DNA from: Crambe crambe
Lineage: Eukaryota > Porifera > Demospongiae > Poecilosclerida > Crambeidae
Direction: 5' to 3'
Assembly (NCBI GenBank): GCA_963924555.1
Contig: OZ004582.1
Location: 7,502,001-7,566,000 of the forward strand
Length of the DNA stretch: 64,000 bases
Shown: positions 1-64,000 of the stretch, piece after piece
Numbering within the stretch: the stretch's first letter is position 1
How the letters are laid out: each line of letters begins with the position of its first letter
Translations under genes and position numbers: made by a program
The notes under the pieces: generated by a model
Told to the model about the DNA's origin: nothing
Seen by the model: only the letters and a program-made list of their open reading frames with translations
The model's database searches: none

Positions 1-47
1 TATAATCTCTAGCAATCTAAATGGGATATCGATGTCATTTGATACAG

Positions 48-219
48 ATTTCAAAGAAGGGGATACTTTTCCCTGAAGGTGTTGATGCCAACCCCCTTGA
101 CTATCCTCCCATGATCACCGTCTCTGGAGAGAAGACCTCGTCTACGAGTGTTGGTCCACCAAAACTACTTGTGATTGGACTGGACAAAGAGTGCAGCTTC
201 AACCTTATCTCTATACCAG
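48..219 (+). CDS. R1 exon: UPA-like segment before the GTPase
   Basis: Exon of 172 nt with acceptor GATACAG and donor GTGAGG; begins in phase 0 and ends in phase 1. It encodes about 57 residues with a central ITVSGEKTSS and a final ECSFNLISIPG. In ankyrins, UNC5 and PIDD a UPA domain follows ZU5, and this position and beta-rich composition suggest the same, but I see no diagnostic motif. The same exon recurs in R2, R4 and R5 at high identity. Confidence 0.6.
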
Positions 220-3200
220 GTGAGGCATAATGACAACCAACCATGATTTAAACCATAGAAGTCTAGTTGGAAGCCATAGTCTAAAGCTACAGTGGATTGC
301 AACATGAAATTCAGAACACCAAACCAAAAATTTACATAGCCTCCATTCAAAGGGCTTATCATGGCTTTAGAGTAAAAGGAAGCTATGTAAATTTGGTTTG
401 GTGTTCTAAATTTGATGTTGCCAGATCACTGCAATCCACTCTACTGTCGATTTCAGGATGGTTGTCCATAAGGAATGAGAAATAGGTAATTACAATCTGG
501 ACTGTGTGCTAAGATAACTATTTTAATTTGTACAGATGATCTTGATGATGAAGCAGGCATGAAAGAGTTCATGGAAGGAGTTCAAAAGGCCATCGCTAAA
601 AGTGGAAAGATTGATCGAAAATTAGCGCATTCCATGTTCGTTGGTCCCACAGGTTCGGGGAAGAGTTCATTGATGGATCGCTTGCTTGGCAGACAAAGAA
701 AGAAGTTTTCTGCTTCAACTGGTGTGTGTGACACAGTCGTCATCGTAGACATTACTGTCACCAACCCTTCCACTTTCCACCCGGTTACGATACTGGATGG
801 TGACACTTGGGAAGAAATAGAATGTGATGTGTCGTATGTGAGACAGCTGGGGCAGGAGAGTGCGAATGTCGAAAATCCTCCTGAGAATCCTCCTCCTAAG
901 CCCACTGAAAAGAGAGCCCACACACGTGCTTCCGCACGACCTGATCCTGCAAGGAAGGTAGGTTCAGTTCGTCACTCCAAAAAGAAGGATGCACCTGTGC
1001 CTCTTCCAAAACGAAAGCTAAAATTCGGTGGTACGATTATTTCCTCTAAAAATATAAATTCAGTCATCAAGAAGTACGGCTTTGGTACAGTAAAAAAGTA
1101 CCTGAAGAAAACCTGTTCGCTGTATCTCAGGGACACCGGAGGTCAGGTGGAGTTCCAGGAAATGTTACCTCTCTTGATCTTTGGCCCGTCCATTTTCTTC
1201 TTCGTTTTTCGACTCAACCTTGACTTCAAGAGCAAGTTACGTGTTGAGTACAGGATGAGTGCTAACAAGTCGATAAATTGCTACACCTCCTCCATCACCA
1301 CTGAAGAAGCCTTACTCCAGTGTCTTACTAGTGTGTCTGCCATGGACACATCAGAGGAAGACGGTGTCAAGACACACAAGCCCATGGTCTTCATTGTTGG
1401 CACTCACAAGGATAGGCTCGGTTCTGAAGCCGAAGGCATCATCAAGATAAATCACTTGAATCAACATCTAGATTCCATCATACAGAGCAATGGCTTTCGA
1501 GATCTAGTCCAGTATGCTGGTAATGATCACAACGTTATGTTTGCAGTGGACAACACTTCCGATAGCGAAGAAGATTTCCAGAAGATTCGATCAAAAGTTA
1601 ATCACCTTATCAATGTCCGTAAGTGGTTCAGTATTGAATACCCTATGAGCTACCTCTTGTTCTGCCTCGACCTCCAAAATATGAAGCAGAGTATCTTGAC
1701 CCTGGACGAATGCAAAGACCTTGCAGCCCAACATGGTATTGAAGAGGACCAGGTGTCCCACCTCTTGCGTTTCCTCCACATCAGAATTGGTGTTATTCGA
1801 TACTTTGACATAGAAGGCTTGAAGCACATCGTAGTCAAAGAGCCCCAAGTTCTCTTCGATATGATCACCGACCTCCTTGTGAAAACCTTTTGGTGTGAGT
1901 CTGTTACAACAAAGGAGGCATTTGACTTCAAGAAGAAAGGCATTTTGGCCGCATCTGCCTTTGAAGATGTGGCTAGTAGTGACTATAAAATAAGTCCCAA
2001 AGAATTTCTTCAACTTTTGATTCATCTCCGCATCATCACCCCATTCACTACATCTGAAGACCAGGAAGAGAGGTACTTCATACCTTGTGTCCTAAACCAA
2101 GTCCCTGAATTTCCTGATGAAGATTCGGTAACAGATATTCTACCACTGTTATTCAAGTTCAAGAGTGACCATTGTCCAAAGGGTATCTTTGGTGTCCTAT
2201 CCACTCACCTCATGACCCCAGAAAAGGCTGAAAGCAAAGAAGTTGGTACGACATTTGTTCTAATCCATGACAAAATCTTTAAAGATCAGGTGTCCTTTGA
2301 GGTCCACTCCCCTTGGGAGGAGCAAGACGAGATGTCCTTGAAAGTCTACTCTACCCACTTACAAGTGAAATTCTTTCCCTTTTCATCCGATGACGATCGC
2401 GATACTCCCCTAAAAGAAGTGTGCAATAACGTGCGTCAGATCCTGGAGAAGTCAATCCTCAGATCCTTGAAGGACCTCCATTACAGCAAACAGAAGCTCG
2501 AGCCCATGGCATGCTTCAAGTGTGAACATTGTACTCAAATGCATCCTGTGAAAGCAGGAAGAACTCATCACAAGATACACTGTAACAAAGCTCGTGAAAG
2601 AAGTCGCATCCCAGTCAATGGAAGATGCTGGTACAATGAAGGTCAGTCCATTTAACCATAGGAAACAGTATGTTGACCTTATTACACTGCACATGTTCAG
2701 AAATGCTAACACATTATCATTGTAAACTTGTAGACTGTGAGCCTCCCATGACCACATCAGTCTCTCCCCTGCCACGTTCTCCACCACAACCAACTCCACA
2801 TAGGAATCCTCCTTCTGACCCTGCTGCAGGGAACAACAGAGCAAGGACTGAAGAGATTGGAATCAGATACAGAGCGAGTAAGCATACTCCTATCAGATAT
2901 CATTCCTTTGGTTGTAGCCTACGTGCCTGTAGCAACTGAGGAAAGTAGAGGAGTCCTTCTGTGGACAAATCCTTACTGATAGTGTTACACATAATTGTAA
3001 TCTCTCCTTAGGTTGCTATGAGTTTCTTAAAACCCAAGAAAATTCCCACCCACAAACATGTGGATCAATGGAACATAGAATGTACTAATTCTTTCCATGT
3101 TACTCCTTCGACGAACTCTTTCATGCCTGCTTCATCCTGAACCCACCCCACATGAAAGAGTTCATCAAGGGAGTTGAAAAGGCCATAAATAGAAAAATTA

Positions 3201-4072
3201 GTGCATTCCACGTTGGTCCCACGGGTTCAGGGACAGATCCCATCTTGTTCTCATAGTACTATGGTTGTCCATTTTCTCCAGTTGTTGACTATCCATCGTA
3301 CGTATCCTCCCTCCCTGCCTGTGCTCATCCCCTCCTGGAGCGACGATTGGACTGGGACCATAAGGGAGTGGACCGAGACCTGAACACCATTGCAGATCAC
3401 ATGCTGGACTGGGAGAAGAAGCTTTCCACTCCTCTGAAACTGACTACAACTGAAATACATGATGTCAAATTTTTGCACTCTGACCCTGTTCTCCTGAGGT
3501 AAGATAGAGGCAGCTGCTGAGCAAGGAATTTGCAAAAAAAAAATCTTTCCCCATGCAATTTCCCACTGCATGGAAGTTGAATTCATGCTAGGCCTCCACC
3601 GATTATTCTATTCTCTTATTCCTCAAATTTTTACTCTCTTTGTCCATTATTCATGCCAGCATAGCTACACATGCAAGACTATTACTGATAAAGACATAAT
3701 CCTGAAGTGAGAGTTCTCGTGAAAATGAAATTATCCAATAAGGAAAAGCTGGAACAGCAAGAGTAAAATGCAGTTGTACAATTTGCAATGAGGAACAGGA
3801 AGAAGTGTTCAGCTCATTAATATTGACTTTGCTTTTTAGCTCATTAAAATGTGCTAGCATATTTTATTGAGGCCTAATTCATGCATGGGACTTAATTATT
3901 TGTGTGCAGGAGAGCAGTGTTGAGGAAGTGGAAGGAGAAGGAAGGTCTGCGTGCCACCTATGGGAACCTGTTGAGGGTGTGTTGTGAGGGAGGAGACACA
4001 AGTACTGCTCAAGTCATCTGTGACACACTGAGGGAGAAGACAAAGGAGGAGGGTAAGTATTCAACCACTTGA
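48..4072 (+). CDS. R1: 3' part of ANK-ZU5-Roc-COR-Death gene (5' end outside window)
   Basis: First unit of the tandem array; its ankyrin and ZU5 exons lie left of the window. Exons by splice signals and phase: 48-219, 536-2641, 2734-2877, 3282-3498, 3910-4052. All junctions agree in phase (1, 1, 1, 2, then 1). If the last donor is not used, translation runs seven codons into the intron and stops at 4070-4072. A possible further exon at 4553-4765 lacks the AG acceptor that the other copies have (TCTG in place of TCAG). The protein is probably a cytoplasmic signalling scaffold of the ROCO type ending in a Death domain; that role is inferred from domain families only. Every visible exon is open, so the gene could be functional. 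Confidence 0.75.
290..441. repeat. Intronic inverted repeat (MITE-like hairpin) in R1
   Basis: The arm starting CAGTGGATTGCA...AACACCAAACC...TTTACATAGCC is repeated in reverse complement (GCTATGTAAATTTGG...AATCCACT) within the intron before the GTPase exon. It recurs at the same intron position in R4 (31,454-31,605) and R5 (about 46,394-46,545) and in degraded form in R2, so it was present before the array expanded. It has no coding content; a short non-autonomous DNA transposon is the likely origin. Confidence 0.65.
536..2641 (+). CDS. R1 exon: Roc-like GTPase plus COR domain
   Basis: Single 2,106-nt exon, acceptor TTTGTACAG, donor GTCAGT. Counting from the ATG at 559, the P-loop GPTGSGKSS is at residues 29-37, the G3 motif DTGGQ near residue 193 and the G4 motif THKD near 281: the G1/G3/G4 set of a Ras-of-complex (Roc) GTPase. 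A basic, proline-rich stretch of about 60 residues lies between the G1 half and G3. The remainder (about 330-600, containing RIGVIRYFDIEGLKHIVV) matches the winged-helix part of a COR domain, the dimerisation partner of Roc. The end has a CFKCEHC...HHKIHC cluster that may bind zinc. About 700 residues in all. As an alternative reading the GTPase could be a divergent DAPK1-type Roc. Confidence 0.85.
2734..2877 (+). CDS. R1 exon: proline/serine-rich linker
   Basis: 144-nt exon in phase 1-1, acceptor TTGTAG, donor GTAAGC. It encodes a low-complexity linker rich in Pro and Ser (CEPPMTTSVSPLPRSPPQ...) joining COR to the Death domain. R2 and R4 have close homologues of 120 and 147 nt; length differs by whole codons. 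Confidence 0.65.
3066..3235. repeat. Intronic palindrome made of two copies of the unit's own P-loop region (R1)
   Basis: The left arm (3066-3136) is the reverse complement of the start of the GTPase exon: GATGAAGCAGGCATGAAAG read on the minus strand. The right arm (3151-3235) is a sense copy running from ATGAAAGAGTTCATCAAGG to the GGTTCAGGGA that corresponds to the P-loop codons. It lies in the intron between the linker exon and the Death domain exon. The same arrangement is seen in R2 (13,541-13,750) and R4 (34,368-34,556), and flipped in R3. Confidence 0.75.
3282..4052 (+). CDS. R1 exons: type B Death domain (3282-3498 and 3910-4052)
   Basis: Two exons of 217 and 143 nt joined in phase 2 with a 411-bp intron. 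Together they encode about 120 residues with a Death-fold pattern: RRLDWDHKGVDRDLNTIADHM, then the charged IHDVKFLHSDP turn, then RAVLRKWKEKEGLRATYGNL and a final helix. The W-x-x-K pattern and leucine spacing are typical of the C-terminal half of Death domains, which form homotypic complexes. Assignment is from pattern and from the ZU5/Roc context; no structure search was possible. Confidence 0.65.
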
Positions 4073-4552
4073 ATCCAACCACACTACTTGTTGACCCTCG
4101 TAATCTATGTCCCATTCAGCACCTCTTCATTGGAACTACTAGCGAATGAGAAGATTATCAGCATTCAACCTGTGACATGGCTTCCTCTACAGCTGGTTAA
4201 ATTTTATACGTCTTCTGTCTAGCTATACTATTTCGATTCTGGCCGGGTTCTTTGGGTCTTTCTGGACCTGATATTTTTTCTGTGTACAGTGTTTCATTTT
4301 GTAATTATTCTCATTGTTGTTGTTGTCATTCTCATTATCTTGTTGTTGTTGTTGTTGTTGTTACATGTATCATTGTTATTATTATTATTGTCATTTAATC
4401 ACATCTTCATTGCTATTGTTCTTACATTGACATAATATATTCTGGAATTTTTTCCTACTCGATCGAGCACTCATCGTTATAGCGTTTGTAGCAATGCTTA
4501 CCCTTTACTAAACGATATTGTTACGGTATCTACCCTTTACCAATCATGTCTG

Positions 4553-4765
4553 CTCTGAAGCTGCACTGGCTGCTGAGGAGAGGGAGCAGTGGGTTCCGCA
4601 GGAGACTGAGAGAAGAGTTAGTTAGGACCCAGAAAGAGGTCACCAAGCAGAGAGAGCATCAGTGGAGTGCCATTGAACACCTCTTGGACAAAGACAACGA
4701 CCACAACAGCAGTGCAATAGATCTTCAAGACGTCTTCAGAAATAAACAGAGTGTGCACAAAATTG
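4553..4765 (+). CDS. R1: exon e, acceptor lost
   Basis: 213-nt open stretch ending in donor ATTG|GTATGG, conserved as an exon in all units up to R4. It encodes a basic, helical segment (WLLRRGSSGFRRRLREEL...). In R1 the AG expected before it is TG (CATGTCTG against CATGTCAG in R2-R4), so normal splicing into it should fail. Its function is unknown. It could be an optional C-terminal exon of the ROCO-like gene or the first surviving exon of the peptidase-like fragment that follows; both have matching phase 1. Confidence 0.4.
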
Positions 4766-5163
4766 GTATGGTATGGTACTGAAAGTGGATGCTGTGGGGA
4801 AATATTTATGTCTGTAGCAATCAATTCTGAAAAGAGATTAAGAAAATGTTTTGTATCAGTCAACGTGATGACAGATTCCTGCAAACCTCTACAACCAGGA
4901 CACCTTTCATGTGTCCCATCTGATAAAAAATATCAAAATGAGGACACCTTTCTAATCAGATGTACATTTTAATTCACCCATCACCCCTTACACTCCTCTA
5001 ATATGGACATTTCTTTCTGTTCCCAATAAATGACACTCTGAAAGAGGACAAAAGACAAAAGACTGGGTCCCAAGTGTGTCCATTATTACACTACTGTAAC
5101 TAGATAAGTGGGTAAAGGGTTTCCATCAATATTATTATGACCCCATTGTAATTTCATATGCAG

Positions 5164-5906
5164 TGAGTGACCAGAAGCTTCATCCCTTTAGTGTGTACTC
5201 AAAAACGCAATCTTCTTCAGGCAGGCCATTTCAGGTCTGGGTCTATGATCACCACCTCCATAACGATGTTCTGGTATTTGAGGAAAAGAATGAAAGGTTT
5301 GAAATTGGGAGGGAAAGGGCTTAATGTCTGTGCAGCTGTACTGTGGATATTGCCATGACGAGAGATGGGAAGTATATCACTGTCAATACTAACTCACGCA
5401 CATCATCTGAGGTACGTATGAAGTACTTACCTTCGATAAAGGACACTCCGAAAGAGGACAGGACAAACCTCTCCATTGTATACAAAATAACCTCCAAAAG
5501 AGGACAATCTCTCTACAAAGGACAAAAGGCTGGGTCCCAAGTGTGTCCATTATTTGGAGGTCCCACTGTAATCACCTCTCGTGGGCCCTTTGGAAAATAC
5601 AAGTCACATGACCTGTCTTGTGATACTACAGGTCCATCTAATGAAGTCACATGACCTGGTGGGAAATCTTGAGTTGGTGAGACGGCGTGAGCCCATGATC
5701 GAGTACTACATTGAACATGCGCATGACAAGTTCTATATTTTCACCAACATTGGAACTGACAGAGAATATAAGGCATATAACATAGCATCAGAGTATCACA
5801 AAAGTTTATCTGTCTGTCTGTCTGTCTGTCTATCTTTATTCAGTTAATGGTGGCTGAAACATCCACCCCACAAGTTTGGAGACCGTTCTACCAACCAACT
5901 GAAGGC
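5164..5906 (+). pseudogene. R1: S9A oligopeptidase B/PREPL-like propeller fragment
   Basis: Pieces at 5164-5317, 5336-5411, 5632-5772 and 5844-5906 read as consecutive parts of the beta-propeller of an S9A peptidase. GRPFQVWVYDHHLHNDVLVF, then MTRDGKYITVN and SRTSSE, then EPMIEYYIEHAHDKFYIFTN correspond to the well-known oligopeptidase B stretch around RP-x-QVW, DGR-x-x-x-INSNSRTSSEV and EY-x-VDH...FYI-TN. The N-terminus and the Ser-Asp-His catalytic domain are absent. The first junction has no usable donor and is only 18 bp long here. Probably a duplicated, non-functional gene fragment. Confidence 0.7.
5438..5570. repeat. CAGTGGAACCTCC-type MITE copy in a peptidase-fragment intron
   Basis: Contains AAAGAGGACAACCTCTCTAC-like words and ends GTGTGTCCATTATT...GGTCCCACTGTA. 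The same repeat occurs in almost every intron around the peptidase fragments: 4999-5098, 15,597-15,780, 16,123-16,270, 23,407-23,622, 23,967-24,110, 36,397-36,580, 36,905-36,998, 39,298-39,385 and 39,736-39,870. A complete short palindromic member is at 25,947-26,037. Its CAGTGGAACCTC ends next to TA suggest a pogo/Tc1-mariner-like non-autonomous element; this is inferred from the termini only. Confidence 0.55.
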
Positions 5907-6159
5907 GTGAGTCTGTAATTGAAAATTCTCGTGGGACAAAGTATTTAAGTCTGTCTCATGTAGAAAATATTAATCAGCTTAATTGAATTTGCTATTCCTC
6001 AAATTACTTATTTTGATGAATTTGTTCCAAACTTCTGTCATGTGTTCTGTAATGGTTAGACTATCTCTACACCAAATTTCCTGACCATGGCCACTAGTAG
6101 TCATGAGTTATGGTGAGCCAAAGTTCTAACATTTTGTTGGGATTGTTATTTGAACCCAT

Positions 6160-6475
6160 GCTTGCAATGGTAAAAAATGCTAATTCGGATTGGATGGAAT
6201 TTGCCAGAAGCAAACAGCAAGGAGTAACATTGCAGCATCATCACCTAAGGACTATTGGCGGCTGACCATTTTAATTCCTTTTCTTGATCATTTGCAGCAG
6301 GAGTTTGAGAACAGGTTTAGTCAGTTGGTGCCATCTCAGTTACCAAAGCACCTGATCAGTTTATACTACTGTGTTCCATCGTTTCAAAGATAATCTTCCT
6401 TCTCCAGCATATTTCAATCAAGATGGAAAATGCTATGGGCTGATATTGAAAACCCCCCATCATCACTGAGGCTAT
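6160..6475 (+). pseudogene. hAT-like transposase remnant (end of R1)
   Basis: Translated pieces such as CQKQTARSNIAASSPKDYWR and IPFLDHLQQEFENRFSQL match the pattern of the region before the dimerisation domain in hAT-type transposases (R-x-T-x-RSN, FLDHL-x-x-E-x-x-RF). The frame is broken and the upstream part seen in the sister copies (26,165 and 41,224) is missing here. Dead fragment used as a landmark of the unit boundary. Confidence 0.6.
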
Positions 6476-6547
6476 TAGTAGTGATATGCATGTTCCTAGA
6501 AGTTATTTCAACACATCAATAGCACCAGTAACTGCAGCAAGTGTGGA

Positions 6548-6608
6548 GCTAGCCTCGTACCCAGGCCCACTTTTTTCGCGGGGCGGTGGGCCTGGGTACG
6601 AGGCTAGC
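6548..6608. repeat. Perfect short hairpin, GCTAGCCTCGTACCCAGGCC type
   Basis: GCTAGCCTCGTACCCAGGCC, a short TTTTTTCGCGGGGC-containing loop, and the reverse complement GGCCTGGGTACGAGGCTAGC. Present at each unit boundary that retains its flank (also 26,917-26,976 and 41,958-42,021). A ~60-bp foldback element; no coding content. Confidence 0.7.
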
Positions 6609-6878
6609 GTGGAGCGTGCAAATGAGGTACAAGGCTAGTGTGGAGCGTGCAAATGAGTGTGCAAATTCTGTTCTAAATTTTATAAAAAATAATAGGAGAT
6701 GATCAACAGGACATCAACAATTGAATTCTTTGCTTTTACTTTGTATTCATAAGGACATAAAACTTGATTATGATGCAGTAATAGGTTTGTATGCTTCCAG
6801 ATATCCCTAGGAGAATGTCACTCAATCCCTAGGAGAATGTCACTCATTTGCCCTCTGCAACATCTGCTATTATATAGA

Positions 6879-7076
6879 GTGGGCGCGGTTTGGGTGTGGT
6901 TAAGAAAAGTGGGTGTGGTTAGGGGAAAGTGGGCGTGGTCATGCAAAAATTGCCGCGCGCTAATGCGCGCGGCGCATGCATCCTCTACAATTTTTTTTGG
7001 AGGGGCGGGCGCGCGAGACTACCATGAGGGCGCGGTTTATCAAAATGAGTGTGGTTATGCAACAGTGGGCGTGGCC
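6879..7076. promoter_or_regulatory. GGGCGTGG-box cluster upstream of R2 start
   Basis: Repeated (A/G)GTGGGCG(T/C)GGT and GGGTGTGGT words end in GTGGGCGTGGTCATGCAAAA, then the start codon about 170 bp later. The same words precede R3 (17,523-17,566), R4 (27,193-27,270) and R5 (43,401-43,480). GGGCGTGG is a KLF/Sp-type GC-box core and ATGCAAA an octamer-like core; a promoter role is inferred from conserved position only. The alternative is a dispersed GTGGGCGTGGT repeat without function. Confidence 0.4.
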
Positions 7077-7113
7077 AGGAAAAATTTTCGGCATCTCTCC
7101 CCCCGGCCCCTTA

Positions 7114-8845
7114 ATGGCTGACTCCCAGGCCCTACACAGAGCTGTCCGGTCACAACGTGTGGACGAGGTCAGGAAACTCTTGCAAAGTGGCGAGTGTCAT
7201 GTAAACGCCACTGATTCCCGACTATCGACTCCCTTGCATCGTGCTTGCGCTCAAGGTAACGTCAGTCTAGTTGAGGTATTCATTCGTGAGTACAATGCTG
7301 ATGTTAATGCTCGTGATCATCAAAATAGCACACCACTCAGTGTAGCTGCTGCTGCGGGGAAAGAAGAAGTTGCATTGCTTTTAATCAAAGAGTTTGGTTG
7401 TGACCCCAACATCAAGGGTTATCTTGGTAGATCCCTGCTACATGATGCATGTCAAGGAGGTAGTGTCGGTCTAGTTCGGACTTTGATCCTTCAACACAAT
7501 GCTGATGTTAATGCTCGTGATGATCGAAATACCACACCACTCAGTGTAGCTGCTTTTGCGGGGAAAGAAGAAGTTGCATTGCTTTTAATCAAAGAGTTTG
7601 GTTGTGACCCCAACATCAAGGGTAATCTTGGTAGATCCCTGCTACATGATGCATGTCAAGGAGGTAGTGTCGGTCTAGTTCGGACTTTGATCCTTCAACA
7701 CAATGCTGATGTTAATGCTCGTGATGATCAAAATAGCACACCACTCAGTGTAGCTGCTGCTGTAGGGAAAGAAGAAGTTGCATTGCTTTTAATCAAAGAG
7801 TTTGGTTGTGACCCCAACATCAAGGGTTATCTTGGTAGATCACTGCTACATGATGCATGTCAAGGAGGTAGTGTCGGTCTAGTTCGGACTTTGATCCTTC
7901 AACACAATGCTGATGTTAATGCTCGTGATCATCAAAATGGCACACCACTCCATTTAGCTGCTGCTTGTGGGAAAGAAGAAGTTGCATTGCTTTTAATCAA
8001 AGAGTTTGGTTGTGACCCCAACATCAAGGATTATCTTGGTAGTTCCCTGCTACATTCTGCATGTGAAGGAGGTAGTGTCGGTCTAGTTCGGACTTTGATC
8101 CTTCAACACAATGCTGATGTTAATGCTCGTGATGATCAAAATAGCACACCACTCAGTATAGCTGCTACTGCAGGGAAAGAAGAAGTTGCATTGCTTTTAA
8201 TCAAAGAGTTTGGTTGTGACCCCAACATCAAGGGTTATCTTGGTAGATCCCTGCTACATGATGCATGTCAAGGAGGTAGTGTCGGTCTAGTTCGGACTTT
8301 GATCCTTCAACACAATGCTGATGTTAATGCTCGTGATGATCGAAATACCACACCACTCAGTGTAGCTGCTTTTGCGGGGAAAGAAGAAGTTGCATTGCTT
8401 TTAATCAAAGAGTTTGGTTGTGACCCCAACATCAAGGGTAATCTTGGTAGATCCCTGCTACATGATGCATGTCAAGGAGGTAGTGTCGGTCTAGTTCGGA
8501 CTTTGATCCTTCAACACAATGCTGATGTTAATGCTCGTGATGATCAAAATAGCACACCATTCCGTTTAGCTGCTACTTTGGGGAAAAAAGAAGTTGCATT
8601 GCTTTTAATAGAAGAGTTTGGTTGTGACCCCAACATCAAGGGTTATCTTGGTAGATCCCTGCTACATCATGCATGTCAAGGAGGTAGTGTCGGTCTAGTT
8701 CGGACTTTGATCCTTCAACACAATGCTGATGTTAATGCTCGTGATGATAGCAATCGCACACCGCTTGATTTGGCAATTGTACATGAAAAGAAGGATGTTG
8801 CATCCATTTTAATTAATGAATTTGGTTCCAACAAAGACACTGGAG
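7114..8845 (+). CDS. R2 exon: ankyrin-repeat array, seven 68-residue double units
   Basis: One exon of 1,732 nt. After an N-terminal pair (ALHRAV...ECHVNATDS) come seven units of 204 nt starting near 7357, 7561, 7765, 7969, 8173, 8377 and 8581. Each encodes two ankyrin repeats (GKEEVALLLIKEFGCDPNIK plus a second of type GRSLLHDACQGGSVGLVRT), about 17 repeats in total. A final degenerate repeat (EKKDVASILINEFG) caps it. The block around 7400-7650 is repeated almost exactly 816 bp later, i.e. four units away. Two possible donors six bases apart (after 8845 or 8851) keep the same phase. Ankyrin arrays bind proteins or peptides; the ligand is unknown. Confidence 0.9.
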
Positions 8846-11800
8846 GTAAATGTAAGTTAAGTCAAGTAATGGACACTTGTATGATACTCATTATCTGTAG
8901 CTCTTCCTTTGGCCGACTCACTCCATGTTGAAATGACCTCCCCTGATGTCACGTTCCATGGAGATCCGAAAGTAACTACTATCAGCACCTCTTCAGTCAC
9001 AATAAACATGAGCGATGTAGGCATCTCTCTCTCCATACCTGAAGGAGCACTGGATCCAGTAGAAAGTCAACTGAAATTGTCAGTTCGACCCTGTTTGACT
9101 GGACCGTTTGAGCTACCTCCAGACTATGAAGCAGTTAGTCCAGCCTACCTGATACAGCCCAGAGGGAATGGGAAATTGCGAAAAGATGTGAGAGTGCGTA
9201 TCCAACACTGTGCTAGTCTTCAGCGTGAGGAGGACTGTGAGGACATGGCATTTCTGTCGGCTAGCTCCACCCCAGAGTACACGGGGCCCAGTCTGGTTTA
9301 TCCCTTTAGAGAAGTCAAAGAAGCTAAGGGAATCTTCAAAGTGGGAGACCAGGAGGGAGAAATAGCTCTCAAATCTCTCCGATTATTGCGAGTGGCTAAG
9401 AGAGTCGGGACATCATCAATAGGTAAGAATTAAGAACCAATTTTCATTGTGATATCTATCCATTCCTATATTAAATTAAACAGAAAGTCTCTTGTGTACT
9501 GTGAGGCTGCTCAGGACTGTTGAAGAAGACGCTTTTTTCAAAGCGACATTTGTAGCCCACTTGGATCATCCCGTCTACTCAAAGGTGAGATATTTTCATT
9601 ATCAGTTGGTGTGTATTCCAATGCTGTGTTCTTGCAGCACTGTGAGAGAGCCATAGCTGGTCTGCATCCAGGTGGATCAAATAAGGGAGAAGCAGAGAGT
9701 GCCGTGATTACTGCAAGGATGGTGTCTGTAGATATGATCCTCAAAACTGAGAATTCTGCAGAATGGGATGTAAAATTCAATACAGTGAATCAGGTTAGCA
9801 TGATGATCTGTATTTTTAACCCTCCGCACATGCATGAGAAGGTTACAGTAGTCATTTTTTAATTGTGTGTGGCAAATTCTTAACCTTTGAGACAGATATT
9901 AACACAAGTAGGCTCTAACTCTTTCAGATGTTTCAGCTTCAAAACAGCCAGCTTCTACTGTGATGTTCCAAATAATGCACACCCACATTCATAATTAATT
10001 GCCGTCCTACCCCTTGAATAGTGCATGTATGGTGCCTCACCCCTTTCACCTCTGGTTGAATGAAGCTTAGGACATAATAATATGGTAGCATATGCACAAA
10101 ATATCAGGGTTTATTTCAAGGGGGTGAGGGGAGCTTCTGCCCCCCAGGCCTGAACGATGGCTTGCCCCCTCCTTGAACTGCAGTGCAGAGGGTTTGCACT
10201 TTAGTGCTTTATAATCTCTAGCAATCTAAATAGGATATCGATGTCATTTGATACAGATTTCAAACAAGGGAATACTTTTCCCTGAAGGTATTTATGCCAA
10301 CCCCCTTGACTATCCTCCCATGATCACCGTCTCTGGAGAGAAAACCTCGTCTATGAGTGCTGGTCCACCAAAACTACTTGTGATTGGACTGGACAGAGAG
10401 TGCAGCTTCAACCTTATCTCTATACCAGGTGAGGCATAATGACAACCAACCATGATTTAAACCATAGAGGTCTAGTTGGAAGCCATAGTCTAAAGCTACA
10501 GTGGATTGCAACATGAAATTCAGAACACCAAACCAAAAATTTACATAGCCTCCATTCAAAGGGCTTATCATGGCTTTAGAGTAATGTAAATTTGGTTTGG
10601 TGTTCTTTGCCAGATTGCTGCAGTTCCCAGTACTGTAGATTTCATGATGGTTATCCATAAGGAATGAGAAATAGGTAGTTACAATCTGGACCATGTGTTA
10701 AGTTAACTATTTTAATTGTGCAGGTGATCTTGATGATGAAGCAGGCATGAAAGAGTTCATGGAAGGAGTTCAAAAGGCCATCGCTAAAAGTGGAAAGATT
10801 GATCGAAAATTAGCGCATTCCATGTTCGTTGGTCCCACAGGTTCGGGGAAGAGTTCATTGATGGATCGCTTGCTTGGCAGACAAAGAAAGAAGTTTTCTG
10901 CTTCCACTGGTGTGTGTGACACAGTCGTCATCATAGACATTAACCCTTCCACTTTCCACCCGGTTACGATACTGGATGGTGACATTTGGGAAGCAATAGA
11001 ATGTGATGTGTCGTATGTGAGACAGCTGGGGCAGGAGAGTGTGAATGTCGAAAATCCTCCTGAGAATCCTCTTACTAAGCCCACAGAAAAGAGAGTCCAC
11101 ACACGTGCTTCTGCACGACCTGATCCTGCGATGAAGGTAGGTTCAGTTCGAGTTGCAAAACCACACTCCAAAAGGAAGGATGCACCAGCATCTCTCTCAA
11201 AACAAAAGCTAAAAGTTGGTACGATTATTTCCTCTGAAAATATAAATTCAGTCATCAAGAAGTACGGCTTTCGTAAGGTTAAAAAGTACCTGAAAAAAAC
11301 CTGTTCCCTGTATCTCAGGGACACCGGAGGTCAGGTGGAGTTCCAGGAAATATTACCTCTCTTGATCTTTGGCCCGTCCATTTTCTTCTTCGTTTTTCGA
11401 CTCGACCTCGATTTCGAGAGCAAGTTATGTGTTGAGTACAGGATGAGTGCTAACAAGTCGATAAATTGCTACACCTCCTCCATCACCACTGAAGAAGCCT
11501 TACTCCAGTGTCTTGCTAGTGTGTATGCCATGGACACATCAGAGGAAGACAGTGTCAAGACACACAAGCCCATGGTCTTCATCATTGGCACTCACAAGGA
11601 TAGGCTCGGTTCTGAAGCTGAAGGCATCATCAAGATAAATCGTTTGAATCGACATCTGGATTTCATCATACGGAGAAATGGCTTTCGAGATCTAGTCCAG
11701 TATGCTGGTGATGATCACAACGTCATGTTTGCAGTGGACAACACTTCCGATAGTGAAGAAGACTTCCAGAAGATTCGATCAAATGTTAACCGCCTTATCA

Positions 11801-14666
11801 ACACTCTTAAAGAGTTCAGCATCGAGTACCCAATCAGCTACCTCTTGTTCTGCCTTGACCTCCAAAATATGAAACAGAGTATACTGACCCTGGACGAATG
11901 CAAAGACCTTGCAGCCAAACATGGCATCGAAGGGGACCAGGTATCTCACCTCTTGTGTTTCCTCCACATCAGAATTGGTGTCATTCGATACTTCAACATA
12001 GAAGGCCTCAAGCACATCATCGTTAAAGAGCCTCAAGTTCTCTTCGACAAGATTACCAATCTCCTTATGAAGACCTTTTCTGGTGAGTTCCTTAGAACAA
12101 GTGTGGTGCTTGATTTCAGAGAGAAGGGTATTCTCACAGCATCAGCCTTTGAAAATGTGTTGAATAGTGACGATAAGATCAAACCTAGTGAGTTTCTTCA
12201 ACTTCTTGTTCATCTGCGCATCGTCACTCCTCTTGTTACACCTGGAGACAAAGAAGACCAGGAAAAGAGGTACTTCATTCCGTGTGTCCTAAACCATGTC
12301 CCAGAATCTCCTGATGAAGATTCGATACCTGATATCCTACCACTGTTATTCAAGTTCAAGAGTGACCATTGCCCAAAGGGTATCTTTGGAGTCTTGACCA
12401 CTCACCTCATGACCCCAGAAAAGGCTGAAAGTGAAGAAGTTGGTACGACATTCGTTCTAATCCATGACAAAATCTTTAAAGATCAGGTGTCCTTTGAGGT
12501 CCACTCCCCTTGGGAGGAGCAAGACGAGATGTCCTTGAAAGTCTATTCTACCCACTTAGAAGTGAAATTCTTTCCCTTATCGTCCGATGATGATCGCGAT
12601 ACTCCCCTGAAAGAAGTGTGCAATAACGTGCGTCAGATCCTGGAGAAGTCAATCCTCAGATCCTTGAAGGACCTCCATTACAGCAAAGAGAAGCTCAATC
12701 CCATGGCATGCTTCAAGTGTGAACATTGTACTCAAATGCATCCAGTAAAGGCAGGAAGAACTCATCACAAGATACACTGTATCAAAGCTCGTGAAAGAAG
12801 TCGCATCCCACTCAATGGAAGATGCTGGTACAATGAAGGTCAGTCCATTTAAGCATAGATCCCCTTGTGTAGGAAACAATATATTGACCTTATTACACTT
12901 GGATGTGTAACACGACCCTGTGCAAGTCAGGCTTACTTATCTAGCCTTGCATGTCCAAGTCACAACTGTTATCCTGTAACCCATAATTTCAAACCACTGA
13001 AAGATAAAATCCCAATATGGTACTTTACTAACCCATTACCATAGCAATCAACCATTGCACATGCTCAGAAGTGTTAACACATTATCATTGTGCAGGTTGG
13101 TTGACCAGTAGAATTTGCACATGTGCAAGATAAATTCAAGCGAGCACAATATACTGTCATATAAATGCAATGATCTTAAATTTTGCGAGCACGAATTTAA
13201 TTCTGCACAGTCGGCAAATTTTGTGTCAACCAACCTGAAAACCCCTGTAAACTTTGTTGTAGACTGTGAGCCTCCCACAACCACATCAGTCTCATCTCCC
13301 CTGCCACGTTCTCCAAGGAATCCTCCTTCTGACCCTGCTGCAGGAAACAACAGAGCAGAGATTGGAATCAGACACAGAACAAGTAAGCATACTCCTGTAT
13401 AAGTCACAGCTGTTATCCTGTAATTTATAATTTCAAACCACTGAAAGCAATATGGCACTTTACTACCATAGCAATCAACCTGTTGACAAATCCTTACTGA
13501 TAGTGTTAGATAATTGCAAAAAACTCCCACCCACAAACATGTGGACCAACGGAACATAGAACGTACTAATTCTTTCCATGTTTAGCGAGAACTCCTTTGA
13601 TGAACTCTTTCATGCCCGCTTCATCCCAAACCCGCCCTACATGAAAGAGTTCATCAAGGGAGTTGAAAAGGCCATCACTAAGAAATAGAATGATTGATAG
13701 AAAATTAGTGCATTCCATGTTCGTTGGTCCACGGGTTCAGGGGCAGATCCCATTGTACTATAGTTGTCTGTCCATTTTCTCCAGTTGTTGACTATTCATC
13801 GTACATATCCTCCCTCCCTACCTGTGCTCATCCCCTCCTGGAGCAACGGTTGGACTGGGACCATAAGGGAGTGGACCAAGACCTGAACACTATAGCAGAT
13901 CACATGCTGGACTGGGAGAAGAAGCTTTCCACTCCTCTGAAACTGACTACCATTGAAATACACGATGTCAAATTTTTGCACTCTGACCCTGTTCTCCTGA
14001 GGTAAGATAGAGGCAGCTGCTGAGCAAGGAATTTTAGTGAATGCGAGTCATTATTTTCATTATCAATTCCCTTTTAAAAATATTTTTTGATCACAAAAAT
14101 CCACAAAAATTTCCCCCACTGCATGGAAGTTGAATTCGTGCAAATAATATATGCTTCCCCCCCCCCCCCCCCCCACTGATTATTCTATTCTCTTCTTCCT
14201 CAAAATTTACTCTCTAGCTTTGTCCATTATTCATGCCAGCATAGCTACACATACAGGACTATTACATAATCCCAAAGTGAGAATTCTCGTGAAATGATAA
14301 GGAAAAGATGGAGCAGCAAGAGTAAAAATGCAGTCGTGCAATTCGCAATGAGGAACAGGAAGAAGTGTTTAGCTCATTAATATTGACTTTGCTTTCAGCT
14401 TTCTCTCCTATCTAAGTACCTATTATTAAAAGGTGCTAGCATATTTATTGAGGCCTAATTCATGCATGGGACTTGGTGATTTCTTTTTATTATTTGTGTG
14501 CAGGAGAGCAGTGTTGAGGAAGTGGAAGGAGAAGGAAGGTCTGCGTGCCACCTACGGGAACCTGTTGAGGGCGTGTTGTGAGGGAGGAGACACAAGTACT
14601 GCTCAAGTCATCTGTGACACACTGAGGGAGAAGACAAAGGAGGAGGGTAAGTATTCAACCACTTGA
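7114..14666 (+). CDS. R2: ANK-ZU5-(UPA-like)-Roc-COR-Death gene, complete
   Basis: Exons 7114-8845, 8901-9422, 9484-9584, 9638-9793, 10,257-10,428, 10,724-12,838, 13,263-13,382, 13,785-14,001 and 14,504-14,646 join in one frame of about 1,759 codons, with a stop at 14,664-14,666 if the last donor is read through. The start is MADS at 7114 because this Met is conserved in all copies; the same frame is open further up to 6976. The ankyrin-ZU5-UPA-Death order recalls ankyrins, UNC5 and PIDD, while Roc-COR-Death recalls DAPK1; the combination suggests an intracellular ligand-sensing adaptor controlled by GTP binding. Weak point: the acceptor of the ZU5 exon is mutated relative to R4 and R5. Confidence 0.75.
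8901..9422 (+). CDS. R2 exon: ZU5 domain
   Basis: Encodes about 170 residues. VGISLSIPEGALDPVESQL followed by VRPCLTGPFELPPDYEAVSP and a YLIQPRGNGKLRKDVRVRIQ strand is the typical ZU5 core (hydrophobic strand, IPEGAL, SP-x-Y-x-x-x-P). ZU5 domains pack against UPA and Death domains in UNC5 and PIDD. In R4 and R5 the acceptor is CTTTTAG|CC; R2 has CTTTGGCC, so it must use the TCTGTAG 12 bp upstream, adding four in-frame residues, or fail to splice. Confidence 0.85.
9484..9793 (+). CDS. R2 exons: two small post-ZU5 exons (9484-9584, 9638-9793)
   Basis: Exons of 101 and 156 nt separated by a 53-bp intron, read as 34 and 52 codons. They encode LLRTVEEDAFFKATFVAHLD and then HCERAIAGLHPGGSNKGEAE...WDVKFNTVNQ. 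Together with the next exon they occupy the place of a UPA domain. I do not recognise a named motif. They are near-identical in R4 and R5, with lengths conserved exactly. Confidence 0.65.
10257..10428 (+). CDS. R2 exon: UPA-like segment
   Basis: 172-nt exon, same boundaries as in R1, R4 and R5. The preceding 463-bp intron carries a truncated copy of the CAGGGTTTATTTCAAGGGGG element that is complete in R4 and R5. One residue change, from Asp to Tyr, relative to its sisters near the start (GIYANPLDYPP). Confidence 0.6.
10724..12838 (+). CDS. R2 exon: Roc-like GTPase plus COR domain
   Basis: 2,115-nt exon, open throughout. P-loop GPTGSGKSS, DTGGQVEFQEI and GTHKD are intact. Compared with R1 it lacks the TVT of DITVTNP (DINP here) and carries a longer basic insert (RVAKPHSKRKD). 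The COR half is more like R3 and R5 than R1 and R4 (for example TPLVTPGDKEDQEKRYFIP), which points to two sub-lineages or gene conversion within the array. The donor GTCAGT is shared by all copies. Confidence 0.85.
13263..14646 (+). CDS. R2 exons: linker (13,263-13,382) and type B Death domain (13,785-14,001; 14,504-14,646)
   Basis: The linker is 120 nt, shorter than in R4 by loss of the PQPTPH stretch. The Death domain exons are open: VDYSSYISSLPTCAHPLLEQ then RLDWDHKGVDQDLNTIADHM, and RAVLRKWKEKEGLRATYGNL. One base change, from Thr to Ile, occurs in the IEIHDVK turn. The intron between linker and Death domain contains the P-loop palindrome. Confidence 0.65.
13541..13750. repeat. Intronic palindrome of the unit's own P-loop region (R2)
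   Basis: The antisense arm 13,541-13,627 and the sense arm 13,640-13,750 are both homologous to the first ~110 bp of the GTPase exon at 10,733-10,850. The antisense arm read in reverse gives GGCATGAAAGAGTTCATCAA and ends at the CGTTGGTCC before the P-loop codons. Confidence 0.75.
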
Positions 14667-14969
14667 ATCCAACCACACTACTTGTTGACCCTCGTAATCT
14701 ATGTCCCATTCAGCACCTCTTCATTGGAACTACTAGCGAATGGGAAGATTATTATTATTATTGATTACAGGATTTGACCTGTGACATGCTTCCTCTACAG
14801 CTGGTTAAATTTTACACGTCTTCTGTCTAGCTATGCTATTTCGATTCTGGCCGGGTTCTTTGGGTCTTTCTGGACCTGACATTTTTTCTGTGTACAGTGT
14901 TACTCTATATTATTCATTTTTTTTTTGGTTTATGCATTTGTTATTATTCTCATTGTTGTTATCATTGTC

Positions 14970-15002
<33 letters not shown>

Positions 15003-15141
15003 TTGTTATCATCTTGTTATTACATGTATCATTGTTATTATTATTATTGTCATTTCTACTCAACGTTATAGCGTTTGTAGCAATACTTACCCTTTACCAA
15101 ACGATATTGTTACGGTATCTACCCTTTACCAATCATGTCAG

Positions 15142-15354
15142 CTCTGAAGCTGCACTGGCTGCTGAAGAGAGGGAGCAGTGGATTCCGCGGGAGACTGAGA
15201 GAAGAGTTAGTTAGAACCCAGAAAGAGGTCACCAAGCAGAGAGAGCATCAGTGGAGTGCCATTGAACACCTCTTGGACAAAGACAACGACCACAACAGCA
15301 GTGCAACAGATCTTCAAGACGTCTTCAGAAATAAACAGAGTGTGCACAAAATTG
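15142..15354 (+). CDS. R2: exon e (basic helical segment)
   Basis: 213 nt, acceptor CATGTCAG, donor ATTG|GTATGG, phase 1-1, so it can follow the Death domain exon and be followed by the peptidase-like exon at 15,846. It encodes KEVTKQREHQWSAIEHLLDK and a DNDHNSS linker; no family recognised. Upstream is a (TTG/TTA)-rich stretch of about 130 bp that would serve as polypyrimidine-type intron DNA. Confidence 0.45.
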
Positions 15355-15845
15355 GTATGGTATGGTACTGAAAGTGGATGCTGTGGGGAAATATTTATGT
15401 CTGTAACAATCAATTCTGAAAAGAGAATAAGAAAATGTTTTGTATCGGTCAACGTGATAGCAGATTCCTGCAAACCTCTACAACCAGGACACCTTTCATG
15501 TGTCCCATCTGATTAAAAATATCAAAATGAGGTCACCTTTCTAATCAGATGTACATTCAGTTCACCCATCACCCACTCTAGCATCCTTACACTCCTCTAA
15601 TCTGGACATTTCTTTCTGTTCCCGATAAATGACACTCTGAAAGAGGACAAACCTCTCAACAAAGGACAATCTAAAAGTACCTTTGTATATACACTCTATA
15701 CAAAATAACCTCCAAAAGAGGACAACCTCTCTACAAAGGACAAAAGGCTGGGTCCCAAGTGTGTCCATTATCACACTGTAGCTAGATAAGTGGGTAAAGG
15801 GTTTCCATCAATATTATTATGACCCCATTGTAATTTCATATGCAG

Positions 15846-16598
15846 TGAGTGACCAGAAGCTTCATCCCTTTAGTGTGTACTCAAAAACACAATCTTCTTC
15901 AGGCAGGCCATTTCAGGTCTGGCTGTATGATCACCACCTCCATAATGATGTTCTGGTATTTGAGGAAAAGAATGAAAGGTTCGAAATTGGGAGGGAAAGG
16001 GCTTGATGTCATCTAATATTGGTGCAGCTGTACTGTGGATATTGCCATGACGAGAGATGGGAAGTATATCACTGTCAATGGTAACTCACGCACATCATCT
16101 GAGGTACATATGAAGTACTTACCTTCGATAAAGGACGCTCTGAAAGAGGACAAACCTCTTGATAAAAGACAATCCATTGTATACAAAATAACTTCCAAAA
16201 GAGGACAACCTCTCTATAAAGGACAAAAGGCTGGGTCCCAAGTATGTCCATTATTCTGAGGTCCCACTGTAATCACCTCTCGTGGGCCCTTTGAAATGTA
16301 CAATGCACATGACCTGTCTTGTGATACTACAGGTCCATCTAATGAAGTCACATGACCTGGTGGGAAGTCTTGAGTTGGTGAGACGGCGTGAACCCATGAT
16401 CGAGTACTACATTGAACATGCGCATGACAAGTTCTATATTTTCACCAACATTGGAACTGACAGAGAATATAAGGCATAATAACATAGCATCAGAGTATCA
16501 CAAAAAATTCTGTCTGTTTGTCTGTCTTTGTTTAGTTAATGGTGGCTGAAACATCCACCCCCCAAGTTTGGAGACTGTTCTACCAACCAACTGAAGGC
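15846..16598 (+). pseudogene. R2: S9A oligopeptidase-like propeller fragment
   Basis: Pieces 15,846-15,999, 16,028-16,103, 16,333-16,473 and 16,536-16,598, equivalent to R1. Each piece is open. The junction between the first two is only 28 bp with no GT donor, and the third ends in a GC donor (AAG|GCATAA) in every copy. No catalytic region follows; the next ~900 bp are unrelated. Confidence 0.65.
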
Positions 16599-17522
16599 GT
16601 GAGTCTGTAATTGAAAATTCTCATGGGACAACGTATTTAAGTCTGTCCCATGTAGAAAATATTAATCAGCTGAATTGAATTTGCCAATTACTTAGTTATG
16701 GTGAGCCAAAGTTTAAGTGGCTAATATTTTGTTGGGAGTGTGGAAACACAGCATGATGTGCAAAGCATAAGCATGCTGAAATTGTGTCATTAGGTGTAAT
16801 CAATGAGTGAAGAAGTGTTTGGCAACCCACTGTGGACAGTGCAGGACCATAGTTACCAGCACTTGATACAAAGACGATCACTATAATTATCCTTGCATTA
16901 TGCATTATGCAAGCATGCTACGAAGATCAGACACTCCTCTGTAAGTTCGCAGTAAAATTAGACAAGTAAACTGTGAGGATAATTTTTGCAACTTTTCTGC
17001 AATTTTCAATCAGTATCTGATATCGCTACTACAAGTTGTAGATTTTTCGCTGTGTAGATACTATATGTCACAACTAACAAGTCTAAGGAGTGTTTATAGC
17101 CATCATATAAACATACATCCGTAGGAAGCTATTATGAGAACCTGTAATACTCACCACGAAGCATTTTAGATAAGCCTAGCAGCCTACCGGTGTCGCAGTG
17201 AATTTTGTCCCCCCCTTAATAGTGTCCCCCCGGACAATATTCACTAGCGAATCATGTCCCCCCCCGGACAATTTTCACCAGTGAATAATGTCCCCTTCGG
17301 TGAATAATGTCCCCCTGTCTCACGGAACCAAGATCGATGACGACGGTATAGTCTTGCATACATGTGCACGCTTCGGTCGAGACGGAGGACTGATCAGAGT
17401 TTTTAATATCCTGAATGATTTTCTAAAAACTAGAAGAGAAGGAAAGCCAATGCATGCACACTTCAAATAGCTAGCTATAGACTAGCTAGCTATAGCTACT
17501 CTCTACTAATAATTTATATCAA
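16599..17522. other. Non-coding spacer between R2 and R3
   Basis: Begins as the intron found after the propeller fragment in the other units, then leaves the shared sequence after about 16,740. It contains AT-rich unique DNA, the GTCCCCCCGGACAAT tandem repeat (17,217-17,316) and a GCTAGCTATAG run near 17,470. No convincing gene; the short open frame at 17,288-17,470 lacks support. Confidence 0.6.
17217..17316. repeat. Tandem repeat, GTCCCCCCGGACAAT/TTCACCAGTGAAT type
   Basis: About three imperfect copies of a ~35-bp unit: GTCCCCCCGGACAATATTCAC, TAGCGAATCAT, then GTCCCCCCCCGGACAATTTTC and so on. Each unit contains two small palindromes (TTCAC...GTGAA and the CCGG core). Seen only here in the window. 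Confidence 0.6.
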
Positions 17523-17603
17523 AATGGGTGTGGTTAGGAAAAGTGGGCGTGGTCATGCAAAAAATTTTCAAAGCCCAAGCTGCATGCTCTGCATCCACCC
17601 ATG

Positions 17604-19803
17604 ATGGCTGACTCCCTGGCCCTACACAGAGCTGTCCAGTCACAACATGTGGACGAGGTCAGGAAACTCTTGCAAAGTGGCGAGTGTCATGTAAATTCCA
17701 CTGATTCCCAACTATGGACTCCCTTGCATCATGCTTGCGCTCAAGGTAACGTCAGTCTAGTTGAGGTATTGATTCGTGAGTACAATGCTGATGTTAATGC
17801 TCGTGATGATCAAAATAGCACACCACTCAGGGCTAAGGCAGACAAAGAAAGAAGTTTTCTGCTTCAACTGGTGTGTGTGACACAGTCGTCATCGTAGACA
17901 TTACTGTCACCAACCCTTCCACTTTCCACCCGGTTACGATACTGGAGGGTGACACTTGGGAAGCAATAGAATGTGACGTGTCGTATGTGACAGCTGGGGC
18001 AGGAGAGTGTGAATGTCGAAAATCCTCCTGAGAATCCTCTTACTAAGCCCACAGAAAAGAGAGTCCACACACGTGCTTCTGCACGACCTGATCCTGCGAG
18101 GAAGGTAGGTTCAGTTCGAGTGGCAAAACCACGCTCCAAAAGGAAGGATGCACCAGCATCTTTCCCAAAACGAAAGCTAAAAGTCAGTACGATTATTTCC
18201 TCTGAAAATATAAATTCAGTCATCAAGAAGTATGGCTTTCGTAAGGTTAAAAAGTACCTGAAGAAAACCTGTTCCCTGTATCTCAGGGACACCGGAGGTC
18301 AGGTGGAGTTCCAGGAAATGTTACCTCTCTTAATCTTTGGCCCGTCCATTTTCTTCTTTGTTCTTCGACTCGACCTCGACTTCAAGGGCAAGTTATGTGT
18401 CGAGTACAGGATGAGTGCTAACAAGTCGATAAATTGCTACACCTCCTCCATCACCACTGAAGAAGCCTTACTCCAGTGTCTTACTAGTGTGTGTGCCATG
18501 GACACATCAGAGGAATACGGTGTCAAGACACACAAGCCCATGGTCTTCATCGTTGGCACTCACAAGGATAGGCTCGGTTCTGAAGCCGAAGGCATCATCA
18601 AGATAAATCACTTGAATCGACATCTGGATTTCATCATACGGAGCAATGGCTTTCGAGATCTAGTCCAGTATGCTGGTGATGATCACAACGTTATGTTTGC
18701 AGTGGACAACACTTCCGATAGCGAAGAAGACTTCCAGAAGATTCGATCAAATGTCAACCACCTTATCAACACTCGTAAAGAGTTCAGCATCGAGTACCCG
18801 ATCAGCTACCTCTTGTTCTGCCTCGACCTCCAAAATATGAAACAGAGTATCTTGACCCTGGACGAATGCAAAGACCTTGCAGCCAAACATGGTATTGAAG
18901 AGGACCAGGTGTCCCACCTATTGCGTTTCCTCCACATCAGAATTGGTGTTGTTCGATACTTTGACATAAAAGGCTTGAAGCACATCATTGTCAAAGAGCC
19001 CCAAGTTCTCTTTGATAAGATCACCGATCTCCTTGTGAAAACCTTTTCTGGTGAGTTCCTTAGAACAGGTGAGGTGCTTGATTTCAGAAAGAAGGGTATT
19101 CTCACAGCATCAGCCTTTGAAAATGTGGTGAGTAGTGACGATGAAATCAAGCCCAATGAGTTTCTTCAACTTCTTGTTCATCTCCGCATCGTCACTCCTT
19201 TTGTCACACCTGGAGACAAAGAAGACCAGGAAAAGAGGTACTTCATTCCGTGTGTCCTAAACCATGTCCCAGAGTCCAAAGGAGACACAGTGAGCAATAT
19301 TCTACCACTTTTATTCAAGTTCAAGAGTGACCATTGCCCTAAGGGTATCTTTGGTGTCTTATCCACTCACCTCATGACCCCAGAGAAGGCTGAAAGCGAA
19401 GAAGTTGGTACGACATTCACTCTAATCCATGACAAAATCTTTAAAGATCAGTTGTCCTTTGAGGTCCACTCCCCTTGGGAGGAGCAAGACGAGATGTCCT
19501 TGAAAGTCTACTCTACCCACTTAGAAGTGAAATTCTTTCCCTTTTCGTCCGATGATGATCGCGATACTCCCCTGAAAGAAGTGTGCAATAACGTGCGTCA
19601 GATCCTGGAGAAGTCAATCCTCAGATCCTTGAAGGACCTCCATTACAGCAAAGAGAAGCTCGAGCCCATGGCATGCTTCAAGTGTGAAAATTGTACTCAA
19701 CTGCATCCAGTAAAGGCAGGAAGAACTCACCACAAGATACACTGTAGCAAAGCTCGTGAAAGAAGTCGCATCCCACTCAATGGAAGATGCTGGTACAATG
19801 AAG
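17604..19803 (+). pseudogene. R3: ANK-to-Roc deletion fusion, GTPase-dead pseudogene
   Basis: The ankyrin exon starts normally (ATG 17,601 or 17,604) but breaks at about 17,829, in the second repeat. After a few filler bases (GGCTAA) it joins the GTPase exon at GCAGACAAAGAAAG, about 30 bp after the P-loop codons. The rest of the ankyrin array, ZU5, the UPA-like exons and the P-loop are gone. The fusion is out of frame (stop at 17,895-17,897), and a further 2-bp deletion (TATGTGACAGC against TATGTGAGACAGC, near 17,990) follows. From 18,009 on, the G3, G4 and COR parts are open to the usual donor after 19,803. Confidence 0.85.
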
Positions 19804-20010
19804 GTCAGTCCATTTTTAAACATAGATCCCCGTGTGGGAAACAGTATATTAACCTTATTACACTTGGATGTGTATTGCCTAGGCTTTCTTCTCTGGCCTT
19901 GCATGCATAGCCCTTACTGAGTGCAAATGGGCTTTTATTTACCATCAGAATCATTTTAGGGAACTGTATGTAGTTCATCATTAATACATTGCTATTATAA
20001 TATTATGCAG

Positions 20011-20705
20011 ATCCAACCTCATGTGATCCATGTAAGGACCCTCCTCCCGGCAAAAGGAGAAAACAAGAACTAGAGATGTTACAGACACATGCACAGTCCA
20101 TTGGACAAAGCAGTCCTCCTGGCTCCATTCGTGAGTTAACTAGTAACAAAATTTATATGTTCTGTACATCTGTGGTTTCAGATCAAGAAACCCTTCCTCT
20201 CTGTGTGCGGCCCTACTTGGAGCGACAGTTGGACTGGGGCCATGGAGGGGTGGAAAAGGACCTCTCTGAAATAGCGAAACACTTGGACAATTGGGAAGAG
20301 GTTGCTCCTCACTTGGAACTGGATCCAATTGATATTCACGATATCAAAGAGAAACATCAGAACAAACCTTCCTTACAAAGGTGTGTCATGAAAATAGTAA
20401 TTGAAAATTGTCTCTATGATTATTGATTTCATTCAGGCAAGCAGCTTTAAGGACATGGAAGAATAAGTGTGGCCTTCAGCTTCAGGATACATACAAGAAC
20501 CTATTGGCAGTATTTGTAGAGGCTGAACAGAGTCGGTGTGCTCAGGCTGTTTGTGAAGTCCTTGGAAAGAGACGTATGTTTGACCAAGTGGTCTCAGTTG
20601 CATCATCAATGCATTGCTATTGCATATTATGCAGATCCAGACTCATGCGATTGTTCCATATTGCCTTCATGTGAAGATCCTTCCCCCAGCAAGAGGAGAA
20701 AATAA
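20011..20705 (+). CDS. R3: type A linker and Death domain cassette with own stop
   Basis: Exons 20,011-20,130, 20,182-20,380, 20,437-20,573 and a terminal exon 20,635-20,705 ending TAA. They encode a linker (TSCDPCKDPPPGKRRKQELE), a Death domain half (RPYLERQLDWGHGGVEKDLS ... DIHDIKEKH) and the second half (QAALRTWKNKCGLQLQDTYK). Phases 1, 1, 2, 1 match type B exactly, so the two cassettes are paralogues. It follows a dead GTPase exon, so it is probably not translated as part of a full protein; all exons are still open. Confidence 0.6.
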
Positions 20706-20830
20706 AAAAACCAGAGAACTCACTGAACATGCACTTTTCTTCATCACTCTTATAATGATCTTTTTTTCCTTTGATTCTATATTGCCAGGTATTTTACATG
20801 CTACATTAAAATAATATTGTGTAATCTAAA

Positions 20831-20893
20831 AACAAAGCTTGTGAAAGAAGTCTCATCCCACTCAATGGAAGATATTGGTACGATGAAGGTCAG
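20831..20893 (+). pseudogene. R3: duplicated tail of the COR exon
   Basis: AACAAAGCTTGTGAAAGAAG...TGGAAGATATTGGTACGATGAAG repeats the last ~60 bp of the COR exon, including the GTCAGT donor, in front of the type B linker. A trace of the same piece is at about 49,826 in R5. It marks the junction of the duplication that created the type A and type B cassettes. Confidence 0.6.
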
Positions 20894-21133
20894 TCCCCTT
20901 GTGTATGTATGTTGACCTTATTACACTTGAATGTGTAATAGATACACTAGCCTTGCATGTCCAGCCCTTACTGAGTGAAGTATAGAATTTTTGTGGTTTA
21001 CTGTCATACTGTAACCCATAATTTCAAACCACTGAAAGATAAAAGCCCAATATAACCCATTACCATGGCAATCAATCATTGCACATGCTCAGAAGTGCTA
21101 ATTAACATATTATCATTGTAAACTTTGTTGTAG

Positions 21134-21825
21134 ACTGTGAGCCTCCCACGACCTCATCAGTCTCATCTCCCCTGCCACATTCTCCACCACAACCAACTCC
21201 ACATAGGAGTCCTTCTGACCCTGTTGCAGGAAACAACAGAGCAGGGACTGAATTGCTGAATTCCTTAAAACCCAAGAAGATTTCCACCCACCCATGGGAC
21301 CAACAAACATGGAATGCACTAATTTTTTATCATTTTTCTATTTATGGCCTTTTCAACTCCCTTGATGAACTCTTTCATGTGTGGGCGGGTTCGGGATGAA
21401 GCAGGCATGAAAGAGTTTATTGAAGGAGTTATCGCTAAAAGTGGAAAGAATGCATTGATATGCATTCTATGTTCCGTTGGTCCACATGTTTGTTCCACGG
21501 GTTCAGGGGAAGATTCCATCTTGTTCTCATAGTACTATGGTTGTCCATTTCCTCCAGTTGTTGACTGTCCATCGTACATATCCTCCCTACCTGCCTGTGC
21601 CCACCCCCTCCTGGAGCGACAGTTGGACTGGTACCATAAGGGAGTGGACCGAGACCTGAACACTATAGCAGATCACATGCTGGACTGGGAGAAGAAGCTC
21701 TCCACTCCTCTGAAACTGACTACAACTGAAATACATGATGTCAAATTTTTTGCACTCTGACCCTGTTCTCCTGAGGTAAGATAGAGGCAGCTGCTGCGCA
21801 AGGAATTTGAGTCATTATTTTCATT

Positions 21826-21866
<41 letters not shown>

Positions 21867-22405
21867 AAAAAAAACTTTCCCCATGCAATTTCCAACTGCA
21901 TGGAAGTTGAATTCATGCTAGGCTTCCACCAATTCTCTTATTTCTACTCTCTTTGTCCATTCATTGTCTTTGTCTTTGTTCATTATTCATGCCAGCATAG
22001 CTACACATACTTGACTATTACTGATAAAGACATAATCCTGAAGTGAGAATTCTCGTGAAAATGAAATTATTCAATAAGGAAAAGCTGGAACAGCAAGAGT
22101 AAAATGTAGTTGTGCAATGAGAAACAGGAAGAAGTGTTCAGCTCATTAATATTGACTTTGCTTTCAGCTTTCTCTCCTATCTAAGTACCTATTATTAAAA
22201 AATGTGCTAGCATATTTTGTTGAGGCCTAATTCATGCATGGGACTTAATTATTTGTGTGCAGGAGAGCAGTGTTGAGGAAGTGGAAGGAGAAGGAAGGTC
22301 TGCATACCACCTACGGGAACCTGTTGAGGGCGTGTTGTGAGGGAGGAGACACGAGTACTGCTCAAGTCATCTGTCACACACTGAGGGAGAAGACAAAGGA
22401 GGAGG
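21134..22405 (+). pseudogene. R3: decayed type B linker and Death domain
   Basis: The linker exon from 21,134 has lost its 3' end and donor. Death domain exon 21,558-21,775 carries one extra T in a T-run (AAATTTTTTGCAC against AAATTTTTGCAC), giving an immediate stop. The second exon, 22,263-22,405, is still open. This cassette cannot encode a full Death domain. Confidence 0.65.
21290..21500. repeat. P-loop palindrome, inverted relative to the other units (R3)
   Basis: Here the order is reversed: the arm reading CTATTTATGGCCTTTTCAAC (minus-strand sense in R1, R2 and R4) comes first and GATGAAGCAGGCATGAAAGAG second, while the flanks keep their normal order. The breakpoints lie in the inverted GGACCAA/TTGGTCC ends. 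Confidence 0.65.
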
Positions 22406-22506
22406 GTAAGTATTCAACCACTTGAATCCAACCACACTACTTGTTGACCCTCGTAATCTATGTCCCATTCAGCACCTCTTCATTGGAACTACTAGCGAAT
22501 GGGAAG

Positions 22507-22507
<1 letters not shown>

Positions 22508-22566
<59 letters not shown>
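22508..22566. repeat. (TTA)n microsatellite
   Basis: About 19 uninterrupted ATT units in the intron after the type B Death domain exon of R3; R2 and R4 have only three to four units at the same place. Other simple runs: T36 at about 21,829-21,864, C-runs at 14,157-14,174 and 31,062-31,085, and CTGT repeats near 5,805, 24,352 and 37,229. Confidence 0.85.
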
Positions 22567-22986
22567 GAATACAGCATTCAACCTGTGACATGGCTTCCTC
22601 TACAGCTGGTTAAATTTTACACGTCTTCTGTCTAGCTATGCTATTTCGATTCTGGCCGGGTTCTTTGGGTCTTTCTGGACCTGACATTTTTTCTGTGTAT
22701 AGTGTTACTCTATATTATTCATATCTTTTCGGTTTATTCATTTGTTATTAATCTTATTGTTATTGTTGTTGTTGTCATCGTCATCATCTTGTTGTTGTTG
22801 TTACATGTATCATTGTTATTATTATTATTGTCATTTCTTCTTGTTATCATTGTCATTGTTATTGTTCATAATATAATCTGGGATTTTTTCCTGCTATTAC
22901 CTACTCATCGTTATAGTGTTTATAGCAATGCTTACCCTTTACCAAACGATATTGTTACGATATCTACCCTTTACCAATCATGTCAG

Positions 22987-23199
22987 CTCTGAAGCTGCAC
23001 TGGTTGCTGAGGAGAAGGAGCTGTGGGTTCCGCAGGAGACTGAGAGAAGAGTTAGTTAGGACCCATAAAGAGGTCACCAAGCAGAAGGAGCATCAATGGA
23101 GTGCCATTGAGCATCTCTTGGACACAGACAACGACCACAACAGTAGTGCAACAGATCTTCAAGACGTCTTCAGAAATAAACAAAGTGTGCACAAAATTG
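22987..23199 (+). CDS. R3: exon e
   Basis: 213 nt with intact acceptor and donor, a few replacements (WLLRRRSCGF, KEVTKQKEHQWSAIEHLLDT). Nothing upstream in R3 can supply a normal open frame, so it is probably a relic. Confidence 0.35.
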
Positions 23200-23684
23200 G
23201 TATGATATGGTACTGAAAGTGGATGCTGTGGGGAAATATGATATTAAGAAAATGTTGGAGTTGTTTCATATCGGTCAACATGATAACAGATCCCTGCAAA
23301 CACACCTTTTACGTGTCCCATCTGATTAAAAATATCAAAATGAGGACACCCTTTCTAATCAGAGGTACATTTAATCCACCATCACCCACTCTAGTACCCT
23401 TACACTCCTCTAATCTGGACATTTCTTTCTGTTCCCAAAATGTCAGTAAAGTGGAACCCTCTGATAAATGACACTCTGAAAGAGGACAAACCTCTCAACA
23501 AAGGACAATCTAAAAGTACCTTTGTATATACACTCTATACAAAATAACCTCCAAAAGAGGACAACCTCTCTACAAAGGACAACAGGCTGGGTCCCAAGTG
23601 TGTCCATTATTACACTGTAGCTAGATAAGTGGGTAAAGGGTTTCCATCAATATTATTATGACCCCATTGTAATTTCATATGCAG

Positions 23685-24349
23685 TGAGTGACCAGAAGCT
23701 TCATCCCTTTAGTGTGTACTCAAAAACGCAATCTTCTTCAGGCAGGCCATTTCAGGTCTGGGTCTATGATCACCACCTCCATAACGATGTTCTGATATTT
23801 GAGGAAAAGAATGAAAGGTTCGAAATTGGGAGGGAAAGGCTTGATGTCATCTAATATTGGTGCAGCTGTACTGTGGATATTGCCATGACGAGAGATGGGA
23901 AGTATATCACTGTCAATGGTAACTCACGCACATCATCTGAGGTACGTATGAAGTACTTACCTTCGATAAAGGATGCTCCGAAAGAGGACAAACCTCTCGA
24001 TAAAAGACAATCCATTGTATACAGAATAACCTCCAAAAGAGGACAACCTCTCTACAAAGGACAAAAGGCTGGGTCCCAAGTGTGTCCATTATTAAGAGGT
24101 TCCACTGTAATCACCTCTCGTGGACCCTTTGAAATGTACAAGTCACATGACCTGTCTTGTGATACTACAGGTCCATCTGATGAAGTCACATGACCTGGTG
24201 GGAAGTCTTGAGTTGGTGAGACGGCGTGAACCCATGATTGAGTACTACATTGAACATGCGCATGACAAGTTCTATATTTTCACCAACATTGGAACTGACA
24301 GAGAATATAAGGCATAATAATATAGCATCAGAGTATCACAAAAAATTCA

Positions 24350-24384
<35 letters not shown>

Positions 24385-25916
24385 ATCTTTGTTTAGTTAA
24401 TGGTGGCTGAAACATCCACCCCCCAAGTTTGGAGACTGTTCTACCAACCAACTGAAGGCGTGAGTCTGTAATTGAAAATTCTCATGGGACAACGTATTTT
24501 AAGTCTGTCCCATGTAGAAAATATTAATCAGCTGAATTGAATTTGCCAATTACTTGGTTATGGTGAGCCAAAGTTTAAGTGGTTTGTTGGGAGTGTGGAA
24601 ACACAGCATGATGTGCAAACCATAAGCATGCTGAGATTGTGTCATTAGGTGTAATCAGTGAGTGAAGAAGTGTTTGACAACCCACTGTGGACAGTGCAGG
24701 ACCATGGTTACCAGCACTTGATACAAAGACGATCACTATAATCATCCTTGCATTATCTCTGGGTGGTCGTATTAGTCGGATAATTACTATAATTGTTGTA
24801 TTCTTCCTTCTAACATTTTTGTACTTCTCTTTAATTATTAATTAGCTGGTGCTACATGATATGGAAGTATACACAAACCATGTGATCTTGTATGGGAGCG
24901 ACAACATGCTTCCGGTTGTCATAGTAATGGACCCGGATGGGAGCAGTGAACCCTACATGATAGTAAATGATGGATGCCCCTTTTTATTTAAAGAATTCAA
25001 AACTGTGTCCAACTCTTAGAGTGATTTGGATGCCTGCTACATTGAAAGAACACTTGAGAATATCGTAAGCAGTGAAATTCCATTTCATTATAAAGCAGCA
25101 CTGAGTGTATAGGACTGTGTATAATTTCACTCGTTAAAAGATCAAGGGTAGATCTACCATAAAAACGTGAATTTTATTATACTACCCCCCTATACTACCC
25201 CCTATACTACTCCCTATAAGCTTGTTTGAGCCCGCCCCCCCCCCCATATATGGAAGACCTGACATAACCTCAGAGGCCTTTGATACTCTTCTATGTGGTT
25301 ATGATGGATTTCAAGGGGGGTATGGTTTCAAGAGTTAGACTGTAAAAAATGACACTTTTTTGGCCCCTTGAAAATCCTTCAAAGCAGCTGCTATTTAAAG
25401 ACATCTTAAGTACTGAGGTCATGTCAGGTCTTCCATGGGTGTAAAGTTGTAACTAAGGTCTTTGAGAGATAAATCAAGCTTATAGGGGGTAAGATATTGA
25501 CATTTTAAAAATGGTTGATCTCTCTTAAGGCAACTGCATGTCATTGGTGAAACTTAGATTTCTTTGTTTGTTTGTTATTGTTGTTTGTTTATTTGTTTGT
25601 TTGTTTATTTTGTAATAGAACTCCAAGAGTGATCATATTCCTTTATGGCTGTCTTCTCCATTCATACGTCCCTATTGCTCACTAATCACAGCAAACAGAA
25701 AGAAAGAGAGAAAATCAGTTCCTAACTGCACACCCAAGACAAAGAACGAGTACAAGTTGGAAAGAACTTATGCCATTAATGATAAGGATTACATTAGATT
25801 TTGAGTGCTATAAAGTATCATTGTGTTGAAGTACCCATCACCCTGTGCTACCATGGAGACAAGATGAAGCAAGATAGGAACAATCCATTGCTAGTCCATG
25901 TGTATGGTGAGTGCTC
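23685..25916 (+). pseudogene. R3: longest S9A oligopeptidase-like fragment, reaching the catalytic domain
   Basis: Seven pieces: 23,685-23,838, 23,866-23,941, 24,171-24,311, 24,397-24,459, 24,846-25,064, 25,619-25,786 and 25,816-25,916. The last encodes VEVPITLCYHGDKMKQDRNN and PLLVHVYG, matching the start of the alpha/beta-hydrolase domain of oligopeptidase B (x-VPISL-x-Y...NP-x-LL-x-x-YG). After 25,916 the sequence passes into repeats, so the catalytic Ser, Asp and His are missing. The fifth piece has an extra T (frameshift near 24,985) and the sixth has lost its GT donor (GATAAG|GATT). It is dead but shows the parent gene's structure. Confidence 0.75.
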
Positions 25917-25946
25917 AACTTTTTTCTTTTTTTTCTCCCACGTATG

Positions 25947-26037
25947 CAGTGGAGCCTCCGAATAATGGACACACTTGGGACCCAGCCATTTGTCCTCTGT
26001 AGAGAGGTTGTCCTCTTTCAAAGTGGAGGTTCCACTG
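25947..26037. repeat. Short palindromic MITE, CAGTGGAGCCTCC...GGAGGTTCCACTG
   Basis: A 91-bp foldback with terminal inverted repeats of at least 13 bp (one mismatch) and inner GTGTCC/GGACAC words shared with the many related copies in this window. It sits exactly where the R3 peptidase fragment ends and the hAT-like remnant begins. Confidence 0.65.
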
Positions 26038-26164
26038 TATAAAGTCTATTTGCATTCACCTTTGCCCCTTGATCATTCACTATACCCAACGTCAGAGGCA
26101 TTTTGAAACCACTATTGAGTCCCACAATGCCAAGCTGTAAAAACCTCTTAAAAAGAGCAAGTTT

Positions 26165-26840
26165 AAAACTATGTGTGAGACTAGGTGGAATGAGAGACAT
26201 ACTACTTTAGAAGATTTTAATGACATGTATTCACCCCTGTGCAATTGCCTAGATGATATTTCAAGTAATGAAGATGGTATTTGGAACAGTAAGGCTATCA
26301 CAGAAGCTAACGGGATTCTTCATAGCATTACCAAACCAATTTTATTGCTGCATTTATAGTTAATTTCTACATCTTTGGTTATACCCGACATTTGAGTGTC
26401 CTTTCACAAGGTTCCACAGTGGATGCATACACTCAAATTGATGAGGTGAAAAAAATTATATCTGATCTCAAGTGTCAAAGAATTTGAACCGTAATTTGAA
26501 CCCATGCTTGCAATGGCAAAAAATGCTAATTCGGATTGGATGCATGTTCCTAGAATTTGCCAGAAGCAAACAGCAAGGAGTAACACTGCAGCATCATCAC
26601 CTAAGGACTATTGGCGGCTGACCATTTTTTATTCCTTTTCTTGATCATTTGCAGCAGGAGTTTGAGAACAGGTTTAGTCAGTTATCTCAATTTGGTGCCA
26701 TCTCAGTTACCCAAAGCACCTGAGTCAGTTTATACTTCTGTGTTCCATCGTTTCAAAGATAATCTTCCTTCTCCAGCATATTTCAATCAAGATGGAAAAT
26801 GCTATGGGCTGATGTTGAAAACCCCCCATCATCACTGAGT
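26165..26840 (+). pseudogene. hAT-like transposase remnant between R3 and R4
   Basis: The longest copy: MCETRWNERHTTLEDFNDMY, then (frameshifted) LSQGSTVDAYTQIDEVKKII, then RICQKQTARSNIAASSPKDY and IPFLDHLQQEFENRFSQL. The order CETRW-x-ER, Q-x-x-x-D, FLDHL matches the C-terminal half of hAT-family transposases. Several frameshifts; no terminal inverted repeats recognised. Confidence 0.7.
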
Positions 26841-26916
26841 CTATTAGTAGTGATATGCATGTTCCTAAAAGTTATCCCAACACATCAATAGCACCAGTAA
26901 CTGCAGCAAGTGTGGA

Positions 26917-26976
26917 GCTAGCCTCGTACCCAGGCCCGCTTTTTTCGCGGGGCAATGGGCCTGGGTACGAGGCTAG
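26917..26976. repeat. Short hairpin, GCTAGCCTCGTACCCAGGCC type
   Basis: Same foldback as at 6548, arms 20 bp, loop GCTTTTTTCGCGGGGCAAT. Confidence 0.7.
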
Positions 26977-27192
26977 TGTGGAGCATGCAAATGAGGTACG
27001 AGGCTAGTGTGGAGCGTGCAAATTCTGTTCTAAATTTTATAAAAAATAATACGAGATCATCAACAGGATCAACGATTGAATTCTTTGTATTCATAAGGAC
27101 ATAAAACTTGATTATGATGCAGTAATAGGTTTGTATGATCCCTAGGAGAATGTCACTCATTTGCCCTCTCTAACATCTACCCTTTACATAGA

Positions 27193-27270
27193 GTGGGCGC
27201 GGTTTATCAAAATGGGTATGATTTGGGAAGTGGGCGTGGCCACCCAAAAGTGGGCGTGGTCATGCAAAAA
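27193..27270. promoter_or_regulatory. GGGCGTGG-box cluster upstream of R4 start
   Basis: Three GTGGGCG(C/T)GG boxes and a GTCATGCAAAA word within 80 bp, 50-125 bp upstream of the ATG at 27,318. Same layout as R5 at 43,401-43,480. Confidence 0.4.
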
Positions 27271-27317
27271 ATTTTCCGGCCTTGGCGCTGCATGCTCTGC
27301 ATGCTCTGCATCCACCC

Positions 27318-29664
27318 ATGATGGCTGACTCCCTGGCCCTACACAGAGCTGTCTGTTCACAACATGTGGACGAGGTCAGGAAACTCTTGCAGAGTGGCGA
27401 GTGTCATGTAAACGCCACTGATTCCCGACTATGGACTCTCTTGCATCATGCTTGCGCTCAAGGTAACGTCAGTCTAGTTGAGGTATTGATTCGTGAGTAC
27501 AATGCTGATGTTAATGCTCGTGATCATCAAAATAGCACACCACTCAGTGTAGCTGCTTGTACGGGGAAAGAAGAAGTTGCATTGCTTTTAATCAAAGAGT
27601 TTGGTTGTGACCCCAACATCAAGGGTTATCTTGGTAGATCCCTGCTACATGATGCATGTGGAGGAGGTAGTGTCGGTCTAGTTCGGACTTTGATCCTTCA
27701 ACACAATGCTGATGTTAATGCTTGTGATGATCAAAATACCACACCACTCAGTGTAGCTGCTGCTTTTGGGAAAGAAGAAGTTGCATTGCTTTTAATCAAA
27801 GAGTTTGGTTGTGACCCCAACATCAAGGGTTATTTTGGTAGATCCCTGATACATCATGCATGTCAAGGAGGTAGTGTCGGTCTAGTTCAGACTTTGATCC
27901 TTCAACACAATGCTGATGTTAATGCTCGTGATGATCAAAATACCACACCACTCAGTGTAGCTGCTGCTTTTGGGAAAGAAGAAGTTGCATTGCTTTTAAT
28001 CAAAGAGTTTGGTTGTGACCCCAACATCAAGGGTTATCTTGGTAGATCCCTGCTACATCATGCATGTATTAGTGGTAGTGTCAGTCTAGTTCGGACTTTG
28101 ATCCTTGACCACAATGCTGATGTTAATGCTCTTGGTGATGATAATGACACACCACTCCATTTAGCTGCTGCTGAAGGGAAAGAAGAAGTTGCATTGCTTT
28201 TAATCAAAGAGTTTGGTTGTGACCCCAACATCAAGGGTTATCGTGGTAGATCCCTGCTACATCATGCATGTCAAGGAGGTAGTGTCGGTCTAGTTCGGAC
28301 TTTGATCCTTCAACACAATGCTGATGTTAATGCTCGTGATGATCAAAATACCACACCACTCAGTGTAGCTGCTGCTGAGGGGAAAGAAGAAGTTGCATTG
28401 CTTTTAATCAAAGAGTTTGGTTGTGACCCCAACATCAAGGGTTATCTTGGTAGATCCCTGCTACATGATGCATGTGAAGGAGGTAGTGTCGGTCTAGTTC
28501 GGACTTTGATCCTTCAACACAATGCTGTTGTTAATGCTCGTGATGATCTAAATAGCACACCACTCAGTGTAGCTGCTATTGCGGGGAAAGAAGAAGTTGC
28601 ATTGCTTTTAATCAAAGAGTTTGGTTGTGACCCCAACATCAAGGGTTATCTTGGTAGTTCCCTGCTACATTATGCATGTCAAGGAGGTAGTGTCGGTCTA
28701 GTTCGGACTTTGATCCTTCAACACAATGCTGATGTTAATGCTCGTGATGATCAAAATAGCACACCACTCAGTGTAGCTGCTGGTTTTGGGAAAAAAGAAG
28801 TTGCATTGCTTTTAATCAAAGAGTTTGGTTGTGACCCCAACATCAAAGGTCGTCTTGGTAGATCCCTGCTACATCATGCATGTGAAGGAGGTAGTGTCGG
28901 TCTAGTTTGGACTTTGATCCTTCAACACAATGCTGTTGTTAATGCTCGTGATGATCAAAATACCACACCACTCAGTGTAGCTGCTGCTGCAGGGAAAGAA
29001 GAAGTTGCATTGCTTTTAATCAAAGAGTTTGGTCGTGACCCCAACATAAAAGGTCGTCTTGGTAGATCCCTGCTACATTCTGCATGTCAAGGAGGTAGTG
29101 TCGGTCTAGTTCGGACTTTGATCCTTCAACACAATGTTGATGTTAATGCTCGTGATGATCAAAATAGCACACCACTCAGTGTAGCTGCTGCTTTTGGGAA
29201 AGAAGAAGTTGCATTTCTTTTAATCAAAGAGTTTGGTTGTGACCCCAACATCAAGGGTTATCTTGGTAGATCCCTGCTACATCATGCATGTCAAGGAGGT
29301 AGTGTCGGTCTAGTTCGGACTTTGATCCTTGAACACAATGCTGATGTTAATGCTCGTGATGATCGAAATAGCACACCACTCAGTGTAGCTGCTTATTTTG
29401 GGAAAGAAGAAGTTGCATTTCTTTTAATCAAAGAGTTTGGTTGTGACCCCAACATCAAGGGTTATCTTGGTAGATCCCTGCTACATGATGCATGTCAAAA
29501 AGGTAGTGTCGGTCTAGTTCGGACTTTGATCCTTCAACACAATGCTGACGTTAATGCTCGTGATGATAGCAATCACACACCGCTTGATTTGGCAACTAGT
29601 CATGGGAAGAAGGAAGTTGCATCCATTTTAATTAATGAATTTGGTTCCAACAAAGACACTGAAG
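27318..29664 (+). CDS. R4 exon: ankyrin-repeat array, ten 68-residue double units
   Basis: 2,347-nt exon with ten full 204-nt units plus N-cap and C-cap repeats, about 23 ankyrin repeats. The framework GKEEVALLLIKEFGCDPNIK is nearly invariant, while the residues after DD, before TPL, after VAA, after KG and after LLH vary from unit to unit. One unit is more divergent (ISGSVSLVRTLILDHNADVN, ALGDDNDTPLHLAAAEG). Confidence 0.9.
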
Positions 29665-32600
29665 GTAAATGTAAGTTAAGTCAAGTAATGGACACTTGTA
29701 TGATACTCATTATCTGTAACTCTTCTTTTAGCCGACTCACTCCATGTTGAAATGACCTCCCCTGATGTGAGGTTCCATGGAGATCCGAAAGTAACTACCA
29801 TCAGCACCTCTTCAGTCACAATAGACATGAGCGATGTAGGCATCTCTTTCTCCATACCTGAAGAAGCACTGGATCCAGTAGAAAGTCAATTGAAATTGTC
29901 GGTTCGACCCTGTTTGACTGGACCGTTTGAGCTACCCCCAGACTATGAAGCAGTTAGTCCAGCCTACCTGATACAGCCCAGAGGAAATGGGAAATTGCGA
30001 AAAGATGTGAGAGTGCGTATCCGACACTGTGCTAGTCTTCAGAGTGAGGAGGACTGTGAGGACCTGGCATTTCTGTCGGCTAGTTCCACCCCAGAGTACA
30101 GGGGGCCCAGTCCGGTTTATCCCTTTAGAGAAGTTGAAGAAGCTAAGGGAATCTTCAAAGTGGGAGACCAGGTTGGAGAAATAGCTCTCAAATCTCTCCA
30201 ATTATTGCGAGTGGCTAAGAGAGTCGGGACGTCATCAATAGGTAGGAAGAGCCTTTCATTGTGATATCTATCCATTCCTATATTAAATTAAACAGAAAGT
30301 CTCTTGTGTATTGTGAGGCTGCTCAGGACTGTTGAAGAAGATGCTTTTTTCAGAGCAACATTTGTAGCCCACTTGGATCATCCCGTCTACTCAAAGGTGA
30401 GATATTTTCGTTATCAGTTGGTGTGTATTCCAATGCCGTGTTCTTGCAGCACTGTGAGAGAGCCATAGCTGGTCTGCATCCAGGTGGATCAAATAAGGGG
30501 GAAGCAGAGAGTGCCGTGATCACTGCAAGGATGGTGTCTGAAGATATGATCCTCAAAACTGAGAATTCTACAGAATGGGATGTGAAATTCAACACAGTGA
30601 ATCAGGTTAGCATGATGTCTGTATTTTAACCCTCCACACATGCATGAGAAGGTTACAGTAGTCATTTCTTAATTGTTTGTGTGGCAAATTTTTAATTTTT
30701 GAGACAGATATTAACACAAGTAGGCCCTAACTCTTTCAGATGTTTCAGCTTCAAGCAGCCATCTTATACTGTGATGTTCCAAATAATGCACACCCACATT
30801 CATAATTAATTGCCATCCTACCCCTTGAATAGTGTATGTATGGTGCCTCACCCCTTTCATCTCGGGTCGAATTAAGCTTAGAACATAATATAGTAGCACA
30901 TGCACAAAACATCAGGGTTTATTTCAAGGGGGTGAGGGGAGCTTCTGTCCCCCAGGCCTGAACGATGGCTTGCCCCCCTAGGAATTAGCTAGCTTTTTGT
31001 AATGAGATAATCATAGAATTCCACATACATACAGTTGCCCCTCCTTGAATGTTTTCACTAGCCCCCCCCCCCCCCCCCCCCCCCCTTGAAAATTATAAAT
31101 TAAACCCTGCACATTATAATAATGTTCTCTGCATGTACTGTACTGCAACGTGGAGGGTTTGCACTTTAGTGCTTTATAATCTCTAGAAATCTAAATCGGA
31201 TATTGATACAGATTTCAAAGAAGGGAATACTTTTCCCTGAAGGTATTGATGCCAACCCCCTTGACTATCCTCCCATGATCACCGTCTCTGGAGAGAAGAC
31301 CTCGTCTATGAGTGCTGGTCCACCAAAACTACTTGTGATTGGACTGGACAGAGAGTGCAGCTTCAACCTTATCTCTATACCAGGTGAGGCATAATGACAA
31401 CCAACCATGATTTAAACCATAGAGGTCTAGTTGGAAGCCATAGTCTAAAGCTACAGTGGATTGCAACATGAAATTCAGAACACCAAACCAAAAATTTACA
31501 TAGCCTCCATTCAAAGGGCTTATCATGGCTTTAGAGTAAAAGGAAGCTATGTAAATTTGGTTTGGTGTTCTAAATTTTATGTTGCCAGATCACTGCAATC
31601 CACTGTGTTGGATGGGTTGTCCATAAGGAATTAGAAATAGGTAGTTACAGTCTGGACCATGTGCTAAGATAACTATTTTAATTTGTACAGATGATCTTGA
31701 CGATGAAGCAGGCATGAAAGAGTTCATGGAAGGAGTTCAAAAGGCCATCGCTAAAAGTGGAAAGATTGATCGAAAATTAGCGCATTCTATGTTCGTTGGT
31801 CCCACAGGTTCGGGGAAGAGTTCATTGATGGATCGCTTGCTTGGCAGACAAAGAAAGAAGTTTTCTGCTTCCACTGGTGTGTGTGACACCGTCGTCATCA
31901 TAGACATTACTGTCACCAACCCTTCCACTTTCCACCCGGTTACGATACTGGATGGTGACACTTGGGAAGCAATAGAATGTGATGTGTCGTTTGTGAGACA
32001 ACTGGGGCAGGAGAGTGTGAATGTTGAAAATCCTCCTGAGAATCCTCTTCCTAAGCCCACCAAAAAGAGAGTCCACAAACGTGCTTCTGCACGACCTGAT
32101 TCTGCGCGGAAGGTAGGCTCAGTTCGAGTTGCAAAACCACGCTCCAAAAGGAAGGATGCACCAGCATCTTTCCCGAAACGAAAGCTAAAAGTTGGTACGA
32201 TTATTTCCTCTGAAAATATAAATTCAGTCATCAAGAAATACGGGTTTCGTACAGTAAAAAAGTACCTGAAGAAAACCTGTTCCCTGTATCTCAGGGACAC
32301 TGGAGGTCAGGTGGAGTTCCAGGAAATGTTACCTCTCTTGATCTTTGGCCCGTCCATTTTCTTCTTCGTTTTTCGACTCGACCTCAACTTCAAAAGCAAG
32401 TTATGTGTCAAGTACAGGATGAGTGCTAACAAGTCGACAAATTGCTACACCTCCTCCATCACCACTGAAGAAGCCTTACTCCAGTGTCTTACTAGTGTGT
32501 ATGCCATGGACACATCAGAGGAAGACGGTGTCAAGACACACAAGCCCATGGTCTTCATCGTTGGCACTCACAAGGATAGGCTCGGTTCTGAAGCCGAAGG

Positions 32601-35460
32601 CATCATCAAGATAAATCACTTGAATCAACATCTGGATTTCATCATACGGAGCAATGGCTTTCGAGATCTAGTCCAGTATGCTGGTGATGATCACAACGTT
32701 ATGTTTGCAGTGGACAACACTTCCGATAGCAAAGAAGATTTCCAGAAGATTCGATCAAAAGTTAATCACCTCATCAATGTCCGTAAGTGGTTCAGTATTG
32801 AATACCCTATGAGCTACCTCTTGTTCTGCCTCGATCTCCAAAATATGAAGCAGAGTATCTTGACCCTGGACGAATGCAAAGACCTTGCAGCCCAACATGG
32901 TATCGAAGAGGACCAGGTGTCCCACCTCTTGCGTTTCCTCCACATCAGAATTGGTGTCATTCGATACTTTGACATAGAAGGCTTGAAGCACATTGTAGTC
33001 AAAGAGCCCCAAGTTCTCTTCGATATGATCACCGACCTCCTTGTGAAAACCTTTTCAAGTGAGTCTATTACAACGAAGGAGGCATTTGACTTCAAGAAGA
33101 AAGGCATTTTGGCCGCATCTGCCTTTGAAGATGTGGCTAGTAGTGACTATAAAATAAGTCCCAAAGAATTTCTTCAACTTTTGATTCATCTCCGTATCAT
33201 CACCCCATTCACTACATCTGAAGACCAGGAAGAGAGGTACTTCATTCCTTGTGTCCTAAACCATGTCCCTGAATCTCCTGATGAAGATTCGATAACTGAT
33301 ATTCTACCACTGTTATTCAAGTTCGAGAGTGACCATTGCCCCAAGGGTATCTTTGGAGTCTTGACCACTCATCTCATGACCCCAGAGAGTGAAGAAGTTG
33401 GTACGACATTCATTCTAATTCATGACAAAATCTTTAAAGATCAGGTGTCCTTTGAGGTCCACTCCCCTTGGGATCAAGACGAGATGTCCTTGAAAGTCTA
33501 CTCTACACACTTGGAAGTGAAATTCTTTCCCTTTTCATCCGATGATGATCGCGATACTCTCCTGAAAGAAGTGTGCAGTAACGTGCGTCAGATCCTGGAG
33601 AAATCAATCCTCAGATCCTTGAAGGACCTCCATTACAGCAAAGAGAAGCTCGAGCCCATGGCATGCTTCAAGTGTGAACATTGTACTCAAATGCATCCTG
33701 TGAAGACAGGAAGAACTCACCACAAGATACACTGTAACAAAGCTCGTAAAGGAAGTCGCATCCCACTCAATGGAAGATGCTGGTACAATGAAGGTCAGTC
33801 CATTTAAGCATAGATCCCCTTGTGTAGGAAACAGTATGTTGACCTTGAATGTGTAACACGACCCTATGCAGGCCAGGCTTACTTATCCAGCCTTGCATGT
33901 CCAAGTCACAACTGTTATCCTGTAACCCATAATTTTCAAACCAAAAAGCCCCTTTACTAACCCATTACCATAGCAATCAACCACTGCACATGCTCAAAAG
34001 TGCCAACACATTATCATTGTTGTAAACTTTGTCGTAGACTGTGAGCCTCCCACGACCACATCAGTCTCATCTCCCCTGCCACGTTCTCCACCACAACCAA
34101 CTCCACATAGGAGTCCTCCTTCTGACCCTGTTGCAGTAAACAACAGAGCAAGGACTGAAGAGATTGGAATCAGACACATAGCAAGTAAGCATACTCCATC
34201 ATTACTTTGGCTGTAGCTGATGTTCCTGTACCAACTGAGGAAAGTAGAGGAGTCCTTCTGTTGACAGTGTTACACATAATTGCAATCTCTCCTTAGAAAC
34301 TCGTCCACCTCCTACAGTTGCTATGAGTTTCTTAAAACCCAAGAAAATTCCCACCCCACAAACATGTGGACCAATGGAACATAGAATGTACTAATTCTTT
34401 CTGTGTTTAGCGATAACTCCTTCGACGAACTCTTTCATGCCTACTTCATCCCGAACCCGCCCCACATGAAAGAGTTCATCAAGGGAGTTGAAAAGGCCAT
34501 AAATAGAAAAGTTAGTGCATTCCATGTTCGTTGGTCCACGGGTTCAGGGGCAGATCCCATCTTGTACTATAGTTGTCTGTCCATTTTCTCCAGTTGTTGA
34601 CTATCCATCGTACATATCCTCCCTCCCTGCCTGTGCCCACCCCCTCCTGGAGCGACGGTTGGACTGGGACCATAAGGGAGTGGACCGAGACCTGAACACT
34701 ATAGCAGATCACATGCTGGACTGGGAGAAGAAGCTTTCCACTCCTCTGAAACTGACTACAACTGAAATACATGATGTCAAATTTTTGCACTCTGACCCTG
34801 TTCTCCTGAGGTAAGATAGAGGCAGCTGCTGAGCAAGGAATTTGAGTCATTATTTTCATCCTTTTTTTTTTTTCTTTTTTTTTTTGATTGCAAAAAAACT
34901 TTCCCCATGCAATTTCCCACTGCATGGAAGTTGAATTCATGCTAGGCCTCCACCGATTATTCTATTCTCTTATTCCTCAAATTTTTACTCTCTTTGTCCA
35001 TTGTCCATGCCAGCATAGCTACACATGCTTGACTATTACTGATAAAGACATAATCCTAAAGTGAGAATTCTCGTGAAAATGAAATTATCCAATAAGGAAA
35101 AGCTGGAACAGCAAGAGTAAAATGTAGTTGTGCAATTTGCAATGAGGAACAGGAAGAAGTGTTTGGCTCATTAATATTGACTTTGCTTTCAGCTTTCTCT
35201 CCTATCTAAGTACCTATTATTAAAAGGTGCTAGCATATTTATTGAGGCCTAATTCATGCATGGGACTTGGTGATTTCTTTTTATTATTTGTGTGCAGGAG
35301 AGCAGTGTTGAGGAAGTGGAAGGAGAAGGAAGGTCTGCGTGCCACCTATGGGAACCTGTTGAGGGCGTGTTGTGAGGGAGGAGACACAAGTACTGCTCAA
35401 GTCATCTGTGACACACTGAGGGAGAAGACAAAGGAGGAGGGTAAGTATTCAACCACTTGA
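27318..35460 (+). CDS. R4: ANK-ZU5-(UPA-like)-Roc-COR-Death gene, complete
   Basis: Exons 27,318-29,664, 29,732-30,241, 30,296-30,396, 30,450-30,605, 31,212-31,383, 31,691-33,793, 34,038-34,184, 34,594-34,810 and 35,298-35,440 sum to 5,896 nt. They keep one open frame and continue into the intron to TGA at 35,458-35,460, about 1,972 codons. Every splice site has GT and AG. The start may be either of two adjacent Met codons (27,318 or 27,321), in a Kozak-like context CACCCATGATGG. This is the best-preserved unit with the type B Death domain and the longest ankyrin array. Confidence 0.8.
29732..30605 (+). CDS. R4 exons: ZU5 (29,732-30,241) and two post-ZU5 exons (30,296-30,396; 30,450-30,605)
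   Basis: The ZU5 exon uses the CTTCTTTTAG acceptor and encodes MSDVGISFSIPEEALDPVES, VRPCLTGPFELPPDYEAVSP and the following strands. The next two exons have exactly the same lengths (101, 156) as in R2 and R5. IPEEAL replaces the R2 form IPEGAL. Confidence 0.8.
30913..31109. repeat. CAGGGTTTATTTCAAGGGGG intronic element (R4)
   Basis: Ends CAGGGTTTATTTCAAGGGGG and (inverted, imperfect) CCCCCTTGAAAATTATAAATT...AAACCCTG, with a C-run of about 25 bases inside. A fuller copy is in R5 (45,849-46,055) and a truncated one in R2. A MITE-like insertion that predates the amplification. Confidence 0.55.
31212..31383 (+). CDS. R4 exon: UPA-like segment
   Basis: 172 nt, identical boundaries to R1, R2 and R5. 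It is followed by a 307-bp intron holding the CAGTGGATTGCA hairpin (31,454-31,605). Confidence 0.6.
31691..33793 (+). CDS. R4 exon: Roc-like GTPase plus COR domain
   Basis: 2,103-nt open exon. P-loop GPTGSGKSS, DTGGQVEFQEM and VGTHKDRLG are intact. The basic insert (KKRVHKRASARPDSARKVGS, RVAKPRSKRKD) is present. The COR half is of the R1 kind (SSESITTKEAFDFKKKGILA). Two in-frame losses near the end (KAE of MTPEKAES, and EE of PWEEQDE) remove five residues without breaking the frame. Confidence 0.85.
34038..35440 (+). CDS. R4 exons: linker (34,038-34,184) and type B Death domain (34,594-34,810; 35,298-35,440)
   Basis: The linker is rich in Pro (PLPRSPPQPTPHRSPPSDP). The Death domain halves read RRLDWDHKGVDRDLNTIADH and RAVLRKWKEKEGLRATYGNL with no interruption. 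The intron at 34,185-34,593 contains the P-loop palindrome (34,368-34,556). Confidence 0.7.
34368..34556. repeat. Intronic palindrome of the unit's own P-loop region (R4)
   Basis: The antisense arm ends at GCCTACTTCATC (34,451) and the sense arm starts ATGAAAGAGTTCATCAAGGG (34,465), with a CCGAACCCGCCCCAC loop of about 15 bp. Each arm is homologous to the first ~100 bp of the GTPase exon at 31,700-31,810. Confidence 0.75.
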
Positions 35461-35939
35461 ATCCAACCACACTACTTGTTGACCCTCGTAATCTATGTCC
35501 CATTCAGCACCTCTTCATTGGAACTACTAGCGAATGGGAAGATTATTATTATTTATTGATTACAGCATTCGACCTGTGACATGGCTTCCTCTACAGCTGG
35601 TTAAATTTTATACGTCTATGCTATTTCGATTCTGGCCGGGTTCTTTGGGTCTTTCTGGACCTGACATTTTTTCCGTGTACCGTGTTACTCTATTCTTTTT
35701 GGTTTATTCATTTGTTATTGTTCTCATTGTTGTTGTTATCATTGTCATTATTGTTGTTGTTGTCATCATCTTATTATTGTTGCTACATGTGACATTGTTG
35801 TCATTTCATCATATCTTCTTGTTTATCATTGTTATTGTTCTTACATTGACTTCCTACTCATCGTTATAGCGTTTGTAGCAATGCTTACCCTTTACCAAAC
35901 GATATTGTTACGGTATCTACCCTTTACCAATCATGTCAG

Positions 35940-36152
35940 CTCTGAAGCTGCACTGGCTGCTGAGGAAAGGGAGCAGTGGGTTCCGCAAGAGACTGAGAGA
36001 AGAGTTAGTTAGGACCCAGAAAGAGGTCACCAAGCAGAGAGAGCATCAGTGGAGTGCCATTGAACACCTCTTGGACAAAGACAACGACCACAACAGCAGT
36101 GCAACAGATCTTCAAGACGTCTTCAGAAATAAACAGAGTGTGCACAAAATTG
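35940..36152 (+). CDS. R4: exon e
   Basis: 213 nt, intact acceptor (CATGTCAG) and donor, phase 1-1. If spliced onto the Death domain, the protein would gain 71 residues and stop at KIGMVWY (TGA at 36,167) or continue into the peptidase-like pieces, of which the first is frameshifted in this copy. Confidence 0.45.
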
Positions 36153-36644
36153 GTATGGTATGGTACTGAAAGTGGATGCTGTGGGGAAATATTTATGTCT
36201 GTAGCAATCAATTCTGAAAAGAGATTAAGAAAATGTTTTGTATCAGTCAACGTGATGACAGATTCCTGCAAACCTCTACAACCAGGACACCTTTCATGTG
36301 TCCCATCTGATTAAAAATATCAAAATGAGGACACCCTTTCTAATCCGATGTACATTCAGTTCACCCATCACCCACTCTAGTACCCTTACACTCCTCTAAT
36401 CTGGACATTTATTTCTGTTCCCGATAAATGACACTCTGAAAGAGGACAAACCTCTCAACAAAGGACAATCTAGAAGTACCTTTGTATATACACTCTATAC
36501 AAAATAACCTCCAAAAGAGGACAACCTCTCTACAAAGGACAACAGGTTGGGTCCCAAGTGTGTCCATTATTACACTGTAGCTAGATAAGTGGGTAAAGGG
36601 TTTCCATCAATATTATTATGACCCCATTGTAATTTCATATGCAG

Positions 36645-37235
36645 TGAGTAACCAGAAGCTTCATCCTTTAGTGTGTACTCGAAAACACAATCTTCTTCAG
36701 GCAGCCATTTCAGGTCTGGCTGTATGATCACCACCTCCATAACGATGTTCTCGTATTTGAGGAAAAGAATGAAATTAGGAGGGGAAAGGCTTGATGTCAT
36801 CTAATATTGGTGCAGCTGTACTGTGGATATTGCCATGACGCGAGATGGGAAGTATATCACTGTCAATGGTAACTCACGGACATCACATATGAAGTACTTA
36901 CCTTCGATGAAGGACACTCTGAAAGAGGACAAACCTCTCTACAAAGGACAAAAGGCTGGGTCCCAAGTGTGTCCATTATTAGGAGGTTCCACTGTAATCA
37001 CCTCTCGTAGGCCCTTTGAAATGTACAAGTCACATGACCTGTCTTGTGATACTACAGGTCCATCTAATGAAGTCACATGACCTGGTGGGAAGTCTTGAGT
37101 TGGTGAGACGGCGTGAGCCCATGATCAAGTACTACATTGAACATGCGCATGATAAGTTCTATATTTTCACCAACATTGGAACTGACAGAGAATATAAGGC
37201 ATAATAACATAGCATCAGAGTATCACAAAAATTTA

Positions 37236-37266
<31 letters not shown>

Positions 37267-38310
37267 TTGTTTAGTTAATGGTGGCTGAAACATCCACCCC
37301 ACAGGTTTGGAGACCGTTCTACCAACCAACTGAAGGCGTGAGTCTGTAATTGAAAATTCTCATGTGACAGGTATTTAAGTCTGTCTCATGTAGAAATCAA
37401 AATATTAATCAGCTGAATTGAATTTGCTATTCCTCAAATTACTTGCTTTGATGGGTGGTCCTGTTAACTTTATTCTTCCTTCTAACATTTTTTGTACTTC
37501 TCTTTAATTATTAGCTGGTGCTACATGATATGGAAGTGTACACAAACCGTGTCATCTTGTATGGGAGCGACAACATGGTTCCGGTTGTCATAGTGATGGA
37601 CCCGGATGGAAGCAGTGAACCCTACATGATAGTAAATGATGGATGTCCCTTTTATCTAAAGAATTCAAACTGTGTCCAACTCTAGAGTGATTCGGATGCC
37701 TGCTGCATTGAAAGAACACGTGAGAATATCATAAGCAGTGAAATTCCATTTCAGTTGTTAAAGATTGAGGGTAGATCAACCATAAAAACGTAGATTTTAA
37801 AACATCCATAATATCTTCATTCTCTTTGAGCCCGCCCCCATATATGGAAGACCTGACATAACCTCAGAGGCCTTAGCCTGTAAAATATGACGCTTCAAAG
37901 CAGCTAGGGTATGATAGGAGTATTTAAAGGCCTCTTAAGTACTGAGGTCATGTCAGGTCTTCCATGGGTGTGAAGTTGTAACTAAGGTCTTTGAGACCTA
38001 AATCAAGCTTATAGGGGGTAAGATATGGACGTGTTGATCTCTCTTTAAGGCAACTGCATGTCATTGGTGAAACTTAGATTTCTTTGTTCGTTTATTTGTT
38101 ATTGTTATTTGTTTATTTGTTTATTTGTTTATTTCATAATAGAACTTCAAGAGTGATCATATTCCGTTATGGCTGTCTTCTCCATTCATACGTCCCTATT
38201 GCTCTCTAATCACAGCAAACAGAAAGAAAGAGAGAAAATCAGTTCCTAACTGCACACCCAAAACAAAGAACAAGTACAAGTTGGAAAGAACTTGTGCCAT
38301 TAATGATAAG
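36645..38310 (+). pseudogene. R4: first S9A oligopeptidase-like fragment (frameshifted)
   Basis: Pieces from 36,645, 36,816, 37,058-37,198, 37,275-37,337, 37,515-37,730 and 38,143-38,310. The first has two single-base losses and a later deletion, the second has lost its donor by deletion (CATCACATATG), and the fifth has base losses and an ATAAGC donor. The sixth (NFKSDHIPLWLSSPFIRPYC...) is open and ends in a good GTAAAG donor. Confidence 0.7.
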
Positions 38311-39297
38311 GTAAAGACATTACATTTCGAGCAGGCCTGTAGCAAGCAGAATTGAAGTGGTAGGGCCATTAGGTGTGGAGGAATCATAAACATTCAGTGT
38401 GCAAAGTGCACCATCTAGGGGGGTCTGGGGGCATGCTCCCCCAGAAAATTTTTGGATTTTTGGACTTCTTAGATTCAATTTGGCGCACTCTAGGAAAGAC
38501 TTTAGATATGGTTTAAGTTATACCCTTTGAATAAATTATTTTGTGACATTATAACAATAAATTATCAGCTACACAACAATGTCTCAATTAAGTTATTTGA
38601 ATTTTCCAAACAGCCGTAGTCTGTGCTCTGAGTCACCCACAAATTCATTAGCCACATCAATTTCATTCATCAGTGCAATCTTAAATCATTAGGTTATTAA
38701 GTCCGGACACAGGACTGAATCCATAGGCTAACACAGGGCTGGATCCAGGGGGGGGTTACAATTAAGCTAAGATAAAATGATATTTTATAATGCAATATGA
38801 CCATGCCTACTTGCTTAGCCTTATCTATTTTTCTTGTGTTTCTGCTCTAAAATAGCTAGGAAATGGTCAAGAAAGAAATGGTCTATGTATACATGACACA
38901 TCCATTTTGGCTTGCACTTTCAAGGTCACACATTAGTGCATACTAACTGAGACTTCCTTAACAATCACATTGCATGTGTCACTTTAAAGATATCTTTTGA
39001 AGCACTTTGGCTTTCATTTTCAAGGTCACACATTAGATAACTCAGTGCATGCTAACTGTGATTTCCTTCATGAACACCTGTGTTACCTTGCATGTGTCAC
39101 TTCAGAGTTTGAGTACTAGCAATTTTTGAGATGGTTTACACCTTTGCCTATACTCATGCTGTCATATATAAATATGAGATTTGGGGAAAATTGATCCAAT
39201 TATGAAGCAAAAATGCTAAATGCTCAAAAAGTGGCAGCCTGCAAGTGAAGCCAATCCAAATAACCTTCCCCATGGCCCAGTCCTAGTCCTGCAACCC
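38311..39297. other. Unique spacer with a GGGGGTCTGGGGGCATGCTCCCCC palindrome
   Basis: Nothing gene-like was seen. At about 38,415-38,450 there is a GTCTGGGGGCATGCTCCCCC foldback followed by AGAAAATTTTTGGATTTTTGG, a repeat-like signature. This spacer separates the two copies of the peptidase fragment in R4. Confidence 0.5.
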
Positions 39298-39450
39298 CAC
39301 CTATACAAAATAACCTCCAAAAGAGGACAACCTCTCTACAAAGGACAAAAGACTGGGTCCCAAGTGTGTCCATTATCACACTGTAGCTAGATAAGTGGGT
39401 AAAGGGTTTCCATCAATATTATTATAACCCCATTGTAATTTCATATGCAG

Positions 39451-40791
39451 TGAGCGACCAGAAGCTTCATCCCTTTAGTGTGTACTCAAAAACGCAATCT
39501 TCTTCAGGCAGGCCATTTCAGGTCTGGGTCTATGATCACCACCTCCATAACGATGTTCTGATATTTGAGGAAAAGAATGAAAGGTTTGAAATTGGGAGGG
39601 AAAGGCTTGAGTCATCTAATATTGGTGCAGCTGTACTGTGGATATTGCCATGACGAGAGATGGGAAGTATATCACTGTCAATGGTAACTCACGCACATCA
39701 TCTGAGGTACGTATGAAGTACTTACCTTCGATAAAGGACGTTCTGAAAGAGGACAAACCTCTCGATAAAAGACAATCCATTCTATAGAAAATAGCAAAAG
39801 AGGACAACCTCTCTACAAAGGACAAAAGGCTGGGTCCCAAGTGTGTCCATTATTAAGAGGTTCCACTGTAATCACCTCTCGTAGGCCCTTTGAAATGTAC
39901 AAGTCACATGACCTGTCTTGTGATACTACAGGTCCATCTAATGAAGTCACATGACCTGGTGGGAAGTCTTGAGTTGGTGAGACGGCGTGAGCCCATGATC
40001 AAGTACTACATTGAACATGCGCATGACAAGTTCTATATTTTCACCAACATTGGAACTGACAGAGAATATAAGGCATAATAACATAGCATCAGAGTATCAC
40101 AAAAATTTATCTGTCTGTCTGTTTGTCTTTGTTTAGTTAATGGTGGCTGAAACATCCACCCCCCCCCCCCCCCCCCCCCCCCCCCAAGTTTGGAGACTGT
40201 TCTACCAACCAACTGAAGGCGTGAGTCTGTAATTGAAAATTCTCGTGGGACAAAGTATTTAAGTCTGTCTCATGTAGAAATCAAACTATTAATCAGCTGA
40301 ATTGAATTTGCTATTCCTCAAATTACTTGCTTTGATGAATTTGTTCCAAACTTCTGTCATGTGTTCTGTAATGGTTAGACTATCTCTGCACCAAATTTCC
40401 AGACCATGGCCACTAGTAGTCATGAGTTATGGTGAGCCAAAGTTTATAAAGTGGCTAACATTTTGTTGGGATTGTCATATTTGTTACTATGATTTTCCTT
40501 GCATTATCTCTGGGTGGTCCTGTTAACTTTATTCTTCCTTCTAACATTTTTTGTACTTCTCTTTAATTATTAGCTGGTGCTACATGATATGGAAGTGTAC
40601 ACAAACCGTGTCATCTTGTATGGGAGCAACAACATGGTTCCGGTTGTCATAGTGATGGACCCAGATGGAAGCAGTGAACCCTACATGATAGCAAATGATG
40701 GATGTCCCTTTTATCTAAAGAATTCAAAACTGTGTCCAACTCTTAGAGTGATTCGGATGCCTGCTGCATTAAAAGGACACTTGAGAATATC
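39451..40791 (+). pseudogene. R4: second S9A oligopeptidase-like fragment
   Basis: A duplicate of the preceding fragment: 39,451-39,604, 39,631-39,706, 39,932-40,072, 40,137-40,220 and 40,574-40,791. The fifth piece is fully open here (LHDMEVYTNRVILYGSNNMV ... VIRMPAALKGHLRIS). The fourth contains a run of 27 C; sister copies have about 6, and the 21-base gain would add seven prolines in frame. The sixth piece is missing because the sequence passes into the hAT-like remnant at about 41,224. Confidence 0.7.
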
Positions 40792-41223
40792 GTAAGCAGT
40801 GAAATTCCATTTCATTATAAAGCAGCACTGAGTATGGGATAAAAATTATAATTTCAGTCGTTAAAAGATCAAGGGTAGATCAACCATAAAAACGTAGATT
40901 TCAAAAGATCCATAATATCTTCATTATACTACCCCCTATATTACCCCCCATAAGCTTGCTTGAGCCCGCCCCCCATAATGGAAGACCTGACATAATCTCA
41001 GAGGCCTTTGATACTCTTCTATGTGGTTATGATGGATTTCAAGGGGGGGATGGTTTCAAGAGTTAGACTGTAAAAAATGACACTTTTTTGGCCCCTTGAA
41101 AATCCTTCAAAGCAGCTAGGCTATTTAAAGACCTCTTAACTACTGAGGTCATGTCAGGTCTTCCATGGGTGTAAAGTTGTAACTAAGGTCTTTGAGAGAT
41201 AAATCAAGCTTATAGGGGGTAAG

Positions 41224-41880
41224 ACTAGGTGGAATGAGAGACATACTACTTTAGAAGATTTTAATGACATGTATTCACCCCTGTGCAATTGCCTAGATGA
41301 TATTTCAAGTAATGAAGATGGTATTTGGAACAGTAAGGCTATCACAGAAGCTGACGGGATTCTTCATAGCATTACCAAACCAATTTTATTGCTGCATTTA
41401 TAGTTAATTTCTACATCTTTGGTTATACCCGGCATTTGAGTGTCCTTTCACAAGGTTCCACAGTGGATGCATACACTCAAATTGATGAGGTGAAAAAAAT
41501 TATATCTGATCTCAAGTGTCAAAGAATTTGAACCGTAATTTGAACCCATGCTTGCAATGGTAAAAAATGCTAATTCGGATTGGATGCATGTTCCTAGAAT
41601 TTGCCAGAAGCAAACAGCAAGGAGTAACATTGCAGCATCATCACCTAAGGACTATTGGCGGCTGACCATTTTTATTCCTTTTCTTGATCATTTGCAGCAG
41701 GAGTTTGAGAACAGGTTTAGTCAGTTATCTCAATTTGGTGCCATCTCAGTTACCCAAAGCACCTGAGTCAGTTTATACTTCTGTGTTCCATCGTTTCAAA
41801 GATAATCTTCCTTCTCCAGCATATTTCAATCAAGATGGAAAATGCTATGGGCTGATGTTGAAAACCCCCCATCATCACTG
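41224..41880 (+). pseudogene. hAT-like transposase remnant between R4 and R5
   Basis: TRWNERHTTLEDFNDMYSPL, then the GSTVDAYTQIDEV part in another frame, and VPRICQKQTARSNIAASSPK with IPFLDHLQQEFENRF. Nearly identical to 26,190-26,840, with the 5' end joined directly to the peptidase intron. Non-functional. Confidence 0.7.
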
Positions 41881-41957
41881 AGTCTATTAGTAGTGATATG
41901 CACGTTCCTAAAAGTTATCCCAACACATCTAGCACCAGTAACTGCAGCAAGTGTGGA

Positions 41958-42021
41958 GCTAGCCTCGTACCCAGGCCCGCTTTTTTCGCGGGGCGGTGGG
42001 CGGGCCTGGATACGAGGCTAG
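41958..42021. repeat. Short hairpin, GCTAGCCTCGTACCCAGGCC type
   Basis: Third copy of the foldback; the right arm has a small insertion (GGGCGGGCCTGGATACGAGG). Confidence 0.65.
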
Positions 42022-42056
42022 TGTGGAGCGTGCAAATTCTGTTCTAAATTTTATAA

Positions 42057-42868
42057 CAAGTTAGTCTTTTAAAAAGACTAGGAATGCCTCGGCACTTAAG
42101 TGCAACCTCTATTTAATTTTAATTTTAAATGCTTTATAGTGAATAAGACGTGACAGTGGTATATAAGAGACAATAAAGATACACTGAGGATCACTGGCTT
42201 GAAACCAGAGTCCTACAAGGATGATTGGCTGAACACTCATGGGCATAATTAATGAAAAGTGTGGGGGGTTGTGGGGTCAAATGTTTCTACAAAATGTTGC
42301 CAAATATTTCTCTCAGCTTCTTTTCTGTGGAGAGTTCCAAATAAAGCACACTGAGCAACATGGCTTAGTAGTAAGATTAGTATTTACACACTATTCTTGC
42401 TGTTCAACTGTCGTTTAATGGTTATTCTCAGCATAGCTTGATTGAAGTATGTGTACTGGATTCTCTCATTGTTTGGAAGCCTCAAAGTCTTAGTTCTGAG
42501 ATTCTCCTTCACCATGGCTCTCTCTTTGACACTTCAAACGAAGCACTAGTTTGTGTACCTTGCAATCTCTGTTGTTTTTGTTCACTGCTGTCTTTTAGTC
42601 AGTTCTCTGCATGTGATAATTGGCTTGATTTGTTGGCAAAGGCGGCCAAGAATCATCAGTACTAGAGTTATCGCGTAGTAACTGCGAGCCTGAGCTGAGC
42701 CTGTCTGTTTGTCCTTTAGTACTTTGTCTAGCTAGCCTAGCCAGAGCTAAATTAATGCACGTGCTCGATACGCATCACCGTGCATCATTGCGCGTGCGCG
42801 TGAAACGTACCACCATCGCCGATCATAGTCGCTTCCAGCACTGCGCCTCGGCACTTCGGTGCCGAGGC
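42057..42868. mobile_element. ~0.8 kb insertion with GCCTCGGCAC ends
   Basis: Interrupts the sequence TTTTATAA/AAAAATAATAGGAG that is continuous at 6680 and 27,040. The left part has CTTTTAAAAAGACTAGGAAT then GCCTCGGCACTTAAGTGC; the right end is the palindrome GCCTCGGCACTTCGGTGCCGAGGC. No open frame of note inside. A non-autonomous element of undetermined class; the flanking A-run prevents a clear target duplication. Confidence 0.55.
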
Positions 42869-42994
42869 AAAAAATAATAGGAGATCATCAACAGGACATC
42901 AACGATTGAATTCTTTTACATAAAACTTGATTATGATGCAGTAATAGGTTTGTATGATCCCTAGGAGAATGTCACTCAATGTCACTCATTTGCC

Positions 42995-43365
42995 TAGTCT
43001 GGCACAGCACCGCCCACCGACTTGAGTAGGTGGTCTGGTGACATACAATACAACGAGTTGTGCCGGCGGATTCTAATGCGCACGCGCGTTACTAACAGGA
43101 AGTGTCGTAGGAAGCGGTATTATAATCAGCCAGTGACATCACAGTTGTCATAGTTATTCTTAATTTAATTGGCACGCATGGCAAGTACAATTTTAGCGCG
43201 CGAACTTACAGGAAAAGGCGCCAAGTGTTTGCGTAATTTTACGTCATTAAACGTCATTTAATGATATTCATTGATTTAGCAGTTTTCCTGCTAAACGGCA
43301 CAACTCGTTGTATTGTATGTCACCAGACCACTACTCAAGTCGGTGGGCGTTGCTATGCCAGACTA
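42995..43365. mobile_element. 371-bp MITE with long TIRs and 9-bp target duplication (Mutator-like)
   Basis: TAGTCTGGCACAGCACCGCC at the left is mirrored by GGGCGTTGCTATGCCAGACTA at the right; the inverted arms extend about 75 bp (through ACAATACAACGAGTTGTGCCG). TCATTTGCC occurs on both sides (42,986-42,994 and 43,366-43,374), whereas R4 has one copy at the same place. Long TIRs plus a 9-bp duplication fit the Mutator/MULE group. It sits about 150 bp upstream of the R5 start codon. Confidence 0.8.
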
Positions 43366-43400
43366 TCATTTGCCCTCTCTAACATCTGCCCTTTACATAG

Positions 43401-43480
43401 AGTGGGCGCGGTTTATCAAAATGGGTGTGGTTAGAGGAAGTGGGCGTGGCCACCCAAAACTGGGCGTGGTCATGCAAAAA
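43401..43480. promoter_or_regulatory. GGGCGTGG-box cluster upstream of R5 start
   Basis: GTGGGCGCGG, GGGTGTGG, GTGGGCGTGGCC, TGGGCGTGGTCATGCAAAA, ending about 35 bp before the ATG at 43,514. Nearly identical to the R4 cluster although a MITE has been inserted just upstream. Confidence 0.4.
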
Positions 43481-43513
43481 ATTTTACAAGCGCTGCATGC
43501 TCTGCATCCACTC

Positions 43514-44618
43514 ATGATGGCTGACTCCCTGGCCCTACACAGAGCTGTCCAGTCACGACGTGTGGACGAGGTCAGGAAACTCTTGCAGAGTGGCGAGTGT
43601 CATGTAAACTCCACTGATTCCCGACTATGGACTCCCTTGCATCATGCTTGCGCTCAAGGTAACGTCAGTCTAGTTGAGGTATTGATTCGTGAGTACAATG
43701 CTGATGTTAATGCTCGTAATGATCAAAATAGCACACCACTCAGTGTAGCTGCTTTTTCGGGGAAAGAAGAAGTTGCATTGCTTTTAATCAAAGAGTTTGG
43801 TTGTGACCTCAACATCAAGAATTATATTGGTAGATCCCTGCTACATAATGCATGTCGAGGAGGTAGTGTCGGTCTAGTTCGGACTTTGATCCTTGAACAC
43901 AATGCTGATGTTAATGCTCGTGATGATCAAAATAGCACACCACTCAGTGTAGCTGCTTTTGCGGGGAAAGAAGAAGTTGCATTGCTTTTAATCAAAGAGT
44001 TTGGTTGTGACCCCAACATCAAGGGTTATTTTGGTAGAGCCCTGCTACATAATGCATGTGAAGGAGGTAGTGTCGGTCTAGTTCGGACTTTGATCCTTGA
44101 ACACAATGCTGATGTTAATGCTCGTGATGATCAAAATAGCACACCACTCAGTGCAGCTGCTGCTTTGGGGAAAGAAGAAGTTGTATTGCTTTTAATCAAA
44201 GAGTTTGGTTGTGACCCCAACATCAAGGGTTATTTTGGTAGATCCCTGCTACATTATGCATGTCAAGGAGGTAGTGTCGGTCTAGTTTGGACTTTGATCC
44301 TTGGATACAATGCTGATGTTAATGCTCATGATGATAAAAATAGCACACCACTCCATGTAGCTGCTGCTTTTGGGAAAGAAGAAGTTGCATTGCTTTTAAT
44401 CAAAGAGTTTGGTTGTGACCCCAACATCAAAGGTCGTCTTGGTAGATCCCTGCTTCATTCTGCATGTAAAGGAGGTAGTGTTGGTCTAGTTCGGACTTTG
44501 ATCCTTCAACACAACGCTGATGTTAATGCTCGTGATGATAACAATCACACACCGCTTGATTTGGCAACTAAGAAGGAAGTTGCATCCATTTTAATTGGTT
44601 CCAACAAAGACACTGAAG
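43514..44618 (+). CDS. R5 exon: ankyrin-repeat array, four 68-residue double units
   Basis: 1,105 nt: N-cap pair, four full 204-nt units, and a shortened C-cap in which GSHGKKEV...INEFGSN is reduced to TKKEVASILIGSNKD by in-frame deletions. About 11 ankyrin repeats. Variable residues again sit after KG, LLH, DD and VAA. Confidence 0.9.
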
Positions 44619-47600
44619 GTAAATGTAAGTTAAGTCAAGTAATGGACACTTGTATGATACTCATTATCTGTAACTCTTCTTTTAGCCGACTCACTTCATG
44701 TTGAAATGACCTCCCCTGATGTGACATTCCATGGAGATCCGAAAGTAATTACTATCAGCACCTCTTCAGTCACAATAAACATGAGCGATGTAGGCATCTC
44801 TCTCTCCATACCTGAAGAAGCACTGGATCCAGTAGAAAGTCAACTGAAATTGTCAGTTCGACCCTGTTTGACTGGACCGTTTGAGCTACCCCCAGACTAT
44901 GAAGCAGTTAGTCCAGCCTACCTGATACAGCCCAGAGGGAATGGGAAATTGCGAAAAGATGTGAGAGTGCGTATCCAACACTGTGCTAGTCTTCAGTGTG
45001 AGGAGGACTGTGAGGACCTAGCATTTCTGTCGGCTAGCTCCACCCCAGAGTACACGGGGCCCAGTCCAGTTTATCCCTTTAGAGAAATCAAAGAAGCTAA
45101 GGGAATCTTCAGAGTGGAAGACCAGGAGGGAGAAGTAGCTCTCAAATCTCTCCAATTATTGCGAGTGGCTAAGAGAGTTGCGACATCATCAATAGGTAAG
45201 AATTAAGAGCCAATTTCATTGTGATATCTATCCATTCCTATATTAAATCAAACAGAAAGTCTCTTGTGTACTGTGAGGCTGCTCAGGACTGTTGAAGAAG
45301 ACGCTTTATTCAAAGCAACATTTGTAGCCCACTTGGATCATCCCGTCTACTCAAAGGTGAGATATTTTCATTATCAGTTGGTGTGTATTCCAATGCTGTG
45401 TTCTTGCAGCACTGTGAGAGAGCTATAGCTGGTCTGCATCCAGGTGGATCAAATAAAGGAGAAGCAAAGAGTGCCGTGATTACTGCAAGGATGGTGTCTG
45501 AAGATATGATCCTCAAAACTGAGAATTCTGTAGAATGGGATGTAAAATTCAATACAGTGAATCAGGTTAGCATGATGATCTGTATTTTTAACCCTCTGCA
45601 CATGCACGAGAAGGTTACAGTAGTCATTTTTTAATTGTGTGTGGCAAATTCTTAACCTTTGAGACACAAGGCTCTAACTCTTTCAGATGTTTCAATTTCA
45701 AACAGCCAGCTTCTACTGTGATGTTCCAAATAATGCACACCCACATTCATAATTAATTGCCGTCCTACCCCTTGAATAGTGCATGTATGGTGCCTCACCC
45801 CTTTCATCTCTTGTTGAATGAAGCTTAAAACATAATATGGCAAAACATCAGGGTTTATTTCAAGGGGGTTGAGGGGGGCTTCTGCCCCCTAGGCCTGAAC
45901 GATGGCTTGCCCCCCTAGGAATTAGCTAGCTTTCGTAATAAGATAATATAAATAAGATAAGATAATAAGATAATATAGAATCCCACATACATATAGTTGC
46001 CCCTCCTCGAATATTTTCACTAGGTCCCCTTGAGCAAATTTTGAAATAAACCCTGCACCTTACATGTTCTCTGCATGTACTGTACTGCAGCGTGGAGGGT
46101 TTGCACTTTAGTGCTTTAGCAACCTAAATAGGATATCGATGTCATTTGATACAGATTTCAAAGAAGGGAATACTTTTTCCTGAAGGTATTGATGCCAACC
46201 CCCATGACTATCCTCCCATGATCACTGTCTCTGGAGAAAAGACCTCGTCTATGAGTGCTGGTCCACCAAAACTACTTGTGATTGGACTGGACAGAGAGTG
46301 CAGCTTCAACCTTATCTCTATACCAGGTGAGGCATAATGACAACCAACCATGATTTAAACCATAGAGGTCTAGTTGGAAGCCATAGTCTAAAGCTACAGT
46401 GGATTGCAACATGAAATTCAGAACACCAAACCAAAAATTTACATAGCCTCCATTCAAAGGGCTTATCATGGCTTTAGAGTAAAAGGAAGTGATGTAAATT
46501 TGGTTTGGTGTTCTAAATTTGATGTTGCCAGATCACTGCAGTCCACTATGTTGGATGGTTGTCCATAAGGAATGAGAAATAGGTAGTTACAATCTGGACC
46601 ATGTGCTAAGATAACTATTTTAATTTGTGCAGATGATCTTGATGATGAAGCAGGCATGAAAGAGTTCATGGAAGGAATTAAAAAGGCCATCGCTAAAAGT
46701 GGAAAGATCGATCGAAAATTAGCGCATTCCATGTTCGTTGGTCCGACAGGTTCGGGGAAGAGTTCATTGATGGATCGCTTGCTTGGCAGACAAAGAAAGA
46801 AGTTTTCTGCTTCCACTGGTGTGTGTGACACCGTCGTCATCGTAGACATTACTGTCACCAACCCTTCCACTTTCCACCCGGTTACGATACTGGATGGTGA
46901 CACTTGGGAAGCAATAAAATGTGATGTGTCGTATGTGAGACAACTGGGGCAGGAGAGTGTGAATGTCGAAAATCCTCCTGAGAATCCTCTTACTAAGTCC
47001 ACTGAAAAGAGAGTCCACACACGTGCTTCTGCACGACCTGATCCTGCGAGGAAGGTTGGTTCAGTTCGAGTGGCAAAACCACGCTCCAAAAGGAAGGATG
47101 CACCAGCATCTCTCCCAAAACAAAAACTAAAAGTTGATACGATTATTTCCTCTGAAAATATCAATTCAGTCATCAAGAAGTACGGCTTTCGTAAGGTTAA
47201 AAAGTACCTGAAGAAAACATGTTCCCTGTATCTCAGGGACACCGGAGGTCAGGTGGAGTTCCAGGAAATGTTACCTCTCTTGATCTTTGGCCCGTCCATT
47301 TTCTTCTTCGTTTTTCGACTCGACCTCAACTTCAAGAGCAAGTTATGTGTCGAGTACAGGATGAGTGCTAACAAGTCGATAAATTGCTACACCTCCTCCA
47401 TCACCACTGAAGAAGCCTTACTCCAGTGTCTTGCTAGTGTGTATGCCATGGACACGTCAGAGGAAGACAGTGTCAAGACACACAAGCCCATGGTCTTCAT
47501 CGTTGGCACTCACAAGGATAGGCTCGGTTCTGAAGCTGAAGGCATCATCAAGATAAATCACTTGAATCGACATCTGGATTTCATCATACAGAGCAATGGC

Positions 47601-49625
47601 TTTCATGATCTAGTCCAGTATGCTGGTGATGATCACAACGTTATGTTTGCAGTGGACAACACTTCGAATAGTGAAGAAGACTTCCAGAAGATTCGATCGA
47701 ATATCAACCGCCTTATCAACACTCGTAAAGAGTTCAGCATCGAGTACCCAATCAGCTACCTCTTGTTCTGCCTCGACCTCCAAAATATGAAGCAGAGTAT
47801 CTTGACCCTAGATGAATGCAAAGACCTTGCAGCCAAACATGGTATCGAAGGGGACCAGGTGTCCCACCTCTTGCATTTCCTCCACATCAGAATTGGTGTT
47901 ATTCGATACTTTGACATAGAAGGCTTGAAGCACATCATCGTCAAAGAGCCCCAAGTTCTCTTTGACAAGATCACCAATCTCCTTGTGAAAACCTTTTCTG
48001 GCGAGTTCCTTAGAACAAGTGAGGTGCTTGATTTCAGAAAGAAGGGTATTCTCACAGCATCAGCCTTTGAAAATGTTGTGAGTAGTGACGATAAGATCAA
48101 ACCCGATGAGTTTCTTCAACTTCTTGTTCATCTGCGCATCGTCACTCCTCTTGTTACACCTGGAGACAAAGAAGACCAGGAAGAGAGGTACTTCATTCCG
48201 TGTGTCCTAAACCACGTCCCAGAGTCCAAAGGAGACACAGTGAGCAATATTCTACCACTTTCATTCAAGTTCAAGAGTGACCATTGCCCTAAGGGTATCT
48301 TTGGTGTCTTATCCACTCACCTCATGACCCCAGAGAAAGCTGAAAACGAAGAAATTGGTACAACATTCGTTCTAATCCATGACAAAATCTTTAAAGATCA
48401 GGTGTCCTTTGAGGTCCACTCCCCTTGGGAGGAGCAAGACGAGATGTCCTTGAAAGTCTACTCTACCCACTTAGAAGTGAAATTCTTTCCCTTTTCATCC
48501 GATGATGATCGCGATACTCCCCTGAAAGAAGTGTGCAATAACGTGCGTCAGATCCTGGAGAAGTCAATCCTCAGATCCTTGAAGGACCTCCATTACAGCA
48601 AACAGAAGCTCGATCCCATGGCATGCTTCAAGTGTGAACATTGTACTCAAATGCATCCTGTGAGGACAGGAAAAATTCACCACAGGATATACTGTAACAA
48701 AGCTCGTAAAGGAAGTCGCATCCCACTCAATGGAAGATGCTGGTACAATGAAGGTCAGTCCATTTTTAAGCATAGATTCCCGTGTGGGAAACAGTATATT
48801 AACCTTATTATACTTGAATGTGTATTGCCTAGGCTTTCTTATCTGGTCTTGCATGCATAGCCCTTACTGAGTGCAAATAGACTTTTATAGGGAACTCTAT
48901 GTAGTTCATCATTAATACATAATTATTATGCAGATCCAACCTCATGTTATCCATGTGAGGACCCTCCTCCCAGCAAAAGGAGAGAACAAGAACTAGAGAT
49001 GTTACAGACACATGCACAGTCCATTGGACAAAGCAGTCATCCTGGCTTCATTTGTGAGTTAGCTAGTAACAAAATTTATATGTTCTGTACATCTGTTGTT
49101 TCAGATCAAGAAACCCTTCCTCTCTGTGTGCGGCCCTACTTGGAGCGGCAGTTGGACTGGGGCCATGGAGGGGTGGAAAAGGACCTTTCTGAAATAGTGA
49201 AACACTTGGACAATTGGGAAGAGATTGCTCCTCACTTGGAACTGGCTCCAACTGATATTCATGATATCAAAGAGAAATATCAGAACAAACCTTCCTTGCA
49301 AAGGTGTGTCATGAAAATAGTAATTGAAAATTGTCTCTATGATTATCGATTTCATTCAGGCAAGCAGCTTTAAGGACATGGAAGAATAAGTGTGGCCTTC
49401 AGCTTCGGGATACATACAAGAACCTATTGGCAGTATTTGTAGAGGCTGAACAGAGTCGGTGTGCTCAGGCTGTTTGTGAAGTCCTTAAAAAGAAACGTAA
49501 GTTTGACCAAGTGGTCTCAGTTGCATCATTAATGCATTGCTATTGCAGATCCAGACTCATGCGATTGTTCCATATTGCCTTCATGTGAAGATCAGGAGAA
49601 AATGAAGAACCAGAGAACCCACTGA
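43514..49625 (+). CDS. R5: ANK-ZU5-(UPA-like)-Roc-COR-Death(type A) gene, complete
   Basis: Exons 43,514-44,618, 44,686-45,195, 45,256-45,356, 45,410-45,565, 46,155-46,326, 46,633-48,753, 48,934-49,053, 49,105-49,303, 49,360-49,496 and 49,549-49,625. They sum to 4,698 nt: exactly 1,565 codons plus TGA, with consistent phase at all junctions. This is the clearest complete gene of the array because the type A cassette brings its own terminal exon. Same domain order as R2 and R4 but with a short ankyrin array. Confidence 0.8.
44686..45565 (+). CDS. R5 exons: ZU5 (44,686-45,195) and post-ZU5 exons (45,256-45,356; 45,410-45,565)
   Basis: ZU5 core VGISLSIPEEALDPVESQL and VRPCLTGPFELPPDYEAVSP, acceptor CTTCTTTTAG, donor ATAG|GTAAGA. 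Exon lengths 510, 101 and 156 equal those of R4. Confidence 0.8.
45849..46055. repeat. CAGGGTTTATTTCAAGGGGG intronic element (R5)
   Basis: Left end CAGGGTTTATTTCAAGGGGG, right end CCCCTTGAGCAAATTTTGAAATAAACCCTG, which is its imperfect inverse; about 207 bp with a (GATAA)n stretch inside. No coding content. Best-preserved member of the family in this window. Confidence 0.65.
46155..46326 (+). CDS. R5 exon: UPA-like segment
   Basis: 172 nt, one residue different from R4 (DANPHDYPP). Confidence 0.6.
46633..48753 (+). CDS. R5 exon: Roc-like GTPase plus COR domain
   Basis: 2,121-nt open exon; P-loop GPTGSGKSS, DTGGQVEFQEM and THKD intact. The COR half is of the R2/R3 kind (GEFLRTSEVLDFRKKGILTA; TPGDKEDQEERYFIP; SKGDTVSNILPLSFK). 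The C-terminal zinc-type cluster is slightly altered (HPVRTGKIHHRIYC: the second-to-last His/Cys spacing is kept). The donor GTCAGT leads to the type A linker. Confidence 0.85.
48934..49625 (+). CDS. R5 exons: type A linker, Death domain and terminal exon
   Basis: Linker (CEDPPPSKRREQELEMLQTH) at 48,934-49,053. Death domain halves at 49,105-49,303 (RPYLERQLDWGHGGVEKDLS ... DIHDIKEKY) and 49,360-49,496 (QAALRTWKNKCGLQLRDTYK ... AQAVCEVLKKK). The terminal exon at 49,549-49,625 ends CNCS-like SCDCSILPSCEDQEK...TH and stops. Unlike type B it has a cysteine-rich end. The death-fold call rests on residue pattern and on its exon-by-exon match to type B. Confidence 0.7.
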
Positions 49626-49885
49626 ACATGCACTTTTCTTCATCACTCTTAATAATGATCTTTTTTCCTTTGATTCTATATCGTCAGGTATTTTACATGC
49701 AACATTAAAATAATATTGTGTAATCTAATTTTATTATATTTGATAGCAATGACATATTGCTATAAATTGATACCTTGAAATATTAGCCTTGTTCCCAGGT
49801 CTTCCTCTCCCCCTTAACATTGTAACAAGCTTGTGAAAGAAGTCACATCCCACTCAATAGAAACCCCCTTGTGTAGGAAACAGTT

Positions 49886-50199
49886 TGTTTTTTTTGTTTT
49901 TTTGTTTTTTTGTTGTTGTTTTTTGTTTTTTTTTGTTTTTTTGTTGTTGTTTTTGTTTTTTTGTAAAATTAAGCAAAAAACAAAAAGCAAACAAGCAAAA
50001 TAAAAGGGTGGTGTTCAGCAGTCTGTGTTAGTGGCTGTGCTCCACAGGGAGTTCAGCCTCAGAAGTCACCAGTGGGATTGGGGAATGACTGATAGGATGT
50101 CCTGGAGAAGAACGGGCACCTCGGATGCACCGAATTGCTGATCTGAGTAGGGAAAACATGAGGTGGCAGTTCAGCCAGGACATTGTTGGCCCATAGGGG
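49886..50199 (-). mobile_element. Retroposon (SINE-like or truncated LINE) with 17-bp target duplication
   Basis: TTGTGTAGGAAACAGTT occurs at 49,869-49,885 and again at 50,200-50,216, and only once at the same place in R1-R4. The inserted ~314 bp begin with a T/G-rich run of about 80 bp, which is an A-rich tail on the minus strand, so the insert was reverse-transcribed and lies in minus orientation. The body has no recognisable tRNA-type promoter or long frame. Confidence 0.75.
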
Positions 50200-50730
50200 T
50201 TGTGTAGGAAACAGTTATGTTGACCTTATTGTGTAAAAGATTACACTACCCACCCTATGCCTGTCAGTAGGCATGGGGCTAATCATAATAATGGGAATAA
50301 TAGGGTCTCACTGGAATCCCAGCATAATAGGCTTTAAAAAAAAACAGAATAACACGCTGCATGCCACTTAGCACAAAATTGATACTGGTGTGTGCAGATT
50401 TTTTTGATTTTTTTTTTAATTTTAAAAGTATCCTTTTGGGAAAATTGTACATCTTTAATGCTATGCACAGTTCAAAAAGTACTCTTTCATGACATTTCGA
50501 TATAATTGTTGAGACTAATAGGCTACTGTGTCTGCTGGGCCCCAAAAAAGAGCTTTAGCCCTGTCAGGTTTACTCACATGTCCAGCCCTTACTGGCTAGC
50601 ATACAGAATTTTTGTGGTTGACTGTCATACTGTAACCCAAACCACTGAAAGTTGAAACCCATTACCATGGCAATCAACCACTGCACATGCTCAGAAGTGC
50701 TAATTATCATTGTAAACTTTGTTGTATACT

Positions 50731-51734
50731 GTGAGCCTCCCACCCTGCATGCTGCAGGAAACAACAGAGCAGGGACTGAAGAGATTGGAATCAGACACAT
50801 AGCAAGTAAGCATACTCCTATCAGATATCATTACTTTGGCTGTAGCTGACGTGCCTGTAGCAACTGAGGAAAGTAGAGGAGTCCCATCTTGTTCTCATAG
50901 TACTATGGTTGTCCATTTTCTCCAGTTGTTGACTGTTCCTCGTACATATCCTCCCTGCCTGCCTGTGCCCACTCCCCTGGAGCGACGGTTGGACTGGGAC
51001 CATAAGGGAGTGGACCGAGACCTGAACACTATAGCAGATCACATGCTGGACTGGGAGAAGAAGCTTTCTACTCCTCTGAAACTGACTACAACTGAAATAC
51101 ATGATGTCAAATTTTTGCACTCTGACCCTGTTCTCCTGAGGTAAGATAGAGGCAGCTGCAGCAAGGAATTTAATTTGAGTCATTATTTTCATTCTTTTTT
51201 TTTTTTTTTTTGATTGCAAAAAAAAACTTTCCCCATGCAATTTCCCACTGCATGGAAGTTGAATTCATGCTAGGCCTCCACCGATTATTCTATTCTCTTA
51301 TTCCTCAAATTTTTACTCTCTTTGTCCATTATTCATGCCAGCATAGCTACACATGCAAGACTATTACTGATAAAGACATAATCCTGAAGTGAGAGTTCTC
51401 GTGAAAATGAAATTATCCAATAAGGAAAAGCTGAAACAGCAAGAGTAAAATGCAGTTGTACAATTTGCAATGAGGAACAGGAAGAAGTGTTCAGCTCATT
51501 AATATTGACTTTGCTTTTTAGCTCATTAAAATGTGCTGGCATATTTTATTGAGGCCTAATTCATGCATGGGACTTAATTATTTGTGTGCAGGAGAGCAGT
51601 GTTGAGGAAGTGGAAGGAGAAGGAAGGTCTGCGTGCCACCTATGGGAACCTGTTGAGGGTGTGTTGTGAGGGAGGAGACATGAGTACTGCTCAAGTCATC
51701 TGTGACACACTGAGGGAGAAGACAAAGGAGGAGG
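50731..51734 (+). pseudogene. R5: decayed type B linker and Death domain
   Basis: The linker at 50,731-50,808 has lost its acceptor (GTTGTAT for GTTGTAG) and most of its Pro-rich part. The P-loop palindrome is deleted. Death domain exon 50,926-51,140 is 215 nt against 217 elsewhere; the 2-base loss shifts the frame. Exon 51,592-51,734 is intact. R5 therefore depends on type A. Confidence 0.7.
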
Positions 51735-52101
51735 GTAAGTATTCAACCACTTGAATCCAACCACACTACTTGTTGACCCTCGTAATCTATGTCCCATTCA
51801 GCACCTCTTCATTGGAACTACTAGCAAATGAGAAGATTATCAGCATTCAACCTGTGACATGGCTTCCTCTACAGCTGGTTAAATTTTACACGTCTTCTGT
51901 CTAGCTATACTATTTCGATTCTGGCCGGGTTCTTTGGGTCTTTCTGGACCTGATATTTTTTCTGTATACAGTGTTTCATTTTGTAATTGTTCTCATTGTT
52001 GTTGTTGTCATTCTCATCATCTTGTTGTTGTTGTTGTTACGTTATTATTATTATTGTCATTTTATCACATCTTCATTGCTATTGTTCTTACATTGACATA
52101 A

Positions 52102-52501
52102 GGCCTCTCCAATAAAATCTTAAGTTTCTGGTTTAGTGCTTTGTATATTTCCACGCGGGGACGCTGGTTATTATTATTATTATTATTTAATCATGAATAC
52201 CAGGTACCTGAAATCTATAGCGGAATTTCTTCTGGGCCCGAAAAAAGCTATATACAGAAAGTCATTTCTGGGCTTTCCACTTGTACGATCTAACGACTTC
52301 TTTTTCCCACACTCCAGCGAAACGCAGATGTGTGAGAAGCATTATTTTTGTAGTGAAGCAGCTGGTAGAGCTCGTTGTGCTGTGTCAGCATGCATCACGT
52401 GCACTCACTTGACTACTGAGCATGCGCAATATATTATTAGCAGATGATCAAATTTAGATGCGGGCGGTTGACCAGAAACTAACCATTTTATTGGAGTGGC
52501 C
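52102..52501. mobile_element. 400-bp MITE, GGCCTCTCCAATAAAAT ends, TAA target duplication (Harbinger-like)
   Basis: The left terminus GGCCTCTCCAATAAAAT and right terminus ATTTTATTGGAGTGGCC are inverted repeats with one mismatch, flanked by TAA on both sides (52,099-52,101; 52,502-52,504). R1 has the uninterrupted site (GACATAATATATTCTGG at 4428). A 3-bp TAA-type duplication with GGCC termini fits PIF/Harbinger. No transposase inside. Confidence 0.75.
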
Positions 52502-52576
52502 TAATATAATCTGGAATTTTTTCCTACTCGAGCACTCATCGTTATAGCGTTTGTAGCAATTCTTACCCTTTACCGG

Positions 52577-52697
52577 GTCTGACTAAAACACGGACCGGAC
52601 CGGACCACCGCACTACGATAAACTTTTGCGCACGAAGTCAAAAATGCGCATGCGCGCTTGATTGCAAAGATCTGGGACACAGCCCTGGACTTTGGTA
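52577..52697 (+). repeat. Left terminal inverted repeat of the composite element
   Basis: Contains GGACCGGACCGGACCACCG near the tip and AATGCGCATGCGCGCTTGAT further in. Matched in reverse complement by 60,930-61,050 with few differences. Confidence 0.75.
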
Positions 52698-52732
52698 TGG
52701 TGGCTTTTTAGGGCCACTTCCTTCAATTCCAG

Positions 52733-52905
52733 TTCCACTCTACTGCCACTCTACTGCCACTCTACTTCCACTCTGTCATAGCAATTTCCACTCTACTTCC
52801 ACTCTGTCATAGCAATTTCCACTCTACTTCCACTCTGTCATGCCGATTTACACTCTACTTCCACTCCAATTCCACTCTATTTCCACTCTGCTTCCACTCT
52901 ATTGT
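52733..52905. repeat. Left subterminal tandem repeat (TCCACTCTACT...)
   Basis: Many CCACTCTACT(T/G) words, with a ~41-bp higher unit TTCCACTCTGTCATAGCAAT + TTCCACTCTAC repeated two to three times. The inverted counterpart is at about 59,093-59,245. Confidence 0.75.
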
Positions 52906-53154
52906 GCATGCGCAAAAACTCGTACACGTGGACATTTCTTGATAGCTGAAGTCTTGATGGCTGAAGAGAGAGGGACCAAAACTACTTCTAAACGAGAAGA
53001 AGGTTGGTTAATATGTAGTCCTCTTCTTTCTTTTTTACTGCTAGCTCTATTTTAGCCTTAGCTAATTATATGCGGATTGTAAGGCAGAAAAAGAAATTAC
53101 CCAACTGCAGCAATGAACCTGACCCATTACAGGGACAAATGCTTGTAAGTTAAA

Positions 53155-56080
53155 ATGGAGCTGCTTAAGCCAAATAGCTACCCATCTATGCAGATCAGTA
53201 TTGGAAGGATGGAGTATGATTTTGAGAAGATGAGAGGTATTATGGATAGATCATTTGCATCGATCAAAATTGCCTTCCACAAAGATAGCGCTTCTTTGGA
53301 CGTGCTCAACAAGTGCTGTGAAACTGTTTGGGGCAGTAAAAAAAGGAACTATGAGTATTTTTTAGCCGATGGATCTGGCATAGCAATTGATTCCTGCTCA
53401 TTTGACCTCAATTTGCCAGATGGTTCTAAGGAAACCTTGCCTTGGACTTTGAGTAACTACCTCAGAGTTTCAAATGTGAAATATCCCTCTCGTGTACGTT
53501 TGTATTGTGTGAGGAAGCTTCGTACTGGTATGTCAGCTTTAAACAAGTAATACATTTTAGCTATATATTTATAATAATAAACAGGGAAAGGATCAGATCA
53601 AAAAAAAAATCATCGAAAAAAAAAGTTGCTGATGCAGGTAATATTAAATACATACAATGAGTCATGGCTGATAATTATAATCACAATAGTACAAAGAAAG
53701 AGGTCGGCTGAAGAAGTAAATGAACCAGGTTAGAATATAGCTAGCAACTATTATTGACATAGTTTTAGTAGTGTACATAAATAGCACAAAAAAGATGTTC
53801 TACGAACTCTCAACAGACCCCACCTGGTTATTTTGAAGTAACTTTTGTGACCAAAAAGAAGAGTCTGTATCGTGATGTCTATGTATTTTCATGTGGAATG
53901 ACACAACAAACTGTTTTGTCCAATCATTATGATGATGACATTGAAAGGATGATGGAGGTTCGTGATTATATTGAGGAGTCACCTGATGATCTGCATCTCT
54001 TTGAAGATAATCCTCTAGAAAGTGACTCTTTCTTGTATGAAATAGACACTGGTGAAAGTAAGTGGCCTCATGATCATTCCCATCCAGCTGTATTATATAA
54101 ACTCCTGTATACAGAAGTATTTTCATTCATTGATGATATGGACTCTAACAGTGGTGAAGTGAAATATGTTACTCCTAATGCAGGTAACTAAGTATACCAT
54201 TTCTGTGATAAAGTGCATGATAGAATAATTATTCCTACTAGAATCAGAATTTGATGTATGGAGTGGATGCTATGCTATATCCAGAGTAGCACTCCTGGCC
54301 TGCATTGCTTTGAATGGCTATCACGGGATAGCTACCTATGGTTGGCAATGCAATAGTTCACCATTATCGAATGTTACACCCCTTCAGTACTGTTCTGCTG
54401 CTGGTACATATACGTGCACTGTGTCATGTGCAGAATTCATAACTGCTCGTCAATTTATAGTTGAAGGTAATGGGCCTAGAGCAAGCTTGATAGTATAATG
54501 CAATTCTTACACTGTACTATTGTTTTCACAGGTGCAGAACATAAATTTACAGCAAAGCTTAATGAAGGTGAACATATCCTGTTACCTGTATTGTAGCATT
54601 CTATTCCCTATAGAAACATTATAATAAATTGCAATGCCACACCCTCTTTCCCTTCCTGTTTCTGTGATTCCAAGCTGCGAGCAAACGACTAACAAATGAA
54701 CTAACAAAAATAACTTCAAGCCTTTTCCCCTAATAATCATGCTTTCTCTATAGAGATGTTATAGTGTACCACTTCCTCCAACTACCCAGACCAGTAGTTA
54801 TCACTACACAGTATTGAACTCTTTTTGAAGTCTTAACTGCCAAACCACAGTTATAATTAGTTATTACAACATTGCTGGGAATGGGAAAAATTATGTGCCT
54901 GTCACAATTATTATTATCATCATTGACAACAGACTGTACAACCCGAAATGAGCCAGATGGCGTGCAATCCGAAGTGGAGGTCATAGGAGATGATATATTG
55001 ACAAAGTCTGCATCTGCCATCAAAGATAGCAAGTATGTGGCAGCAGAGGATTTTGCTCACATTATTGAGTCTTGTAAGAGTGAGTTATAGTATTCTTTTA
55101 TGGCAATATTAATAACCCATTTATAAACAGATCCAATGGGTATAAAGTTAATAGAATTGGTAGGAAGAGGAGCATTTGGGCAGGTATATAAGGCAGTTTG
55201 GAGGGGAAGTGTTGTTGCTGCTAAGGTTCTTCATGGAAACATGAAAGTTATTGAGAATGAATTGAATGTGTACAGGTAAATCTCATGTTTTCCACTTAAT
55301 GAATGAATCATAATGAATGATTTATAGAACATTACACCATCCAAATGTATTGACATTTATGGGGATGGTTGAAGAGCCAGGAAAAGTCATACTGATTACA
55401 AACTTTATAGCAGGACTGAATTTATTTGACTTAATGCATTCAGATAAGAAGGTGAACAAAATTTCAGCTAGCTAGCTTAGCACTTATGGTAATCACACTG
55501 ACAAAATTATTTTTGTTTCAGATTGTACTTGACTTCAAAGAAAAGATATTTATTGTTCAGCAAATTGCCCAAGCTTTGGTATTTATGCACACATATGATC
55601 CACCTATTGTTCATCTCGACCTCAAGCCGGAGAATATACTTGTAGGTTGCTAGATTATTTTACATACTCACCATCATTATAATCTTTAATTAACAGGTTG
55701 AATTAGTTACATATCGTGTATCTGTTGCTGATTTTGGACTAAGCAAAATCATTCCCACACTAGGAGCTGGCCGTACCACAATGCAGGCTGGAACACCTGC
55801 ATTTCAGCCTCCAGAGCAGTTGAGAGGAGAACTCTGTGGTGTCGGAAGCGATGTATATGCTTTGGGATGCATAATTACAGAAGTATTCGGAGAGAAGGAA
55901 ATTTGGAATGGTTTAGCACCACATACGATCATTTTGAAAGTTGCAGGGGGCTCGTATCCTGACATATCTCATCTTTCTCCTGGAGTGAAGGAAGTAATGC
56001 AGATATGCTTTGTTCCAGTAGAGCAAAGGGCATCTGCTGCAGATGTGTTGGGTGCAATCTGCAATAGCCTTCTAGATTAA
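53155..56080 (+). CDS. TKL-type protein kinase gene, ten exons
   Basis: Exons 53,155-53,527, 53,585-53,637, 53,817-54,183, 54,242-54,466, 54,533-54,568, 54,933-55,079, 55,131-55,275, 55,328-55,451, 55,522-55,641 and 55,697-56,080 sum to 1,974 nt: 657 codons plus TAA with every phase consistent. The C-terminal ~265 residues are a kinase domain: glycine loop GRGAFGQVYKAVW, VAAKVL lysine, HLDLKPEN catalytic loop (Leu for the usual Arg), DFGLSK, and GTPAFQPPEQ. The N-terminal half is not a known domain to me. One part (SSPLSNVTPLQYC...GTYTCTVSCAEF) has an Ig-like C-strand/F-strand look. No signal peptide or membrane segment seen; a cytoplasmic Ser/Thr-type kinase is likely. An extra 5' exon from ATG 52,958 is possible. 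Confidence 0.8.
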
Positions 56081-56195
56081 CTATTATTCATTTCATACCT
56101 GTGGTTCATCATACTAGCTAGCTATAGCTATTAAATTGATCTCAGATTCATTGTTCATTCTTATCTCAGATTCAGACATGTTTGTTACTTATGGT

Positions 56196-59072
56196 TCATT
56201 GTACCATGGAATTAATGTTATTCAGCAAATCAAAATATAATTCTAATGCTTCCGTTAGAGTTTCCGGCAGATGAAGGTCTTCTTCTTCCATAATAATGTG
56301 TGCCAAATTAGTAAATTCTCTACTAGTAGGTGGTAGCTTTTCACAGGCATATTGCCAACACAACTGTAAGTCACCATCAGTACATTCACAAGAATGGTCT
56401 TCATGACCTATTATACATAAAAATATTTAGTGAATTACATTATTATTGTGTTAGCTAACCTCTAATTTCAGGCAGATAAAAAAGCTCATCTGGGATTCCA
56501 TCAACACAAGTACTGGTGTTATGCCTAATTCGGTGCATGTTCCAAGCAGTCACCATTTTGTCCAGATCAGCCTGGATTAGATTGGTGAAGGCAAATTTCA
56601 GGCAATCCCTACATGAAGTTGATGCATCATAGTCACTTCATGTTTTAGCAAAATATCCTTACCTCTGGGTGGAGTCTGAATCATCATAGTAACCTTCATC
56701 TTGAAGCATCTACAATATTCTTACTATTGTCATTTATAACAGTACTTTATTACTAAGTTTCACCTTAAAGAAGCGAATCCAGAATCCAGTACACCACTGA
56801 TAAAGATGCCCCCACCAACGTTCAATTCTCTGATAAGAAATGTGATTAGCTAGTTAGTCTAAACTTCTCTGATAATTCTCACTTGATTACTGACTGATCT
56901 CCCATAGCGAAATGAATTTCGAGCGAAGTCATCACTACACTGATGCCTCAAGAAAGGTTGCATAAATGCAATTTTTGCATTTTCTGTGCCCCTGTCTGCA
57001 CGAACAACTTTAGGACAACCTATTTGCATGTGATTAATTATTGATTATAAACTATAGATATTGAGTAGCTAAGAGTATTCTTACCATACTTCTTGACAGC
57101 ATCCAGATAGTAGCCAGCAATGACTTTTGAATCTTTGTTTGTAGGGCATACTTCCAACCATAAAATTTTGCGGGAATATCTATTATGAAACACAAAATTA
57201 ATGTACATACATGCATCCATGTAATTAATTACCCATCAATTCCTCCACGAATAGCAAAGTCAAAAGGTAGCAACTTGTCGTTGGCATCTATGTGCTAGCA
57301 ATAGTTAGGGCCCTATCAACACCATAATAATATTATTATCAAGCTGTACACTAAGTTAGGGGTTATCCACCTTGGATGAGTAAACTCTCCTTTTTAATCT
57401 ATTTTTCTTTCTAGAATTTACACCTTCGGGATCAATATAAGAAAGCATTATTCGAACTTCTTCTCTACAAGAGGAGTTGATATTGAACCAATAGAGCTTA
57501 GTTATTGCAGAGCTAACCTTGATATACTCAGTTTGTATCTCTGCTGTAGTCGAAAGTGCATGGCACGATATCCTAATGATAGTGATACCGGATGCTATGG
57601 TGGGCGGGGTCAATTTTTTATACGTAAAAATAATACTGCAGGACGGCACCAAAAGTGACCAAGATATAACCTGGCTGCGAAGGTCCAGATCCAAAGAAAT
57701 CCAGGAAAAAAACATATCAACAGAATCCTAATATTCTAGAGAATCTAACTGTGACAGTTTCTTTTAGATAGAGTGCTAAATTTAGATTTGATGTTCAAAA
57801 ACATATTTAAATTTCGATTTTCTTACGATATAACACTTGAACAGGTCATGAAACCATGTTTTTTGGAAACTGCATCAAAAACTGATCCTGGTACCTTGGA
57901 TAACTTCTTGTATCAAGCGGAAAAGAAGGCACGCAAGAAGGATAAGGCATTCAACTTATATAACTGATGGGTCAAAGTTCATGACCTCAACCCTTTCCCA
58001 TGAATCTGTGCTGCCTCAGGTGATGAATAGCCTAACCCCCCTCACCCCCATAGTACATATTTTAATGTAAAATAAAAGTGATGAAAAATGCTTGAATTCT
58101 GAATCAATCTCTGAACAACATAAATCAGTTCTGGCTGTGGAGTAATGCTGCAGTCTGTTCCTTAATAACAGCAAAGCTCCCAGATCCTGTACATGACTTT
58201 GAACATCAATCACTGTCCACTGCAAAGCTTGGCAGCATAAATTGCAGACTTAATGCCACAAATTCTAAAATATAGCAAAGCCGTAATACAGTAAATTTGA
58301 AATGAGCAATCAAAAACACGTTTTACATGGGGAGGGTAGGTCTACTGAAGTTCCTAACTTTGTTAATGTTGTGTACATTCAAAATAGAGACAGACTCTAG
58401 GACAACAATTGTACAACAGTTCCTACTAGTCTGGTGTTATCCAGACTACATGGCCTATTTTTTTAAATTTACCCTTAGTTCTATAGTCATTTTCTTACTC
58501 TTCCATATGAACTTTGTTTGAAGAAAATCCATCTAGTAGATCCTAAGATACGAGCAAAAGATTGCAGTACTATTAGCCATAATGACCTTTAACCTACTTT
58601 GGAAAGGTGCCATTTTCTTAATTAAAAGAAAGTAAAATTTTCCTGTACAATTTCAATTGTAAAATGTTACGTATCTCTGCTTCTACTGGATGGATTTTTA
58701 TCGGATAAAGTTTATCTGGCTGAGGAAAAAGAGCTTAATATTTTTAAGAAATGAATTTATAGTTTCATAGTATTTTTAAAAATAGCCCGGTATCACTACT
58801 AATGATGAGCCAGACTGGGAGAGTTCAATAGCTAAATAGGTGACTGTCCAGCTAGCTAAAACTTTGATATAATGTACCTGTACATTTTGAAAGGCCCTTG
58901 CAATATCTGTTTGTACACCTCTCCTTCTGAGACCCATTTTATGCAAAGTACGTTTTAAAGTTCTCAGTGATACAACGATCCCATGAAGACTAGCCAGAAA
59001 GCATAATATCAGGTTATAAGAGTACCCTGCTTCAAAATACAGCCTAACTAAACTTCTTGCATCATCATCCAT
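56196..59072 (-). CDS. DDE integrase-core transposase-like gene, multi-exon
   Basis: Minus-strand exons (high to low): 59,072-58,878; 57,464-57,371; 57,294-57,233; 57,179-57,085; 57,019-56,883; 56,829-56,764; 56,709-56,663; 56,608-56,460; 56,407-56,196. The start MDDDARSLVRLYFEAGYSYN and LYFEAGYSYNLILCFLASLH is the N-terminus of a widespread animal integrase-core family. The catalytic residues are visible: HIDAND (D1), RADRGTEN (D2) and QRIERWWG (E3), with IDGYSRKILWLEV between. A piece of about 35 residues expected between the first two listed exons was not found, and six residues before HID are missing at a junction, so the gene may be slightly damaged. It has no neighbour relation other than sharing the TIRs with the kinase. 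Confidence 0.75.
57720..58877. other. Intron/decayed region of the transposase gene
   Basis: AT-rich DNA with no convincing frame. The missing second exon should lie here. A minus-strand stretch at about 58,100-58,190 (acceptor-like GTACAG, then DLGALLLLRNRLQHYS) is in the right place but has no phase-matching donor, so I do not call it. Confidence 0.4.
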
Positions 59073-59092
59073 TCTTCAACTCTTAAATTAGC

Positions 59093-59267
59093 TAATCAGG
59101 AACAAAGTGGAAGCAGAGTGGAAATAGAGTGGAATTGGAGTGGAAGTAGAGTGTAAATCGGCATGACAGAGTGGAAGTAGAGTGGAAATTGCTATGACAG
59201 AGTGGAAGTAGAGTGGCAGTAGAGTGGAACTGGAATTGAAGGAAGTGGCCCTAAAAAGCCACCATAC
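59093..59267. repeat. Right subterminal tandem repeat (inverted copy of 52,700-52,905)
   Basis: AGTGGAAGTAGAGTGGA words with TTGCTATGACAGAGTGGAAG units, ending GGCCCTAAAAAGCCACCATAC, the reverse complement of the left side. The continuation into the right TIR is interrupted by a nested element. Confidence 0.75.
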
Positions 59268-60935
59268 TTTGGCCAAAGAGGTACCAAGGCAATACAGTCA
59301 CTATTCAAAGAAATAACCATACCTGTGTTTTGGCAGCATCCCATGCAGCTATGCGATCAGTCAATTCTAGAGTCTAGGGTAGATCACTATGTGAATGAAC
59401 ACATCCAAGGACAAGAGATGACCAAGGAAGATAAAAGACCCTTCCTGGACCTTGCACCTATCATTACACTGTTTTCCACCACACCCACCTGACGGGGGCA
59501 GTTTTCTCATTTTATTTCACTCCTACCTGTTCGTGCCCCTGCGGCTTATTCAAACTTGGAACTGTTTGGAATTGCCACAGGCCAGGTGTGGCTGATAAAA
59601 TCACAGACCATGGACCACTAATAAAGTTGTTTCTGTGACACTTAGCCTACGTAGCTAGCTACAGTTCACACACTTGCTGAACCAGTTAATATTATTATTA
59701 AATAAAAATCCTAATTGCATCTGTTTCCTTTTCAAATGAATATCATTCTGTATGAGATAAAATTAATGAGACCATAACAATAGTTATCTGAGTATATGGT
59801 TAATAAATCAACCCACCTGAGAGAAGGTGAATGGCCAGTTTAGAGCCTGGTAGCGTGCATACTATTATCATAACAGTAATTATGCATAATTATAGCTAGA
59901 GCTTGTACTATTAGTAACACTTACTGTACTAAGCACAAAAATACTCCACAATCATGGCCATGTTTGAAATTCCATAATAGTTATAGCTATAGCTATACTG
60001 GCTAGCTAGCTTAACTCACTTTAGCAGAACAATCTCCATTTTGAGCTAGGATGTTTAGTCATGATATATTTAATATTTGCTGTGTGGACATAAATATTAT
60101 CCTCTAGTGGTATAGACAGAGTAGCTATAGCTACTTGACTTACTGCACATTTTGTAAGCATTTCATGTTATCACCCAATAATGAATCATTATCTGATCTC
60201 ATAGCTACTTCTCAAAATCGAGAGTCCAATGACACCCCAAAAATATTGGTATGATAAATTTCTTGTACTGTGCTATATCCACCTATAATTATTAGCACAA
60301 TTATTAGCCTATAAGTTTTAAGTTACCTATCTTATCAATTACTTTAATCCAAGATTCAACTTCAAGTAGGAGCTTGTAAGTTGACACACAGTAGACACTA
60401 TTTTCAAGTTTCTTATTGCATTCTTCTGCAATCAAAAATAAGTAGAAGTCTACGATCTGAGCAAACCATAGCTACTGCATACAGTATATACACATACTTG
60501 TTATAATTATGTTGCAGCACACAACATACGTACCCTATCATTCACTTAGTGATCTACCCTAGACTCTGAAGGGTCTTTTCGATATCTTCCTTGGTCAAGT
60601 ACTCAGGAGTCACGTGCAAGGTGCATGGGAATAAATTTCTATTGTAATTTATTTATCGAAATTATTATTATCATAATGTTGATAAAATGAGAAAACTGCC
60701 CCCGTCAGGTGGGTGTGGTGGAAAACAGTGCGATGATAGGTGCAAGGTCCAGGAAGGGTCTTTTCGATATCTTCCTTGGTCATCTCTTGTCCTTGGATGT
60801 GTTCATTCACATAGTGATCTACCCTAGACTCTGGAATTGACTGATCGCATAGGCTGCATGGGATGCTGCCAAACATGGGTCTGGTCATTTCTTTGAATAG
60901 TGACTGTATTGTCTTGTGTACCTCTTTGGCCAAAG
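59268..60935. mobile_element. Nested ~1.67 kb element with ~245-bp inverted repeats
   Basis: The left arm 59,268-59,520 and right arm 60,682-60,935 are reverse complements (TTTGGCCAAAGAGGTAC..., CAATACAGTCACTATTCAAAG..., ACCTGACGGGGGCAGTTTTC). It splits the right arm of the composite element between CCACCATAC and CAAAGTCC. The interior is AT-rich with a partial third copy of the arm at about 60,545-60,620 and no long frame. Confidence 0.65.
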
Positions 60936-60963
60936 TCCAGGGCTGTGTCCCAGATCTTTGCAA
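60649..60963 (-). CDS. Small zinc-finger-like frame in the nested element's right arm
   Basis: Minus-strand frame of about 100 residues. CSLCDQSIPESRVDHYVNEH gives a C-x2-C-x10-H-x4-H pattern. The left arm encodes the same peptide but is frameshifted. It may be the tail of a transposon protein; no family recognised, and the first codons lie in the outer TIR, so the true start is unclear. Confidence 0.3.
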   Translation of the reverse strand: MQRSGTQPWTLAKEVHKTIQSLFKEMTRPMFGSIPCSLCDQSIPESRVDHYVNEHIQGQEMTKEDIEKTLPGPCTYHRTVFHHTHLTGAVFSFYQHYDNNNFDK

Positions 60964-61050
60964 TCAAGCGCGCATGCGCATTTTTGACTTCGTGCGCAAA
61001 AATTTATCGTGGTCCGGTGGTCCGGTCCGGTCCGTGTTTTAGTCAGACCA
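60930..61050 (-). repeat. Right terminal inverted repeat of the composite element
   Basis: Reverse complement of 52,577-52,697, ending GTGTTTTAGTCAGACC. Main difference: GTGGTCCGGTGG here against CGTAGTGCGGTGG (complement) on the left. Confidence 0.75.
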
Positions 61051-61752
61051 TAGATACTATAGACTACGTACACGGGATAGGAAACTAGATCACGTGCGCC
61101 ATAGCCACAATAGGAAATGACAATCCCACTCCGTGTCCACCGTTTCGAGCAGGAAGAGGAGGCTCCTATTCGCCGTATGCGGGATGTGCGTTACCTTATA
61201 GTCGCATTAATAAGATGAAAACAGTAAGTATCCTAGCTGAAAGGCTACTAATGCAAAAATTAAAACTGTAGGAGAGATATAAATGAAATTTAGGCCTATC
61301 ATAGCTAGAAATACCATGGAAACCACTTTTGTGGAACCATAAGTAATCACAGTCTAGCCTTACGTAGCTGTTAAAGTAATAAGCCACTCATATTAACTTA
61401 GTTCTATGCGTTAGTATCATTTCTAGGATAAAAATACGTTAGTTAATGATGATACAGTCACTGTATCTCCCTGAACACTCCAAAGTTTGTGGGACACCAT
61501 GAAGGATATATTCAGAAATGAAGTTATCTCCTGGTTATCATGACTTCCTTAAGAGCATAATAAATGAGGTTATACTGGTTTTATGTGCATGTTACTTCTA
61601 TTTTGGTAGAAATGAGGCATATAGCTATTGCATGTCTTTCTTTGTTGCATGGTAATAAGTCTTTGAAATGTATCTTATACTTATACTGGCATATAGAGTA
61701 GGGAGAATACTCAAATTAGCTACATAGTATGATGTTCTACTTATTCTTTAAA
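61051..61752. other. Non-coding region upstream of the P-element-like gene
   Basis: AT-rich with scattered TAGCTA words. No gene, TIR or promoter motif that I can support. Confidence 0.5.
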
Positions 61753-61755
61753 GGC

Positions 61756-64000
61756 ATGAGTCGGCGAAAGCTTCGATTTTATACCCCAAAAAACTGGGAG
61801 AGAAAATTGCAGCAGCAAAGACTTCTCATAAAAATTCCTCGAAAAGTAGCAGACAGAGCATTACTCTTTAATCAGATGAAGAGTGTTGAACTTGAAGGAT
61901 GGACCAAATTATATGTCTCCTCCACAGGGTCAATTGCAAGGATATGCAAATATGACCATTCCACAATTCCTTCAAAAGTATTAATCATGGTGGATGTTGA
62001 GGACAATGCATGCAAAGTGTATGCAGGATCCAAAGCTGTTCCTCTTTATGATAAAGCAGTGTCTAGTATATCAGAGTTACTTTTATTCTAGAGCAGTTGA
62101 ACACATAATAGTATTTGTCCAGCAATTGATGATCCGAAGTTTAAACCTTTAATCGAGAAGCACGGTGGATTGTTCTATGACTGTCATGGTAAGAAAGTAG
62201 CTATAGAGATTATATAGTCATAGATCATTGTATACAATCAGTTACTTAATCTATCTTCTAATAAGGTAATATGATTGCTCAAGTGGACGACAAGACCATA
62301 CGACATGTGAATTGTTCCATGTTGGTAAAGCCAGATGGAATCTGTGAACAGTGCAAGCTTTACAAGAAGAACTCTCTGTTACGTCAACTTAATCGTTTAT
62401 TGAAAGATAACAAGGAAAATGATTTATGCTCTGCAAGTAGCCATGTTAATTATCGATTTCTTACCGGCATTCAAAAGAATGAGCGCCTTAAGGCACTGCA
62501 CTCTGAGCTTCGTGCAAAATGTAGGCAGTTGCATTCACTTGAAAAAAAGATACAGCAGTTACATGAGAAGGAAGCAGTGACTTTGGATGATGATAGTGAT
62601 TGTGACATGCGTGCCTTGGTGGAGAAATACTCATCTATCGTGATGAGCTCACAACCTGAAAACTCTAATAGGTCATTTCAATACTTGTTTTGGAAGCAGC
62701 AACTAGATGCTATCACTAAATCAGATGCACGAACTATTCGATGGCATCCTCTGATAATTAAGTGGTGCCTTTACCTACACCACAGATCGAGTGGTGCTTA
62801 TAAAACATTACAGGAATCAGGACTTCTTTCTTTACCATCTGGCAGAACACTTCGTGACTATCGCCATTTTGCTCCAGCTAAATCTGGATTCAGCACTGCA
62901 TATGACCAGCAACTTCTCGATCTTGCTACAAAGACCAATTTTGAAATGGCAAAGAACATAGCGATCTTGATTGATGAAATGTACGTGAAGGAGGGATTGG
63001 TGTACAATAAAACTTCAGGGGCTCTTACAGGATTTGTTGAATTGGGTGACATTGATTCTCACCTTAATGAATATGAGCGTTCCATATATGAGCCAAAGAA
63101 ACAAAAATCTTTAGCTAAAACCATAGTTGTCTTCATGGTTCGAGGAGTGGTGACCAGCTTGATCTTCCCATATACTATTTTCCCTGTGAGCTCGTTGAAG
63201 GGCTATAACTTATTTCCTCTGGTTTGGGAAGTTATTGGACGACTTACTCGTCACGACTTCAGGGTTTGGGCAATTATTTGTGATGGAGCCTCTAATAATC
63301 GAAAAATGTTCCGCATGCATAGTTCAACAGGAGATGAAAATATTTTCAAAACCACTAATGTTTACAGTGAAGATCAGTATCCTATATATTTTATATGTGA
63401 TCCTCCACATTTATTGAAAACCAAGTTCAACCCGAAATTTATGGGTAAGTTCATTCTGTGTGTCAATTTATGACCACCTTTTATATTCTTTTTATTTTAA
63501 AGTGTAAAGGCAGGGACATTAAATGGAGCCATATTATCAGATTCTACTATCAGAATGCTGGTGCAGCCACTGGTTTGTGCTTGATACCGAAATTGAAATA
63601 TGAACATGTATATTTAACATCACGGTCTAAAATGCGTGTGGATCTTGCTGCACAGGTTAGACTGAGTTGATGATCATGCATATTAGCTATAGGCATAAGA
63701 AACTTTTTTCAGGTCTTGAGTGAAAGTGTATCACTAGCACTTCATCTAACTGGAGGAGAACAAGCTCATGAAACTGCTAACTTCATTAACAAAATAGACA
63801 AATTTTTTGATTCTCTCAATGTTACATCATTTGATGAGGGAAGGCTGAAGAGAAAGCCTTTTTTACAGCCTTACAGAAGTTCAACTGATTTTCGATTGAA
63901 GGTATGATGTAACGAGCTGCTATGTATGCATGCTGTTATTTATATACATTATAGTTTCTTAAAGATGAATTTTTGGGATATCTGGATGCATGGGAAGTGA
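61756..64000 (+). CDS. P-element/THAP9-type transposase gene, 3' end outside window
   Basis: Pieces: 61,756-62,091 (MSRRKLRFYTPKNWERKLQQ), about 62,140-62,190 (IDDPKFKPLIEKHGGLFYDC), 62,266-63,444 (large exon), 63,510-63,655, 63,713-63,901, and 63,955 to the window edge. The large exon has a leucine-zipper-like coiled coil, then RWHPLIIKWCLYLHHRSSGA, LPSGRTLRDYRHF, IDEMYVKEGLVYN, CDGASNNRKMF and CDPPHLLKT, the usual order of P-element-superfamily transposases, with acidic residues in IDEM, CDGA and CDPPH. The last exons (KWSHIIRFYY, KRKPFLQPYRSS) continue that family. The join between the first and second pieces is unclear (stop at 62,089). No THAP zinc finger is seen upstream in the window. 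Confidence 0.75.

Follow-up and report, generated by a model that had tools for sequence, protein, structure and literature searches.

Homogenised repeats with selected surface residues have been documented in the NLRs of fungi, in the LRR-ROCO proteins of brown algae and, for the recognition of DNA, in PRDM9. In the fungal NLRs (HET-E/HET-D and Pa_3_8560), near-identical WD40, ANK or TPR repeats are proposed to evolve in concert, their hypervariable positions are under positive selection and lie, with one exception, on the concave face in ANK repeats, and repeat number varies, as described in passages of PMC4986451 and PMC12222747; a passage of the former survey places highly conserved repeats at 0.8% in metazoans. 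The brown-algal LRR-ROC-COR proteins are described in part of PMC11378527 as Roco GTPases with a rapidly diversifying repeat sensor and positively selected sites on its concave side. The zinc-finger minisatellite of PRDM9 is coding and under positive selection at ligand-contact residues (passages of PMC3890296 and PMC8925151), with a mean dN/dS of 2.7 given in an excerpt of PMC5120217. For designed ankyrin libraries, the relevant passage of PMC3308923 states that side chains at positions 2, 3, 5, 10, 13 and 14 point out on one surface and that positions 26 and 33 were held constant as not directly on that surface. Individual-specific receptor expression has been reported for the sponge Halichondria panicea (part of PMC8242945), and an actiniarian study mentions Roc/COR, in the part concerned, in one novel kinase-death-TIR gene only (PMC5094078). 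Here, we describe arrays of ankyrin repeats in a 64,000-nucleotide stretch of the sponge Crambe crambe (the window; C3:7502001-7566000 of a 143-Mb genome) and compare them with these systems.

Gene anatomy and the repeat unit

The window contains 204-bp tandem arrays at 7292-8762, 27499-29567 and 43695-44553, with matches of 93-94% (TRF); this likeness, taken at the nucleotide level over 859-2069 bp in the three arrays, lies above the threshold of >85% over at least 100 aa that applies to the highly conserved repeats of fungal-type NLRs. One 204-bp unit encodes two ankyrin repeats of 34 residues each. The interval 7357-8784, in which the sequence-only reading had recognised a coding minisatellite, is exactly 7 x 204 bp and lies within an open frame, offset by 42 bp from the repeat start at 7315-8742 that was used for unit analysis instead. 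That reading had also counted 21 double units in the arrays R2, R4 and R5, and this number was recovered (7 + 10 + 4), every unit being open. The features of the window are as follows.

559-2655, plus strand: gene 1, Roc-COR exon; the corresponding array of 8 units is found upstream, at C3:7498809-7500440, outside the window
7114-8845, plus strand: gene 2, exon 1, ankyrin array with cap repeats and 7 double units, R2 (Pfam Ank, 3.5e-109; in-phase splice model; AlphaFold helix pairs)
7315-8742, plus strand: R2, seven 204-bp double ankyrin units (TRF and unit translation)
8901-9422, plus strand: gene 2, exon 2, ZU5 (Pfam ZU5, 1e-7)
9484-9584, plus strand: gene 2, exon 3 (splice model; similar stretches by eye in the C19 paralogue and in a sponge-associated contig)
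9638-9793, plus strand: gene 2, exon 4 (splice model)
10257-10428, plus strand: gene 2, exon 5 (splice model)
10724-12852, plus strand: gene 2, exon 6, encoding a Roc-COR GTPase whose C-terminus is rich in cysteine (COR-A, at 8.3e-10, passed its cut-off; Roc, at 6.4e-5, fell short of its own)
17985-19910, plus strand: gene 3, remnant Roc-COR copy that lacks an array and is interrupted by a single in-frame TGA
27321-29664, plus strand: gene 4, exon 1, ankyrin array (splice model)
27522-29561, plus strand: R4, 10 double units within gene 4 exon 1
29732-30241, plus strand: gene 4, exon 2, ZU5 (5.4e-6)
30296-30396, 30450-30605 and 31212-31383, plus strand: gene 4, exons 3-5 (splice model)
31691-33807, plus strand: gene 4, exon 6, Roc-COR (Roc-COR match, splice model)
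43514-44618, plus strand: gene 5, exon 1, ankyrin array (splice model)
43718-44533, plus strand: R5, 4 double units within gene 5 exon 1
44686-45195, plus strand: gene 5, exon 2, ZU5 (assigned from its resemblance to genes 2 and 4; splice model)
45256-45356, 45410-45565 and 46155-46326, plus strand: gene 5, exons 3-5 (splice model)
46633-48860, plus strand: gene 5, exon 6, Roc-COR (COR-A 2.4e-10, splice model)

Under a splice model built from sequence, the six exons joined in phase in three of three window genes, with predicted spliced proteins of 1603, 1799 and 1423 residues. The predicted order of the gene product is ankyrin array, ZU5, three short exons without assignment, and Roc-COR; exons 3-5 of gene 4 gave no Pfam match. 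At exon 2 of gene 2, the acceptor of genes 4 and 5 (TTTTAG) reads TTTGG, and an AG 12 bases upstream preserves the frame. A splice model lacking exons 3-5 was replaced after distant relatives showed similar stretches there. The sequence-only reading had captured the surface diversification of the arrays and had missed that they form the N-terminus of proteins from a large gene family with ZU5 and Roc-COR.

The assignment of the C-terminal exon relied on domain searches. COR-A scored 39.2-40.9 bits against a cut-off of 35.3 in all three window proteins scanned with Pfam, and Roc scored 23.6 and 24.8 bits, under its cut-off of 27, in two of the three, the third being without that end. At E <= 0.01, the COR domain was matched in all nine copies and paralogues and the Roc domain likewise in nine of nine members. 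The best solved-structure match for the Roc region was the Roc domain of LRRK2, at an E value of 0.036 across 27 residues only, and AlphaFold gave a pLDDT of 31 on four window Roc-COR copies. With COR-A above its cut-off and Roc under it, the family is likely to belong to the Roco proteins. No NACHT or NB-ARC domain was found by Pfam in the exons scanned, and no match to a UPA or death domain came up in gene 4 (exons 2-5, E values up to 5) or in any Roc-COR exon scanned. On the N-terminal side, ankyrin repeats are followed by ZU5 as in ankyrins (Pfam, splice model), and the AlphaFold model of the R2 array consists of ankyrin helix pairs (mean pLDDT 71, pTM 0.53).

Cluster and relatives in the genome

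A DNA search with one unit returned 379 matches, and among the matches listed all but two, on C5, fell within C3:7.483-7.825 Mb. With units less than 70% identical to the first unit excluded, 163 stop-free units were extracted, 155 of them in 21 C3 arrays of 2-12 units each and 8 on C5. The cluster thus comprises 21 arrays and 155 units in about 340 kb; 154 C3 units were analysed, one having been dropped for an indel, and the C5 units were treated apart. A Roc-COR match, in some cases partial, lies 1.9-2.5 kb downstream of each of the 21 C3 arrays, and only 2 of the 23 C3 Roc-COR matches are without an array. Across the genome, at least 64 sequences match the Roc-COR exon, 44-100% alike. When 5 kb upstream of five more distant Roc-COR copies was viewed, those on C12 and C19 had 204-bp ankyrin arrays with a framework of their own, and no ankyrin array was present in the 5 kb upstream of the copies on C15 and at C5:6.02 Mb.

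Other sequences adjoin some of these copies. Upstream of the C17 paralogue (C17:1326000-1331000, positions 1-3380 of locus L060), about 15 tandem repeats of 222 bp, 89% alike and resembling ubiquitin by eye, run in one open frame, so that another homogenised repeat array adjoins the same type of GTPase. Upstream of Roc-COR in the C15 paralogue (L059, C15:2274400-2279400, reverse strand, ORF at 3859) there is an ORF that looks caspase-like by eye. Within the window, a 31-bp tandem repeat occurs at 6595-6657 and 26964-27023, within about 0.5 kb upstream of two array genes, and the same 11/31-bp repeat occurs at 52735-52901 and 59106-59229 on opposite strands, about 6 kb apart; this pair may perhaps be the inverted ends of a mobile element. 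A P-element-like transposase fragment with a TNP-like RNase H N-terminal domain (4.8e-22) lies at 62271-63470.

In a Roc-COR scan covering one genome per bacterial or archaeal species (84,980), 1 of 155 pattern matches was confirmed. This relative, whose best segment is 53% identical over query residues 2-699, is in a metagenome-assembled genome (MAG) titled Cycloclasticus symbiont of Poecilosclerida sp. M, and it has ZU5-like and linker-like stretches upstream by eye. An ankyrin search of the same MAG gave none on the Roc-COR contig and 41 matches on two other contigs, one of which, when read, had diverged repeats and no TRF array. We infer that the Roc-COR contig is host sponge DNA. Contigs L069, L077 and L074 of that bacterial MAG record look eukaryotic and are probably host sponge sequence.

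Surface and framework variation

Two sets of surface positions were used, both assigned from ankyrin binder libraries. Set A comprised positions 2, 3, 5, 13, 14 and 33, which we take to be the ligand-facing set of DARPin libraries. Set B, the library positions, comprised 2, 3, 5, 10, 13 and 14 and came from PMC3308923. Of the replacement diversity in the 21 window units, 69% fell on the library positions, which make up 12 of the 68 codons; the permutation p of about 1e-5 is the lowest value that the test can return. The pN at these positions was 0.28 against an overall pS of 0.03. The framework had been described as almost invariant, silent sites included, and indeed 32 of the 68 codons were base-identical in all 21 units and a silent variant was present in only 9 of the 56 codons outside the six library positions. 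The residues named as variable proved mainly right, with corrections: the S and N before, and the R and H after, the asparagine that precedes TPL stem from the closing cap repeats (DDSNR, DDSNH, DDNNH) and not from the 21 units; the residues at odd position 14 are A/F/L/E/V/C/T/S, with C and T present and G absent; and odd positions 9 and 10 and even positions 3 and 26 vary as well.

The same pattern held across the cluster. In the 154 C3 units, the positions randomised in designed libraries, again 12 of the 68 codons, accounted for 64% of the replacement diversity, at 0.29 per site (permutation p again about 1e-5). Replacements were not spread evenly, since the share was 0.64 at the right register and 0.31 at the next best when the set was slid along the repeat. 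The ten most variable codons were all at positions 2, 3, 5, 9, 10, 13, 14 or 26; even position 26 varies, though the passage of PMC3308923 concerned puts it outside the direct binding surface. With bootstrapping over arrays, the set A surface had a pN of 0.232 (0.203-0.252), the framework a pN of 0.026 and silent sites a diversity of 0.053 (0.033-0.076), so that replacement exceeded silent change at the surface (pN/pS 4.4, interval 3.2-6.3) and not in the framework (0.58, 0.43-0.88). The library pN was above the overall pS in all 21 arrays, and in 2 of the 21 it failed to exceed the silent diversity of the same codons. Introns 3, 4 and 5 of 11 genes differed by 0.023 (over only 53 bp), 0.053 and 0.037, respectively; the units' silent sites therefore behave much like introns. 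The Roc-COR exon, compared in 12 of the 23 C3 copies (66 pairs), is conserved, with a pN/pS of 0.28. Silent divergence in that exon (10747-12849 and paralogues) was 0.139, roughly threefold the value for the adjacent introns, and the surface excess falls to 1.7-2.1 if this value is taken as the yardstick.

Counts of variants gave results that depended on copy number. When only variants found in 10 or more units were considered, replacement and silent changes numbered 21:0 at the surface (library set plus 9 and 26) and 4:4 in the framework (Fisher p 0.003); among all variants, the counts were 95:10 and 81:28 (p 0.002). With each distinct variant counted once along shortest paths, N:S was 93:21 over 43.5:10.5 sites in the 18 surface codons and 78:28 over 112:38 sites in the framework, both near the site ratio. 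The selection signal thus comes chiefly from variants with a moderate or high copy number, and diversifying selection on the concave face was detected by the counting methods, with the shortest-path counts near neutral.

Variable sites have recombined. All four combinations were present in 213 of 231 variable-codon pairs, and r2 dropped from 0.17 for codons 1-2 apart to 0.02 for those more than 40 apart. A small residue alphabet is reshuffled into many surfaces: 135 of the 154 units have distinct sixteen-residue surfaces and all 21 ordered arrays are distinct, and unit number differs between paralogous arrays from 2 to 12 in this one genome. The 52 framework residues are themselves not uniform, occurring in 86 forms, the commonest in 34 of the 154 units. 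Silent differences were 2.1 within one array and 2.6 between arrays; units are barely closer within than between arrays, and exchange therefore seems to be cluster-wide. In three pairs of arrays with units in register, surface N, surface S, framework N and framework S changes numbered 10, 0, 3 and 2 (7588664/7683709, 5 units), 3, 1, 2 and 2 (7483450/7650659, 6 units) and 4, 0, 3 and 2 (7661995/7672939, 2 units).

Explanations and comparison with known systems

The proposal of the sequence-only reading that these are diversifying recognition arrays is supported, in one genome, by the surface pN/pS of 4.4 and by the uneven spread of replacements. On balance, the arrays probably represent ligand surfaces that are under selection and shuffled by recombination, in a family of intracellular receptors of the Roco type. 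As such, they would be the putative ligand-binding sensor of a large set of receptors built from an ankyrin array, ZU5 and a Roc-COR GTPase. The framework, silent sites included, would be kept nearly uniform by gene conversion and unequal crossing-over, acting both inside single arrays and among the 21 or so of the cluster, and the same exchange would keep altering the number and order of units. Diversifying selection would retain many different residues wherever a repeat faces the ligand, and the shuffling of a small residue alphabet would yield a repertoire of different surfaces. The Roc-COR GTPase would then be switched when the ankyrin groove binds a ligand, which is probably non-self, of microbial or allogeneic origin. 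A bolder version, which we offer tentatively, is that the family constitutes a germline repertoire of DARPin-like binders in an animal without adaptive immunity, in which the ankyrin surfaces of about 20 Roco receptors might be remodelled by unit shuffling at a pace that makes individuals or clones differ, and might serve allorecognition or the discrimination of symbionts and microbes in sponges.

It seems unlikely that relaxed constraint alone accounts for the pattern, the surface being free and the framework not, with recent amplification making silent sites look uniform and no selection for diversity. The near-neutral path counts of distinct variants would fit such a process, as would the six other ankyrin loci of the genome (8 found; L007 left out, and L005 dropped for having <5 repeats fitting the text pattern), at which the surface share of replacements is also raised, at 0.29-0.43 versus 0.18 by chance. 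However, neutral surface sites should not top silent sites of equal age, as those of the cluster do, and the excess is larger still within the same codons, replacement in library codons minus odd 14 being 0.259 against a silent diversity of 0.047. Moreover, the six other loci, with a surface pN of 0.19-0.42 and a pS of 0.15-0.59, reach ratios of only 0.7-1.7, the highest at L003. The surface pattern recurs in other arrays, as judged from units fitting a text pattern (15 on C19, versus 17.4 copies by TRF). Surface pN, framework pN and pS were 0.224, 0.003 and 0.040 on C12 (6 units; ratio 5.6), 0.216, 0.054 and 0.124 on C19 (15 units; ratio 1.7) and 0.321, 0.085 and 0.173 on C5 (8 units; ratio 1.9). 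Since the C19 and C5 ratios barely top the highest control, only C12 is clearly above the controls, and the recurrence on C19 and C5 is weaker.

Diversifying selection might also be real in proteins that act as ankyrin-like adaptors, or as players in genomic conflict, and not as sensors of immunity or allorecognition, which we consider improbable. Ankyrin repeats plus ZU5 form the core of ankyrins, the solved structures nearest by sequence to the array are ankyrin-1/2 and designed ankyrins, and Foldseek placed ankyrins and DARPins first for the R2 model, with low TM-scores (mostly 0.2-0.5). Nevertheless, Roc-COR stands in place of the death-domain tail, and the number of genomic Roc-COR matches together with unit-by-unit turnover of the surface would be unusual for a housekeeping adaptor. 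Targeted mutation of surface codons, by a diversity-generating retroelement or AID-like editing in place of selection, is very improbable: odd codon 14 does have many third-base changes and raised silent diversity, but silent diversity in the remaining library codons is close to that elsewhere in the unit (0.047 versus 0.045) and thus gives no sign of a higher mutation rate there, and the 24 most variable bases are of mixed modal kind (C 7, A 7, G 7, T 3) with all 12 substitution kinds present, hence without an adenine- or cytosine-specific signature.

If the arrays are indeed selected receptor surfaces, they bear on how early animals distinguish self, symbiont and pathogen, for they would supply candidate receptors in the form of a defined set that can be sequenced, and their natural residue alphabet would be a ready library for binding tests. 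Among the matches listed, no Ank-ZU5-ROCO family of this sort was found in the open-licence literature. Large receptor families are also a feature of the NLR/PRR repertoires of sponges and cnidarians, although the word 'roco' is absent from the text of the sponge study (PMC8242945). Ankyrins (Ank-ZU5-UPA-death) share the succession of ankyrin repeats and ZU5 and differ in UPA and death, which were not found in the exons scanned here.

By analogy, the family appears to work like the fungal NLRs, the brown-algal LRR-ROCOs and PRDM9, but it belongs to none of them, because it has no NOD domain, no LRR exons and no zinc fingers. With the fungal NLRs it shares near-identical repeats and selected hypervariable positions. 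In fungi, however, the sensor is C-terminal and accompanies a NOD domain (NACHT or NB-ARC), whereas here it is N-terminal and accompanies ZU5 and Roc-COR; variation between individuals has been shown in the fungi, whereas a single sponge genome is described here. The brown-algal proteins likewise join a Roco GTPase to a diversifying repeat sensor but, as described in part of PMC11378527, carry leucine-rich repeats on separate 72-bp exons that are shuffled and alternatively spliced, whereas the ankyrin double units lie in one exon. PRDM9 is similarly a coding minisatellite with selected ligand-contact residues, in zinc fingers that bind DNA and not in ankyrin repeats; it is mostly a single gene, compared with the cluster of about 20 here. 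Designed ankyrin libraries vary positions 2, 3, 5, 10, 13 and 14 on a fixed framework (in the passage of PMC3308923 concerned) but are engineered, whereas the sponge arrays are natural, have a two-repeat unit, vary odd position 9 and even position 26 as well, and keep position 33 nearly fixed. The novelty lies in the occurrence in an animal, in a receptor body made of ZU5 and Roc-COR, and in the cluster's size: the principle documented in fungi, brown algae and PRDM9 would operate here in an animal, at the very positions chosen for randomisation in engineered ankyrin binders.
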